Below, piece after piece: positions 1 to 64,000 of a stretch of DNA of 64,000 nt. Both the position numbers and the translations under genes were made by a program. The notes under the pieces were generated by a model. That model searched no databases and was not told the origin of the DNA. It worked only from the letters and a program-made list of their open reading frames with translations. Source of the DNA: Sympetrum striolatum (lineage: Eukaryota; Arthropoda; Insecta; Odonata; Libellulidae); contig OX388350.1 of NCBI GenBank assembly GCA_947579665.1, positions 82,975,152-83,039,151 on the forward strand, given 5' to 3'. How positions within the stretch are numbered: the stretch's first letter is position 1; each line of letters opens with the position of its first letter.

Positions 1-930
1 CCGACTCTCATTGTCAATTTACGCCTAAATTAAACACCCTTTGATGGCTGCTAAGCCGGTCGACTTATCAAAATATGTCGAGGAAAATAGAGGAATACGT
101 AGTGCAAAATATGTGCTTCGGTTTTCTCCTTTATTTAATTCTGAGAATGTAGTAGACCCATACGAATGTAAACTACACTCAAGTAGTTTGAAATATACGA
201 CCTTCTAACTTTCTTAGTTTTCAACATAAAAATCACAGCATACGCGACAACTAAATAATTTTAAACAAAAATACAATTTGTGCTGCGATCGGAACCTCTC
301 TTTCGCTGAATTTTGACTTCAAGTCAATACACTCCTATCAATGTTCTCCTAATATAATCAAAAAAATAACATTCGGGTTGTGGTCGGTGGCGTCTTGCAA
401 CGGCGTTTTCTAAGAACCAGTGAAACCGAAAGTTAATTCTTATCAGTTTATAATTCATCAGTAAACCAGGAGTATCCCCTTCCCGAGACGCGTATTTCGA
501 GGGTCGTCAGGAGGGCCAAAACACAGAAGTAACGAACCACTGGTGGATGAAGAACGCTCATCAAAACTTGTGCTTCGTACATCTCGATCCCGAAAAGGCA
601 ATTAAATGTTCTGTTGCAGCCTAATTGGGCAAATGATTTTCTCAACGTGAATTATAGACGCAAGATACGAAATTTACACAAAAATTAGGATATTTGAGGA
701 TTAATTGCGAATAATATGCTAACAACCAAAATAATGATTACCGCACACCTCGTGGTATTGACTGCTATACATGTGAACGTGTTGAATTTGTTGTTTAGTC
801 CACAGTTCCTCGAAATGAAGTAGAAAGAGGAATTCAAAAGGTAAAGCCTACTGCTTAAACCACAAGAATCATTACCTAGAGATTTTTAAAGCGTGCATAA
901 CGTGAAACCCTCAGGAAATGAAGGAATTAG
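1..930. other. Unassigned AT-rich DNA
   Basis: I see no gene or recognisable repeat here. The longest open frame is 65 codons on the minus strand (448-645), has no family resemblance and is of a length expected by chance in this composition. Confidence 0.5.
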
Positions 931-934
931 GGGT

Positions 935-1165
935 CATGGGCTCGATCTCAGGAGGCACCAAAATCCCTATTTTATTCCAAGAATGTATTGCATGGATTTC
1001 GGGATTTCTTCGAGGCGCTTATGTTAGAAAGTTGTAATTCAATTTATGGCTAAAAGCTAATCATAAAATAAAAGCGAAAAAACTAAGACATTTTCGAAGA
1101 TTATCTTCGGCTCGACGCTTGGTCTTTCCGTAAAAAATGCATCGTTTGCAGAATAAAAAGTGAAA
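935..1165 (+). repeat. Fossil F-E monomer pair of the B-box array family
   Basis: This stretch aligns by eye with the F then E monomers of the main array. The box CATGGGCTCGATCTCAGG at 939-945 is followed by a CCAAAATCCC tract, an ATGTATTGCATGGATTTCGGGATTT tract broken by changes, and a GAGGCGCTT that matches GAGGCACTTCCCGG. A second box, GGCTCGACGC, sits at 1109-1115 and is followed by AAAAAATGCAT. Both cores read GGCTCGA rather than GGTTCGA, and their spacing is 170 against 176 in the array. The identification rests on ordered short matches, not on a computed alignment. Confidence 0.55.
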
Positions 1166-1199
1166 TATTTGTCCTGGGAAGTCGAAACCCGTACCAAAA

Positions 1200-4100
1200 G
1201 AAAAGAAATTAAATGAAGAGTCTTATTTTGGTAGCTTGGTCGTTATATACATAAATTTTTATGCCAGAAAATGATTTTTTAACGTATCTTCAGTTTAATG
1301 ATTATTTCTGAATCATCAGTTTTTATGTATATCTATGAATGTTATTATCTAATGCAATCAATCAAGGGGCTGAAAATGAGGTCCGGATTACTAAGGAATT
1401 ATGATGATATGTTGTCATACTAAAACAGGGTAATGCAAGATATTCAGAATCTGGTCTCTGGAAGTGTTTTCGTTTAATTACTAAACAGACGTGAAAAATA
1501 TATAACGATAGATGTTTGAGCTCAAGTCTTCCACCCTCCGTGCAGATAATCTAACCACTATATTTAATATTTTTACATCATGATAATTTATTAATGAAAA
1601 TTTTATTAGAACCAGAGCTTTTGGAAGAACCATGAACCATTTTCACAACACTTCCATGAATTTAACCTAAGTTCGTAGCTTTATTAATTTTCATGAGTTC
1701 TCTGAAATCCTCAATGGTTGTCTTTTTGAAGCTGATGTAAGCCATGGTTCACTGTGTTGGCATTAGATGATTATAATATAGAATCTTGATGAAGGATTTT
1801 GATCTCTCTTTTCCTAACTTTCCTTATCTCGTGCATCCACGCATTTTCTGTCACCATTTGTCTTCATTTCTATAGCTATTTTTACTGCGTTTTGGCCAAA
1901 ACGATTATCTTCGGTTCCATAATCTTCGTACCGTTTTCGAACACCTTAGGACCTCGTACCTTAGGATGAATTATTATCTGCACTTAGTGGCGATAATTAC
2001 CAATGACAAACAAAGCACCCGTTTCATTTCTGTTTTATGTTTCTAGGCGAGCACGATTCTTCGCGAAATTTCATTCCGTCATCTTTGTTTCTTCAATTGT
2101 TGTCGAATCAACGCCTTCATCATATACATTTTAAATACAAATCTAAAACGTAAAATTTGTTTCTGAGATGTGTCGTAGTACACTTTGTTTCATTAATTCT
2201 GTTTTCTCTAAATATAAACGATAAATGTTTGGTTCTGACTGGTCATTCATCTTTGTCATTATCGTTCCATGATTTCATCATATCATTTGTTCTTTAAGAG
2301 GATTCCATGAATTGGTTAAACCATCAATAGATACCGATCGTTTCGGAGTATGTCTATAAATAGTAAAAAATGCTTTAGTTAGTATTGTGACTGGAAAATG
2401 CTAGAAGTTTACTTTCGATAGCTCATTGTGACAATTTTGAGTGAAAGCAATCAGTCAGAAATAGCAGCAGCTATTCATGTTGAAAAATGGATGAGCGAGA
2501 AACAGATTCAAATACCACATGCGTTTCGACCGGTTTAAAACTATCTCGGTATACATTGAGTATGTGAAGGCGTTATCTCGGACATAGTGATGGATATAAA
2601 TACTCATCGCACGCTTCCAGAGGAGACTTACGACATTTCGAATCTGCTGAGAAAGCGATTCCTCTATAGGTAAACAAATACTAAATACATCGAACCATCT
2701 CATCAAAGGATGACTTCCTGTCTTGCAAATTGAAGTACGGCTCTCCATGTAATTTCATTACAATAACCGCATGAGTATTACTTTTCCATTGGGAGTTACC
2801 ATTAAACAACATCACTCAGCATTTTCCCTAAAACCCGAGCCATAAACAAGTCAGAAGTATAAGTAGATAGAGATTTCCTATATAATTTATGAAAAGGTAA
2901 ATAATAAATGCTTCCTTCTCGAGAAATGTTGGGAGTAGAAATTTATTTGCGTCGCTTTCAGTGAAATAGTTGTGGTGGTAATGAAATAATCCACGTGGAA
3001 TCGGTGCTTATCCGCCTTTGGGAGAGTTTTCCAATAGCTTCGAAGGTACAAAATGTGGACTTTGTATTGTGGTACTATAACGACTTGGGAGCGGCATTTC
3101 CTGAATGGAAGCGAGGAGCTAGGTGGGTCCTTAGGAAAGTCATCAATAATGCGTCTTCATCAAGGTCTCGTTAAAGGACAATGGGGAATGTAAAGAGTAG
3201 GACAAAAGGGAGTGGCCCTGAAATCTTAAAGACGTTGCGGCAAACCGCCTCGAGCCCGTTTGCTTCGAACCCACACGACCGAATCAAAAATGCCGATGGA
3301 ATTTATGAATCATTTCGCGTCGAACTCCTTAATATGAGGATGCACTTGTCGTAATTTAAGTCATATTTTTAGTTAGCTCATTTTTGATTGAATTTTATAC
3401 ATTTGCGCTTATAAAATATGCGAATATATTTATTAACAATTGCTTTGTCCCAAGAATCGCGTTGTTATTTTAAGCCATTGATCACTTACTCTCTTTATTA
3501 CAAGTTACGTAATTATAAAAGGTGAACGCGAAAATAATGTAATTTAAATCGGGAAACGCCAGAGCAGATCGTGAATAACGACTATTTTAGTGCTAAAATA
3601 AACGAGGTGTGCTTAAATAAAAAAGTTCCAAAATAGTAGAAGGGCTTTCCAAAATGTTTTCTATGATTTAGTGAACATATTTGCGTTCGTAAGGATTGAG
3701 GAGTTCCGCTTTGACATATTTTAATTTTAATTGTCCGTTGGTTTTCGCAACGTTTTCGCAATATTTCCTCACCACGATTCGTACACATGCAATCCATATT
3801 TTTCTCAAGTTTCACTTTTGAAAAGTTTGGTACATTCACATTCATTGAATTGCACATTCACATTCATTGAATTGCACATTCACTCTGAAATTTTGTCGAC
3901 ATATTTTTGTCGAAATATTTTTCATTCCTATTTCTTTTTAATAGATTTTCTTTTGGGGTTCATAACTTTGAAATAAGAAACGGGAGACTTTTGGAAACGG
4001 TACCGCTGAATGAATTTTCTTTTTTTTTAATTCACGGAGTAAGGTACAATGGGCTAGATTCAAAAACACCAAGACGGCAAGAATGTTTTGTTTCTAGTGC

Positions 4101-4480
4101 GGGACTTGAAACTTCGCATATTAAAAAAATAGATTAGATATTAAAAAATAATTGGATACTTCATTTTTTTCCTCGTCATTTTTGGATATTTCTACGCGTC
4201 AAAAAATTAAAGGCGGTCAAAATTTAGTAATTTTAACATAAAAGGAGCCCCATTTGGGCATTCAAGTTCGATGCTTTTGAAAGAAGAAGAAACGACGATG
4301 CAGTGTGTGAAATATATCGATAATTGCAGTTTTCGGGTTAAGGATGAGACTTAAATAAAATCCACAGAAAGGCAGATATCTCAATTGGCCAGTTTTCGAG
4401 ATTAAAGTAAGGAATGAAATCAATTGACGAAGCTATCACTATGTGGAACTCCATAACGTTAGTAAGGATAAGAATACTTT
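1200..4480. other. Unassigned DNA, no gene recognised
   Basis: The stretch is AT-rich and non-repetitive to the eye apart from a short tandem duplication at 3832-3883. The longest open frame is 97 codons on the minus strand (2455-2748), with no motif, signal or family I recognise. Nothing here supports an exon call. Confidence 0.45.
3832..3883. repeat. Short tandem repeat, 22-bp unit x ~2.4
   Basis: The unit ACATTCACATTCATTGAATTGC occurs (in pieces of at most 20 bases: ACATTCACATTC then ATTGAATTGC) twice in a row without change, followed by a partial third copy. It is a local duplication with no evident function. Confidence 0.85.
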
Positions 4481-4483
4481 GTC

Positions 4484-4606
4484 TTAGTTCCACAGGATAA
4501 AGAAAGCGGCTGCTGATGGTTATGTTATATATAAACAACAGCTCCAAAAGATGGACTATTTTGATGGTTTTGGAGTTGTTGTTTATATATTAGTTCCACA
4601 GGATAA
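4484..4606. repeat. Small hairpin between two TTAGTTCCACAGGATAA direct repeats
   Basis: The 17-mer TTAGTTCCACAGGATAA occurs at 4484-4500 and again at 4590-4606. Between the copies lies an inverted repeat: arms 4527-4549 and 4568-4590, containing AACAACAGCTCCAAAA and TTTTGGAGTTGTTGTT, with an 18-base loop and one mismatch. The same 17-mer occurs inverted at 5023-5039, where it forms the far end of the larger foldback. The direct copies could be a duplicated end of the foldback or a target duplication around a hairpin insertion. Confidence 0.8.
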
Positions 4607-5039
4607 TTTTTTGTGCGACCAGTTTTGACTAAGGTCTAGTCATCTTCTGACAGAGAATACAAAAAGAGACACACATATATATATATATGAGACAACAACA
4701 AGCATTAGGGGAGGGATAAGTGGGGTGGGTTGGGAAAGGATGAGGGGAGAAGAGGAAGCAGGTTGACGAGAGACAGCAGGGGGGAGGAAGTATAATTATA
4801 AATAATATATAATAATTACATATAAGCATAACCATAATGCTTCCTCCCCCCTGCTGTCGCTCGTAAACCTGCTTCCTCTTCTCCCCTCATCCTTTCCCAA
4901 CCCACCCCACTTATCCCTCCCTTAATGCTAGTTGTTGTCTCATGTATACATGTGTGTGTCCCTTTTTGTTTTCTCTGTCAGAAGATGACTAGACCTTAGT
5001 CGAAACCGGTCGCACAAAAAAATTATCCTGTGGAACTAA
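4590..5039. mobile_element. Foldback element, ~200-bp inverted arms
   Basis: Two arms (4590-4792 and 4838-5039) are near-perfect inverted copies separated by a 45-base AT-rich spacer. Outer ends are TTAGTTCCACAGGATAA and its complement. Next inward comes a tract containing ACCRGTTTYGACTAAGGTCT and AGTCATCTTC. Inside that is a G/A-rich tract whose left arm has a G-quadruplex pattern (4708-4734), matched by a C-rich tract in the right arm. The left arm reads CCAGTTTTGACTAAG where the right arm encodes the CCGGTTTCGACTAAG version, so the arms have diverged slightly. No coding capacity is seen. I cannot assign a superfamily; it abuts the truncated LINE that begins at about 5041. Confidence 0.85.
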
Positions 5040-5040
5040 G

Positions 5041-6051
5041 ATAAAGATGGACCAAATCTTTTCTAGAAAACAGATCTCAGCGAGTTGCGTTAGATGGAGT
5101 TTTATCCGAAGAAATAAGTATCTCATCAGGAGTTCCACAGGGAAGTGTTCTTGGTCCAATCTTATTTCTAATTTACATTAACGACCTCGTAGATAACGTA
5201 AAGAGTAAGGTTAGATTATTTGCCGATGATACCCTGATATACAGAGAGATTTTGACAGAAAACGATTGTAATGTGCTTCAAGACGACCTGGATGTAATAT
5301 CAGGATGGTGTAAAGATTGGCAGCTGGATTAAAATATAAATAAATGCGTTGCCATGAGTTTTACGCGCTCCACAAACATAATTCCCACGCAGTACCAAAT
5401 CTCAGGTCATCCATTAGAGTTAGTTCACGACAACAAATACCTAGGAGTCACGTTTAGCAGTAACTTATCTTTTAAAGAACATATTCGAGATGCGATAGGA
5501 AAAGCGAATAGAATGCAAAGATTAACTGGTAGAACGTTGAGAGGATGCTCATCGAGAGTCAAAGAAATAGCTTACTTTTCTCTTATTCGTCCGAGTCTTG
5601 AATACTGCTGTGCGGTTTGGGACCCACACGAAGTAGGTTTAGTCTCAGATTTAGAGATGGTCCAGCGTAGAGCAGCCCGATTCGTTTGCGGGGATTTCAG
5701 GTTTGATAGCAGCGTTACGGCAATGATAGAGTCCCTCGGTTGGAATTCACTACAGATGAGAAGATCTGAATATCGTCGGAAACTTTTCGAAAAGTTCAAT
5801 CGTTCAGAATTTATAGACGAAGTAAGTGAAATGTTAGTGCCAGTAAGGAGCGAACGCGATCTCCGAGAGGCATCGACGAAGCGTTATAGGGAAGTAATCG
5901 CAAGGACGGATAATTACTTTTGGTCGTTTTTTCCCCAAGCTATTAGAGATGCTAATAGGTAGGAATGAATAATGGTGGTGTATTACACCCCCTGCCATAC
6001 GCCTATGGCGGCTCGCGGGGTATATATCTAAATCTAAATCTAAAATCTAAA
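5041..6051 (+). mobile_element. 5'-truncated non-LTR retrotransposon (CR1/Jockey-like LINE)
   Basis: This is the 3' part of a LINE: the second half of the reverse transcriptase, a C-terminal region, a short 3' UTR, and a tail of repeated ATCTAA units at about 6020-6051. The 3' UTR contains a stem-forming tract, CCCCCTGCCATACGCC then TATGGCGGCTCGCGGGG. The microsatellite-like tail rather than poly(A) is typical of the CR1/L2 and related groups. The left edge coincides with the end of the foldback at 5039, so the 5' part is either truncated or displaced. Two other fragments of the same family lie at 29369-29560 (minus) and 41461-41740 (plus). Confidence 0.9.
5048..5962 (+). pseudogene. LINE reverse transcriptase, C-terminal portion, one in-frame stop
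   Basis: A single frame runs from about 5048 to the TAG at 5960-5962. Its only interruption is a TAA at 5330-5332, where family members usually have leucine (context WQLD*NINKC). Visible reverse-transcriptase motifs in order are FLENRSQRV, SSGVPQGSVLGPILFLIYIN (from 5123), the catalytic FADDT (5219-5233), and NKYLGVTFSSNLSFKEHI. A C-terminal stretch with LRPSLEYCCAVWDP-type sequence and RRAARFV follows. The downstream 202-codon piece starts at the ATG at 5354, but that is only an internal methionine after the stop. No endonuclease domain is present. The near-intact frame suggests a fairly recent insertion. Confidence 0.9.
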
Positions 6052-6184
6052 GTGTTCTTTTCCTTACTAACGAAAGGAAGGAAATCAAATAGGAAAATAA
6101 AGGAAAATGGTGATTGACATGTCCATGTCATGCACTCTGAAAGAAGAAAAACTCTCAACTCATCAGTTACCCTGGTATAGCCCG

Positions 6185-6333
6185 TTCGCGATATAGTGGC
6201 GGATGACGTCGTGCGAGATGAGGAAAAAGTAAAAGAGGTGGGAATTTTGGAGGAGTGACTGCCACGCGCATGCGCAGTAACCGATTTTGGTTCTGCGCAG
6301 TAGGCTACGAAGTGTCCGCCACTATATCGCGAA
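6185..6333. mobile_element. MITE, 149 bp, perfect 19-bp terminal inverted repeats
   Basis: TTCGCGATATAGTGGCGGA at 6185-6203 is matched exactly by its complement at 6315-6333. The interior contains GCGCATGCGCAGTAACCG. A second, more diverged copy lies at 36557-36710 in the opposite orientation and shares the ends and this interior. I see no clear target duplication at either copy, partly because the end TCGCGA is itself palindromic, so the superfamily is undetermined. It has no coding capacity. Confidence 0.85.
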
Positions 6334-6449
6334 CTGTAATATCGTGGACTTTTCATAAGCGCCTTCGAATCCAGTTGTCTTTCATTTTCTTTCGTCGCTG
6401 TCTTGATCATGGCTGTGATGAAATGAAACCCACCGAGGTATGAGTGCAC

Positions 6450-8344
6450 TAATCAAGGTCTCTCCTTACGCCAAGAAAAGCGTTAATCGTAGAGTCATTG
6501 TGCTTCACTAACGCGGTCATGTTTCGCTTAAAGCATTCTGGCTCAGTGAGGAAAGCAAGGGCAAACTACCTCACTCCTCATCGTGCCTAGTAAACCTCAT
6601 TTCTGTCTGCCAGCTCTTAGTATTTTGCTATTTAGATGTACTCTCGTTGACTTCGATGAATGATCCGCCTTTAATAGGCGAATCGATTTCGTGATTAATT
6701 TTCCATTATTCTAGCACATGAACATCGGTGTTACGCAATTTAATTTTAATTTAATCAAATAATTTATAATGAGAAGCACTCTTATTGCTTTTATTTTGGT
6801 GTCAGCGATAAAAATCACTCGAATTATTGCAGTGACATTCTAGAGTAAAATAAATACAGATAAACAACGAAACACGCATTGTTTCTATTTCTTCAGCTCG
6901 TCGAGTGTTCTTAAATTTTGCATTAATTTAGAGTCCTTCATTAGTCGAAGTTTTGGTAACCAAATATACCAACGCTGATGTGTAGTCATTTATTCATACA
7001 TTTACGATTAACAACAACGAATTGATATTTATGTGTATATTCATCAAGAATAGTTTAAATATAAATTTGTACAATTTTGTATAATTTCTCTTGTTATGAG
7101 AAAATCATCTCCTTAGGTGACGTCCAAAATCTATTTATTTCAAAATTCAAACGCAACTTATTATAAAAAAGCAAATTCCATATTACATTAATTCATGCGT
7201 AAATACTCACATTCCGACTTTCTGGATAAAAGCGTTCTTTCCTCGTACATCAAACCTCACACTTAATAATTCTATTCTTATATTCTCCCTTTTCAATTGC
7301 GTTCATTTTCCTTTCAGTTCCCACTCAACCAACTATTTACAATCAACATTCATGTTGGCGGATTTTATTTAATTCCTACTGGAGAATTTTTATTTCCTCA
7401 TTTCGTGATAGTCTGTACCATATTTTAGCCTTTTTAAATTTCCCAAAGATAACCGCTCTTTCTTTATACTTTGTTGGAGTTATTTTGTTACTTTTAGTGT
7501 CGTGTAAATAACCATATTGAATCGACTCTTTATTTACGGCAACTCTTTCAGCTAACCCCAGTTTCGCATGGTAATTAAAACACGCTTTGTATTTTCGCAT
7601 AATAAATGAGAATTCGTGTTAATTATTAATGAGAGAGGGTGATTTTCAATCGCTGGTGTAATTGAATTCTATATTAATCTGCATCGTGAATTCCTGGCCA
7701 CCTTCGGTGATTTTTGATATTTTCATTAAATGAGATATTGATATCATGCAAATTATTACTGAAAATGCATTAAACTTAATTTTGAATAAATCAAATTTGA
7801 AAAGAAGTGATTTTCTTTCCCTATGTCGAAAGGTTAAATAATAACTCAAATATTAGAAGTCATTATTAATGAAGCTTTCAAAGTTTGTCTGTCTGTAAAC
7901 TATTCAAATATGTTCACATTCCATCCTAATGATTCCATTCAGTCAAATCATTAATTTTGCAGAGGAAACCGCTGGATTTCAAGCACCCAATCGAGCCGGG
8001 TTCGAATCTCTTGAAATAATTTTCATAAGTTATATTCGTTTTCATAACTTGTTTTTTCTTCTTTTCCATTCTTTGGAATCGAATCAGCAACTGAAAAGGA
8101 GAATTTAACAAAATCTCTTATTTTGCCATTAGAGTTTTCATTCTAAATTGCTGGATTCTTCATAAAACACCCGGAAAAGGGTTTTCGACTTTTGGCCTCA
8201 CCACTCATCTTTTTACTCAAATAGTGAAATTTCTTTGTCTCCTGTTTTCGGATAATTTGGCTAAATGGTTCCGCCATCTTATGAAAGTGGCGTTTGTACT
8301 GTATGAATGACGAAGGCGAAGTAGGCGAGGGAAATTGACGATCA
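6450..8344. other. Unassigned AT-rich DNA left of the array
   Basis: No gene or clear repeat is seen. A single box-like GGGTTCGAATCTC at about 7998-8010, preceded by GAAACCGCTGG, could be the remnant of a tRNA-derived SINE, but it has no second landmark. Open frames up to 97 codons have no family resemblance. Confidence 0.4.
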
Positions 8345-8956
8345 GGGAAAACTAAAACCTCACTGCATTTCTTATGGAGATAACGGAAACCAATTTTAGG
8401 TACTTCCCGGCATGATATCAACGTCAAACTTTGCACTAAATAAGATCAAGTCCTAACAAGCTATAAATTGTATTCACAGCTGCCGATAGCTCCTGGGTTC
8501 GACATCAGGCATCTCTAAAATTAGTAACTGATATGATTTTTAAGATTTTATTTTTTGAACCATTTCCTGATAATATAGAAACTTTCAACTTGGCAAGTGA
8601 ATACAGATCGTAAATAAATTTCAATTAGGCTGTTTTAGGTTTCCTTGATCGTCCTTGGTTCGATCCCAGAGAGCCATTTACATTATCCCTATGCATTTAA
8701 GATGGGGATAATGGAGTCTTTTTTCAGGACCTTCCCGCTATGGTATGGACTTCAAACTTTGCATTAAATAAGATCAGGTCCTACCAAGTTATAATGTCTA
8801 TTCGCATCTGTCCAGGGATCGGCATCAAGTGTCTCAAATTTATAAATTGCTACGATTTTTAAGAATTTTTAACCCCTTTCCGATAACATTGAACCTTAAA
8901 ACTGGGCATGTCAATAAAGATTATAAATACATTTCATATGCTTGCAGTATGCAAGC
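8345..8956 (+). repeat. Array unit 0, partial and diverged, box on + strand
   Basis: It begins inside a D-type monomer (GCATTTCTTATGGAGATAAC at about 8374), then boxes at 8496-8502 (C type) and 8657-8663 (D/B hybrid: GGTTCGATCCCAGAGAGCC). A degenerate box GGATCGG lies at 8815-8821. Spacings are 161 and 158. It ends directly in the unit-terminal palindrome GCTTGCAGTATGCAAGC (8940-8956) without A or G monomers. It faces unit 1 head to head through a decayed copy of the terminal sequence (8957-8990). Divergence is higher than inside the array, as expected for an array edge. Confidence 0.8.
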
Positions 8957-8972
8957 AACTTTTATATTGGTA

Positions 8973-10050
8973 CAAGTAAAATGTAGCTTGCATACTGCAA
9001 GCAGATTGACAACACTAATTTCATAACGGCATTATGTCGGGACGGTCCCGGAAAGGAAAAAAAGGATTGAAAATATTCTTAAAATTCGCTTTAATTTAAT
9101 TTTTTGGCATCGAACCTGGGTCTTTTTGGTGAAATTTCTATGCAGCACATCAGAAGATCATCTTCTCTAAATAGGTGTGAAAATTCAAGCAGAAATATTG
9201 GCTGCAACTGCCTCAAACGAAGACCTACTTTTCACGAATGTTAATAGCTCTCTGGATTCGAACCAAGGCCGATCTAGGAAATATAAAATGTGTTTTCGAA
9301 ATGTATCTATATGTTCTATATATATGCCGAATTTCAAGTTTTAATATTATTGGGAAGGGGTTCAAGATAATTCTTAAAAATCGAATCAGCGACTGATTGT
9401 AGAGACGCCTGGTGTCGAACCCTGGACGTATTGGAAGCTGTTAATGCACAAAATTACTTGCTAGGACTTGATCTAATTTCATTCAAAGTTTGAAGTCGAT
9501 ATCATACCGGGAAGTACCTAAAATGTGTTTCTGTTATCCCCATAAGAAATGCATTGTGGAGTGCAAATGGCCCTCTGGGATCGAACCAAGGACCCTCAGC
9601 GAATATGTAAAATTTTATAATGAAATATATTTATGATTTCTAACCCCATGCCAAATTTCAAGTTTCCATGCATTCGGAAAGGGGTCCAAAAAAAATCTTA
9701 AAAATCGCCACAATGCATTTTAAACGGCCGATTTTTGCCCCGACCTAGCATCGAACCCAGGATATTTTCCGTTAAACCAATTTATGTTTTCGATAGATCA
9801 TGTTCATATATATAGGCTCCTTGAGTTTTAATTCTCTAACTATACGGGAAGTATTTTTTTTTAATTCCCGAAAATCAAAGCAATGCATTTAAACGGGAAA
9901 AATCGGGACTTTGGGGCCCTCTGGAATCGAACCCATGACACTGAGGATCAAAATCGCAATTTTTCTGGTGGTTACACGTTATGGCCAATATGCCGTAAAA
10001 ATTTCAGCTCAATCACTCTTGTGGTTTAGGCTGTGAGTTTGTATCCTCTC
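8973..10050 (-). repeat. Array unit 1, type I (A-B-C-D-E-F)
   Basis: Complementary cores (TCGAACC on the given strand) lie at A 9110, B 9258, C 9415, D 9581, E 9751 and F 9927, all exact. Spacings are 148, 157, 166, 170 and 176. It starts with the decayed end sequence CAAGTAAAATG and the palindrome GCTTGCATACTGCAAGC at 8986-9002, and ends at GTATCCTCTC before a (TA)n tract. Confidence 0.9.
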
Positions 10051-10126
10051 TATATATATATATATATATATATATCTATTATATATAGATGCTTCTCCGG
10101 ATTCATTCATGTATCCATATATATAT

Positions 10127-11202
10127 ACGAGTAAAATGTAGCTTGCATACTGCAAGCAGATCAGCAATACTAATTTCATATCGGCATCACATCGGGACGG
10201 TCCTCAAAAAGAAAAAAAGGATTTAATTTTTTCTTAAAATTCGCTGAAATTTCATCGTCTGCCATCGAACCCAGGTCTTTACTGTGAACTTACTATGCAG
10301 CACAATAGAACATCATCATCTCTAACTATGTGTAAAAATTCAAGCAGAAATATGGGCTACAACAGCCTCAAAAGACGTTCTAATTTTCACGAATTTAAAT
10401 GGCTCTCTGGATTCGAACCGAGGACGATTTTGGAAATCTAAAAAATGTTTCTGAAAGTTATTTATTATCTCTATCCATATGCCGAATTTAAAGTTTCTAT
10501 ATTATTGGCAAAGGTTTCAAAATAATTCCTAAAAATCGGATCAACTTCTGATTGCAGAGACACCTGGTGTCGATCCCAGGACACATTGATATCTGTGAAT
10601 ACACGGTTTGATTTGCACGGACTTGATCATTCTTTGTACAAAGTCTGAAGTCGATATCATGCCGGGAAGTACCTAAAACCTTTTTCCGTTATCTCCATAA
10701 GAAATGCATTGAGGAATGTAAATGGCTCTCTGGGATCGAACCAAGGACCATCAGCGAATATGTAAAATTTGATTATGAAATATATTTATGATCTCCAACT
10801 TCATGCCGAATTTCAAGTTTCCATGTTATCAGGAAGGGGTCCAAAAAAATCTTAAAAATCGCCACAATGTATTTTAAACGGCCGCTTTTTGCCTTGACCT
10901 TGCATCGAACCCAGGATATTTTCCGTAACACTCATTTATGTTTTCGATAGATCATAACCATATATATTGGCTCCTTGAGTTTTAAGTCCCTACCTATCCG
11001 GCAAGTATTTTTTAAAAATTCCCAAAAATCAACGCAATGCATTTAAATGGGAAAAATCGGGACTTTGGGGCCCTCTGGAATCAAACCCATGACACTGAGG
11101 TTCAAAATCACAATTTTTCTGGTGGTTACACGATATGGCCAATACGTCGTAAAAATTTCAAGCCGATGACGCTTGTGGTTTAGGCTGTGAATTAGTATCC
11201 TA
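10127..11202 (-). repeat. Array unit 2, type I
   Basis: Cores lie at A 10265, B 10413, C 10570 (mutated, GGATCGA in the sense reading), D 10736, E 10905 and F 11081 (mutated, GGTTTGA). Spacings of 148, 157, 167, 169 and 176 are kept across the mutated boxes. The unit starts ACGAGTAAAATG and carries the terminal palindrome GCTTGCATACTGCAAGC. Confidence 0.9.
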
Positions 11203-11228
11203 TCTATATACCTATCTATCTATTATAT

Positions 11229-12310
11229 ACGAGTAAAATGTAGCTTGCATACTGCAAGCAGATCGACAACACTAATTTCATCTCGGCATCATATCGGGAC
11301 GGTCCTCAAAAGAAAAAAAAGGGGATTGAAAATATTCTTTAAATTCGCTGCAAGTTATTCGTCCGGCATCGAACCCGGGTCTTTTTGGTGATACACACTA
11401 TGCAGCACAATAGAATTTCTCCATCTCTAATTATGTGTGAAAATTAAAGCAAAAATATTGGGCGCAGCTGCCTCAAAAGACGCTCTAATGTTCACGAATG
11501 TAAATGGCTCTCGGGACTCGAACCAAGGATGATCGTGGAAATTTAAAAAATGTTTCTAAAAGTTATTAATGATCTTAATCCCTATGCCACATTTCAAGTT
11601 TCTATATTATTGGGAAAGGTTTCAAAATAATTCCTAAAAATCGGATTAACTTCTGATTGCAGAGACACCTGGTGTCGAACCCAGGACACATTGATAGCTA
11701 TGAATGCATAGTTTGATTTGTTAAGACTGGTTCTTCTATCACGCTAAGTTTTAAGTCGATAGCATGCCGGGAAGAACCTAAAATTTGTTTCCGTTATCTC
11801 CATAAGAAATGCATTGAGAAATGTAAATGGCGCCCTGGGATCGAACCAAGGACCATCAGCGAATATGTAAAATTTGATTATGAAATATATTTATAATCTC
11901 CAACTCCATGCCGAATTTCAAGTTTCCATGCCATCGGGAAGGGGTCCAAAAAAAATCTTAAAAATCGCCACAATACATTTTAAACGGCCGATTTTTGCCT
12001 CGACCTAGCATCGAACCCAGGATATTTTCCGTAAAACTCATTTATGTTTTCGATAGATCATGACCATATATAAAGGCTCCTAGAGTTTCGATTCTCTACC
12101 TATACGGGAAGTATTTTTTAAAAATTCCCGAAAATCTAAGCAATGCATTTAAACGGGAAAAATTGGGACTTTGGGGCCCTCTGGAATCGAACCCATGACA
12201 CTGAGGTTCAAAATCGCAATTTTTCTGGAGGTTATACGTTATGGCCAATATGTCGTAAAAATTTCAAGCCATTGACGCTAGTGGTTTGGCCTGTGACTTT
12301 GTATCCTCTC
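11229..12310 (-). repeat. Array unit 3, type I
   Basis: Cores lie at A 11369, B 11518, C 11675, D 11841, E 12011 and F 12187, all exact; spacings are 149, 157, 166, 170 and 176. It follows unit 2 with only a short TA/TATC-rich joint (11203-11228) and no linker. Confidence 0.9.
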
Positions 12311-12377
12311 TATATATATATATCTATTATATATAGACGCTTCTCCGGATATACCTATATATAAGTTATATATATAT

Positions 12378-13453
12378 ACGAGTAAAATGTTGCTTGCATA
12401 CTGCAAGCAGATCGACAAAACTAATTTTATGGCGGCATCATATCGGGACGGCCATCAAAAGAAAAAAATGGATTGAAATTTTTCTTAAAATTAGCTGAAA
12501 TTCCATCGTCTGGCATCGAACCCGGGTCTTTACTGCGAACTTACTATGCAGCACAATAGAACATCACCATCACTAACTATGTGTGAAAATTCAAGCAGAA
12601 ATCTGGGCTACAACTGCCTCAAAAGACGTTCTAATTTTCACGAATTTAAATGGCTCTCTGGATTCGAACCAAGGACGATCTTGGAAATCTAAAACATGTT
12701 TCTGAAAGTTATTTATGATCTCTATCTATATGCCGAATTTCAAGTTTCTATATTATTGGGAAGGGGTTCAAAATAGTTCCTAAAAATTGAATCAATTACT
12801 GATTGTAGAGACGCCTGGTGTCGAACCCAGGACCTACTGGCAGCTGTGAAAACACATTATGACTTGGTTTGACCTGATCTTATTAATTGCAAAGTTTGAA
12901 GTCAACAACTTGCCAGGAAGTACCTAAAATTTGCTTCCGTAATCTCCATAAGAAATGCATTTTAGGATGTAAATTGCCCTCTGGGATCGAACCAAGGACC
13001 ATCAGCGAGCTCTAAAATTTTATTATGAAATATATTTATGATATATATCTACGTGCCAAGTTTCAAGTTTCCAAGTCATCTGTAAGTAATTAAAAAAAAT
13101 CTTAAAAATCGCTATGTAAATTAAACGGGAGAATATTTGCCCTGGCCTAGCATCGAACCAAGGATAATATTTGTAGATGTCTTTGTGGTTTTCTTTAGAT
13201 AAACACGGCATCTTGCGATCTCTAGAATTTCAACTCTCTTCTTTTCCGGGAAGTGCCTCAAAAAAATTTTCGAATATCCCCGCCATGTATTCTTATGGAC
13301 AAAATCGTGACTTTGGGGCCTTCTGGAATCGAACCCATGACACTGAGGTTCAAAGTCGGCTTTTTCCTGGAGGTTACACGTTATGGCCAATATGTCGTAA
13401 AAATTTCAAGTCGGTGGCACTTGTGGAACATGCTTATACTTTTGATCCCCAGT
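12378..13453 (-). repeat. Array unit 4, type I
   Basis: Cores lie at A 12516, B 12664, C 12821, D 12987, E 13153 and F 13329, all exact; spacings are 148, 157, 166, 166 and 176. Its F monomer and outer end (GTGGAACATGC...GATCCCC) are shared only with unit 5, which mirrors it across the joint at 13454-13511. The two therefore form a large inverted pair. Confidence 0.9.
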
Positions 13454-13511
13454 GTATATATATATATATAAGTATATCCGGAGAAGCGTCTATATATAAT
13501 AGATATATATA

Positions 13512-14588
13512 GGGGATCAAAAGTCTAACCATGTTCCACAAGTGCCACCGACTTGAAATTTTTACCACGTTATGGCCATGACGTGTAACCTCCAGGAAAA
13601 AGCCGACATTGACCCTCGGTGTCATGGGTTCGATTCCAGAAGGCCCCAAAGTCGCGATTTTGTCCATAAGAATACATGGCGGGGATTTTAGAAAAATATT
13701 TTGAGGCACTTCCCGGAAAAGGAGAGATTTGAAATTCAAGGGATCCCTAGATGCCGTGCATATCTAAAGGAAACCATAAAGACATCTACGAATATTATCC
13801 TTGGTTCGATGCTAGGTCGGGGCAAAAATCGGCCGTTTAAAATGCATTGTGGCGATTTTTAAGATTTTTTTTTGACCCTTTCCCGATGGCATAGAAATTT
13901 GAAATTCGGTATGAGGTTAGATACCATAAAAATATATCATAATCGAATTTTAAATATTCGCTGATGGTCCTTGGTTCGATCCCAGAGGGACATTTAAATT
14001 CCTCAATGCATTTCTTACGGAGATAACGGAAACAAATTTTAGGTACTTCCCGGAACGATATCGACTTCAAACTTTGCATATAGAAAGATCAAGTCCATTC
14101 AAATCAACCAGTGCATTCACAGCTATCAATGTGTCCTGGGTTCGACACCAGGTGTCTCTGCAATCAGAAGTTGATACGATTTTTAGGAATTATTTTGAAA
14201 TTTTGCCAATAATATAGAAACTTCAAATTCATCAGATAGATAGAGATCATAAATAACTTTCAGAAACATTTTTTAGATTTCCAAGATCGTCCTTGGTTCG
14301 AATCCAGAGAGCCATTTAAATTCGTGAAAATTAGAACGTCTTTTGAGGCAGTTGTAGCCCATATTTCTGATTGAATTTTCACATATAGTTAGAGATGGTG
14401 ATCTGCAATTGTGCTGCATAGTAAGTTTACAGTAAAGACCCGGGTTCGATGCCAGACGATGAAATTTCAGCGAATTTGAAGAAAAATTTCAATCCATTTT
14501 TTTCTTTTGATGGCCGTCCCGATATGATGCCTACATGGAAATAGTGTTGTCGATCTGCTTGCAGTATGCAAGCTACATTTTACTCGTA
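13512..14588 (+). repeat. Array unit 5, type I, mirror of unit 4
   Basis: Cores (GGTTCGA) lie at F 13627, E 13803, D 13973, C 14139, B 14295 and A 14443, all exact; spacings are 176, 170, 166, 156 and 148. It ends in the palindrome GCTTGCAGTATGCAAGC and ATTTTACTCGTA. Nine T residues at 13865-13873 lie about 56 bases after the E core. Confidence 0.9.
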
Positions 14589-14640
14589 TTATATATATAG
14601 ATGCTTCTCCGGATTCATTCATATATATAGCTATATAGAT

Positions 14641-15745
14641 AGGATACAAATTCACAGGCTAAACCACAAGCGTCATTGACTTGAAATTTTTATGACATAT
14701 TGGCCATAACGTATAACCCCCAGGAAAAAAGCGACTTTTATCCTCAGTGTCAAAGGTTCGATTCCAGAGGGCCCCAAATTCACGATTTTTCCCGTTTAAA
14801 TGCATTGCCGTGATTTTCGGAAATAAAAAAAAATAGTTTCCGGAAAGGCAGAGAAATAAAACTCAAGGTGCCTATATTTATGGTCTTGGACTTTCGAAAA
14901 CATCAATGACTTTCACAAAAAATATCCTGGGTTCGATGCTAGGACGATGCAAAGATCTGCCCTTTAAAATACATGGGAATTTTCATTATTTTTTTTGATA
15001 CACTTCTCGAAAAAATAGGAAGTTCGTGCTTAGCCGGAAAGTGTAAGGTAAGAATTGGTTTGAGAAAAAATTTTTCATAAGACCGTACTATTCCTGGGTT
15101 CGATGCCAGAGCACATTAACATATCTCTCATAAGGAATATAAGGGAAAAGTAAGACTTCGATTGAGGCAGTTGCAGCCAATATTTCTGCTTGAATTTTCG
15201 CACATAGTTAAAGAATAATATCTTCTATTATGTTGCATAGGAAGTTTCACCAGAAAGTCCCGGGTTCGATGCCGGGCGGTAAATATGTCTCCCGTTTAAA
15301 AAACATAGGGTTTGTATTTCAATATTTTTTTGATGCACTTATCGAAATGATAGGAAGTTCGTGCTTTGCTGGAAGATGTATGGTTAAAATTGGTTTAAGA
15401 AAACAGTTTTCAGAAGACCGTAATATCCTGGGTTCGATGCCAGACCACATTAACATTTCTCTCATAAGAAATATAAGGGAAAAGTAGGACGTCGTTTGAT
15501 GCAGTTTCAGATAGTATTTCTGCTTGAATTTTGACAGATAGTTAGAGATGGTGATCTTCTATTGTGCTGCATAGTAAGTATCACTGGGAAGACCCGGGTT
15601 CGATGCCGGACTAATAAATTGCAGCGAATAATCAGAATATTTTCAATGCATCTTGTTTTTCTTTTGACGGCCTTCCCGAAATGATGCCGACATGAAATTA
15701 GTGTTGTCGATCTGCTTGCAGTATGCAAGCTACATTTTACTCGTA
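14641..15745 (+). repeat. Array unit 6, type II (F-E-G-A-G-A)
   Basis: Cores lie at F 14755, E 14930, G 15097, A 15263, G 15431 and A 15597, all exact; spacings are 175, 167, 166, 168 and 166. The D, C and B monomers of type I are replaced by a duplicated G-A dimer. The A box at 15263 has the symmetrical form CCCGGGTTCGATGCCGGG. It still has six monomers. Confidence 0.9.
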
Positions 15746-15797
15746 TATATATATATACGAGTAATATGTAGCTTGCATACTGCAAGCAGATCGGCAA
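15706..15797. repeat. Head-to-head palindrome joining units 6 and 7
   Basis: The A ends of two units meet here. GCTTGCAGTATGCAAGC then TACATTTTACTCGTA is mirrored by TACGAGTAATATGTA then GCTTGCATACTGCAAGC, with only TATATATA between. One mismatch (AATATG against AAAATG) breaks perfect symmetry. Reading on into both units extends the inverted relationship through their A monomers (units 6 and 7), though those are more diverged. Confidence 0.9.
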
Positions 15798-16835
15798 TAC
15801 TAATTTCATATCGGCATCATATCGGGAATGTCCTCAAAAGAAAAAAAAAGGATTGAAATTTTTCTTAAAATTCGCTGAAATTTCATCGTCTGGCATCGAA
15901 CCCGGATCTTACTGGTGAACTTACTATGTAGCACAATAGAAGATCACCATCTCTAACTATGTGTGAACTTCAAGCAGATATATTGGCTACAACTGCCTCA
16001 AAAGACGCTCTAATGTTCACGAATGTAAATGGCTCTCGGGACTCGAACCAAGGACGATCTTGGAAATTTAAAAAATGTTTCTGAAATTTATTAATGATCT
16101 CAATCCATATGCCAAATTTCAAGTTTCTATATTATTGGGAAAGGTTTCAAAATAATTCCTAAAAATCGGATCAACTTCTGATTGCAGAGACACCTGGTGT
16201 CGAACCCAGGACTCTTTGATAGCTGTGAATGCACTGTTTGATTTTTATGGACTTGATCTTTGTACATGCAAAGTTTGAAGTTGATATCGTGCCGGGAAGT
16301 ACCTAAAATTTGTTTCCGTTATCTCCGTAAGAAAAGCATTGGGAAGTGCAAATGGTCCTCTGGGATCGAACCAAGGACCATAAGCTAATATGTAAAATTC
16401 GATTATGAAATAAATTCATGATATCTATCGACGCGCCGAGTTTCAATAATCCATGTTATCGGGAAAGGATCCAAAAAAAATCTTAAAAATCGCCGCAATG
16501 CATTTTAAACGGCCGATTTTTGCCCCGGCCTAGCATCAAACCAAGGACCATATTCGAAGATGTCTTTCCTATTTTCGTTGGCTATGCACGGCATTTAGCG
16601 GTCCCTAGAGTTTCAACTCTCTGCTTTTCCGGGAAGTGCCTCAAAAAAATTTTCGAAAATCCCCGCCATGTAATCTTATGGGGAAAATCGCGACTTTGGG
16701 GCCCTCTGGAATCGAATCCATGACACTGAGGTTCAAAATCGCAATTTTTCTGGAGGTTACACGTCATGGCCATAACGTCGTAAAAATTTCAAGTTAATGA
16801 CGCTTTTGGTTTAGCCTGTGAATTTGTATCCTATC
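15757..16835 (-). repeat. Array unit 7, type I
   Basis: Cores lie at A 15896, B 16043, C 16200, D 16366, E 16536 (mutated, GGTTTGA) and F 16712 (mutated, GATTCGA); spacings are 147, 157, 166, 170 and 176. It faces unit 6 head to head, the two ends joined by the palindrome ACTCGTATATATATACGAGT-like tract at 15738-15761. Confidence 0.9.
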
Positions 16836-16942
16836 TGGGTATATATATGAATGAATCCGGAGAAGCATCTATATATAATAGATAGATGCTTCTCCGGATT
16901 CATTCATATATCATATATTCATATATATATATATATATAGAG

Positions 16943-18020
16943 AGAGGATACAAAGTCACAGGCTAAACCACTAGCGTCAATGGCTTGAAATTTTTACGAC
17001 ATATTGGCCATAACGTATAACCTCCAGAAAAATTGCGATTTTGAACCTCGATGTCATGGGTTCGATTCCAGAGGGCCTCAAAGTCCTGATTTTTCCCGTT
17101 TAAATGCATTGCTTTGATTTTCGGGAATTAAAAAAAAATACTTTCCGGATAGGTAGAGAATCGAAACTCAAGAAGCCTATATATATGGTCGGGATCTATC
17201 GAAAACATATATGAGTTTCACGGAAAATATCCTGGGTTCGATGCTAGGTCGAGGCAAAATTCGGCCGTTTAAAATGCATTGTGACGATTTTTAAGATTTT
17301 TTTTGGACCCTTTCCCGATGGCATGGAAACTTGAAATTCGGCATGGAGTTGGAGATCAATAATTAATTTTAGGATCAAATTTTACATATTCGCAGATGGT
17401 CCTTGGTTCGATCCCAGAGGACCATTTAAATTCCTCAATGCATTTCTTACGGAGATAACGGAAACAAATTATAGGTACTTCCCGGCACGATAAAGACTTC
17501 AAACTATGTATTAAGAGAGATTAAGTGTATACAAATCAAACTGTGCATTCCCAGCTGTCAATGTGTCCTTGGTTCGACACCAGGCGTTTCTACAATCAGT
17601 AACTGATCCGATTTTCAATAATTATTTTGAACCCTTTCCCAGCAATATAGAAACTTGAAATTCGGCATGTAGATAGAGATTATAAATAACTTTCAGAAAC
17701 ATATTTTAGGTTTCCATGATCGTCCTTGGTTCGAATCCAGAGAGCCATTTAAATTCGTGAAAATTAGAACGTCTTTTGAGGCAGTTGAAGCCCATATTTC
17801 TTCTTGAATTTTCACACATAGTTAGAGATGGCGATGTTCTATTGTGCTGCATAGTAAGTTCAACAGTAAAGACCCGGGTTCGTTGCCAGACGATGGAATT
17901 TCAGCGAATTTTAAGAAAAATTTCAATCCATTTTTTCTTTTGATGGCCGTCCCGAAATGATGCCGACATGAAAATAGTGTTGTCGATCTGCTTGCAGTAT
18001 GCAAGCAACATTTTACTCGT
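16943..18020 (+). repeat. Array unit 8, type I
   Basis: Cores lie at F 17059, E 17235, D 17405, C 17571, B 17728 and A 17877 (mutated, GGTTCGT); spacings are 176, 170, 166, 157 and 149. T runs follow several boxes: five at 17090-17094 after F, eight at 17297-17304 after E, six at 17931-17936 after A. It is tail to tail with unit 7 across a palindromic linker pair. Confidence 0.9.
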
Positions 18021-18082
18021 ATATAATAAGATATATAGATGCTTCTCCGGATTCATTCATGTATCCATATATATATATATAT

Positions 18083-19190
18083 ACGAGTAAAATGTAGCTT
18101 GCATACTGCAAGCAGATCGACAACACTAATTTCATACCGGCATCATATACCGGGACGGACATCAAAAGAAAAAAAAAATTCAAAATATTCGTAGAATTCG
18201 CTGCAATTTAATCACCTGGCAGCGAACCCCGGTCTTCCTGGTGTACTTACTATGCAGCAAAATAGAAAATTACTATATCAAACTATGTGTGAAAATTCAA
18301 GCAAAACTATTAGGTGCAACTACCTCAAACGACGTCCTACTATTCACATACACTCCTTATTTGAGAAATTATAATGTGCTCTGGCATCGAACCCAGGAAC
18401 AGCATGGTCTTATCTATTTTTTTTCTTAAACAAAGTGTTAATATACATCTTCCATCTAAGCAAGAGCTCCCTTACATATCGATAAATGCATAAAAAAATT
18501 ATGAAAAGATACCCCATAGTATTATATATGGGTGATATTTTTACTGCCCGGCATCGAACCCGGGTCTTTCAGGCAATACTTTCTATGCAGCACAAAAGAA
18601 AAACACCATCTCTAACCGCGTATGCAAATTCAAGCAGAAATATTGGTTACAACTGCCTCAAATGACGTCCTACTTTTCCTTTATATTCCTTATGAGAGAA
18701 ACGTTATTGTGCTCTGGCTTCGAACCCAGGAACAGTACGGTCTTATGAAAATTTTTTTCTAAAACTTATTCGTACCATACATCTTCCAGCCAAGCACGAA
18801 CATCCTATCATTTCGATAAGTGCATCTAAAAAAATAATGAAAAACGGCTCCCATGTATTTTAAAGGGCAGATCTTTGCATCGTCCTAGCATCGAACCCAG
18901 GATAACTTTTGTAAAAGTCATTGATGTTTTCGAAAGTCCAAGACCATAAATATAGGCACCTTGAGTTTTACTTCTCTACCTATCCAGAAAGTATTTTTTT
19001 TTAATTCCCGAAAATCACGGCAATGCATTCAAACGGGAAAAATCGGGACTTTGGGGCCCTCTGGAATCGAACCTATGACACTGAGGATCAAAGTCTCTTT
19101 TTTCCTGGGGGTTTCACGTTATGGCCAATATGTCATAAAAATTTCAGATCAATGACGCTTGTAGTTTAGGCTGTGAATTTGTATCCTATC
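18083..19190 (-). repeat. Array unit 9, type II (A-G-A-G-E-F)
   Basis: Cores lie at A 18222 (mutated, GGTTCGC), G 18387, A 18554, G 18720, E 18891 and F 19067; spacings are 165, 167, 166, 171 and 176. The G boxes read CTGGCATCGAACCCAGGAAC and a close variant with CTTCGA. Confidence 0.9.
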
Positions 19191-19246
19191 TATCTATATA
19201 GGTATATATATGAATGAATCCGGAGAAGCATCTATATATAATAGAT

Positions 19247-20328
19247 ACGAGTAAAATGTAGCTTGCATACTGCAAGCAGATCGGCAATACTAATTTCATA
19301 TCGGCATCACATCGGAACGGTCCTCAAAAGAAAAAAAAAAAGGATTGAAATTTTTCTTAAAATCCTCAGACATTTCACCGTCTGGCATCAAACCCGGATC
19401 TTTTCTGTGAACTTACTATGCAGCACAATTGAAGATTACCATCTCTAACTATGTGAGAAAATTCAAGCAGAAATATTGGCTAAAACTGCCTCAAAAGCCG
19501 TTCTAATTTTCACGAATGTAAATGGCTCTCTGGATTCGAACCAAGGACGATCTTGAAAATCTAAAACATGTTTCTGAAATTTTTTAATGATCTCTATCTA
19601 GTTGCCGAATTTCAAGTTTCTATATTATTAGGAAAGTTTTCAAAATATATCCTAAAAATAGGATCAACTTCTTATTGCAGAGACACCTGGTGTCGAACCC
19701 AGGACACATTGATAAAAGCGAATGCACAGTTTGATTTGTAAAGACTTGTTCTTTTATCATGCAAAGTTTGAAGTCGATAACATGCCGGGAAGTACGTAAA
19801 TTTTGTTTCCGCTATCGCCGTAAGAAATGCATTGAGAAGTGCAAATGGCCCTCTGGGATCGAACCAAGGACCATCAGCGAACATGTAAAATTTAATTATG
19901 AAATATATGCAACATATATATCCACGTGCCGAGTTTCAAGTATCTATGTTATCGGGAAAGGATCCAAAAAAAATCTTCAAATTCGCCACAATGCATTTTA
20001 AACGGCCGATTTTTGCCCCGACCTAGCATCGAACCATGGACCATATTCGGCGATGTCTTTTTTAATTTCGTTGGATATGCATGGCTTCTAGCGATCCCTC
20101 GAATTTAAACTCTCTCCAATTCCGGGAAGTGCCTCAAAAAAATTTTCGAAAATCCCCGCCATGTATTCTTATGGGGAAAATCGCGACTTTGGGGCCCTCT
20201 GGAATCAAACCCATGACACTAAGGTTCAAAATCGCAATTTTTCTGTTGGTTATACGTTATGGCCAATACGTCGTAAAAATTTCAAGCCGATGACGGATCT
20301 AGTTTAGGCTGTGAATTAGTATCCTATC
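19247..20328 (-). repeat. Array unit 10, type I
   Basis: Cores lie at A 19388 (mutated, GGTTTGA), B 19536, C 19693, D 19859, E 20029 and F 20205 (mutated, GGTTTGA); spacings are 148, 157, 166, 170 and 176. A (TATC)n tract follows at about 20325-20347. Confidence 0.9.
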
Positions 20329-20391
20329 TATCTATCTATCTATCTATATCCTTGAATGAATCCGGAGAAGCATCTATATTTAATAGATATA

Positions 20392-21500
20392 GAGAGGATA
20401 CAAACTCACAGCCTAAACCACTAGAGTGATTGAGCTGAAATTTTTACGGCGTATTGGCCATAACGTGCAGCCACCAGAAAAATTGCGGTTTTGATCCTCA
20501 GTGTCATGGGTTCGATTCCAGGGGGCTCCAAAGTCCCGATTTTTCCCGTTTAAATGCATTGCTTTGATTTTCGGGAATTAAAAAAAAATACTTCCCGGAT
20601 AGGTAGAGAAACAAAACTCAAGGAGCGTTTATATATGGTCATGATCTATCGAAAACATAAATGAGTTTTACGGAAAATATCCTGGGTTCGATGCTAGGTC
20701 GAGGCAAAAATCGGCCGTTTAAAATGCATGGGGATAGTTTTTCATTAATTTTTTTGATGCACTTATCGGTATGTAAGGAACTTTTCGCTCACCTAGAAGA
20801 TATATATTAAGAATTTGTTTAAGAAAAAAAATTTCATGAGCCAGTTATATTCTTTGGTTCGATGCCAGAGCACATTAACATTTCTCTCATAAGGAATATA
20901 AGGGAAAAGTAAGTCGTCGTTTGAGGCAGTTGCAGCCAATATTTCTGCTTTAATTTTCGCATATGGTTAAAGAATGTGATCCTCTATAGTGCTGCATAGA
21001 AAGTATTACCAGAAAGACCCGGGTTCGATGCCGGGCGGCAAATATGTCTCCCGTTTAAAATACATTGGGTTAGTATTTCATTATTTTTTGATGCACTTAT
21101 CAAAATGATAGGAAGTTCGTGCTCGGCTGGAAAATGTATAAAAAGAATTGGTTTTAGAAAAAAATTTTCATAAGCCCGTACAATTCCTTGGTTCGATGCC
21201 AGAGCACATTAAATTTTCTCTCATAAGGAATACATGGGAAAAGTAGGACGTCGTTTGAGGCAGTTGCACCCAATATTTCTGCTTGAAATGTCACACATAG
21301 TTAGAGGTGGTGATTTTCTGTTGTACTGCATAGGACGTATTACCAGAAAGACCCGGGTTCGATGCCAGACGATTAATTTGCAGCGAATTTTAAGAATATT
21401 TTCAATCTTTTTTTTTCTTTTAAGGGCCGTCCCGATATGATGCTCATATGAAATAACTGTTGTCGATCTGCTTGCAGTATGCAAGCTACATTTTACTCGT
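20392..21500 (+). repeat. Array unit 11, type II (F-E-G-A-G-A)
   Basis: Cores lie at F 20509, E 20685, G 20856, A 21022, G 21190 and A 21356, all exact; spacings are 176, 171, 166, 168 and 166. It has the same composition as units 6 and 9, so type II is a repeated unit form and not a one-off rearrangement. Confidence 0.9.
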
Positions 21501-21590
21501 ATATATATATGAATGAATCCGGAGAAGCATCTATATCTATTATATATAGATGCTTCTCCGGATTCATTCATGTATCCATATATATATATA

Positions 21591-22613
21591 GCGAGGATAC
21601 AAATTCACAGGCTAAACCACAATCGTCATTGACCTGAAATTTTTACGACATATTGGCCATAACGTATAACCTCCAGAAAAATTACGATTTTGAACCTCAG
21701 TATCATTGGTTCGATTCCAGAGGGCCCCAAAGTCCCGATTTTTCCCGTTTAAATGCATAGCCATGATTTTCGGGAATTTTTAAAAAATACTTCCCGGATA
21801 GGTAGAGAATATAAACTCATGGAGCCTATATATATAGTCATGATCTATCGAAAACATAAATGAGTTTCACCGAAAATATCCTGAGTTCGATGCCAGGTCG
21901 AGGCAAAAATCGGCCCTTTAAAATGCACTGTGGCGATTTTTAAGTTTTATTTTGGACCCTTTCCCGATGGCAAGGAAACTTGAAATTCGGCATGAGGTTG
22001 GAGATCATACATATATTTCATAATCAAATTTTATATATTCGCTGACAGTCCTTGGTTCGATCCCAGAGGGCCATTTACATTCCTCCATGCATTTCTTATG
22101 GAGATAACAGTAAAAAGTTTTAGGTACTTCCCGGCATGATATCAACTTCAAAATTTGTATGAAATAAGATCAAGTCTTCATAAATCAAATTGTGCATTCA
22201 CAGCTACCAATATTTCCTCGGTTCGCCACCAGGCGTCTCTACAATCAGTAAATTAACCGATATTTAAGAATTAATTTAAACCCCTTCACAATAATATTAG
22301 AACATGAAATTAGGCATATAGATAGAGAACTTAGATACATTTCAAAAACGTGTTTTAAATTTCCTAGATCGTCCTTGGTTCGAATCCAGAGAGCCATTTA
22401 CTTTATTGAAAAGTAGGACGTCGTTTGAGGCAGTTGGAGCCAATATATCTGCTTGAATTTTCACACATAGTAAGAAATGGTGTTTTTCTGTTGTGCTGCA
22501 TAGTAAGTTCACCATTAACACCCAGGTTCGATGGACGGCCTTCCCGATATGATGCCGACATGAAATTAGTGTTTTCGATCTGCTTGCAGTATGCAAGCTA
22601 CATTTTACTCGTA
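21591..22613 (+). repeat. Array unit 12, type I with deletion in A
   Basis: Cores lie at F 21708, E 21884 (mutated, AGTTCGA), D 22054, C 22220 (mutated, GGTTCGC), B 22377 and A 22525; spacings are 176, 170, 166, 157 and 148. Just after the A core the sequence jumps from GGTTCGATG to GACGGCC, an internal deletion of roughly 65 bases relative to unit 13. Confidence 0.9.
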
Positions 22614-22626
22614 TAATAGATATATA

Positions 22627-23708
22627 GAGAGGATACAAACTCACAGCCTAAACCACAAGAGTGATTGAGCTGAAATTTTTACGGAGTATTGGCCATAACG
22701 TGTAACCACCAGAAAAATTGCGATTTTACACCTCAGTGTCATGGGTTCGATGCCAGGGGGCTCCAAAGTCCCGATTTTTCCCGTTTAAATGCATTGCTTT
22801 GATTTTCGGGAATTTAAAAAAAATACTTCCCGGATAGGTAGAGAATCAAAACTCAAGGAGCCTTTATATATGGTCATGATCTATCGAAAACATAAATGAG
22901 TTTTACGAAAAATAACCTGGGTTCGATGCTAGGTCGATGCAAATATCTGCCGTTTAAAAAGCATTGTGGCGATTTTTAAGATTTTTTTTGGACCCTTTCC
23001 CGATGGCATGGAAACTTGAAATTCGGTATGAGGTTAGATATCATAAATATATTTCATAGTCGATGTTTATGCTTTCCCTGATGTTCCTTGGTTCGATCCC
23101 AGAGGGCCATTTACATTCCTCAATGCATTTCTTATGGAGATAACGGAAACAAGTTTAAGGTACTTCCCGGCATGCTATCGACTTAAAACTTTGCATGATA
23201 GAAGATCCAGTCTTAACAAATCTAACTATGCATTCATAGCTATCAATGTGTCCTGGGTTCGACACCAGGTGTCTCTGCAATCAGAAGTTGATCCGATTTT
23301 TAGGAATTGTTTTGAAACCTTTCCCAATAATGTAGAAACTTGAAATTAGGCATATAGATTGAGATCAATAATAACTTTCAGAAAAATTTTTTAAGTTTCC
23401 AAGATCGTCCTTGGTTCGAGTCCCGAGAGCCATTTACATTCGTGAATATTAGAACGTCTTTTGAGGCAGTTGTAGCCAATATTTCTGCTTGAATTTTCAC
23501 ACATAGTTAGAGATGGTGATCTTCTATTGTGTTTCATAGTAGGTTTTCAGTAAGACCCGGGTTCGATTCCAGACGATGAAATTTCAGCGAATTTTAAGAA
23601 AAAATTAAATCCTTTTTTTTTTTCTTAAGAGGACCATCCCGATATGATGCCGATATGAAATTAGAATTGCCGATCTGCTTGCAGTATGCAAGCAACATTT
23701 TACTCGTA
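22627..23708 (+). repeat. Array unit 13, type I
   Basis: Cores lie at F 22744, E 22920, D 23090, C 23256, B 23413 and A 23560, all exact GGTTCGA; spacings are 176, 170, 166, 157 and 147. The B box has GGTTCGAGTCC in place of GGTTCGAATCC. It follows unit 12 with a 13-bp joint and no linker. Confidence 0.9.
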
Positions 23709-23800
23709 TGATATATGAATGAATCCGGAGAAGCATCTATATATAATAGATATATATATAAATGGATACATGAATGAATCCGGAGAAGCATCTATATATA

Positions 23801-24880
23801 ACGAGTAAAATGTTGCTTGCATACTGCAAGCAGATCGACAACACTATTTCCATGTCGGCATCATATCGGGACGGCTATCAAGAGAAAAAAATGGAATGAA
23901 ATTTTTCTTAAAATTCGCTGAAATTCCATCGTCTGGCATCAAACCCGTGTCTTTACTGTGAACTTACTATGCAGCACAATCGAACATCACCATCTCTAAC
24001 TATGTGTGAAAATTCAATCAGAAATATGGGCTACAACTGCCTCAAAAGACGTTCTAATTTTCACGAATTTAAATGGCTCCCTGGATTCGAACCAAGGACG
24101 ATCTTGAAAATCTAAAAAATGTCTTTGAAAGTTATTTATGATCTCTATCTATTTGCCAAATTAGAAGTTTCTATATTATTGGCAAAGGTTTCAAAATAAT
24201 TCCTAAAAATCGGATCAACTTCTGATTGCAGAGACACCTGGTGTCGAACCCAGGACACATTGAAAGCTGTGAATGCATTGTTTGATTTGTATGGACTTGA
24301 TATTTCAATATGCAAAGTTTGAAGTCGATATCGTGCCGAAAAGTACCTAATATTTGTTTCCGTTATCTCCGTAAGAAATGCATTGAGGAATTTAAATCTC
24401 CCTCTGGGATCGAACCAAGGATCATCAGCGAATATGTAAAATTCGATTATGATATATTTTTATGGTATCTAACTTCATATCGAATTTCAAGTTTCTATGC
24501 CATCGGAAAAGGGTCCTAAAAAAATCTTAAAAATCGCCACAATGCATTTTAAACGGCCGATTTTTGCCCCGACCTAGCATCGAACCAAGGATAATATTCG
24601 TAGATGTCTTTATGGTTTCCTTTAGATATGCACCGCATCTAGGGATCCCTTGAATTTCAAATCTCTCCTTTTCCGGGAAGACCCTCAAAAAAATTTTCAA
24701 AAATCCCCGCCATGTATTCTTATGGACAAAATCGCGACTTTGGGGCCTTCTGGAATCGAACCCATGACACCTAGGTTCAAAATCACATTTTTTCTGGCGG
24801 TTACACGTTATGGCCAATACGTCGTAAAAATTTCAGGTCAATGACGATTGTGGTTTAGCCTGTGAATTTGTATCCTCGCT
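23801..24880 (-). repeat. Array unit 14, type I
   Basis: Cores lie at A 23939 (mutated, GGTTTGA), B 24087, C 24244, D 24410, E 24580 and F 24756; spacings are 148, 157, 166, 170 and 176. It faces unit 13 head to head, with two same-direction linkers (about 23726 and 23779) between them. Confidence 0.9.
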
Positions 24881-24935
24881 ATATATATATATGGATACAT
24901 GAATGAATCCGGAGAAGCATCTATATATAATAGAT

Positions 24936-26015
24936 ACGAGTAAAATTTAGCTTGCATACTGCAAGCAGATCGGCAATACTAATTTCATATCGGCATCATA
25001 TCGGGAATGTCCTCAAAAGAAAAAAAAAGGATTGAAATTTTTCTTAAAATTCGCTGAAATTTCATCGTCTGGCATCGAACCCGGATCTTACTGGTGAACT
25101 TACTATGTAGCACAATAGAATATCACTATCTCTAACTATGTATGAAAATTCAAGCAGAAATATTGGCTACAACTGCCTCAAAAGACGCTCTAATGTTCAC
25201 GAATGTAAATGGCTCTCGGGAGTCGAACCAAGGATGATCTTGGAAATTTAAAAAATGTTTCTGAAATTTATTAATGATCTCAATCCATATGCCAAATTTC
25301 ACGTTTCTATATTATTGGGAAAGGTTTCAAAATAATTCCTAAAAATCGGATCAACTTCTGATTGCAGAGACACCTGGTGTCGAACCCAGGACACATTGAT
25401 AGCTATGAATGCATAGTTTGATTTTTTAGGACTGGTTCTTTTATCACGCTAAGTTTTAAGTCGATAGCATGCCAGGAAGTACCTAAAATTTGTTTCCGTT
25501 ATCTCCATAAGAAATGCATTGAGAAATGTAAATGGCGCCCTGGGATCGATCCAAGGACCATCAACGAATATGTAAAATTCGATTATGAAATATATTTATA
25601 ATCTCCAACTCCATGCCGAATTTCAAGTTTCCATGCCATCGGGAAAGGGTCGAAAAAAAATCTTAAAAATCGCCACAATGCATTTTAAACGGCGGATTTT
25701 TGCCTTGACCTAGCATCGAACCCAGCTTATTCTCCGTAAAACTCATTTATGTTTTCGATAGATCATAACCATATATAAAGGCTCCTAGATTTTGGATTCT
25801 CTACCTATCCCGGAAGTATTTTTTAAAAATTCCCGAAAATCAAAGCAATGCATTTAAACGGGAAAAATCGAGACTTTGGGGCCCTCTGGAATCGAACCCA
25901 TGACACTGAGGTGCAAAATCGCTTTTTTCCTGGCGGTTACACTCTATGGCCAATATGTCGTAAAAATTTCAAGTCAATGACGCTTGTGGTTTGGCCTGTG
26001 AGTTTGTATCCTCTC
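24936..26015 (-). repeat. Array unit 15, type I
   Basis: Cores lie at A 25075, B 25223, C 25380, D 25546 (mutated, GGATCGA), E 25716 and F 25892; spacings are 148, 157, 166, 170 and 176. Its A and B monomers are nearly identical to those of unit 7, which suggests exchange or duplication between non-adjacent units. Confidence 0.9.
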
Positions 26016-26092
26016 TATATATATATATATATGAATATATATATGGATACATGAATGAATCCGGAGAAGCATCTATATATAATAGATATATT

Positions 26093-26785
26093 TAGGATAC
26101 AAATTCACAGGCTAAACCACAAGCGTCATTGTCTTGAAATTTTTATGGCGTATAGGCCATAACGTGAAACCCCCAGGAAAAGTGAGAAATCGCTCATTCT
26201 GACCATGTGTTCGATCCCATAAGGCCCCAAAATCCCGATTTTTCCCATTTAAATGCATTGATTTAATTTTCGGGTATTTCAATAAAATACTTCCCGGATA
26301 GGTAAAGAATCAAAACTCAAGGCATACAGATATGGTAATGATCTATAAAAAACATTAATTTTTTTAACAGAAGATGTCCTGGGTTCGATGCTTGGACGAT
26401 GCAAAAATCTTTCTTTTAAAATACTTTGGGGTAATTTTTCATTTGTTTTGATGCACTTATCGAAATGACAGGAAGTTCTTGCTTTGCTAGAAGACATATA
26501 TTAAGATTCGGTTTAAGAACAAAATTTAGATAAGACCATACTGTTCCTGGGTTCGATGCCAGAGCACATTAATATTTCTCAAATAAAGAATATAAGGGAA
26601 AAGTAGGACGTCGTTTGAGGCAGTTGCAGCCAATATTTCTGCTTGAGTTTTCACATATAGTTAGAGATGGTGATTTTCTGTTGTGCTCCATAGTAAGTAT
26701 GGCCAGAAAGACCCGGGTTCGATGCCGGACGTTAATTGTAACTCCCATTTAAAACATATTGGTTGAATTTTCATAATTCTTTCGG
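26093..26785 (+). repeat. Array unit 16, truncated type II (F-E-G-A), right edge of array
   Basis: Cores lie at F 26208 (mutated, TGTTCGA), E 26382, G 26550 and A 26716; spacings are 174, 168 and 166. Similarity stops at about 26785, just after the last A monomer begins its second half, and unique-looking sequence follows. Divergence is higher than in the interior, as at the left edge. Confidence 0.85.
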
Positions 26786-29368
26786 AGTCTTTACCGTGAA
26801 GACCGACAGTTGAATAACTTCTTCCTTAGAATGATGATCCAGATCAGATTCTATGGGATGGCAAAGATGAAGGAAGCGCGGTAAATAACGTGCTTGTATC
26901 GAACCGAAATAGAATGTTGATATTTAGTCAAGGGTCATCGTATCAACTAGCGTAGGCGAACAGTTGTATGAGAACCTGCAAATGCATTTATTTTATTTGC
27001 ATGAGTCGAGAAAGAGTTTTGAGTAAGTCATTCCGAAGTGAGGTAAATATTAAAGAGAAGAGAGGTAATTTAATATTTGGCTAAACTGTTCAGATGAAGG
27101 AGAGACTAAAATTGATTGAGATCGGAACAGACAGCTTTCCAATGAATGACAGAACTCATTCAATTGAGTACAACTTAGGAAGAGGTAACTCTTTTTAACG
27201 GATTTCATATCAAAGATAATCTGTCGATTGATAATTATCTTCGGCATGACTTTCGCAGCATGAAAGACGAATTTCCCTTTTACTTCGCCTATTGTTCAAA
27301 TAACTGCCATTTCCGAGGTCACGATTGAGCATTTCCTCGAGTTTGCCGATAATTTTCGTTTTTGGGAGTTCGCAGACTATAGAACATTTAATTAGCGCTT
27401 TATTATATTTCTCATTTAAAATCAGAATGAATGCCAACTCAGTTGCAAAGAAAACGAAAGGAGATTGAGAAGAATGTTGCTCATATAAAAAAGTCGAATA
27501 TCCAAATTTTTCGAAGGAAAACGAATTTACTTTACTTAAGTAGAATAAGCTACATTTTTGGTTTTTGGAGACGATTTTGAGAAACGGAAACTTTCTGAAA
27601 ATGAAAAGAAAGCTTCCTCAAAAGGCGTCTCATCCATCCTTCCGAGTTTTTCTCTATCCCCTAATTCACTAATCTTTGTTCTTCTTCTCTCATACAAATA
27701 TTTCACTATGACTTATAAAATTGACTTCTTCTAAATACTATTTCTTTTATAACTCTTTCTTATGGACTTAGTTATGGAATATATCGTGTTTTCTCCTCCA
27801 GCAAGGTCTTTAAATTTTTCTTCACCATTTACCATTTTGATGTCACTAAAAGTCATCCAAAAAGTCATCATTTTGCTGTTCCTATCCGACTGGTGTATGC
27901 AGACTTCATATTTGGTTCTGTTGTTTTGCAACTTTGAAATATTGGCTATCACCTGAACCACGTACAGGTATTTTCGGTCAAACTTGTCAGGAACTACGTT
28001 CTGCATCTCCGTAAAATGGAAATAGAAGAAATTGTGCTTTATTTGCCGTTCATGTGTTTGATCTGACGTCACATCCGTTGAGTGTAAGGAGATGATGCTC
28101 GATCCTCGTGTCCCTCCGATCCAAACGCATTTATTGCCCCTCTGGTGGATAGAAACCAAACCAATGAGTTCTGTTGGAGGGAATAATAAAGATAGTTGCA
28201 CGCTTGAAGATTTGGGTAAATCCCCCGATTGAAATCAGTTGAAAACAAAACAATGATTGAAGCCGATAGTTCGGAAGTGGACTTCACTCCGCAATCACTC
28301 ATTTTTCTCTTGAATACGTCGATCGGCATTTGGTTAACTCTTGGAGTTGTTTGACTATTTTAAAATATACGAACGTTTGAGTATAGACTAATTTGGTATA
28401 CGGGGTACGCACTAGGCCCTGTATTTTAATTGACGAAGAATTACTAATTATAGTGAAACCGGATTTAGGAATGGATTCTGACAAATTAAAAGGGGAATAA
28501 CATTAAAAATGTCCCTGATATCGTGCCGAAACGTCAAAGTAGAAACGTCGACGACAAATCACAATGAAATCGGAGAATAAAATGAGGTCGTATTAAAAGC
28601 TGTATGATATTAAAAATGAATGACAGCTTTAAAAGATTTACAAGATTGTCTACTTTGGAGGGAAAATATTCTAAAGAAAATATGAGATTGAAGCGTATAT
28701 CATCAAGAAGAGCCTACTAATTAATTGAGTAGTATGAATAGAAAATACGAGTTGCGTCAACTAATATTTTATTTCCCATTATTTATTGAGCGTAGGAAAG
28801 TTACCAATTCTTAGCAAATCGCATCCTCAGGACGCACCGTTAACGAAGTCTTGTCTTCTCTCAACCTCTCTGACACCAAACTAAAAGCTAACAACTGCAA
28901 AGAAACTTGGATGGATTGAAATAAATAATCTAACTTCCCCGAAAAACAATTTGATTGTTTAAAAACTAATTAGCAAATGAGACGTCAATTTTTAGTGTAT
29001 AACTTAATTACTGTTGAGTATGCTAAAATAAACAAAACATTAAAGGAAGAAGTGCGATTGAGGTGCGTTGTAAGTAAAGAGTGATTTGGTGATGCAGGAA
29101 CTAATTTCGAGAGCCCTGTGGAATTCTAAGAGTTATTTTAGAATTATCAATAAATCTGTGAATTTTTATCAGACTCATCGATTCATCACCACACAAATTA
29201 ATTCAATTGAAGGTAGGAAACAATAACATTTTACACTTATTTGTATTGTAAATATTTTATGTAATTGAATATTATATAAATAATTAATTTTCATAACATG
29301 AGCTTATAAAATTGGAGTAATTCATTGGTAATTGACTCCCCTCCGTTATTTGCATTACATTTATGCCC
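26786..29368. other. Unassigned DNA right of the array; longest ORF 156 codons
   Basis: Unique-looking AT-rich sequence. The minus-strand frame at 27731-28201 (156 codons) is the longest open frame in the window outside a repeat. It has no recognisable domain, signal peptide or membrane segment, and an overlapping minus frame (28069-28329) is similarly featureless. It could be an exon of an unknown gene or chance; I lean to chance because no splice or family evidence supports it. Confidence 0.3.
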
Positions 29369-29560
29369 TGCAATCCGCAAGTGGCGCGTGGCAGTGGGTG
29401 TAAAACACCGATATCCCTATCTAACCAGTAATGCTATTAGCTTCCCTAATACTTCGTGGGAAAAATGACCAAATGTAATTATCTGTCCTGGCAACTACTT
29501 CCCTGTATCGCTGTTTTGTTTTCTCCCGAAGATCGCGAAAGTTTCGCGGTCGCGGATGAA
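29369..29560 (-). mobile_element. Fragment of the CR1/Jockey-like LINE, 3' end, minus strand
   Basis: The sequence is a diverged reverse complement of the 3' end of the LINE at 5041-6051. Shared landmarks in order are the CCGC...GTGGC...GGCAG.GGGTGTAAAACACC tract (3' UTR), GCTATTAGCTTCCC, and GAAAAATGACCAAATGTAAT. ACTTCCCTGTATCGCT and GAAGATCGCG follow. It has lost the ATCTAA tail and the reading frame. Confidence 0.8.
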
Positions 29561-32500
29561 AAAGAATCTTTGTTTACATCCTCGCAACGGCATGACACAT
29601 TCTGTAACTGTTTTTAACTCTTAGTGACGATATCGAGCTCTTCAGATATTATATAACTGAATATGAATGCTATATGAATTTTCTAGAAGAAGTAACTCAA
29701 GGGGGGAGTCTTTGAGACCCAGTTTGCCTCAGAAACAAAAGAATGACTTGCTGAGGAAATGTATTCCATCGATCACTCAATTGTCATCAGATTCGATCCA
29801 ATTGACGAGAATTGATTTACCTTTGGAGTTTGTGAATCATGCGCATCCATTATAGTTCGCGGGACGCTCGCTTCGCAAATGAAGGCGCTGTAGTAGCACT
29901 GGCTTGTAGAGGCTAAAGGTCATTGTTAATGGACGAACAGAGACATTCTAATGGTAAGAAATCGGGACTTCAGAAGCGGTTTTCTAAATTTAGTCAGAGT
30001 CAATTTCATATGCTTGTCATAGTACAGAATAAAAAAGACACGTCTAAAATATTTATAAAATTCATACATCCATATGATACTATGGGCACGTTTTTAAATT
30101 CATGGATGGATCCATCGAGCTGTATTTTTATTCGCCTATGGATCTGCGACGCTTTCCACGATTGTCCATCACTTCCATCGTCATTAATGCACGATGACAG
30201 TCATCCAAATGTTAATTTCCATTGCCTCATAAAAAGCCAGTAAATAGAAACTTGGTTAATGGTAGATATCTGGGGGTTTCACCATTACTTTTTTCAGGTA
30301 GAAATTTGGAGGGTCTCCGTGCTAATCCGGACCCTTAGCTCGCCTTCGCAGGTACTGAGCGCCCGGCCTTCCAATCAGGGGGGACCTTAAATCTGATCAC
30401 GTGGAATACGATTTAAAAAGTTATAAACAATTCAAATGAGTAAAATATTATTATCTTCGTCGTCTCACTAGTCCAAAGAGATATACAAGCGTCTTTTGAT
30501 CGACGTTCTACGATGAAAATTAAGAATTTTCGTGATTTTGCTAGAAAAGACCCGTTGACACTAGGCAACGTTGCCCCGGGGATGGGTTGGGGGGAGGGAT
30601 TTCTAGCAAAAATCTAGATATTTATATCTATAATAATGCGTGTGACCCATGTGCCTTGTGCCCCATCGCTATGTAACAGCTCAATCTCTAAGCTTTATTC
30701 ATGAGGTAAGCAATCCGTTTAAAATACCTGCAAAAGAACAATCTAGTTGAATTATGTATAATGATTTATGATGATCTAATGGAACAGGTTTTATTAACAC
30801 GGTGACATGCGTGTATAGATTTACTCAAAAGAGGAAAAATTAGAAAAAAGTTGTCACCGGTAACAAGTGCTACTGTCTCCAAATCGGCGTGAATGTAGAT
30901 GGCGGCCACGGTCAAGTGAAAACTGGTGCGTTTAGAGTAACGATATGTGAGCATTGGGCATAGTGAAAACCTGCCACTGTACCAAACCTGCCCCGGTCTA
31001 CCCTACGTAGCTGTATGAGAACAGCTCAAATGTTCCAGGGATCCTGGGATAATCAGAAAGCGAGGAATGTTTATATTTATTTAGAATTTTGTATGTACAC
31101 AAACCTATATTCATACCTTAAAACGGTTTTCAAGAAAATGAATAATTGGAAATATAATAACAACTTCATGTTTATTCATTGTACTAGAGAGAACATAATG
31201 AAACCCTAAGAGATACTGAGATAACACGAAGTATATAACATCAATCCTTTAAGTGCTGGTTTAATACGAAACGGTTGACACGGAATTATGGTTAATACGA
31301 AGACTTTTGGTGTTTTGCTGGATTCCCACCAAATTTTTCAGATGGTGCAAAGCTGCGTTTGTGGTGGGAATTCGAAGTAGTAATTATCCTTCTGTTTTAC
31401 GTATAGCACTTGGATTTTCTTCACAAATGTTTCAATTTTTCTTAAAACGGCTGATTTTGCGTGATTAAAACTTTTAAGTCTAATTTCCAATACATTGATA
31501 GAATATATGTATATCCATACGTATTTTCAGAATGTTGTTGTAAGTATTCCAGCATCCTCAAACGAGAGGCTAAAGAAGGAATTCAGAGATTAAAAAGTTC
31601 AGATCCACAGATTCCCTGTGGTGGGTGTGTCTGGCGAGAGAAAAACCGCTCGAGCATCTTAATGGTCCATTGAGTCGGTGCTGTATCTATGGTTAGTTAG
31701 AGGAGGACAAGAGGAAACGGTTCAATTTAGAAGGAATTCCGTCCTTGTTTCGGAGTCATTTTGTTTTAGCCAAATGAATGAAGAGTGCGTCTCTTGAATG
31801 AAATGCATTCCGAACATCGAGAATATGAAGCCCCTCAGCGAATGTAATGAATAAGTACAAACATGGAATATCACTCATACATACGCACTACTTGCGGTAC
31901 ACACTTATTAATTTAATTTTGCAATGAAATGTGCATCATTTGCAGATTTTCGCCGGAGGACCACTTTTCTTGCAATTGTTTATAAGACGATTATAATTTA
32001 TATAATATTCATTTAACTCGCATTTAAAAAGTAAAATTATTTCTTAAAAGACAAAAGTCGTTTTTATGCGAGAGTTTATAATATTTCCCATGTTTGCCTA
32101 TTGACATTCAGATGTGCATTTCCGTCTCAGGAAGACGGCGATGCCTTCGTTAACGCATGGATATGGGAGTGGTGCCATAGAGGAGTGTGGACTGAGCGAA
32201 TAAATACCCACGATAGATCAATGCACGGAAGATATAGAGCAAATAATTTCCAAAGTGACTGAAGAAATACAGCAAATAATTCGTTCTTAATTTGCATAGA
32301 ATGCGTTAGCACTGGCTACTTGGTGAGATTCTCAGCTTTAAAATCGCCTCGAAAGCTGCGCTGTTTACTCTGCTCTCGACGTTCTGCTCCTTCTGCAGCA
32401 TCCGACTTTCGTTTGCCTTTTTATCCGTCTTTCGCTGACACAAGATGATGCGGGTTTTATTTTCGCAACATGGCCGAGCAAAGGTCAGGGAGGAGTTTTT

Positions 32501-32697
32501 ATTCTAATCAATAAATACGAGTTTGCTCTAACAAAGGCAATGAAAATAAATTTTCGTCACAATGGAATGACTTCCCACTTCCAACCCAATTATCAATTTC
32601 GTTTCCTAGAAAACCGACGATTCCAAAGCGAAGATCCGCGGTTGGTCTGATCGCAGCGAATCGGCCATGGGCTGTTATTTTTTCGATAAATTTGAGC
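29561..32697. other. Unassigned DNA
   Basis: No gene recognised. Open frames up to 106 codons (29923-30243 plus) show no family features. A G-run cluster at 30578-30598 is listed separately. Confidence 0.4.
30578..30598 (+). other. Potential G-quadruplex
   Basis: Four runs of at least three G within 21 bases (GGGGATGGGTTGGGGGGAGG, then G). This meets the usual sequence pattern for a quadruplex; there is no evidence that it forms or acts. Confidence 0.6.
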
Positions 32698-32710
32698 TAT
32701 AATAGATTAC

Positions 32711-32919
32711 AAAGACTTGGTTCTTTCCCGGCGAATATGATGAATAAATTCCTCTCGGGTTCCCAGCCGGGGTAAGGTGGTGTATTCCACCGACGTTTCG
32801 GCCACAGACTCAGCAGCCATCTTCAGGGTCCTGGCCTGAAGATGGCTGCTGAGTCTGTGGCCGAAACGTCGGTGGAATACACAAACTTAACCCGGCTGGG
32901 AACCCGAGAGGAGTTTATT
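32711..32919. mobile_element. Foldback/SINE-like element with 13-bp target duplication
   Basis: Inverted arms at 32744-32827 and 32835-32919 are nearly identical. Outer ends carry CCTCTCGGGTTCCCAGCC; inner parts carry CGACGTTTCGGCCACAGACT and CAGCAGCCATCTTCAGG around a 7-base loop. A non-inverted leader (32711-32743) precedes the left arm. The direct repeat TATAATAGATTAC flanks the whole at 32698-32710 and 32920-32932. A 13-bp duplication suits LINE-mediated insertion better than a cut-and-paste transposon, yet the structure is a foldback. No coding capacity. Confidence 0.8.
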
Positions 32920-33049
32920 TATAATAGATTACGATTAGATTTGAATTCCACCTTGTGCTGAATTGATAATTCCGGGCTCGTTTCTACAAATATGATTCCG
33001 AATCAATAATGAAATTATAATAATCTTCTTCGTCACACTTACGTCGCTT

Positions 33050-33150
33050 GCCTCGCAGAGGCAACTTCGCACGTGAACTATGAAAGCACTCGAGGAGAAA
33101 TTGTGACTGGTCCGAGACTCGAACCAGGACCCCCAAGTTGTTTCCAATCC
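33050..33150 (-). mobile_element. Possible tRNA-derived SINE head
   Basis: On the minus strand, CCTGGTTCGAGTCTCGGACC forms a T-arm-like B box with a complementary flank, and ATAGGATTGG about 35 bases upstream resembles a weak A box. Edges and tail are not defined. It could also be a chance or decayed tRNA-like remnant. Confidence 0.45.
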
Positions 33151-33159
33151 TATGTTGAT

Positions 33160-35924
33160 TCGGAATTCCACTTTCCGGTCTTTAGTTGTTATAAAATAAA
33201 TTCGGACTGAATTGCCTGTATTAGTATCTCACAGAAAACGGAATCCAATGAAATAAAGATATTTCCCAACCAAGGAAGGCTCATGAGGAAGAAGTCAGAA
33301 CCATCCAATTACACCGCAGGTGCTGCTTTCCACCCTATTAGCCTCCCTTTTGCTGAGAATTCGCTTGTTACTATTGGCTTCAAAGATTTTCATTTTAATC
33401 GTGATATGGAACAGCTCCATCAAACATACCTAATGATAACGACAAGGAATTTACGACGAAAATTCTATTTCGATCAAAACGTTAAATTAAAATGCCACCG
33501 TTGACGGTGATGTAATAAACACAGTAAACCTTAGAAAGGCGATGGTATTTCGAAATAAACTCTGTCGTGCGATTCAACTATATCGAGCTATCTCTTCCTT
33601 AGATGTTTTGAGCAAAGCAATTATTTTATAGCAAAATGAAGTCTAAAGATTGGTTCAGTTATGTTACGTTCAATCATTTTAACTGTAGCTCAAAAGTAGC
33701 ATTTTTCGGGGGGTATTTGCGTTTTCTTTCCTAGCTATTGACGGACAAAATCACCGCTGTCTATAATCAAATGGTGGATGGATGCTGGCTAAATCAAATG
33801 GTGAATACTAGGGTGGAGCGATTTTCTGATCGAAATATTATTTCCAGCAAAGGTGGCCCACCCACTTTGAAATTACAAATATTTTTTTTTTCGAAATAAA
33901 AAAAATTCCTTCTCTGAGAATTTTCGTCTCAAAGTTTAGAAATTTCGACAAAAACATCAAAATTGTCATACATTTTATTTCGCTTCAAATGACCATATTT
34001 TTGCGCAGAAAGGTGTCACTTGAAAAGAAAGCTGATGATCAAGCCTCAATATGCCATTTATTTGCCTCTGGAGGTGGCTGAGATGGGACTAGCGAAGTAG
34101 GAAAATTTGAACTCTTTTGCAGCACTTTCCGTCCTCGTCAAATCCTTCACATGGTGGTACGTAGTAAGCTTTGCTGTTTCGCACTAATTTATAACATTTA
34201 ATGTCTTATTTGTTGTATATATATATTGTTATTATATTTATGAGTGCATCATGACCCAGCTTAAAGATTGATTTCCTTGGTAGGGAGGAAGGAGGGGACA
34301 CCGACACCGGTTTAATCCTTTGAATATTCGAGAGCTTTCATGATTAGAGGAAAATTTGACGTTATATACGTTGTTTTCGTTGGTTTTGATATTAAAGCTC
34401 TTTAAGAATGTGGTAAATCTATTTTTTAATAGTCAGCCGATGAAAAAATATATTCTCTCAATTCTCCATCGCTTAAAATGTCTGCTTAAAATCATCTTGT
34501 TCTATTATCAAAACTTGTCGATGTTCAAATCCCATTTTCTATGAATTCTTTCAGGATCTATAATTGGGAGCAAAATTATTTTCAAAACAAACACGATTCA
34601 CGTCCAAAGGTCAGTAAATATTATAAGTATGCCGTTGAAATCGGTGCTGCGCTATTTAATCAACGAATCCATTCACGAATTTCAGTAACCCATTGACTTA
34701 TGGAATACTTCGGGGTTCGGTAAAGTTAGTCTTATTTTCACGCCAATAAAATGTTGATTTCTGAAAGGAATGATGGCGCAACTTGAGTAGCAAATGCAAG
34801 AGGCGATTCGATGGCCTCGGACGTCGTTAAACCATCACGGGCCAACTGTCAATTCCAGCGAGTGCACTTCGGTTAACAATGGGGATGACCGAGTGGTCCT
34901 TCAGGGGCCCAATTGGTCTTCTTCGACGAGGCCCCCATCTGATAGAAGTTTGCCAACATTTCGAGATATCACGCAGCAGCACCCTCAATCGAAAGAAGGC
35001 GCTTGATAAGAAGGTTTGCACTTTATTGTCGATATTCTGTTGAAGCGGATCATCCGTAATTGTCGCTCGTTGATGCGTCTTGATTCTATTTCACAGTTTC
35101 CTGAGAACAATTCCCCCAATTTGAAGGACCTTCAGAACCAATTGAAATCCTCGCCATTCTTAACGCACTCAAACTTCGCCTAATTTTAATAATTGTGGTT
35201 TTAATTCGAAAAAAATACACCAAAAGTAGAATCCTTCGCACACGGATTTTATGTGTAAATTATACATTCATAAATCTGTTTTTTTATTTAATACGACGTA
35301 TTAAGATATTTATCATATCATTGGGAGGTTTCTCTTAATATTAATATAAAACCATTTTTGTGAAAAATTTTCAGAACTAAGTTAAATAATTAAAATAGCA
35401 AAAAAAGGCTTAAAAAAGAGAGTACTGTAAATAAAAACTGCATCGTGATCGGAAAATGAGTTGATTAAGTGACAATGGTGATCGGAAGAGAGGAAAAGAC
35501 TGGAATTGATTCTTTTAAATATATATCTTGATAAAACATGAAGTCAACCTAACTCGTGATAGCAGACAGTGACAGAATGTTCTAAGCTCTGAGAGAATTT
35601 CAATGCGATTCTTCAGCTATTTAAATAGTATCATGCTTCTCTTGAAGATTAATTCAGATGGGCGATTAAGCGATTTTAGAAACCGCCATTAAAATGTGCA
35701 AAACTGCAAAAATTGGGAATCTTTGAAAACGATAATGTCCTTCATGATTTACGTCATATGACATCCTTTCGTTATTTCATCGATACTAATAAAATGCGTT
35801 GATTTTAGGAACCTGATATAAAAACACTGAAAGAGACGAATTATAATATAAATAAAACGTGTATCAAGTAGTGTTACAGATTCTCCATCACATTCATGGG
35901 AAGGGTCAGCAAGACAATCACTAA
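33160..35924. other. Unassigned DNA with a GC-richer ORF at 34794-35006
   Basis: Mostly AT-rich without recognised features. Around 34745-35010 the composition is richer in G+C, and both strands carry open frames of 64-70 codons (34794-35006 plus, 34827-35021 minus). Neither shows a motif I recognise. An old coding or repeat-derived fragment is possible. Confidence 0.35.
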
Positions 35925-36462
35925 GGCATATCGCCCACTGAAGAAATGGATTTCATGAAACCAATTTCGTGAAAAGTGAAACAATGGTTTCAAGAAACCA
36001 TTTAATTCAAATGCTGAGAAGTTCGCCCACTGCGTTTCTTAACCGTTTGGTTGCGCAACCGGCATTTCCAGAAACACATCGGAATGGTTTCATGTATCGC
36101 TCATTTCACGAAACGTGTCTATCACAACGTGTGTTCGAGCCCCCGCAGAAGCACTGGCAGAAGCGAAACTCAACTTCTCCACCTCTTCAATTAACGTTTC
36201 AATTGAATTTTTTGATATGAAAGACATTCTATAGAATATCTGAAAATTTTCAGGATCTACAGATAGTTTGTTGGCCACAGCATAACTGCTATATTGCCTG
36301 TCACGGATTAGAGGATGTACTTTTGTTTCCTTTTTCTGTTTTTTAACCACCATCAAAGCATAAAAAATCCTTTTCATCGCTCATACATTAGACATTGGTT
36401 TCACGAAACGCGTTTCATGTAATACATTTCATGAAACTAGTTTCTTCAGTGGGCGACCTGCC
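35925..36462. mobile_element. PIF/Harbinger-type DNA element, 538 bp, TAA duplication
   Basis: Terminal inverted repeats GGCAnnTCGCCCACTGAAG... (about 22 bp, differing at the two n positions) lie at 35925-35946 and 36441-36462. They are flanked by TAA at 35922-35924 and 36463-36465, the 3-bp TWA-type duplication of PIF/Harbinger elements. Inside each end are several copies of TTTCATGAAA/TTTCGTGAAA palindromes, plausible subterminal transposase sites. The minus strand carries a transposase-like remnant. The element is too short to be autonomous; it is an internally deleted copy. Confidence 0.8.
36090..36377 (-). pseudogene. Harbinger transposase N-terminal remnant
   Basis: A 95-codon frame lies inside the 538-bp element. 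Residues about 20-68 contain KVHPLIRDRQ, SVDPENFQIFYRMS and IETLIEEVEKL in order. This fits the N-terminal pattern of Harbinger nucleases (WVHP..R....G....L...L..D...F..YFRM....F..LL). The catalytic DDE domain is absent, so it cannot encode an active enzyme. The family call rests on motif order together with the TAA duplication. Confidence 0.65.
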
Positions 36463-36556
36463 TAAGAAATCATTTGAACTCTCATTGAGAGCAATCGTGA
36501 ATCAGGTTTTCGTCGAAGCTCAGCTTCTCTCCATTAACGACCCTTTTATTGTCCGC

Positions 36557-36710
36557 TTGCCATATAGTGGCGGTCGCAACGCAGAGAGTACACTGGCAGT
36601 GGGCAAACAAATTATCGCTCCAAATCGGTTATTGCGCATGCGCGTTGCACTCCTCCCTATCTCCACTTTTCTATCCTCTCACGTGACGTCATCCGCCACT
36701 ATACGGCGAA
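36557..36710. mobile_element. Second copy of the TATAGTGGCGG MITE, 154 bp
   Basis: Ends TTGCCATATAGTGGCGG (36557-36573) and CCGCCACTATACGGCGAA (36693-36710) match the MITE at 6185-6333. The interior CCAAATCGGTTATTGCGCAT is the reverse complement of the corresponding interior there, so the copies are in opposite orientation. This copy is more diverged at its left end. It lies 95 bp beyond the Harbinger element. Confidence 0.8.
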
Positions 36711-39244
36711 AGGACTTCCTTATAATAAATAGATTTCATCGGAGCTCCGGAAATCGGGCAATTCCACGCCCGAATTTCATCCACATTTCCAAAATTGATG
36801 ATTCTTTTGGTATTCCAAGAACGACTGAGCGATCAGCAAAAACAAACGCCAAATCCTAATTATACGTGTCCTTTTCCAACTCCACACGTCCGTGGAGTCC
36901 GCCGATCATTGGTTTTTTGGGGAATGGGATACGTCTTCATTAAATTCAAGTGGGTAACGCATTCGCATTTGGTGATTACTGGTTCGATTACTGGCGAATA
37001 TCATTTTTGCTGGATGACCGTAGCCTTTAAAGAAAATTAGCACTATTGCTGTAAGGAAAGAAATTGGAACGTAACTGTTTATAAATTAGAAGAAAATGTT
37101 CGAAGAATCGAGCCCTGAAGCATTTAATTGGGGTGTTTCTTGTAAGAGGGGAGTTTCTGTTGTTTCCGGTGGCAACGAGATCGCCTACAAAATTGTAATC
37201 AACTGGTGATCACAGCAACTATTTAAAAATGGGAAGGCATCTGTAATGGGAGATTGGTATGCAGGTTTTAATGCATATTGAGCTCTTTTAATCCCTTGCA
37301 ATACCAAATGCCATAAGCAGTCCAATGTGGACAGATATTAAACGAATATAAACAGATATTTTATGACAGAATAATAGTAAAAACAGCGAGAATGTTATTT
37401 TAAAATAACAAAACAGCATTAAACCAGTACCAAACGAAAATCGGAAAGAAATGAAACATTTATTATACAAATGGATGAAGTCAGTACAAAAGGTTGAGTC
37501 CGACAATTCGATGGGTTCAATTAAAAGAAGCATTTTGAGCGATCTGTTTGGACATGTTATATTTTATGTACTCATATATAGTTTTACTTAAAATGTTTTC
37601 GTTTTCGTAATCTCGCCAAATGAGTTTTCATCGATGTATCCAATAAAAATACCATAGCCATCGCATAAGCCATTTCATGTATGTTCCATGGTTTCCATTT
37701 CATTAACATTTACTAAAAAGAGCGAAAAAGTATAAATAAATCCGTAACTTTTTTATTCCAAAAATATATAAAAGGGATCTTTACGGTTCTATAGCGTTAT
37801 GAACATCATTTAATCAATTTGCGCACAATATTTTTTTTTCGATCAAGTGAATCGTTGCAATACTTGCGAATAGGTTTCCTTTCAAGTTTTACTTGTAAGC
37901 TCGTCACCAATCGAAATAAATCCGTCTATTAATCTATATCTTAGCTATTTTATCATTTACGAACGGAAACGTAGAAAGTGAAACTTGAGACTTTTCGATG
38001 AGAATATTTTTAGTGTGTGAACTTGTCCTTGAATTGATGCACGTAAAAGGAAATTTCGACGGAAGAGATTTCCTTGCTTATAACAGTCCGATATTTGAGA
38101 TGTGACCACTCCAGTTTATCACAATAAAGCCCTTGGACTCTCTACAGAATGCGTTTTAGTATTTGCAGGAGGGGTGGTCGGATGCTGGGTCGGACATTCT
38201 TTCCTGACGCGGTGGCGTACATAAGGAATAAAGAGACGCTATCAAATGAATATTCGTTTTAATAATAAATTAACATTCACTAAAGTAACACTGGTCAAAG
38301 ATGGGCGAAACACTCACATTACTCTTATCCGAGTGCTAGTCGAGGAGAAAACAGACGAAGCCATCCAAAATTTTACTATCCTTAGCGCTCTTATTACTTT
38401 AAATTCTAAATTCTTTTCTTTTCTTTCTTAATTTTCATATCTGTACCTTCTGCATTCGCACAGTTTTCCAATCATCGTGGATCAAATTCTTGTTCTTTTT
38501 CAAACTCCTACATTCTTCTTTCTTATGTCTTCGTAAAATATTTGCCAAAAGATGTAGCCATCTCGCTAAAAAAGGAATGTCGCTCCGGGGACTTGGAATC
38601 GGAGAATTTTAGGATGTTCCAGTTAGAAACATAAGAGCGTGTCCTTTTTATGTCTCCAAACCGCAAGGAAATGTCCTCAGAATGTCACATGCTCAGGTCA
38701 CCGCAAATGTTGCTTTTGGAGAGGAATTGGGCGATGAGCAACGCTTGGAACTTAAAGGATTGATTGGAAGCCACTATCGGTGGCCCAAATGGCCTTTTTA
38801 ATTATATCGCAAAACTTAGAAATTCAAAAATTTCAAAATTACATTTATTTTATATTTCCTTTGCATTGTTACGAGACAAACCCAACTATATTGAACTATA
38901 AAAACCATACTAAAGTCACAAGAATATCAGTAATATACGAAATTATATTTATTACTAATACGGAGATTGTTTGCTTCGTCCCGGTTTTTAACTTTCTTGT
39001 GCCTAATTCGGAAATTTTATTTTTGGACTGTTATCTATTCTCCTTGAACTGATTGTCAGTTTTTAAGTTGAATTTTAAGAGATTTTTTTCTGTTGTTTTT
39101 GGGCTAAAACGGTCGTTTCGCTTTTGATCCCAACTCTTACCTTATTCCATCCGAGGCCACATCCGTCGAATTGACTGTCGATCACATTGGCGATTCGTCG
39201 AAAGTGAATTGTAGAAAAACGAAATGAATACTGAGATGAAATGA
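36711..39244. other. Unassigned AT-rich DNA
   Basis: No gene or repeat recognised. Open frames up to 90 codons are AT-driven and featureless. Confidence 0.4.
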
Positions 39245-39254
39245 AGAAGAAAAA

Positions 39255-39325
39255 GTCTGCCGTAGCCGAAACTCGAACCCGGATACTGGGGAATGGCTAA
39301 GTTAAAGCCAAGACATCCTGGGAAA
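39255..39325 (-). mobile_element. tRNA-derived SINE head (fragment)
   Basis: On the minus strand CCGGGTTCGAGTTTCGGC (B box at about 39267-39284) is preceded by TTGGCTTTAACTTAGCCATT, which resembles a degraded tRNA D-arm/anticodon region, and followed by TACGGCAGAC. This arrangement is common in arthropod tRNA-derived SINEs. The body and tail were not identified. Confidence 0.55.
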
Positions 39326-39345
39326 ACAATAGACAGTCAAGAAAC

Positions 39346-41460
39346 GCACTGACACCTGAAATTTTCTGCAAATATTGGTCATCCGAGAAATCAGCCGTTA
39401 AGAGTAAGAAATAATTAAAAGACGTATCATGTATTAGGGAAAATAATGGGCTGAAATATAACACAAGCAAGGCAAATTGAAGTATTTGCTTGAAATAAGT
39501 TCAAGTAATGGAAAACTTAATGGCGCAACGCGGAGGATTGTCTTTAAATGACGAATTGCAGCCGAAGTCGATATATTTCTTATCTAGATTGTACCTCCGG
39601 AAATATGAAGAAGCATTCCACCACTTACGGAGGCAAATTTCAGCCAAATGTGAATCACAAACCACGATCATGTAAATTCTTTCCAAATGTGAGTCTGCGT
39701 TAGGAGAAAAGAACAAATTATCCTTCCTAAATCTTTCATAATTTGACTTGACAGAATACAGCATACTACATTCCTTGAATTAGATGAATGTAAATGCTTT
39801 AAATGTAAGCAAGTTCTCTCGCGAAAAACTGCCCAAAAGCGGCAGAAGATGAAATGTAAGAAACTCGACTGGACCGACATTCATGTCATATTGAGATCTT
39901 TCTCGAGAACTCCGAAGAATTGAATTTGGCTGAAAGCAAACCTACTTCCCGACACTCTTTCTAACGCTCCCGCTGATCCTAGACTCACCATTTTCTCGTC
40001 CCGCAAAAACAATGAGAAAACACGAGGTGAGGCGTCTCCAATGAAAATTAAAAGAAAGAACTTGAATTCATTCTAAGAAATGGAGCTCAACCGAAGGGCC
40101 AAAGGATCGATTCCACAATTGACGGCTTCTTGAAAAGGGAAGGTTGAGATATGAAGCAGTTAGGCGTTTTTCTAACGGTGCTAGTTGTCCAGAGAGGGAA
40201 GCCATTCTTAAGAAAAAAGGAATAATAACAGCAGAAGTATATTTCTATATTTATATATAAGTATATTTTATTTATTAAAACTATCACTATCACAGCAATC
40301 ACCATTTCCATCCTCAATAAATTCACTTTCACCTTAGGATAGAATTCCAAAGGATTCAGTCCCTTCCGTGAATCGGAACATAAATAATTATAAATAACTA
40401 GAAAATAAGAATTCACATTTTCCATTGAAGAGCCTACGTTCGCTCTTAAAAGCCTTAATAGGAGAAATCAAATTTAGAGCCGATTTATAATTTAATATGC
40501 TAATTCGACGCTATCTCGAATCGGAAGGAATATCGACGATAATATATTCCTATTTAACTTTCTCTCTTTTGGTTTTTCTCTTCATTTAGTGCGATCTTAA
40601 TTTTAAATAAATTTGGGAAAAGTGCTCCGAAACATATTTGTATTTGAATTATACACATATTTCTACGGATATTATTTTAAGGAGGAAGGTCTTTAACCAT
40701 TCTACCTGTCTTGGCATATTGAAGCGAACATTGGGTGTTCAATACAGCAATAACCCAGCGACTTCAGACAACGCAAAGGAGCGCTGCATGCTGGGAATCA
40801 CAATTTGAGATGCACTGTGATGAGGTTAAAATTTCAAAACTGAATAATTAAGGTCGACGCAGCTGATTGACGCTAGATTGGAAAAAGGAGGACGAAATTC
40901 GTTGGGTAATCAAGACAGATGATATTCTTTTCTTGTCTTCAGAAGTCTTTTTGTACGTCAAGTTGCGGCTTTGCGGCGTTTGAGGTTGAAATTCAGAGCC
41001 GGCGAATTTGACGCCACCTGGCGACACGAAACATAATTATCAGATTTCACCGTTTGTCCATCACAAGAAAATTAATCGGAGAATTTTCCTGAGTGAATTC
41101 TTGGAAAATTTTCCAATCGGAACGCGCCAATATTCTACTTACTCTCACACTTTTAAGGAGTCAATTCTTTCCAATTAATGTCTCTCTGCTTTTTAGAGAT
41201 AATGAAGGTTGAGATGAAACGGAAGTAAATAATGGTGATTACTATTAATTTTGATCACTCGATTCACGCACATTCGTGCAGGCAATTTCTACCGATGTGA
41301 GTGAGGACGCGAAATACCTCATTCTTACCGAATTCCCACTCTAAAGCTTTCGGTAGTAAATGTTCATATTGGCTTTATATGAGCTGAATATTTTACGCTG
41401 AGGCAAAAACTATCGATGGACAGAGGTTAGCGTTTATATTTATATATATATTGGGTAGTT
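39346..41460. other. Unassigned AT-rich DNA
   Basis: No feature supported. The 112-codon minus frame at 40087-40425 is low in complexity and hydrophobic in parts, with no family resemblance. Confidence 0.4.
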
Positions 41461-41740
41461 TTTGAGATGGTCCAAAGCAGCTCGTTTTGTTGGAGGAGGT
41501 TTCAGGTTCATCACTGATTAAAACACACCTCGGGTGGAATTAGGTGTGAAAATTTGATTGCTGACGGAAGCTTTATCAATCGGTTCAGAACTGTTAGACG
41601 AAGAAAATTGCATAGTCATTCGAGTAAACGACGAACGCGATTTCCAAGAAGCATCGACAAAACTTTGCAAGAAGGTAATCGCTAAAACAGGTAATTACTT
41701 CTGATCGTTATCTCTACAGTCTATTAGATAAGCTTAAATT
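41461..41740 (+). mobile_element. Decayed fragment of the CR1/Jockey-like LINE, C-terminal region
   Basis: It matches the region of the 5041-6051 LINE that encodes the C-terminal part of the reverse-transcriptase protein. Landmarks are GAGATGGTCCAAAGCAGC near the left end, GAACGCGATTTCCAAGAAGC at about 41635, and AAGGTAATCGCTAAAACAGG with TAATTACTTCTGATCGTTAT following. Small deletions break the frame. With the fragments at 5041 and 29369 this gives three copies of one family in 64 kb. Confidence 0.8.
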
Positions 41741-42639
41741 ATACCATTGATGCTGTGGAAATGTATTTAATTTTAAAATTTTACGATGCTGAGCTCGAGA
41801 ATATTGGGCATTCGTTGTTCTTTTGTTTGCTGCTCAATTGCATTTACTGGAGTCCAAGATGGACGTGAAGGAGATATTTCTTTTGCGTATTGTATAATTA
41901 AAGAAACAATTGACATAAGAGAGGTCGACTAAAGGTTAAAAGTTGACTTCGGGATCTCCTTTAATCTAAATTACTTCTCTTGTAGGTTTGTTTCGTATTA
42001 TTTCCAATGAAGTGAGAATTATCTGAAAATCCGATAGACTGGTTCACTTAACATATGAATTCGTTTTCATTCGTACAATGTGGCACTACTAAAGTAACTG
42101 CTAAAGGCTTCCAAGTGCAGCTTGCCACCGGATATCTAATTAAGGATTGTTTTGGTGGCCTTCGGATGGGTCTCCAGACCCTGGAATAAGTGTCCAGATT
42201 ATAAGAACGAACTGCTAATTTAAGTGGAAACTTGCATCGACGTCACTCTTGTATAATATTTCCTTATTTTAGCGGACTTCATTTTTCTTCCTATGAAGTT
42301 CATCAAAATATTTTTTCCCTTATTGGCGGTTGGAGCGATGTTTGCCCATCCATCTCAACTTATGGCAGTTGCGTTCTTAGTTATTCTTATTTTTGTATCA
42401 TCTCAAAACGCATTGATTGACCCGTTGTCCGATCAAATATAATAAACACGAGCTAAAACTACTTGGTGTCGCTAAGCCATTGCTACTGCAAAAAGTGGAA
42501 ATCGGAGCCCGCACCCCCGTAGATCGTGACAACTTCTCAGCTTAACCTCATTAGCCTTTTTATGTCTTCCCTAAGTCCCCAGCGAAGGTGAGATATCTTA
42601 GGGTCGGTTTTAGAGAGCCACAAGTTTAGAATAATTTCC

Positions 42640-42830
42640 AAAAGAATGTTGTGGGCGGATATTCGGAAATTTTTTGGAGTGCTTCCCGGGACAGTAGAGT
42701 ATTGACAATCTCTATATTGTTAGTACATGTGCCTTTGTATCATAAACGAGAAGGACTTTTTTCGGCATGGTGCTGAATTTGACGCCATGCTGACACAAAA
42801 TTCTCCTGTATAAAACGCATTGCGTAGAAC
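42640..42830 (+). repeat. Fossil F-E monomer segment of the B-box array family
   Basis: From ATGTTGTGGGCGGATATTCG through AAATTTTTTGGAGTGCTTCCCGG to AGTAGAGTATTGACAA it follows the second half of an F monomer. The part around 42776-42795 (GAATTTGACGCCATGC) then occupies the place of the E box, and AAAACGCATTGCG follows where AAAATGCATTG is expected. The E core is destroyed. By-eye alignment only. Confidence 0.5.
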
Positions 42831-42849
42831 GTAAGTAATTTTTTAAAGC

Positions 42850-43955
42850 AGTTTCGGATATGAAAGATGATTGTCGCTTGGTACGGCAACTTTTGGTTGT
42901 ATAACGATTATACGCACCTTGGATTTTCTAGAATCACCTCCAGCGAAATGTGTAGGAACATTGGGAATGATTCAACTCATTCAATAACTGTAATATTGTC
43001 ATACTCTGAACGGAATGGAGTGTTACGACGTTGAGCTTAACTCGAGAAATATCCCTAAAAATATCCTTATTGTACATATATCCAGAAGGGTTTGACAACA
43101 CCACTGCTATATTCAATCATCGAAACAATTCATGCAATCGCACTTCACTTCTTTGCTGTTATTGAGAGGGTATTGTTAGCCTTCAATACTTCAGAATAAT
43201 TTCCGAACAATAAATGTAATGTAACTGACAAACGAAATATATTGAAAATAATTTCAAGCATCAATACAATTAGTATTAAACTATATGTATTCGAACTGTG
43301 TGTTTGGGTTAAGAAGGTTGGTGAGACATTCTTATAAATTCCCCATTCTCTGAAGATACTCTCGTAGAGGGTGAAATACGTATAAGAACTCCCAAGTCCT
43401 GGTTTGATGGTTTTTCGACTCCTTCTTTTTACATTTTGAGTGCGTTCCTTTTTCGGAGATGTTTAAAAGCTGATTTCTACTTTTCCTCGGGGGGAGAACA
43501 AGGCTCTGCTTTTACCTTTTGTGGAAAGGTATGTACTTGTCTTATTCAATTCCACTGTTTCACCAGATTTTACTTCAGGAGATACATATAAGTGTATTTT
43601 TATTATTCTTGTTACGGATTCGCTTTTCCAATTATATTATGAAATTACCACTTTTATTATTGGGTACAATATTCAATAGTTGTCGCGGAAAAAATGTTAT
43701 TCGCTTAATATTTTATATTCGCTTAATATTCAGCATTCAACAAATAAAACGAGAGAACGTATTATTTAATGTGGGAATTAATATTGTTAATAATAAAGTC
43801 GGCAGTAATGTAAATAGTTCGATTTTTAAACGGGAAGAATAATTCATTATTCGGCGTACATTGTATTAAATATTAAAACCAAATTAAATATAATCCATTC
43901 TCTGTAACGAAAGATTTCGGTCATTATAAACAAATTCATGTCGTTGAAAAAAGAT
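42850..43955. other. Unassigned AT-rich DNA
   Basis: No feature supported; the 107-codon plus frame at 43519-43842 is AT-driven and hydrophobic with no recognisable motif. Confidence 0.4.
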
Positions 43956-44011
43956 TTTTACTTTTCCACAAGGTGGAAAACCTTTTTTCCAACCTTGTGG
44001 AAAAGTAAAAA
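43956..44011. repeat. Hairpin, ~26-bp arms
   Basis: TTTTTACTTTTCCACAAGGT then GGAAAA is followed almost at once by TTTTCCAACC and TTGTGGAAAAGTAAAAA, forming an inverted repeat with a very short loop and one unpaired base. No coding role. It may be the core of a small foldback element. Confidence 0.8.
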
Positions 44012-47000
44012 CCTTTTTTCAATTATGTCTTTCCACAACATCTCGGCCGAATCGATTGATTAAATTCATGTCGATATAAATGCTCGAAGTATTGGCTTAT
44101 AAGAAAAAAACGTCTGTGAAAACCTTGATGTAAGATAGTAGGAAATTTAAAATGTATTGTCAGCGAATGTGGGTTAAATAATTAAACAGTAATAAAACCT
44201 TCAATCCATCATTTTATGCGAATATTAGATAATATTTCAATTGTTCTCAGTTCCTCTAAGTCAGTGGTCTCGATAGTGATAGATAGATAACAAATATCAA
44301 CAATTCAGCTATTAAAATTTCTTTTGAGAGCGAAATTTTTAAAAACTTAAACTGAAGAAAATATATTGTTATTAACTTAATAAGGGTAAGCTGGTCTTTC
44401 CTTAAAAGGCCCTTAATATAATTAAGGTGCGTTCGTTGAGGTCAACTTCTTCCAAAACTCTTGTCTTCTATACTCTCTTTCTCCCCAAACCATCTGAACG
44501 TACCTTTTTCAATCATCGACACTACATCTAATTTCACTCCACAACACTCCCTAAAACTAACTTAACAAACTTTACTTAAAGTTTTGAGTCTTAGTTAAGC
44601 CATAGCTATGTTGAATAAAACTTGGTATCATACTTAATAAAATTATTGTTTATTGATATAAATAAATTGTAAGGTATCCATAAAATTAAATCATGATAAT
44701 GACTAACAAACACTGATTAGCATTTCATCTCCTTTGGGTAAGTCCGGTTTACATGTTGTTGTTTTTATTTAGGGACGTTTTAATTTTAGGCACGATAGCT
44801 CTTCAAGAAGACGACTTCCAATTTACACTTTGTAAGGTTCGTGCTTGGAAATGATTGTTCGCATGAATATGCGGATCCGTTTAAGGAAATAACTGCAAAT
44901 GCTTTGTTTTCAGCATATTATATGAGTCAGGAATATTATTATCGGTGTTAAAGATCTTCCTTCTCCATGTCTTTCAAAGCAGACCACTTGTGCTATGAAA
45001 TAAGTTCACATCTCCAAAATTTCTATGTAATGTACACAAAGACGTCCAAATTTTGAGCTCCAAAATTCTTTGTTTTTAAATCCAGCAATTTCATTTCATG
45101 TCTATATATAATATTGTTAATATTATATAGAGATAAATTTATTGCCGAAATTGATCAATTAATTATTAGATTAATTTAATTCCGTTACAGTTGCATTAAT
45201 AGATTTTTAACAAAGGCTAACGTCGCTTTGCTATTTGAAATAGAAAATGACCAGATCAAAAACGTTTCTCTTTCAAAATCTTACACAAAAGAGATCATTT
45301 GTTTTCGAATGGATTAACATACTATAACAATCTTCTAAAATCTAAAAAATGTTTTCCCACCTGTAGTTGACGATTAAGCTAATTTATATGAGCTAACGTC
45401 TACTACATAGGCTAGTCTACTATGAAATAAAATTTTTGAATCGTTCGTGAACTCTAGATAGTGAATCTCAATTGCTTTAATTTCGGTTGAACGGAAATGT
45501 TATAAAACGGCAGCTCCTGATAGTCTTACCTTGAAAACGTACCTTTTTAAACAGCAGAAGGTTCTCTTCATTTAAAATACATTTTTATTAAATTGGCGAA
45601 GATTATGAGCCTTAGCTATAATGGAGTTGATAATCTTAATCGCAAATTCCATGAATTCGCTAATTTCTACTGGAAATGTCTTCGCACGAAGTGCTTCTGA
45701 TGATACTATGAAAAGTATTTCGAGATTCATTTTTCTTTCAAAACAGCAACAATCTCCTTTCTCATACTTTTCGTCCCGTTTGATGAAATCTGGACAATTT
45801 TATCGAGTGGATGTTTTGCAATGGATTCAATCACAGCATCCTCTCCACGTGTTTGAACTTTGAGAGGCAGTATTCATAAAAGCTCTTCTTTCGAACTTGT
45901 AGGTGAAAATTGCTGTTTGGTCATATATAAAAGCATTTCAACTGCTCCATCTTTCACTGTTTTAGCAGACAATGGTTATTCTTGAATATGTTTTAGAATA
46001 TCTACTTTATTCTAAAATTCCCGAAATTACTCCTCAGATGCTTTTATAATACAACTTTATATGTATTTGCCCTCTGAATATGGTTTTCTTCTCTTCTCAG
46101 CCTCATTAATAACCACAAAAATTTCAATATTAATATTGTTGGAAGATTTAACCAGTATTTAAATACATAACTAGATTTTCCTTGACTCCTCAGAAGATTC
46201 TCAAACGTTTTCTTCCTTGCATCAACAACAGGATGGACTATAAAACACGAGGTTAGAGTATTTCTCCAAATTTAATTTTTTGTCGTGCGCCAATTTTCCT
46301 GACAAATGACAGAAGGCCTTACAAGTTTTAAATAAATGCGAAAGTCACGGTTCTTTCAACTTTAAATCCACTGTTTTAGATTTCCGTTTTCCTTTGTTTC
46401 TTCTTTGTAGCCATGTTCAATAAGAAACCCAGTCTTCACGAAGTTTCTATTGCGCTGTTCGTTATGGAAGAGCCACACTGAAGGGGCCCAAATCGCCGCC
46501 GCGGTTTGCCTGCCACTGCTTGAAGCAAAACATATTTTTTATATTTACTCACATCCGTATATTTATTTTAAAAAATGAAGTACAATGTAATTTGGTTTTT
46601 CTTTTCTTGATAATTCCACTGGAGAAGAAAAGTCTTTCATCGATTCGAAAAAAAAACGTATTCAGGATTTTTCGTTTGTTATTTCGAATAAATATTTCAC
46701 CACATCCCAAATATTTCGAGGGAGAATTTTTGCGATTAAAGGATAGGAGTAAAGGAGGATTAAAGGAGTACACAAAGAGATGTTTAAAGAATATCGTGAC
46801 TTTTACGATTAAAAGATAAGAAAGTAATTAGATCTTGTCGTTCTCACCTTAAGTCACTTTATGATAAAACTACTTCAAGAGGCAAGTTAATTGACGAACT
46901 TTCTACGAAACCCAAAGGAACAGTAAATTAAATCTGTGTGAGGAGATTTTAGGATGCATAGGCTCTTAAATAATATTGTTCGGGATTTTTGTCGCTTCTA

Positions 47001-48850
47001 AAATCGTTCATGTCATCTGCCGCAAAATGTCACACTCTTTCTATTCACTTACTTTTTTGACAAATTGGACTCATTTCTTTAGATATGTGCAAATTTCCTG
47101 TAAATGATTTAGTGTAATTTGACCTGTCACAGCCAATCTTAACAATCTTGTAAAGATCAGGTGCTTGTGGACTGTTACAGATATGGCAGCCCAGATTTAC
47201 CCGGTGTAGAAAATATGACCGTGTAAGAAAAGAAACAATGCGAACAGTACTGCGAAGTGGACATACAACGATTTGCATAATACAACAATGTACAAAATAC
47301 AATGATAAACAATTTCACGGTATACGAAATACTATAGGTTAAAGAGCCCAAAAAATACTGTTAGATGAGAGGCATAAATTATGCAGCAGAATTGTGAGGA
47401 GAAAGTGGTTTTTGAGCTCAACTCTGATGCTCTCACGAATCACGTGGCTGTCATCGGTGCATCATTATTACGTAATATACAGATCTGCAGTTGGCTTAAA
47501 AAGAGATAAACTGCTAAAAATTAAAGTGAGATATGTTGGCCTCGATATCCTTTTCTAGGTCATCCCCGTAATAGTTCGTTAGAAGCGTCGCTGCAGCTCT
47601 GTCATCGATTCCCTCTTTCCTTATGAATTATTGAACCTTGTTTTCAAGTCGCCCTTTTATTCACTTTCAATCCATCACTTACGAGCATATTTTCATCTTC
47701 CTTAAGTCACCTCGTGTTCACGCGTCATTTGAGAGAGGTGTGAGGAAGGACGGTGCAACACTCTCGTGTCGTGTGAATAACGTGCCTTCACCCCAACGGC
47801 GACTTTCGTGCCCTTCGTGATTTTATCTTCACATCAAAATTTATGCGTTGATTCGTGGTGATATCAGCACATCCCAAAAGCATTTGCTAGTAAGACATTG
47901 CAGCAGTACCCAACGTGAATTGTACAGCAATATGCTTGATCTGTAAACCAAAAAATTGATTGATTCACTTAGGTTATGTCGTGTTATGGCTTCATTTGGA
48001 CCAAATATTTACACCACATTCCGATATTTCACCAAATTCAATTCCATCATTACCTCTAAGTTGAATGGTTTTTCATCCTCTTTTATATACTTAACAGATT
48101 TTTCTACTAATAAGAAATGAAACATTCTTGGTAAAGTTTGGTAGAAATTGGTAAGCATTATCAACTAGTGTTTAACTTCTTTAGTATGCCTTGGACGAAT
48201 TATTAGGAACTTAATGGCGTTTCTTGTCTCTAATTTCCGTCACCCAAAATTTTGTATTACTCTTTGTTTCCTGTCTTTGCGATTTTTTTGTATCGACTAA
48301 ATAAAAAAAACGTACACAAATTTAAATTTCTAGAAGAGCATCTGTCCTTGATCTAGCGGTTTTTCAAAAATCAGATTATCCTACAGCTGTTTATTAAAGC
48401 CACTCTTCCAAATTATGAAAAATAGTATAACATTATTTTCAAATACCCCTAAGAAAAGCAAATCGCCTTTATGAGGAATAAAGATTGCAGTTGATGCTTT
48501 TTGGATTTGAGAGGAAACGACCGATTCTAGCAGATGTGCAAGAGGAAAGCTATTTTGAAATGTGATTTGGTTTATATTTTTGGCCAAATTTTCTTATAAA
48601 GATATAATTTTCAACTTTCCTTTCGTTAATATTTCTCTCTATCATATTCGTAATAATTCAAATGCTCGGGTTGGGATTCAGCATAGTGGGGATTGCTAAA
48701 GAAAACAGAGTTTTAAATAACAGCAAAGAGGGCACTTATCCACACAACAGGAATCGACGGCGACTAGTTTTGGCTATTAATCATCACCCACCGATCTCCT
48801 CCTTTGAAGGAAGTTGCAACTATGGGGGAGAAGAAATAAGGAGGAAGGAA
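44012..48850. other. Unassigned AT-rich DNA
   Basis: No gene, RNA or mobile element recognised in this 4.8-kb stretch. Open frames up to 99 codons (46520-46819 plus) lack family features. Short AT-rich inverted repeats such as around 45105-45130 are within what this composition gives by chance. Confidence 0.4.
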
Positions 48851-48891
48851 GGGGGAGGGAGGGGTAAGAAGGGGGAGAAAGGGGTGGTGGG
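48851..48891 (+). other. G-rich purine tract, potential G-quadruplex
   Basis: GGGGGAGGGAGGGGTAAGAA is followed by GGGGGAGAAAGGGGTGGTGG and one more G, inside an almost pure-purine run beginning near 48828. It meets the quadruplex sequence pattern; activity is unknown. Confidence 0.7.
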
Positions 48892-50104
48892 ATTGAAACA
48901 TTGACTACATTCCGATTGGCGGAAAAGAATTCCCAATTGTTCGAGTAAATTTAATCTTTCGCTCTTATGTTCGATGAGAAGTATTTTGGGGAAAACAGAG
49001 GACAAGGATAAGGTGTTTTGTAAACTGTGATTTGAAGGAACCCGAATTGAATCATGTTTCTTCATAAAGATCCCAAAATGTCTCCCTGTTTGCCCGATAT
49101 GGACAACCAGAGCAACGTAATAATACCTGACTTTTTAATAGGAAGAATTCTGTTCTATTAATTCTATTCATTCCCTTATTGATGACAGAGGAGAAGTCGT
49201 AAAAGGCTGCCTCCAAGTGATTTATAGCCATTGATCTAGAGATTTGGACAGTTGCCAATGAAAGAAAGGCATCTTGGGATGAAAACAACAAATGCAAGTT
49301 TCCTTGGTTTTTCCTTCGGATATGTGCGGGGTGGACACTTTTATTGACGATCAAATGAATGATTCCTTTTAGGAATTATCGGAGGAAGGTGGGATACTTA
49401 GAAGTTTGTGGCAATTAGGGGAAGGTGATGATTTGCAGAAATTACGGTATCAGATGGGAAATAGAATAAATTACAGAGTAGAGATTTTGACTGGAAATTG
49501 ATTCGAGTTAATGTTAGTCATTAAAGTCATATCCAAGATAAAATTCACGGACCGTCACTCTGTTGAATAACGAGAATTGTTAAATAAAAATAGTTTGAAA
49601 AAGAAGTAACCTTTGTTTAGTACTGGGATTCAGCAGCCAAATGCCAGTGAGAGTGTTTTCCAGATTATTTTAATTTACATTATTTATGCACAAAATGTTG
49701 CTAAAGTTTAACGAATCCGAGAGAGATTTTATTTTATTAAGATACTTACAAATTTAAAATTTTCACTACCGAAGCGCTTAAAATATACGTTAAAGCAAAC
49801 ATTTTGGGACGTAATTCAAGTTTCGATAGTTTAATTCGATGCCTGCACTTCAATTGTTTAGGAAATTATTTTGGTTTCTACAGAAGGTGAAGTATCATTT
49901 GGTTATATTGCGATAGCGGAAACACATGTACCAATTTCAATTTCTGGACGATATCGTGAGAAACCTATTTCTTTCGGAGTTAATTACAGCGAAATATTGA
50001 TGAATATTAATTAATAAGACACGATTAAACGTGGGGAAATAGGTTCACCATAGATTCTAATTTTTGAAATTTTGATTTTTCATTTTCATTTTGGCACAGC
50101 AATA
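48892..50104. other. Unassigned AT-rich DNA
   Basis: No feature supported. A 100-codon minus frame at 49052-49354 shows no family features. Confidence 0.4.
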
Positions 50105-50450
50105 TCGGACGATGTTTGAGGCAGTTGTAGCCAATAATTCTGCTTGAATTTTCACACATAGCTAGAGATGGTGATATTCTGTTGTGCTTCGTAGTAAGTT
50201 TCACTAGGAATACCCGGGTTCGATGCTGGACGGTAAATTGGGTAGTACATTGGGACGGTACATTGGGGTAGTATTTCATTTTTTTATGCACTTATCGAAA
50301 TGATACATAGTTTTTGCTTTGCTAGAAGATATATATTAAGACTCGGTTTAAGGAAAAAATTTAGATAAGACCATGCTGTTCCTGGGTTCGATGCCAGAGC
50401 ACATTAATATTTCTCACATAAGGAATATATGTTAAAGGTAGGACTTCGTT
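50105..50450 (+). repeat. Dispersed A-G fragment of the B-box array family
   Basis: The sequence TTTGAGGCAGTTGTAGCC, then AGAGATGGTGATATTCTG, leads to the A box CCCGGGTTCGATGCTGG (core 50217-50223) and on to the G box CCTGGGTTCGATGCCAGAG (core 50385-50391). Spacing between cores is 168, the same as A-to-G spacing inside the array. A short local duplication (GGTAGTACATTGGGACGG-like) lies after the A box. It ends in a (TA)n tract at about 50457. It is 23 kb beyond the array edge and is isolated. Confidence 0.85.
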
Positions 50451-50599
50451 GATGAAATATATATATATATATTTCCATTTTAAAAATTGCGTAATGCATA
50501 AGTTATATAGTGTTAAAATTAAGGCCTTTTTATGGTTTTACTTATATAATTAAATGTAATTAAGTACATATGCAAAATATTAGAATTTCATTTTAAAAA

Positions 50600-51412
50600 A
50601 ACTTAGTACTACTACTTTCTCATTCATTAGTCTCCTCTCAATCTATGGTTTTAAAAACTTCTTCAAAAACTACTGTAAATAAGATACACAAAAGATTGTC
50701 ATTTTGTCGAACTCTCTTCATCTGTCTCTACATGCAGCATTACAGAATAAGTATCAAACTTATATATACTGCGTAAGAAACGGATGTATTCATCATTCAT
50801 CCCTTGATTTTCCAGAGCTTCAGAGTAGAGGAGGTACTTAACGACTACTCGTAGTCCACAAAGCAAAGGAAAAGTGGTATCTCGTACTCATTAGTTCTGT
50901 AGCTAATTTCCTGCAGCGTGTGGATGCGGTCCATAGTGCTCTTCCGGAATTCTGCTTGTTCAATTGGCTGGGCTGGTCTTCTTCAGACGTTCAGCTATCA
51001 TGAATGTCTGAATGTATGAATGAATAGACGACTGACTGGGAGGGAACTTCTGGGGTGGATGCTCTTTAGATCTTCCTTCTTTCCTCTCTTGTGCAGAAAG
51101 GCAAGGGTGGATACAGTTAATGGAATATCTCCCATGTTATAAGCAATTCTTGCATAATTGACCTAAAAAAATAGCAATCGCTGTTCCACCATTTGCCAGA
51201 TACTCCACCAACACCCCATCTGCTCCTCCTCCCATTCTCCATATGCTAAACCGCCGCCATTTCCTCTTCTGGGAGAATTAAGAGAAGATTTTGTGAGAGT
51301 TGGTTCACTTCTTCGGTACTTTCTGTGTTTTTGTATAAGTTGGCGAAGTATTCTGCTTCTGGTCCATCGTACGTTGTTCTTCCATCTTCTTTCTGTAAGG
51401 ATATCTGCGCTA
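50600..51412 (-). mobile_element. RTE-like LINE fragment, reverse transcriptase N-terminal half
   Basis: Translating the minus strand with frame shifts gives, in order, KEDGRTTYDGPEAEYFANLY, an MENG-type segment with a GVLVEYLANGGTAIAIFLGQ-like stretch, and QAEFRKSTMDRIHTLQEI. After these come IPLFLCFVDYE, LENQGMNDEYIRFLRSIY and LFTVVFEEVFKTID. This is the order of reverse-transcriptase blocks in RTE-clade LINEs (EQAGFRKGRSTIDHIH..., PLYLAFVDYEKAF..., LF..VLE..F). It stops before the catalytic FADD block. Many stops and shifts show it is long dead. Confidence 0.75.
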
Positions 51413-51879
51413 ACTAACCTATGACCAACCAGTGATCAACGCTTATTTTCATTATTTTATTATCTTAGAAGATGGAAAACAAAAGTATGTCTTTTTTCAA
51501 TTCATCAACAGTCCCACAAAAGAAACAATCTATTTCAGCCGTTTAGTTCAATATAGTTAATTCGTTCCGCTGCGCGCTGTCAACGTCCCACCAAACTAAA
51601 CACTTTGCGTGGAATAGCTTTACAGTGATTCCATTTTATGGAAACTGAGCTATTCTAACTGTTTATCAATGACGGCTAATCATTTTATTCAGCCGATGTG
51701 TAATGCTTGTTAGATAATGTTTGCCATCATAAAAGGAGGGCTCACTGTGTGGATACATCAGTAGACAATGAATGACTTAATGCGTTTTAAGAGATATTTG
51801 AAAGGAAAATGGCAAAATAGGGCCAACATTTTTATTTCCGTCTGCGACCATTTCGAAATTACCGTCAGCTAGATGACAT

Positions 51880-52431
51880 CCCTATAAAGTGGCCTTTCAG
51901 ATAAGAGACTTGGAAAAAGCTTTGAACATGTAAAATGTAAAACGATAGGAAATATCAGAGGAAAAAAGAGTGAATTGGAGAGAGAGGAAATTGATACAAA
52001 ACCTATACATAAATAAAAATGCGCAAATGAAAATGATGAGCTGGGAATCAGAACGAACTGGGAAGAGGCGAGGCTTATCACGGACTCCAATTTGTGAAGA
52101 AATTATAAAATCCTCTTTTAGGAAATACATTTTGGAGGAAGGAAAGTTAATTCTGTACGATTTGCTGATGACACGGTTATCTTAGCGGAAATCAGCAATA
52201 AATTAGAATATCTGATTCAATTTTGCAAAATACAATGTAAATGTATGGCTTAAAAAAAATAAAAAACGAAGGTAATAAGGGTAAGGGTAAATGAAGATAT
52301 TAATATAAAAATAAATAATGACCGTATGAAACAAGTCAAAGAATTTACATATCTTGATAGAAGAGTGATAAAGTGAGAGAAATATCAGATCCAGAATATC
52401 AGTGGCAAAGGAAGCATTCATGAGGAAAAAG

Positions 52432-52510
<79 letters not shown>

Positions 52511-52930
52511 AGAATTAGTGAAGAGCTATGTTTGGAGGGTTTTATTTTATGTTTACGAAACCTGGACAGTGAGAAAAGCAGATGAAAGTGGTTTAGGTGC
52601 ATGTGAAATGTTGAATTCAATTTAAAACAGTGAAAAAACATTTGGAAGACGGCTTATTTAGAGGTTTAAAATCTCCATCAGCTGTCGGAGTTTTTTGTCT
52701 CATTCACTGGTGTTCGGAGAAATCACCTCCGGAGATAATCGGGAAGAGGACAAGGACACGAGTTAAGAAGAAATGGAATAATAACATGAGGGATAGAAGG
52801 ATTTGGAAGGAAGATGAAGAGCTTAGATGAATGGAAAAGAACGAAGGGATTGGCTCAAGAGAAGGATGGAGGAGAAGATAATTAAAGTACTTACTTACAG
52901 AGGGAAAACTAAGCAAAAAGAGATTACCTC
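51880..52930 (+). mobile_element. LINE fragment, reverse transcriptase C-terminal half, split by (TA)n
   Basis: On the plus strand the order is RDLEKALNM, RERKLIQNLYINKNAQMKMM, VRFADDTVILAEISNK (catalytic FADD), and KTKVIRVRVNEDINIKIN. VKEFTYL comes next. After the microsatellite come VKSYVWRVLFYVYETWTVRK and ADESGLGACEM, then KKWNNNMRDRRIWKEDEE. This is the usual order for an insect LINE pol of the RTE-like or related type, with several frameshifts. It is in opposite orientation to the fragment at 50600-51412 and covers mostly a different part of the protein. Confidence 0.75.
52434..52506. repeat. (TA)36 microsatellite
   Basis: An uninterrupted 73-base TA tract inside the LINE fragment, between coding segments that would otherwise be adjacent. 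It expanded in or was inserted into the LINE copy. Confidence 0.95.
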
Positions 52931-53040
52931 CCTTACTGTCCAAGAATACTGTAAGAAGAAAATTCCAATCAGCACAATGGCTTTTCGTACGATTCTATGA
53001 TGCAGCTAACTGTAAATACACTTTTAGTTACATTAATGTA

Positions 53041-53114
53041 CAGTCCTGGCCAAAATTAACGCAGCACCGGCCGTAAGGATCGTTAATTTTATGCGTTAAT
53101 TTTGGCCAGGAGTG
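53041..53114. mobile_element. Tc1/mariner-type MITE, 74 bp
   Basis: Terminal inverted repeats CAGTCCTGGCCAAAATTAAC and its complement (ending CAGGAGTG, one mismatch) enclose about 30 bases. TA dinucleotides flank both ends (53039-53040, 53115-53116), consistent with the TA duplication of Tc1/mariner elements. The CAGT.CTGGCCAAAA end pattern is also typical of Tc1. It is among the shortest possible copies and non-coding. Confidence 0.8.
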
Positions 53115-53142
53115 TACATTTTTTTCATGCCTAGCTACTGTT

Positions 53143-53215
53143 GCCCTTCACCGGTGAAGTCCTCCTAAGCTCTGATGAACTTATCAGGAGGTGCTTCACC
53201 GAGGCAACGGTAACA
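53143..53215. repeat. Imperfect nested hairpin
   Basis: TTGCCCTTCACC...TCCTCCT is mirrored by AGGAGG...GGTGAAGC (as its complement GCTTCACC) ...GGCAA, around a loop containing GATGAACTTATC. It lies next to the SINE head at 53255-53340, and may be part of the same element's body. Confidence 0.55.
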
Positions 53216-53254
53216 ACGAACAATCACAACGATTCCCTGAATCAAAAAAATCCG

Positions 53255-53340
53255 ATCAGCCGAGATTCGAACCCGGGGCGTTAGAGCGATAGCTTAGATG
53301 GAATGCTACCCTCTCTGCCGCCAAGGCCAGTACACCGAGA
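53255..53340 (-). mobile_element. tRNA-derived SINE head with A and B boxes
   Basis: On the minus strand TGGCCTTGGCGGCAGAGAGG (A-box-like, about 53310-53329) is followed about 35 bases later by CCCGGGTTCGAATCTCGG (B box, about 53259-53276), the spacing of a tRNA promoter. A run of A on the given strand (53244-53250) follows the B box on the minus strand as T residues, a plausible Pol III stop or boundary. This is a useful contrast with the array, which has B boxes but no such A box. Confidence 0.65.
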
Positions 53341-53454
53341 AAATGTTAATTTTATCCATACAGTAACAAATCCGTAAAAGGTGATGAAAATGAAATGAAA
53401 ATAACTAACTCCCAATTCCACAAGAAATTTTAATTAAAAAAACAAATTCGGGAC

Positions 53455-53490
53455 CGGTTTCGACTACGGTCTAGTCATCATCATTAAAAC
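53455..53490 (+). repeat. Short motif shared with the 4590-5039 foldback
   Basis: GACCGGTTTCGACTACGGTC followed by TAGTCATCATCAT is the same motif as in the arms of the foldback at 4590-5039. Here it occurs once, not inverted, 130 bp beyond the SINE head. It could be the end of a related retroposon or foldback. Confidence 0.6.
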
Positions 53491-54666
53491 TTCTTCCATT
53501 GATCAGAAAAATCAGAAAAATTAAATCGATGGATTAGTGAGTAAACATCACGAATCATCCATCACGATGGGCGATATCATTTAAGATAATATTCGGCGTT
53601 AGTTTAACGATTTTAAATACAAAATGCTTTCAAATTTTAACCGAGGGCATTAACATTTGAGGGCATTTCTATGCAAGCTCTTCGGTGGATGGAGGCAAAA
53701 AGCTTTTTTACACTTGCGAAATTAAAAGTGCTTCTTTTGAAGAATCCAAAATGCTCATATTTAGAAAAGAATAATTTGCGATATCAGCCAATTCCACTTT
53801 ATCAAGTCCGCTTTGTGTTATTAATCTTTTTCGACAAATTTAAGTCCCTTAGACTTTTAAAGTCTTCCGAAGCATCACTTCAGCAATGGAATTAATGTGA
53901 AGTATGATTTTCATTGTCGTATTCTATTTAAGATTCTCATCACATTACAATCCGTGAAATTTTAGATAGACTATATGGATAATATCTTCCTTTGGATAAA
54001 GTTGATTAGGTCGTTGCGTTCACATTTAATTTACTTTCTGCTACTCAAATAAACTTAGCTGAATTCTTAGCATCAATTTTCGCTGTCTTAGAAACCTAAA
54101 TTTCATTGTTAACACCGCGAAAGATTCGAAAAAATACGTTAAGTTTTACGCTGATAAGTTTTCTGACATTAATATTCATTAAGATCTATAACAAAAACAA
54201 TTGAATTTTATTTTAACCGTACAATTTTTTATTGCTCCATTACCTAATACGCGTGACCTCATTTACCGAATACGAATGCGTCATTTTTCGACAGTCTCCG
54301 TTCAACTCACGTCCTCCGGAGCAGATCTCACGATAATGAAAAAAGGTTAAAGCAACTCAAGTTTAAAGAGCCATGCGTCGGAAGAAACAAAAAAGGTCTC
54401 CTAAGACTCTAACGATACTCAAACACAAATGTGCAGATTTTACATCACCCGCGTGCTCACGCGCCTGTCACAGGCTCGGCGGTCTCACACAAGTTTCTCC
54501 TGTAATCTATTCTCGTTTTCCAACTGAAGGACGTATGTCTTCGAATATTCTTCCCTATTTGGTTAAATGGTAGGTTTGAGTACATTCAGGACCAGAGGTT
54601 ACGTCCAGAAAGATGGTAGGTCTGGAAAGTTTCCCAGAAACCAAGGAGTTGCCAACGTATAAATGT
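53491..54666. other. Unassigned AT-rich DNA
   Basis: No feature supported; open frames up to 74 codons (53671-53895) are without family resemblance. Confidence 0.4.
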
Positions 54667-54810
54667 ATTAGAGGTTTGAAATCTCCAAAATCCGTCTTCT
54701 TCGGCATTCCTCCTCTTACTTCCCGGTACTGCGAAAAAGCAAGAAAGGAATCTCTTTACGTTGCCAAACGCGCCGACAAAGACAGCTTTTGGAGATTTCA
54801 AACCTCTAAT
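54667..54810. mobile_element. Small foldback, perfect 24-bp inverted repeats
   Basis: ATTAGAGGTTTGAAATCTCC followed by AAAA at 54667-54690 is exactly mirrored at 54787-54810, with a 96-base GC-richer interior. Single related copies of the arm lie at about 52650-52672 (TTAGAGGTTTAAAATCTCCA) and 60688-60710 (TTAGAAGTTTAAAATCCCCA), so the arm is a dispersed motif. No coding capacity is credible. Confidence 0.75.
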
Positions 54811-54867
54811 TAATTAACTGCTGTGTTCCAAATATTTCTTTCTATACGACGTATATTTAGTCACGGC

Positions 54868-57189
54868 CAGTGGCGCAGCCAGGATTTGCCAATGGGGGGG
54901 GGGGCCAAAGGAAACGAAAAATGCCTAACTTACAGGGGCTAGTATATTTATGCCCGTTACAAATATGTCAATTCTTTCGAATTCGAAATGCATTGAAAAC
55001 TAGAGGAGTTTAACGCTTATATGGCCAACATATTAATCTTTCCAAGATAGTAGTTTATATAACCGAACTATTGGAATTAAAGAAATCAACTCCAGTGTTA
55101 TTTGGTGAAACTTCATTTTAAACTTACAAAAGTAAAAAACACACACACACTTGTGCGAAAAAAAAAATTTGGAATTCGTACAAGTGTGTGTGTGTTTTTT
55201 ACTTTTGTAAGTTTGAACTATTGGAAACTTATCATAAGTGGTGTTTGGATTTCTAGTTTGGATACGTCCAGTACCTATTATAAAGTCATTTGTTCTGCTG
55301 AATTTTTTTAGTATTGTAGATATAAACTTCTCGAGTCTTTGAGATTTCTCTCTTCCAAGAGCTTGCCAAGCGTGAGAAGGAAAAAAATTACTAACGATTA
55401 TTTGGCAAGCGACATAAAACGTAATGTCCACTCATTAGATCTCCACATTGGCGCGCCCATGCTTATTTGAATTACTTTAGTTATTAGACTATATCATCAG
55501 CAGGTTTCTTAGGAGTGACTTAATCCCTTGTTTTTAAAATTAACTCCTCTTCTAAGCAACATATTATCATTTATATCAGATGGTTTCGCTTCGTTAAAAA
55601 ATCATATCAGAATTTTCTGGTAGGCTTACGATTAAGTCTGACTTCGTTATTTATGTATTAGCTACGTATTCAATTAAATGCGTGACAAACCGAGAATTAA
55701 AAATTCGGCTGCATTAAAAAATACAGTATACACTTGATCATAGTGGATATTATAAATGAATTTGCAGAATTAAAGTTACATACTAAGGTGAAAAAAATGA
55801 AGTTGTCAAGGTACAATTATTTAGACTAATTAATAGTTAGGTTTTATAATCAGCAGAGAGCTGACGCAAACCCAGTCTTATGCACTGTGTTCAAAGAAAA
55901 CAAAAATTTTCCATGAATGAAATTTTGAAGGGGCATTGCATGACCACGTGATCGACTGGATAAGTCATGAGATTCGTTGGATTTTATTACCAGAGAAAAA
56001 TTGGCTGCATCGAAAAGGAAGCTAGAGAATTTAAGCCACAGTTATAACAGGTCATAGAATTTATTTCAGGCCATCAAATCACTGTCCCGATAAATCTGTG
56101 CGTACCTTACGCGCACAATACCTTTCAGCTGACTGAATTGCTTCCAAAATGGTATATTATTAATAATATTATCGAAAATTATTATTTACTGATATCTTGT
56201 ATTGCTCTAATACTCTTACAAATTTCTACGGAAATTCGGTTATCGAATTATTTTCTTAAATATACAGCAAATTAACAGGTAATCATAAAATAAGGATAAG
56301 TATATTTTCTATCAGCCCGAGTAATGAAGAGTCTACTGTACAGACTTTTAATAGTCCAGAATGCTTAATAAAAGAACCAGTACCTATGGAATTGTCGCTA
56401 AACTCATCTTGAGATGTGCCCTCCGGTAACAGCCCTAAAGAAGGCAATCCTAATTTATGCGACTAATAATGGTCATTTTAGTAAAACCCGCATAGCCATT
56501 AACTTACGTTTTTCCAATAGAGGTCTCGAGCTATTACCGGACTGTGAAAAAAAATTTCGGATGTCCATCTGTACCTTATGAAATCCAAACTAAACTCTCC
56601 TTCGAACTGTTCACTGTGAATTTCCTTTAAGCACTACTCACGAGCCTAGCTTTGCATTCAAACCCTTAAAACAGTCACATGCAGTAGATCTAACTGAGCG
56701 TTTTATCAATCTGTTTGTTTCTCAATCGTAATCTTAATCTCTGTTTTCAGGGTGCAAGTTTCGAATTACTTCTCGAATGTTCCTTAGTGTTTTTGCGTGG
56801 AGTAAACGAATCAGCACTTTCAAATTTTTCTCATAGTAATCTTATCTTATGATGTGAGTCATCTAACTATAGGATAGGCTTAAGAAGTGCATACGTTGAA
56901 CTTTGAGTGCAAAACACTCTTTTCTTAGTGTCCCATTGATATCGATGTCGGCTCTAGGCCTACTCTGGTACCGAAAACATCACCTTAGCTGAAATTGGAG
57001 CCATATATAAGGGTATGCGAAGCTTTCACTGAATTTATCAAGCAAACACGTGACTAGCAGTGTATCTCTAGGACTTGCGTGATGATTGGGGTTTTGTACT
57101 CTTCAGCAGAAAAAAAGCTTAGAGCTAGTCATAGGAATTGACTCTTGGGGGGGTTTGAACCCCTAAAACCCCCCCTCGCTGCGCCACTG
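54868..57189. mobile_element. hAT-type DNA element, 2322 bp, 8-bp target duplication
   Basis: Ends CAGTGGCGCAGC (54868-54879) and its exact complement GCTGCGCCACTG (57178-57189) are flanked by the perfect direct repeat GTCACGGC at 54860-54867 and 57190-57197. A CA...TG element with an 8-bp duplication is the hAT signature. Both ends carry subterminal G-rich or C-rich runs (12 G near 54894-54905). No transposase frame is recognisable: the longest frame, 132 codons on minus at 55033-55431, runs through a hairpin. It is a non-autonomous or decayed copy with a perfect hairpin inside (55120-55214). Confidence 0.85.
55120..55214. repeat. Perfect 35-bp inverted repeat inside the hAT element
   Basis: Arms 55120-55154 and 55180-55214 are exact complements, including a CA/TG microsatellite stretch (AAACTTACAAAAGTAAAAAA then CACACACACACTTGT). 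The loop is 25 bases. GAACTATTGGAA occurs on both sides (about 55065 and 55214), so the hairpin may have duplicated its flank on insertion. Confidence 0.9.
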
Positions 57190-57197
57190 GTCACGGC

Positions 57198-58859
57198 TGA
57201 TTGTTTATTGATCTGAAACAAAACTATAAAACACCTAATATTTGCTATAATGTTAAACCATTACCAACGAATACCGAATGATTTGAGAAAGCATTTTTAC
57301 GAAATTCATCATACTTTTAGAGAGGCTCTCCGTCATCGAAGTTCATTTGGTTGAAATTAGGTTATTCTATCGGATATCGAGTGAAATAATGGAAATATCG
57401 CCCTTACTTCTATCAGTGAGTAATAAGGTAAATATATATCAAAAGAAATAAAAATAATATTTGAGAAATATTCGAAAACGACGGGTCATACCTTACAGAT
57501 TGAGTCTAGCGTGGGTGTGTTGCCTACACTCAGATTGTCAGTTTTCAATTAATTATTTGCAAAAAAACTAAGGCCCATTAAGACGAACACCAATACGGTT
57601 TTTCATTACTCTACTTCCTGCATCACCACAAAAATGTCATCAAAATCCCCGGAAAAAGTGAGAGTCCTTTTAGGTGCGCTTACTTAGGACTCATAACCCC
57701 CATCGCCTCGGACTTGAGTCAAAGCGAGGTTCTTTTGCACGCACAGTGCGATGTCGACCACTTTCCTTGTTGCACCTGCAGTCTGCAGAATCAAAAATAT
57801 CGGAAGGTCTAGAGATAACGCCGGTTGCGTCTGGAGCGAACTGATGAAGTTTATTTTCCGCTCACTTGTAGTCCGTTCCCGGTAAGAAAAAACAAAAGAC
57901 TTTTCTTTATAGAAAGGTTTTAATCATTCAATTTAAATATTCTGACAATAAAGATATAAATGTTACATGAATGAGTTGAATGTCTTATTTTTTATGTGAT
58001 AGGCTTATATACCGTTTCAGCAAATACCCGATTAGCTAATGGGATGTTACAATGATTTCATTGAAGTTTCGTTCTGTGATCTATGCGTAACTATCTTCGT
58101 TCTGACCAGTCCGTATCGTTTCGCTTTAAAGAGGAACAACAGCTTAAAAACATTTTCTAATAGAATTAATTATACGCGCCGCAATTAGATACATATTTAG
58201 GCACGATTTTCAATTCTTTGTCACACAAAACTCGCTTTACGAAGCCTTTTAATTACTTTGCCGTGGATTTTTCGGATATATGTGCTCCAATTTATATCGT
58301 TAGTGAGGGCCAAGCCGAATCTACCACTTACATATTTATTCTGTCGATTTTATTCAGGTAACTCGGACGCGATGGTTTCTTCGTTTTGGATTCAAAATGA
58401 CGAGAATTCGGATATAAAAGACGACATTTTTCATGACTTTGCTGTTATCAACCACCAGTCTTCCTGACGACTGTTGAATTTGACTCTCGAACGAAAGGCC
58501 GTCAGAAATGTATAGAAACGGACGCTTCGTGATTAAAATAGTTTACCATGGAAATCGAATTGCAGCTACTGGCTAAAAAACAATTGAACTTTATATACTT
58601 AATATGGTTAAAAGTTGTACTTGCAATAAATGTATTCTTTCTCGAAATAAACATTGAATGTTGCAGTCGAGAGGATTCCTACAATGAAATTGGGACGCGT
58701 TTTAGCAACTAAGTCAACATCTGAGTTTCTGTTGAGGCTCCAAATGAAATGAGGTGTTCTACACATGAAGTAGTGGTTTTTGACTCCGGTATTTGCAATT
58801 AACAGACTCAAACTCATTTAGAGAGTCTCGCCCTAGCCAAAGAAGTTTTATTATTATTT
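57198..58859. other. Unassigned DNA
   Basis: No gene or repeat recognised. Around 57650-57860 the composition is somewhat richer in G+C, without a supported frame. Confidence 0.4.
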
Positions 58860-59480
58860 ATTATAGTGGACAGTGAAATACTCTGGAAAACCTTTATACA
58901 ATAAACATCAGAGGCATCTTATATGAGTGGTTCTTTAGCTACGTGAAGGGAAAGTCAAAACCTATGGTAATTGAGCACCAAAGTGCTGCAACATCTACGG
59001 GCGTGTCTCAAGGCACTTACTGCTTCCTATAAACATTAATGATGTCTTCAGCCAGATTAAGGAATTGTAACTGTATGTTTCTTATTGTCGCAGTACATAG
59101 AAATTGCACGGATAAGGATAGAAGATATATCAATGCATTTATATTTTCTATATGGACTCATGATAACAAATTAGCAATCATTATAAATAATCAAAAACTA
59201 TGCATTTATTACCAAAAATCTGTTATAGGAAACATATACCGATTCATTCACATAATTGCTTGCGCAAACACAGGAGAAACTGTAATTGTTAACCTCTAAA
59301 GCAAGTTACTACATTTATTTAGGCTTAATTATCGATGAGTCTTTTAAATTTAACAATTATTTACTTAAATTAAACAGTAGGTTAAAAAGAATTATGCACA
59401 CTGCTAAGAATTGTTCACCTTACAATGTGCTGAAATTAATAAACTATGGATTGTTTGAAGTAAAACCATATATGGTTTAA
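58860..59480 (+). mobile_element. LINE reverse transcriptase fragment (non-LTR, clade unclear)
   Basis: Plus-strand translation with shifts gives ENLYTINIRGILYEWFFSYV and KGKSKPMVIEHQSAATSTGV, then SQGTYC with an INDVFSQIKEL-like segment. These correspond to the G..G....W..SYL...R......S....GV.QGS...IND blocks of a LINE pol. A separate frame at 59286-59480 gives YLGLIIDESFKFNNYLLKLN and LKRIMHTAKNCSPYNVLK, the region after the catalytic block. The FADD core itself is lost or unrecognisable. It is more AT-rich and decayed than the 5041 copy and not obviously the same family. Confidence 0.7.
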
Positions 59481-60264
59481 CGATTTGCAGACAAAGCAGT
59501 AGTATCTAACACAATTTATTGATAAAGAAATGAACCTAATTTATTGAAATCTTAAACAAAAAATGGTGAATTGTGTAAAATATATTAATACAATGTACAA
59601 AACTGGAGTCCTGAGAGTAGATAAATTATGTAGATATTTTATGATATAAGATTAAAACTATTTCTTCAGCAATTTAAAAATTAAAAAAATATTTACCATA
59701 GTTTGAGAAAATCAAAGTCTTCAATTGTGCCCCTAGTTATGGTAGTAATTCATTTTAGTTTATAGTTGTTACTCACTGTAATAAATTACCAAATATTTTA
59801 TTTTATTTAAAAACCGTAAAGATGTTAGATACGAAATTAAAGATTATCTTACCAATAACTTGATTTTAATTTATGTATATTATTGAATTTTTAAATGATT
59901 TTTTACATTATATCTGAAACAAAAAGATCATACCTGTATGTTGTAAGTTAATTAATCCTTCACGTCAACTGATTTTATTTGGTGTTCCAACAGAAGGGAC
60001 AAATTGTATTATCTTGTATAAATTTGTAATAGAATGCTTTAGAGAACCAACTGAAAAGCATTTTATGCTTAGCAGGACCTATAAATCTAATTTAAACATT
60101 TAGATTAAACGGATGTTATGTACAATATGTAATTTGTGTATGTAATGTAAATTATATCGCGAAGTGCAACATTTTACATTCATTGTAAGGTTGTATGTTG
60201 TATGATCAATTTTAACAATTATTATTGATTATTAAAAATAGTATTATTATAAATACTACGAAGT
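59481..60264. other. Unassigned, very AT-rich DNA
   Basis: Possibly the 3' part of the LINE fragment just upstream, but no landmark proves it. No gene seen. Confidence 0.4.
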
Positions 60265-60510
60265 TTTTGAGGCACTTTCCGAACGAATATCGATTTTAAA
60301 TTCCATGTGGATATATATATATTCCATATATGGATTGATATCAATTATCGGAAAGGCATCGGGAGAAATGATGGTCAATCAAGCTTCTACCGTCAAGAAC
60401 ACATTGTGGTCGATATTGGATTTTTAATTTAGATACTTCTTAAGGCGATTAAAAGTTGTAATTAATATCGTGTTATCTGTAAATTGCATTCGTACGGGTT
60501 CGATTCCCTA
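60265..60510 (+). repeat. Possible distant relative of the array monomers
   Basis: TTTTTGAGGCACTTTCCGAA at about 60266 resembles the F-monomer landmark TTTTTTTGAGGCACTTCCCGG, and it is followed by ATCGATTTTAAATTCC like GATTTGAAATTCAAGG. An exact box GGTTCGATTCC lies at 60497-60507, at the wrong distance for a normal unit. Weak; it could be chance in part. Confidence 0.3.
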
Positions 60511-60684
60511 CATTCCTTAAGAAGCTCTAGAAAACTGTTCTTCGGAGCTGAGAGTCGTAACACCTACTCGAATAAATAAATATATTTGTAAACATCGTTG
60601 ACAACTATATAGGATTAAACGCATGAGAGTATAGGAAATAATTTACTTCTATGGGAGATACAAGGTAAAAAACGGCTGTATATG

Positions 60685-60998
60685 ATTTAGAAGTTTAAAA
60701 TCCCCAAAGTAGTCACCAATCACCAGCATATGGTAATAACTGGAATTACTCACTTTCTAAGAAACGCTAGAATTATATTTCAATAGTGATACTCTCGCAA
60801 TCAGGGGACGTAGATCAACCCCTGATGATTATAGGTGTCTCTCAGAAATTTGGCAATCCTTGCCTTCCGGTTGTCACCATATGTTGGTGGCAATGAGCTA
60901 CAACGAAGATGGAGCTTTTAGCATGGCAGGTATACCGTGGAGTTTAAATCGAGGTTGTTGTCCTTTCATCCTGTAAGCTAAGTAAGTAAGTAAGTAAG
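60685..60998 (+). mobile_element. Possible retroposon 3' end with (TAAG)n tail
   Basis: It begins with the dispersed arm motif TTTAGAAGTTTAAAATCCCC and ends in CTGTAAGC then TAAGTAAGTAAGTAAG (60973-60998). Short tandem tails of this kind mark the 3' ends of several non-LTR elements. No coding sequence is recognised, so the assignment is tentative. Confidence 0.4.
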
Positions 60999-63419
60999 AA
61001 AACGTTGTTCCTTTGAGCTGAAATTCATCAACACAGCACCTAATATAATAACGGACCTAATAGAAAATTTATAATAATAGCGAAAGATATTATGCTAAAT
61101 TTAGCAAAAATACGTTATATTTTCGCAATAAATTATTTAACCTATTTCTAAGTCCATCGTATTAAATCGTAGGAGTTATTACACTTCACTGTGATATTTA
61201 ATGACGAAGGCGCGTGAAGTTCAGTTTTTATATCTTTCGGGATTTCATTATACTTTAAATTAAATAATAAAGAACTATTTCACAAAGTTAACATGTCAAA
61301 CTTAAAAAATAAATTGAAAGATTTTCACTTGTGTCGCAGATTTTGGGTGCTAACTAATTTTAATATTCACAGAGTTGGGCGAGGCGTAGTGGAAAAATGG
61401 ACAATGGAGGGAAAAGGTATGGAACGTAATTTTGGAGAACATACGACCGGTTTTAGTGAAATACGATGGTGAGCATTCACCGTTCTCGGGTTTCATTGTT
61501 CACTCTTATTTTGTTGAAGTGAATTTCCGTTAATATTCATCGATTTTAATCACCACTGTCTCTTAGAAGACGAGAGATTGCATTTTTATCATCGCTTGAG
61601 TCTGAATCCACAATCAGTTGCATCAATAACAATAAAGCTTCCGAATTACCCTCAATGAAATTTAGTTAATTGACGGGATATGAAGGGTATATTCTAAAGG
61701 GATACAAATGAAGAACTATCCTCTTTCTTATAAGCAACGCAGCGTCTTCGCTACTTTGAACAACTACAGCTCTGTAAACTAGAAAATTTATTATTTAAAT
61801 TCCCGCTTTAACGGAGGTATGTCATATTGAAAGTTACCCATTCATAATAGTTCAACATAAAAATTAACTAGTTATGTGGAGACTAATGAAAACTGTTCTC
61901 ATGGATTAAAAAGATCTGATGCCTGATTATAAGATGCCTTCGTGATAGACCAAATGAAAATCTCTCTTTAGATTGAAATGAATGATGAAAACAAATTTAG
62001 TGAAGTCTGTTGCTTGGGCTCATAGAACTTAAGTACACTGTTGTACACTGTTGTACGCTTTGTCGCTTTCAGATTTTATTGCTGTAATTTTTGGAAAAAC
62101 CTTAGCGATATACCGTTTTGGTGAGACTTAGGTTTCTTATCTCAACCGTCAAATACATCGGTGTTGGACAGAAGCGAAGAATGAAAAGTGGAAAGCAATT
62201 GCAATGGATGTCATGGCAGAGCACGGGATGGAAAAACAATTCTTGAAAGTGAAATTCTTCACAGAGAACATTATAACTAATAAAATACCATATCAATTCG
62301 AAGGGAAAAATTCATGCAAATAGTATAAATTTTCACCAAGCCAAAAGCAGGGAAACCACGGTGTTTTCGTCACTAAAATAAAAATCACTAACAATCGAAC
62401 ATAAGTAACAAATACAAAATTGCAACACCTCAAAAATGTCAACATCAGATGAAAAGTATCAAATTTTACGTATCTTTTGGTGCAATTCATCACGCTCTCA
62501 TCCGTTACGATTGGACAGAACGAAAGAAACTGAAAAGGAATATCTTGCTATAATCTATTTTGTTTTGTCACTAGTGTATTCAATTTAAAATTTCAATGAC
62601 ATAAGTTAGTGCGAGAGAATTGTATTCACCGTCACAATTAATGAAAGCATAGCGTATGATTCATCCGATCCGTCAACCAAGATTATGGAACTAGCGAACG
62701 TACGTAACTAAAAAAAGCAATATTTTTTATATTTTTACCATAATTCAACTATGCACTTGAATGAAATATGACGGTCCTCTTGAAATTTAAATATTTCGCA
62801 AAATAAAAAGATTGTATACAATCATGGGGACAGATGACGAAGTTTGTTTGACTTAATTAGCGTCTCACTCGCACGGCGATAAAATGCATTTGTTTAGCAG
62901 GAAAATGATTTAGCCGTTGAAAGATCTTCAATTCATCTTAGATCGTCGAGAGATAAATCATATTTCTTACAGTTACATCTGATGAGAGGCTAATCTCTAT
63001 AGAGAACTAAAATAATTATTATAAATAATAAAAGCTAATAAGTAGTAAAAATAAAAAGAAGGAAATCAGGTAAATTAAATTTTCACTGCAATGCAAATTA
63101 ACAAAGAAATAAATCGTTGGTTGTTTTTAACTTCTCTCAATAAGTTCGCTTCCAAAACTAATTAAAGTTACATTTTTTAACATATTGGGCACAGAATGGA
63201 GCCTATTTTTTATTATTACGTGGTTCTACGATAGAAAAGATTTATAATTAATTAAATCTCGCGAACGTCATCCAAATAAAATTTTCTATATATTTTTTAT
63301 AATTATCTCATATCTTTGATTCGGATTTTGGTCGTGATACGGGAATGTTTTTTAAGACGAAAAGCATACACTATGAGAATAGAGTCCCATAACCGTTCAG
63401 AATTAAATTGGGAATTACT
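60999..63419. other. Unassigned AT-rich DNA
   Basis: No feature supported. A short duplication TACACTGTTG occurs twice at about 62033-62053. Confidence 0.4.
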
Positions 63420-63660
63420 TGTACGTTCAAATAACATCGCACGAGCGGCTGAGAAAGGAAATGTGAAATACCTTGGACGTGCCATCAGCAGAGGTCGCTC
63501 GGCAGCGTGCCTTCGGAACGGTGGAAAGCAGACGACTGATTGAGGAAGAATCCGAATCCCAGCGCATCGGCACTGCGCCGACGCGTGGGCGGAAAGTGTT
63601 TCGCGGAAGCGGATTTTGATTTTTTCGACAGCAGCCCATTCACTCGTTAGTGACGTCGGA
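63420..63660. other. GC-richer, CpG-containing patch
   Basis: This patch contains several CpG-rich stretches (for example GCACTGCGCCGACGCGTGGG) in otherwise AT-rich DNA. Overlapping open frames of 60-75 codons occur on both strands (63303-63485 and 63427-63639 minus, 63316-63543 plus). It might be a promoter, a 5' exon or an old repeat. Nothing identifies which. The remaining bases to 64000 show no feature. Confidence 0.3.
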
Positions 63661-64000
63661 TGAGCAGTACATCGAAGTTATTTGGGTTCATTCAATCCTC
63701 CGCTTTCTATTTAATTACAAACTTAAGATTTCCTCGCGAAATTCGATTGCACCCTTCATAGTTTAATGCATTCGTTTAGTTACAATTTATTTTACCAATT
63801 AAATTGTGTTTGATAATTTGGCTATATTCTATGCTTTAGTTCAGAAAAAAGTTTCTTTCATTTTGGGATTATTTCAGGTATTGTAGCAAAGACAGTGCAA
63901 TGAAATTTAGAAGCTGGATGAAAGCAGAAGGGTTGGGATAAAATTCGTAATGGTTGTGATGAAAGATGGCAAGGGAAATGTTTTAAGGGATAAAGGGACG

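Follow-up and report, generated by a model that had tools for sequence, protein, structure and literature searches.

A satellite-like array in the dragonfly Sympetrum striolatum is probably built from nested Helitron-like elements that carry a B-box core in every module

In the dragonfly Sympetrum striolatum, an 18.4-kb array on chromosome 10, situated in a window of 64,000 nucleotides (the whole stretch of DNA analysed here), consists of 15 copies of a non-coding element of about 1.14 kb together with truncated ones. These are very probably nested copies of a non-autonomous Helitron-like transposon whose box, a short core found in each module, is cis-acting for multiplication. The element is filed as Helitron-like and not as a canonical Helitron because its 3' end is CTCG and not CTRR. 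An earlier note on this DNA had described an alpha-satellite-like higher-order array; that description is replaced by one of a dispersed, mobile unit whose ends resemble those of Helitrons, present in both orientations and drawn from a pool of copies. Self-nesting of a mobile element can mimic an alpha-satellite higher-order array, which is a warning for similar cases.

Organisation of the array

Each copy holds six diverged modules of about 165 bp, all on the same strand and each with one B-box core. There are seven types of monomer, with a likeness of 75-87% within a type and 31-52% between types; their order is strict, F-E-B-A-D-C or the variant F-E-G-C-G-C (Table 1). Units of six monomers occur in either direction, separated by TA-rich spacers of 6-114 bp, whereas alpha satellite is arranged head to tail. 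Copies sit in each other's TA-rich ends, again in both orientations.

Table 1. Coordinates of the copies and related features, numbered from the first letter of the window.
Feature	Position	Strand
Element cluster: truncated left remnant, 15 copies with first module and 3' hairpin, one right-truncated copy	8345..26785	
Old degenerate copy (B, A, B-like modules, tail hairpin)	8345..8968	+
First exact GGTTCGANNCC of array	8657..8667	+
Copy 1, F-E-B-A-D-C, GGATAC to tail TATA; TA-rich 5' end beyond	8969..10046	-
Copy 2, F-E-B-A-D-C	10124..11200	-
Copy 3, F-E-B-A-D-C	11226..12306	-
3' terminal hairpin GCTTGCAGTATGCAAGC of copy 3, visible here as other strand	11239..11261	+
Copy 4, F-E-B-A-D-C, alternative head GGGGATCAAAAG	12375..13450	-
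Copy 5, F-E-B-A-D-C, alternative head GGGGATCAAAAG	13512..14590	+
Copy 6, F-E-G-C-G-C	14642..15747	+
Copy 7, F-E-B-A-D-C	15754..16831	-
Head-to-head junction: 5' end pieces of two copies face each other	16832..16945	
Copy 8, F-E-B-A-D-C	16946..18023	+
Copy 9, F-E-G-C-G-C	18080..19186	-
Copy 10, F-E-B-A-D-C	19244..20324	-
Copy 11, F-E-G-C-G-C	20396..21503	+
Copy 12, F-E-B-A-D-C, deletion immediately following C box	21595..22615	+
Copy 13, F-E-B-A-D-C	22631..23710	+
Copy 14, F-E-B-A-D-C	23798..24875	-
Copy 15, F-E-B-A-D-C	24933..26011	-
Copy 16, F-E-G-C, right end missing, without tail	26095..26785	+
Last exact GGTTCGANNCC of array	26716..26726	+
Isolated fragment outside array, two modules (C and G types)	50107..50450	+
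Isolated F-module fragment outside array, weaker, 71% identical	856..973	+

The exact B-box consensus GGTTCGANNCC occurs 68 times in the window, 66 of these within 8345-26785, against a chance level of 0.25 on average and 2 at most (100 shuffles). The 83 exact GGTTCGA counted earlier in the array are found again on recounting (94 in the window). The 97 boxes seen by eye become 95 in a weight-matrix scan, with a spacing of 147-176 bp inside units; adding a box at 22525 that is cut by a deletion and a degenerate one near 8805 (the latter by eye) would make 97. The motif fits the B-box consensus: GGTTCGANNCC is present in 66 of the 95 monomers and the looser GWTCRANNC in 84, and positions 0-6 and 9-10, exactly those that the B box specifies, hardly vary and are fixed across all six types, while positions -1, 7 and 11 vary. 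The extended constant core, CC-N-N-GGTTCGA-N-N-CC-N-G, goes beyond the B box by a C at -4 and -3 and a G at 12. The boxes also show partial dyad symmetry, with at least four pairs in 73% of boxes vs 17% at other places, and the 18-bp core has no match in viral contigs.

Ends and abundance of the element

The termini of the element read TCTATTATATATAGATGC...GCTTGCAGTATGCAAGC...CTCG, and both could be read from two copies, each the only unit in its fetched 4.5 kb. The 5' terminus is TC in both isolated copies and in 103 matches to the 5' end piece (two substitutions allowed). An A precedes 102 of 103 5' ends and a T follows all 142 3' ends (27 sequences), and the last four 3' bases are CTCG in 132 of 134 cases, with CTAG and CTTG once each. 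The 3' palindrome, 17 nt long and 13 nt from CTCG, is exact in 92/92 complete copies. It has 16 sites in the window and 30,570 exact occurrences in the genome (backwards control 0), an estimated 2.5% or so of the genome, taking every such end to mark a copy of about 1.1 kb. The median length of copies followed end to end is 1,143.5 bp (n = 50), and of the 127 copies that do not run into a locus end, 108 are complete and 5 lack the 5' part. Copies are 96-100% identical at 40 scored places out of 8,628 candidates, and all 20 fetched loci hold a copy 98.1-99.9% identical to copy 3.

Canonical Helitrons leave no target-site duplication; here the insertion flanks are TA-rich, and a TA duplication would look identical to the target itself. 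Some features of the 5' side and of orientation count against the transposon explanation. The native 5' end piece lies directly upstream in only 55 of 119 heads (inverted in 38, absent in 26), and 11 of 21 young copies start in a TA tract with an inverted piece upstream; all these cases are only partly explained. Direction is kept at 95 of 130 junctions, so cluster orientation is not random. The hairpin 'arm' of the spacers was also considered as a separate, independently flipping element, and isolated copies show it to be the element's own 5' end. On chromosome 1, all 41 listed places beyond 1 Mb are '+', but strand domains are not claimed, as this probably reflects how a list limited to 100 places is filled: no '-' place is listed beyond 0.44 Mb, and the gaps are as expected if '-' copies were missing. 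Matches of the hairpin 19-mer in viral (one locus) and prokaryote contigs (three loci) are attributed to chance, with no likeness past about 28 bp among the matches listed.

Origin of the clusters and constraint on the box

Clusters come from a genome-wide pool of copies and not from local tandem amplification. The nearest relative of a copy lies within its own cluster in 4 of 92 cases (expected 4.2) and, in a second set, in 4 of 70 (expected 3.4). Neighbouring copies are no more alike than distant ones, and a satellite formed by local tandem duplication was rejected on these grounds.

Across 70 copies, common variants number 0 in the 54 specified B-box columns vs 291 in 938 other columns, while singletons number 25 in 54 and 514 in 938, respectively, near background. 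The box 7-mer is exact in 506 of 552 cases and other 7-mers average 55%. Since mutations in the box are never common but arise in single copies at close to the background rate, the box matters for spreading and not for a host role of the array, and it is apparently needed for the element to spread. By these variant counts, the B-box core in every module is selected in spreading lineages and dropped afterwards. The boundary, tethering or centromere role that had been suggested for the array is not supported as one kept by selection, since boxes in placed copies take up single-copy mutations at about the background rate. Three observations count against this picture: singletons in the window alone are reduced in the core too (0.021 vs 0.037), boxes D and C are less constrained than the other four of six, and there are non-box windows that match the boxes in constancy.

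Proposed mechanism

A full copy of about 1.14 kb comprises a 5' TC, a TA-rich 5' end, six modules, the 17-nt hairpin and a 3' CTCG. In the proposed mechanism, it would be multiplied by rolling-circle copying through a helper protein presumably encoded elsewhere; canonical Helitrons are mobilised by a Rep/helicase protein with matching ends. New copies would enter between A and T, in either direction, for the most part where older copies have their TA-rich ends, and such nesting would build clusters resembling a higher-order satellite. The box core would be the cis-acting site required for multiplication, and inserted copies would then decay freely. Presumably a DNA-binding protein reads the box; TFIIIC is the simplest candidate, and the helper or a further factor are alternatives.

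TFIIIC is a plausible reader of the box. The more specific proposal that all six B boxes are bound by TFIIIC and aid rolling-circle copying, so that selection acting on the transposon would have scattered TFIIIC sites in clusters through the genome, on the order of 180,000 in number, is offered tentatively, as an idea that may well fail. Possible routes would be open chromatin or stalled replication forks that expose single strands. If true, sites this numerous could influence how the nucleus is organised or draw TFIIIC away from tRNA genes. The family is in any case large enough to be a reservoir of B boxes, and it can now be tested whether TFIIIC, a general host factor, serves the transposition of a non-Pol III DNA element.

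Alternative explanations

The box could instead be recognised by the element's own helper, be it a Rep/helicase or accessory factor, in the manner of the iterons of rolling-circle replicons, with its B-box likeness a coincidence. This deserves serious consideration, at somewhat less than even chances, as the constant core extends beyond the B box, the boxes have partial dyad symmetry, no exact A box accompanies them and the constraint belongs to propagating lineages. Against it, the fixed positions are the ones specified by the B box, and the canonical Helitron description, in the part of PMC4067079 consulted, is without repeated internal sites. A different role for the B boxes would be that of a Pol III gene or giant SINE, with a Pol III transcript as the source from which the unit was retroposed, and with the hairpin and TA tail as the 3' end on which a LINE reverse transcriptase acts. 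The B boxes and the 3' hairpin followed by a TA-rich run would suit such an origin, as would the A-box-like stretch with one mismatch that precedes the box in 16/16 F modules, although chance could give such stretches. Nevertheless, an exact A box is found in 0 of 95 monomers (2.4 expected by shuffling) and one with a single mismatch in 29 (36 expected), and the unit consensus contains T runs of 5 to 8, which would stop Pol III. The scarcity of copies without a 5' part (5/127) is unlike LINE-type insertion, and the strict A-element-T rule is a Helitron trait. An Rfam search gave no family at the gathering threshold; the 69 matches at E up to 1, all below gathering, are almost all microRNA precursors at palindromic junctions, and none is a tRNA. 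A full Pol III unit or SINE was therefore rejected as improbable. For the dense small Pol III units suggested in the earlier note, too, no exact A box and no tRNA was found.

An alpha-satellite-like array with centromere or boundary function, in which the box is the counterpart of the CENP-B box, is the remotest of these explanations. Its monomers would be nucleosome-sized and set in a higher-order unit, as observed, and a 17-bp core is conserved among diverged monomers as in the Meloidogyne satellites, so far as the consulted parts of PMC3694981 and PMC9673304 describe them. The boxes agree with the human CENP-B box at 10-12 of 17 bases, but 12% of shuffled boxes reach 10/17, and the nine essential CENP-B bases have no match in the array at one mismatch or fewer. 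The 30,570 dispersed copies and the lack of greater likeness between neighbours speak against a satellite, and the free decay of boxes in placed copies against a centromere or boundary function.

Comparison with known systems

In the literature searched, no B boxes in Helitrons and no satellites of this layout were found; the family may be listed, without this feature, in dragonfly repeat libraries. The comparisons below draw on the consulted parts of the sources cited. Canonical Helitrons have a 5' TC, insertion between A and T, a 16-20 nt palindrome located about 11 nt before the 3' end, and CTRR (PMC4067079, PMC6544945); insect Helitrons ending in CTRY have been recorded (PMC6544945). The dragonfly element shares with them the 5' TC, the A-T insertion, the 3' palindrome, no terminal inverted repeat seen, and non-coding copies far more numerous than any helper. 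It differs in ending with CTCG in place of CTRR or CTRY, in its six conserved box-bearing modules and in strong self-nesting in TA-rich ends (PMC4067079, PMC6544945).

The Meloidogyne satellites (PMC3694981, PMC9673304) also have diverged monomers of about 170 bp (32-64% and 36-74% alike) with one short conserved box, arranged in higher-order units, and a transposition-like process has been proposed there. Their box has been likened to the CENP-B box, whereas the present one fits the B box and the unit itself is mobile with defined ends. The macro-dyad symmetry satellites of Tribolium madens (PMC13081366) form long arrays whose units change direction, but those are locally amplified and pericentromeric in contrast to the pooled insertions seen here.

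The Pacific oyster HINE elements, Cg_HINE, and the pearl/BIV160/Cg170 repeats (PMC7492417, PMC5139131) are non-autonomous rolling-circle elements with satellite-like monomers of about 160-170 bp, and share conserved segments, a left-flank microsatellite, a 3' palindrome and genome-wide dispersal. Their insertion sites are TT or T-rich, and they carry subterminal inverted repeats, a HINE/Helentron trait of about 11-15 bp; the consulted parts of these sources mention no B-box role. Assignment of the dragonfly element to HINE was rejected, as it inserts between A and T and not at TT. Between the tested end regions (unit without the TA-rich 5' piece) no subterminal repeat was found; the longest inverted match there has 12 bp, one of them mismatched, and falls inside a module. 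Rolling-circle elements with satellite-like repeats are already known, and what is proposed here is a purpose for one repeated motif.

Organisation of the array

The array is built from diverged modules of about 165 bp (types A to G), each carrying one B-box-like box, and the earlier count of these boxes by eye is confirmed, with 83 exact GGTTCGA 7-mers and 95 box positions recovered by a weight matrix. The longer motif GGTTCGANNCC is found exactly 68 times in the window, 66 of them within the array, compared with 0.25 in shuffles. Identity between modules reaches 75-87% within a type and only 31-52% between types, and the modules follow a fixed order (F-E-B-A-D-C or F-E-G-C-G-C) in 16 units, each with one F module, the 3′ hairpin being reached in 15. 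An alpha-satellite-like higher-order array, as proposed in the earlier note, was not borne out, since the units lie in both directions (eight orientation runs) and neighbours are not closer relatives than any two units (mean likeness 0.751 vs 0.758, permutation p 0.65). The units are separated by TA-rich spacers of 6-114 bp, and CpG shows no depletion either inside the array (observed/expected 1.03) or outside it (1.08).

Features of the window
Position	Strand	Feature	Remark
5045-5962	+	LINE remnant	RVT_1 reverse transcriptase domain in 5045-5329 (E 7.9e-13); second open piece 5333-5959 (+) without Pfam match
8345-26785		Array	16 units
11226-12306	-	Element copy 3	Order F-E-B-A-D-C
13451-13511		Subfamily pair, head-to-head	Different 5′ head (GGGGATCAAAAG) and variant 5′ end piece
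27734-28234	-	Open frame, 167 aa	Sub-threshold Pfam DUF6776 (E 0.0031), probably a chance match
50107-50450		Two-module fragment	Both limits seemingly at one repeat phase, near TAGGACGTCGTTTGAGG, which is also the joining point of D and G modules; could be a re-inserted circle
52434-52511		Pure TA microsatellite, 39 units	No element copy found inside
7999, 60497 (+), 33119, 39273, 53267 (-)		GGTTCGA, among 11 sites outside the array	Contexts look like B boxes of tRNA-derived SINEs

Ends and copy number of the element

The whole element was delimited from two single copies. Preceded by A, it begins with TCTATTATATATAGATGC and continues through a TA tract, GAGAGGATACAAA, six modules and GCTTGCAGTATGCAAGC to TACATTTTACTCG, which is followed by T. 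Across the window and 26 further loci, A precedes the 5′ TC at 102 of 103 ends, the last four 3′ bases are CTCG in 132 of 134, and T follows CTCG at all 142 ends. End-to-end copies (n = 50) have a median length of 1,143.5 bp (range 302-1,218), and of the 127 copies that do not run off the edge of a locus, 108 are complete, while the 3′ part is missing from 11, the 5′ part from 5 and both parts from 3. The native 5′ piece, the TA-rich end upstream of the first module, directly precedes 55 of 119 heads, lies inverted upstream of 38 and is missing at 26; inversion or loss is seen even beside young copies.

The window occupies positions 82975152-83039151 of chromosome 10 of Sympetrum striolatum. 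The assembly searched holds 1,349,600,149 bases in 544 contigs, a slightly different copy from that of the published genome note, which counts 550 scaffolds. Searching it with the unit turned up 8,628 first-look candidates, and the 40 places scored among them showed 96-100% identity over about 1.1-1.2 kb on several chromosomes, including X. Exact matches to the 22-bp pattern of the 3′ hairpin number 30,570 in the whole assembly, a count that leaves out copies with an altered hairpin; the backwards control of this pattern had no match there. Among the matches listed for the first 2.85 Mb of chromosome 1, all 41 hairpin places above 1 Mb are on the plus strand, which is probably an artefact of listing.

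Clusters as nested insertions

Of the 39 scored places outside the window, 26 were fetched as loci. At least two units were present in each of the first 20, two of which are adjoining stretches of one site. Six more, picked for having few neighbours among the matches listed, comprised four clusters and two loci with just one unit across the 4.5 kb retrieved. Similarly, the matches listed for the first 0.44 Mb of chromosome 1 include 59 tails, 57 of which have another tail no more than 6 kb away.

A close match of copy 3 (98.1-99.9% identity) was found in all of the first 20 loci, with differing neighbours, and only 4 of 92 complete copies have their nearest relative within their own cluster, with 4.2 expected. 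Identity among these 92 copies is 0.860 within clusters and 0.867 between them. As neighbours are not closest relatives and copy 3 recurs in differing company, the clusters, which are nested insertions, consist of copies drawn from a genome-wide pool. Orientation is nevertheless non-random, direction being kept at 95 of 130 junctions. The sequence adjoining the 103 5′ ends resembles another copy's end in 68 cases (possibly overcounted, as one mismatch per 12 bp was tolerated), is a pure TA run in 22 and is neither in 13.

Constraint on the box

In the window, mismatch to the type consensus is 0.020 in the 7-mer, 0.039 in the 17-bp core (CC-N-N-GGTTCGA-N-N-CC-N-G) and 0.132 elsewhere; no other 17-bp stretch of the monomer varies as little as the core. 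Shared differences are less frequent in the core than in the rest by a factor of five (0.018 vs 0.093), and single-copy differences by a factor of 1.7 (0.021 vs 0.037, p 0.0007). Across the 92 copies, variants above 10% come to 0.049 per column in the core vs 0.268 in the rest (p 1.2e-5), and single-copy rates are the same (0.0061 and 0.0059). The 70 bystander copies, not targeted by the search and analysed alone, have 6 common variants in 102 core columns, none in 54 specified B-box positions (0-6 and 9-10) and 291 in 938 remaining columns (p 1.5e-5 and 2.1e-5), with 54, 25 and 514 singletons in the same columns; random windows gave p values of 0.00015 (common variants) and 0.49 (singletons).

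Of 552 boxes, 506 keep the exact 7-mer, compared with 55% on average where other 7-mers are scored, and variation inside the core falls at positions -1, 7 and 11, outside the specified bases. The most constant stretch overall is the 3′ hairpin, favoured here by the choice of complete copies. The pattern has exceptions, as variation is higher in boxes D and C (0.065 and 0.059, with 0.086 overall) and some few non-box stretches match the boxes in constancy. Read plainly, these sequence patterns suggest that the box was needed while lineages multiplied and then became free to decay in inserted copies. Such decay argues against a host function of the array as the cause of box conservation.

As a first guess, TFIIIC could be the reader of the boxes, because the positions held constant and those left free are the same as in a B box. 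However, the constant core is longer than a B box, with C at both -4 and -3 and G at 12, and has partial dyad symmetry. No A box stands out in the array modules; an A-box-like stretch with one mismatch occurs in all 16 F modules, as chance could give. The unit consensus also holds internal T runs, which would stop Pol III.

Comparison with Helitrons

Internal satellite-like repeats are already known in rolling-circle elements (PMC7492417), and the literature searched showed no Helitron-like family in which every one of six modules has a selected B-box core. According to PMC4067079, canonical Helitrons have a 5′ TC, a 3′ CTRR and, some 11 nt short of the 3′ terminus, a palindrome of 16-20 nt, and they insert between A and T without target duplication; insect Helitrons ending in CTRY are on record in PMC6544945. 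The dragonfly element likewise begins with TC, carries a palindrome close to its 3′ terminus and inserts between A and T, but ends in CTCG where the canonical Helitron has CTRR.
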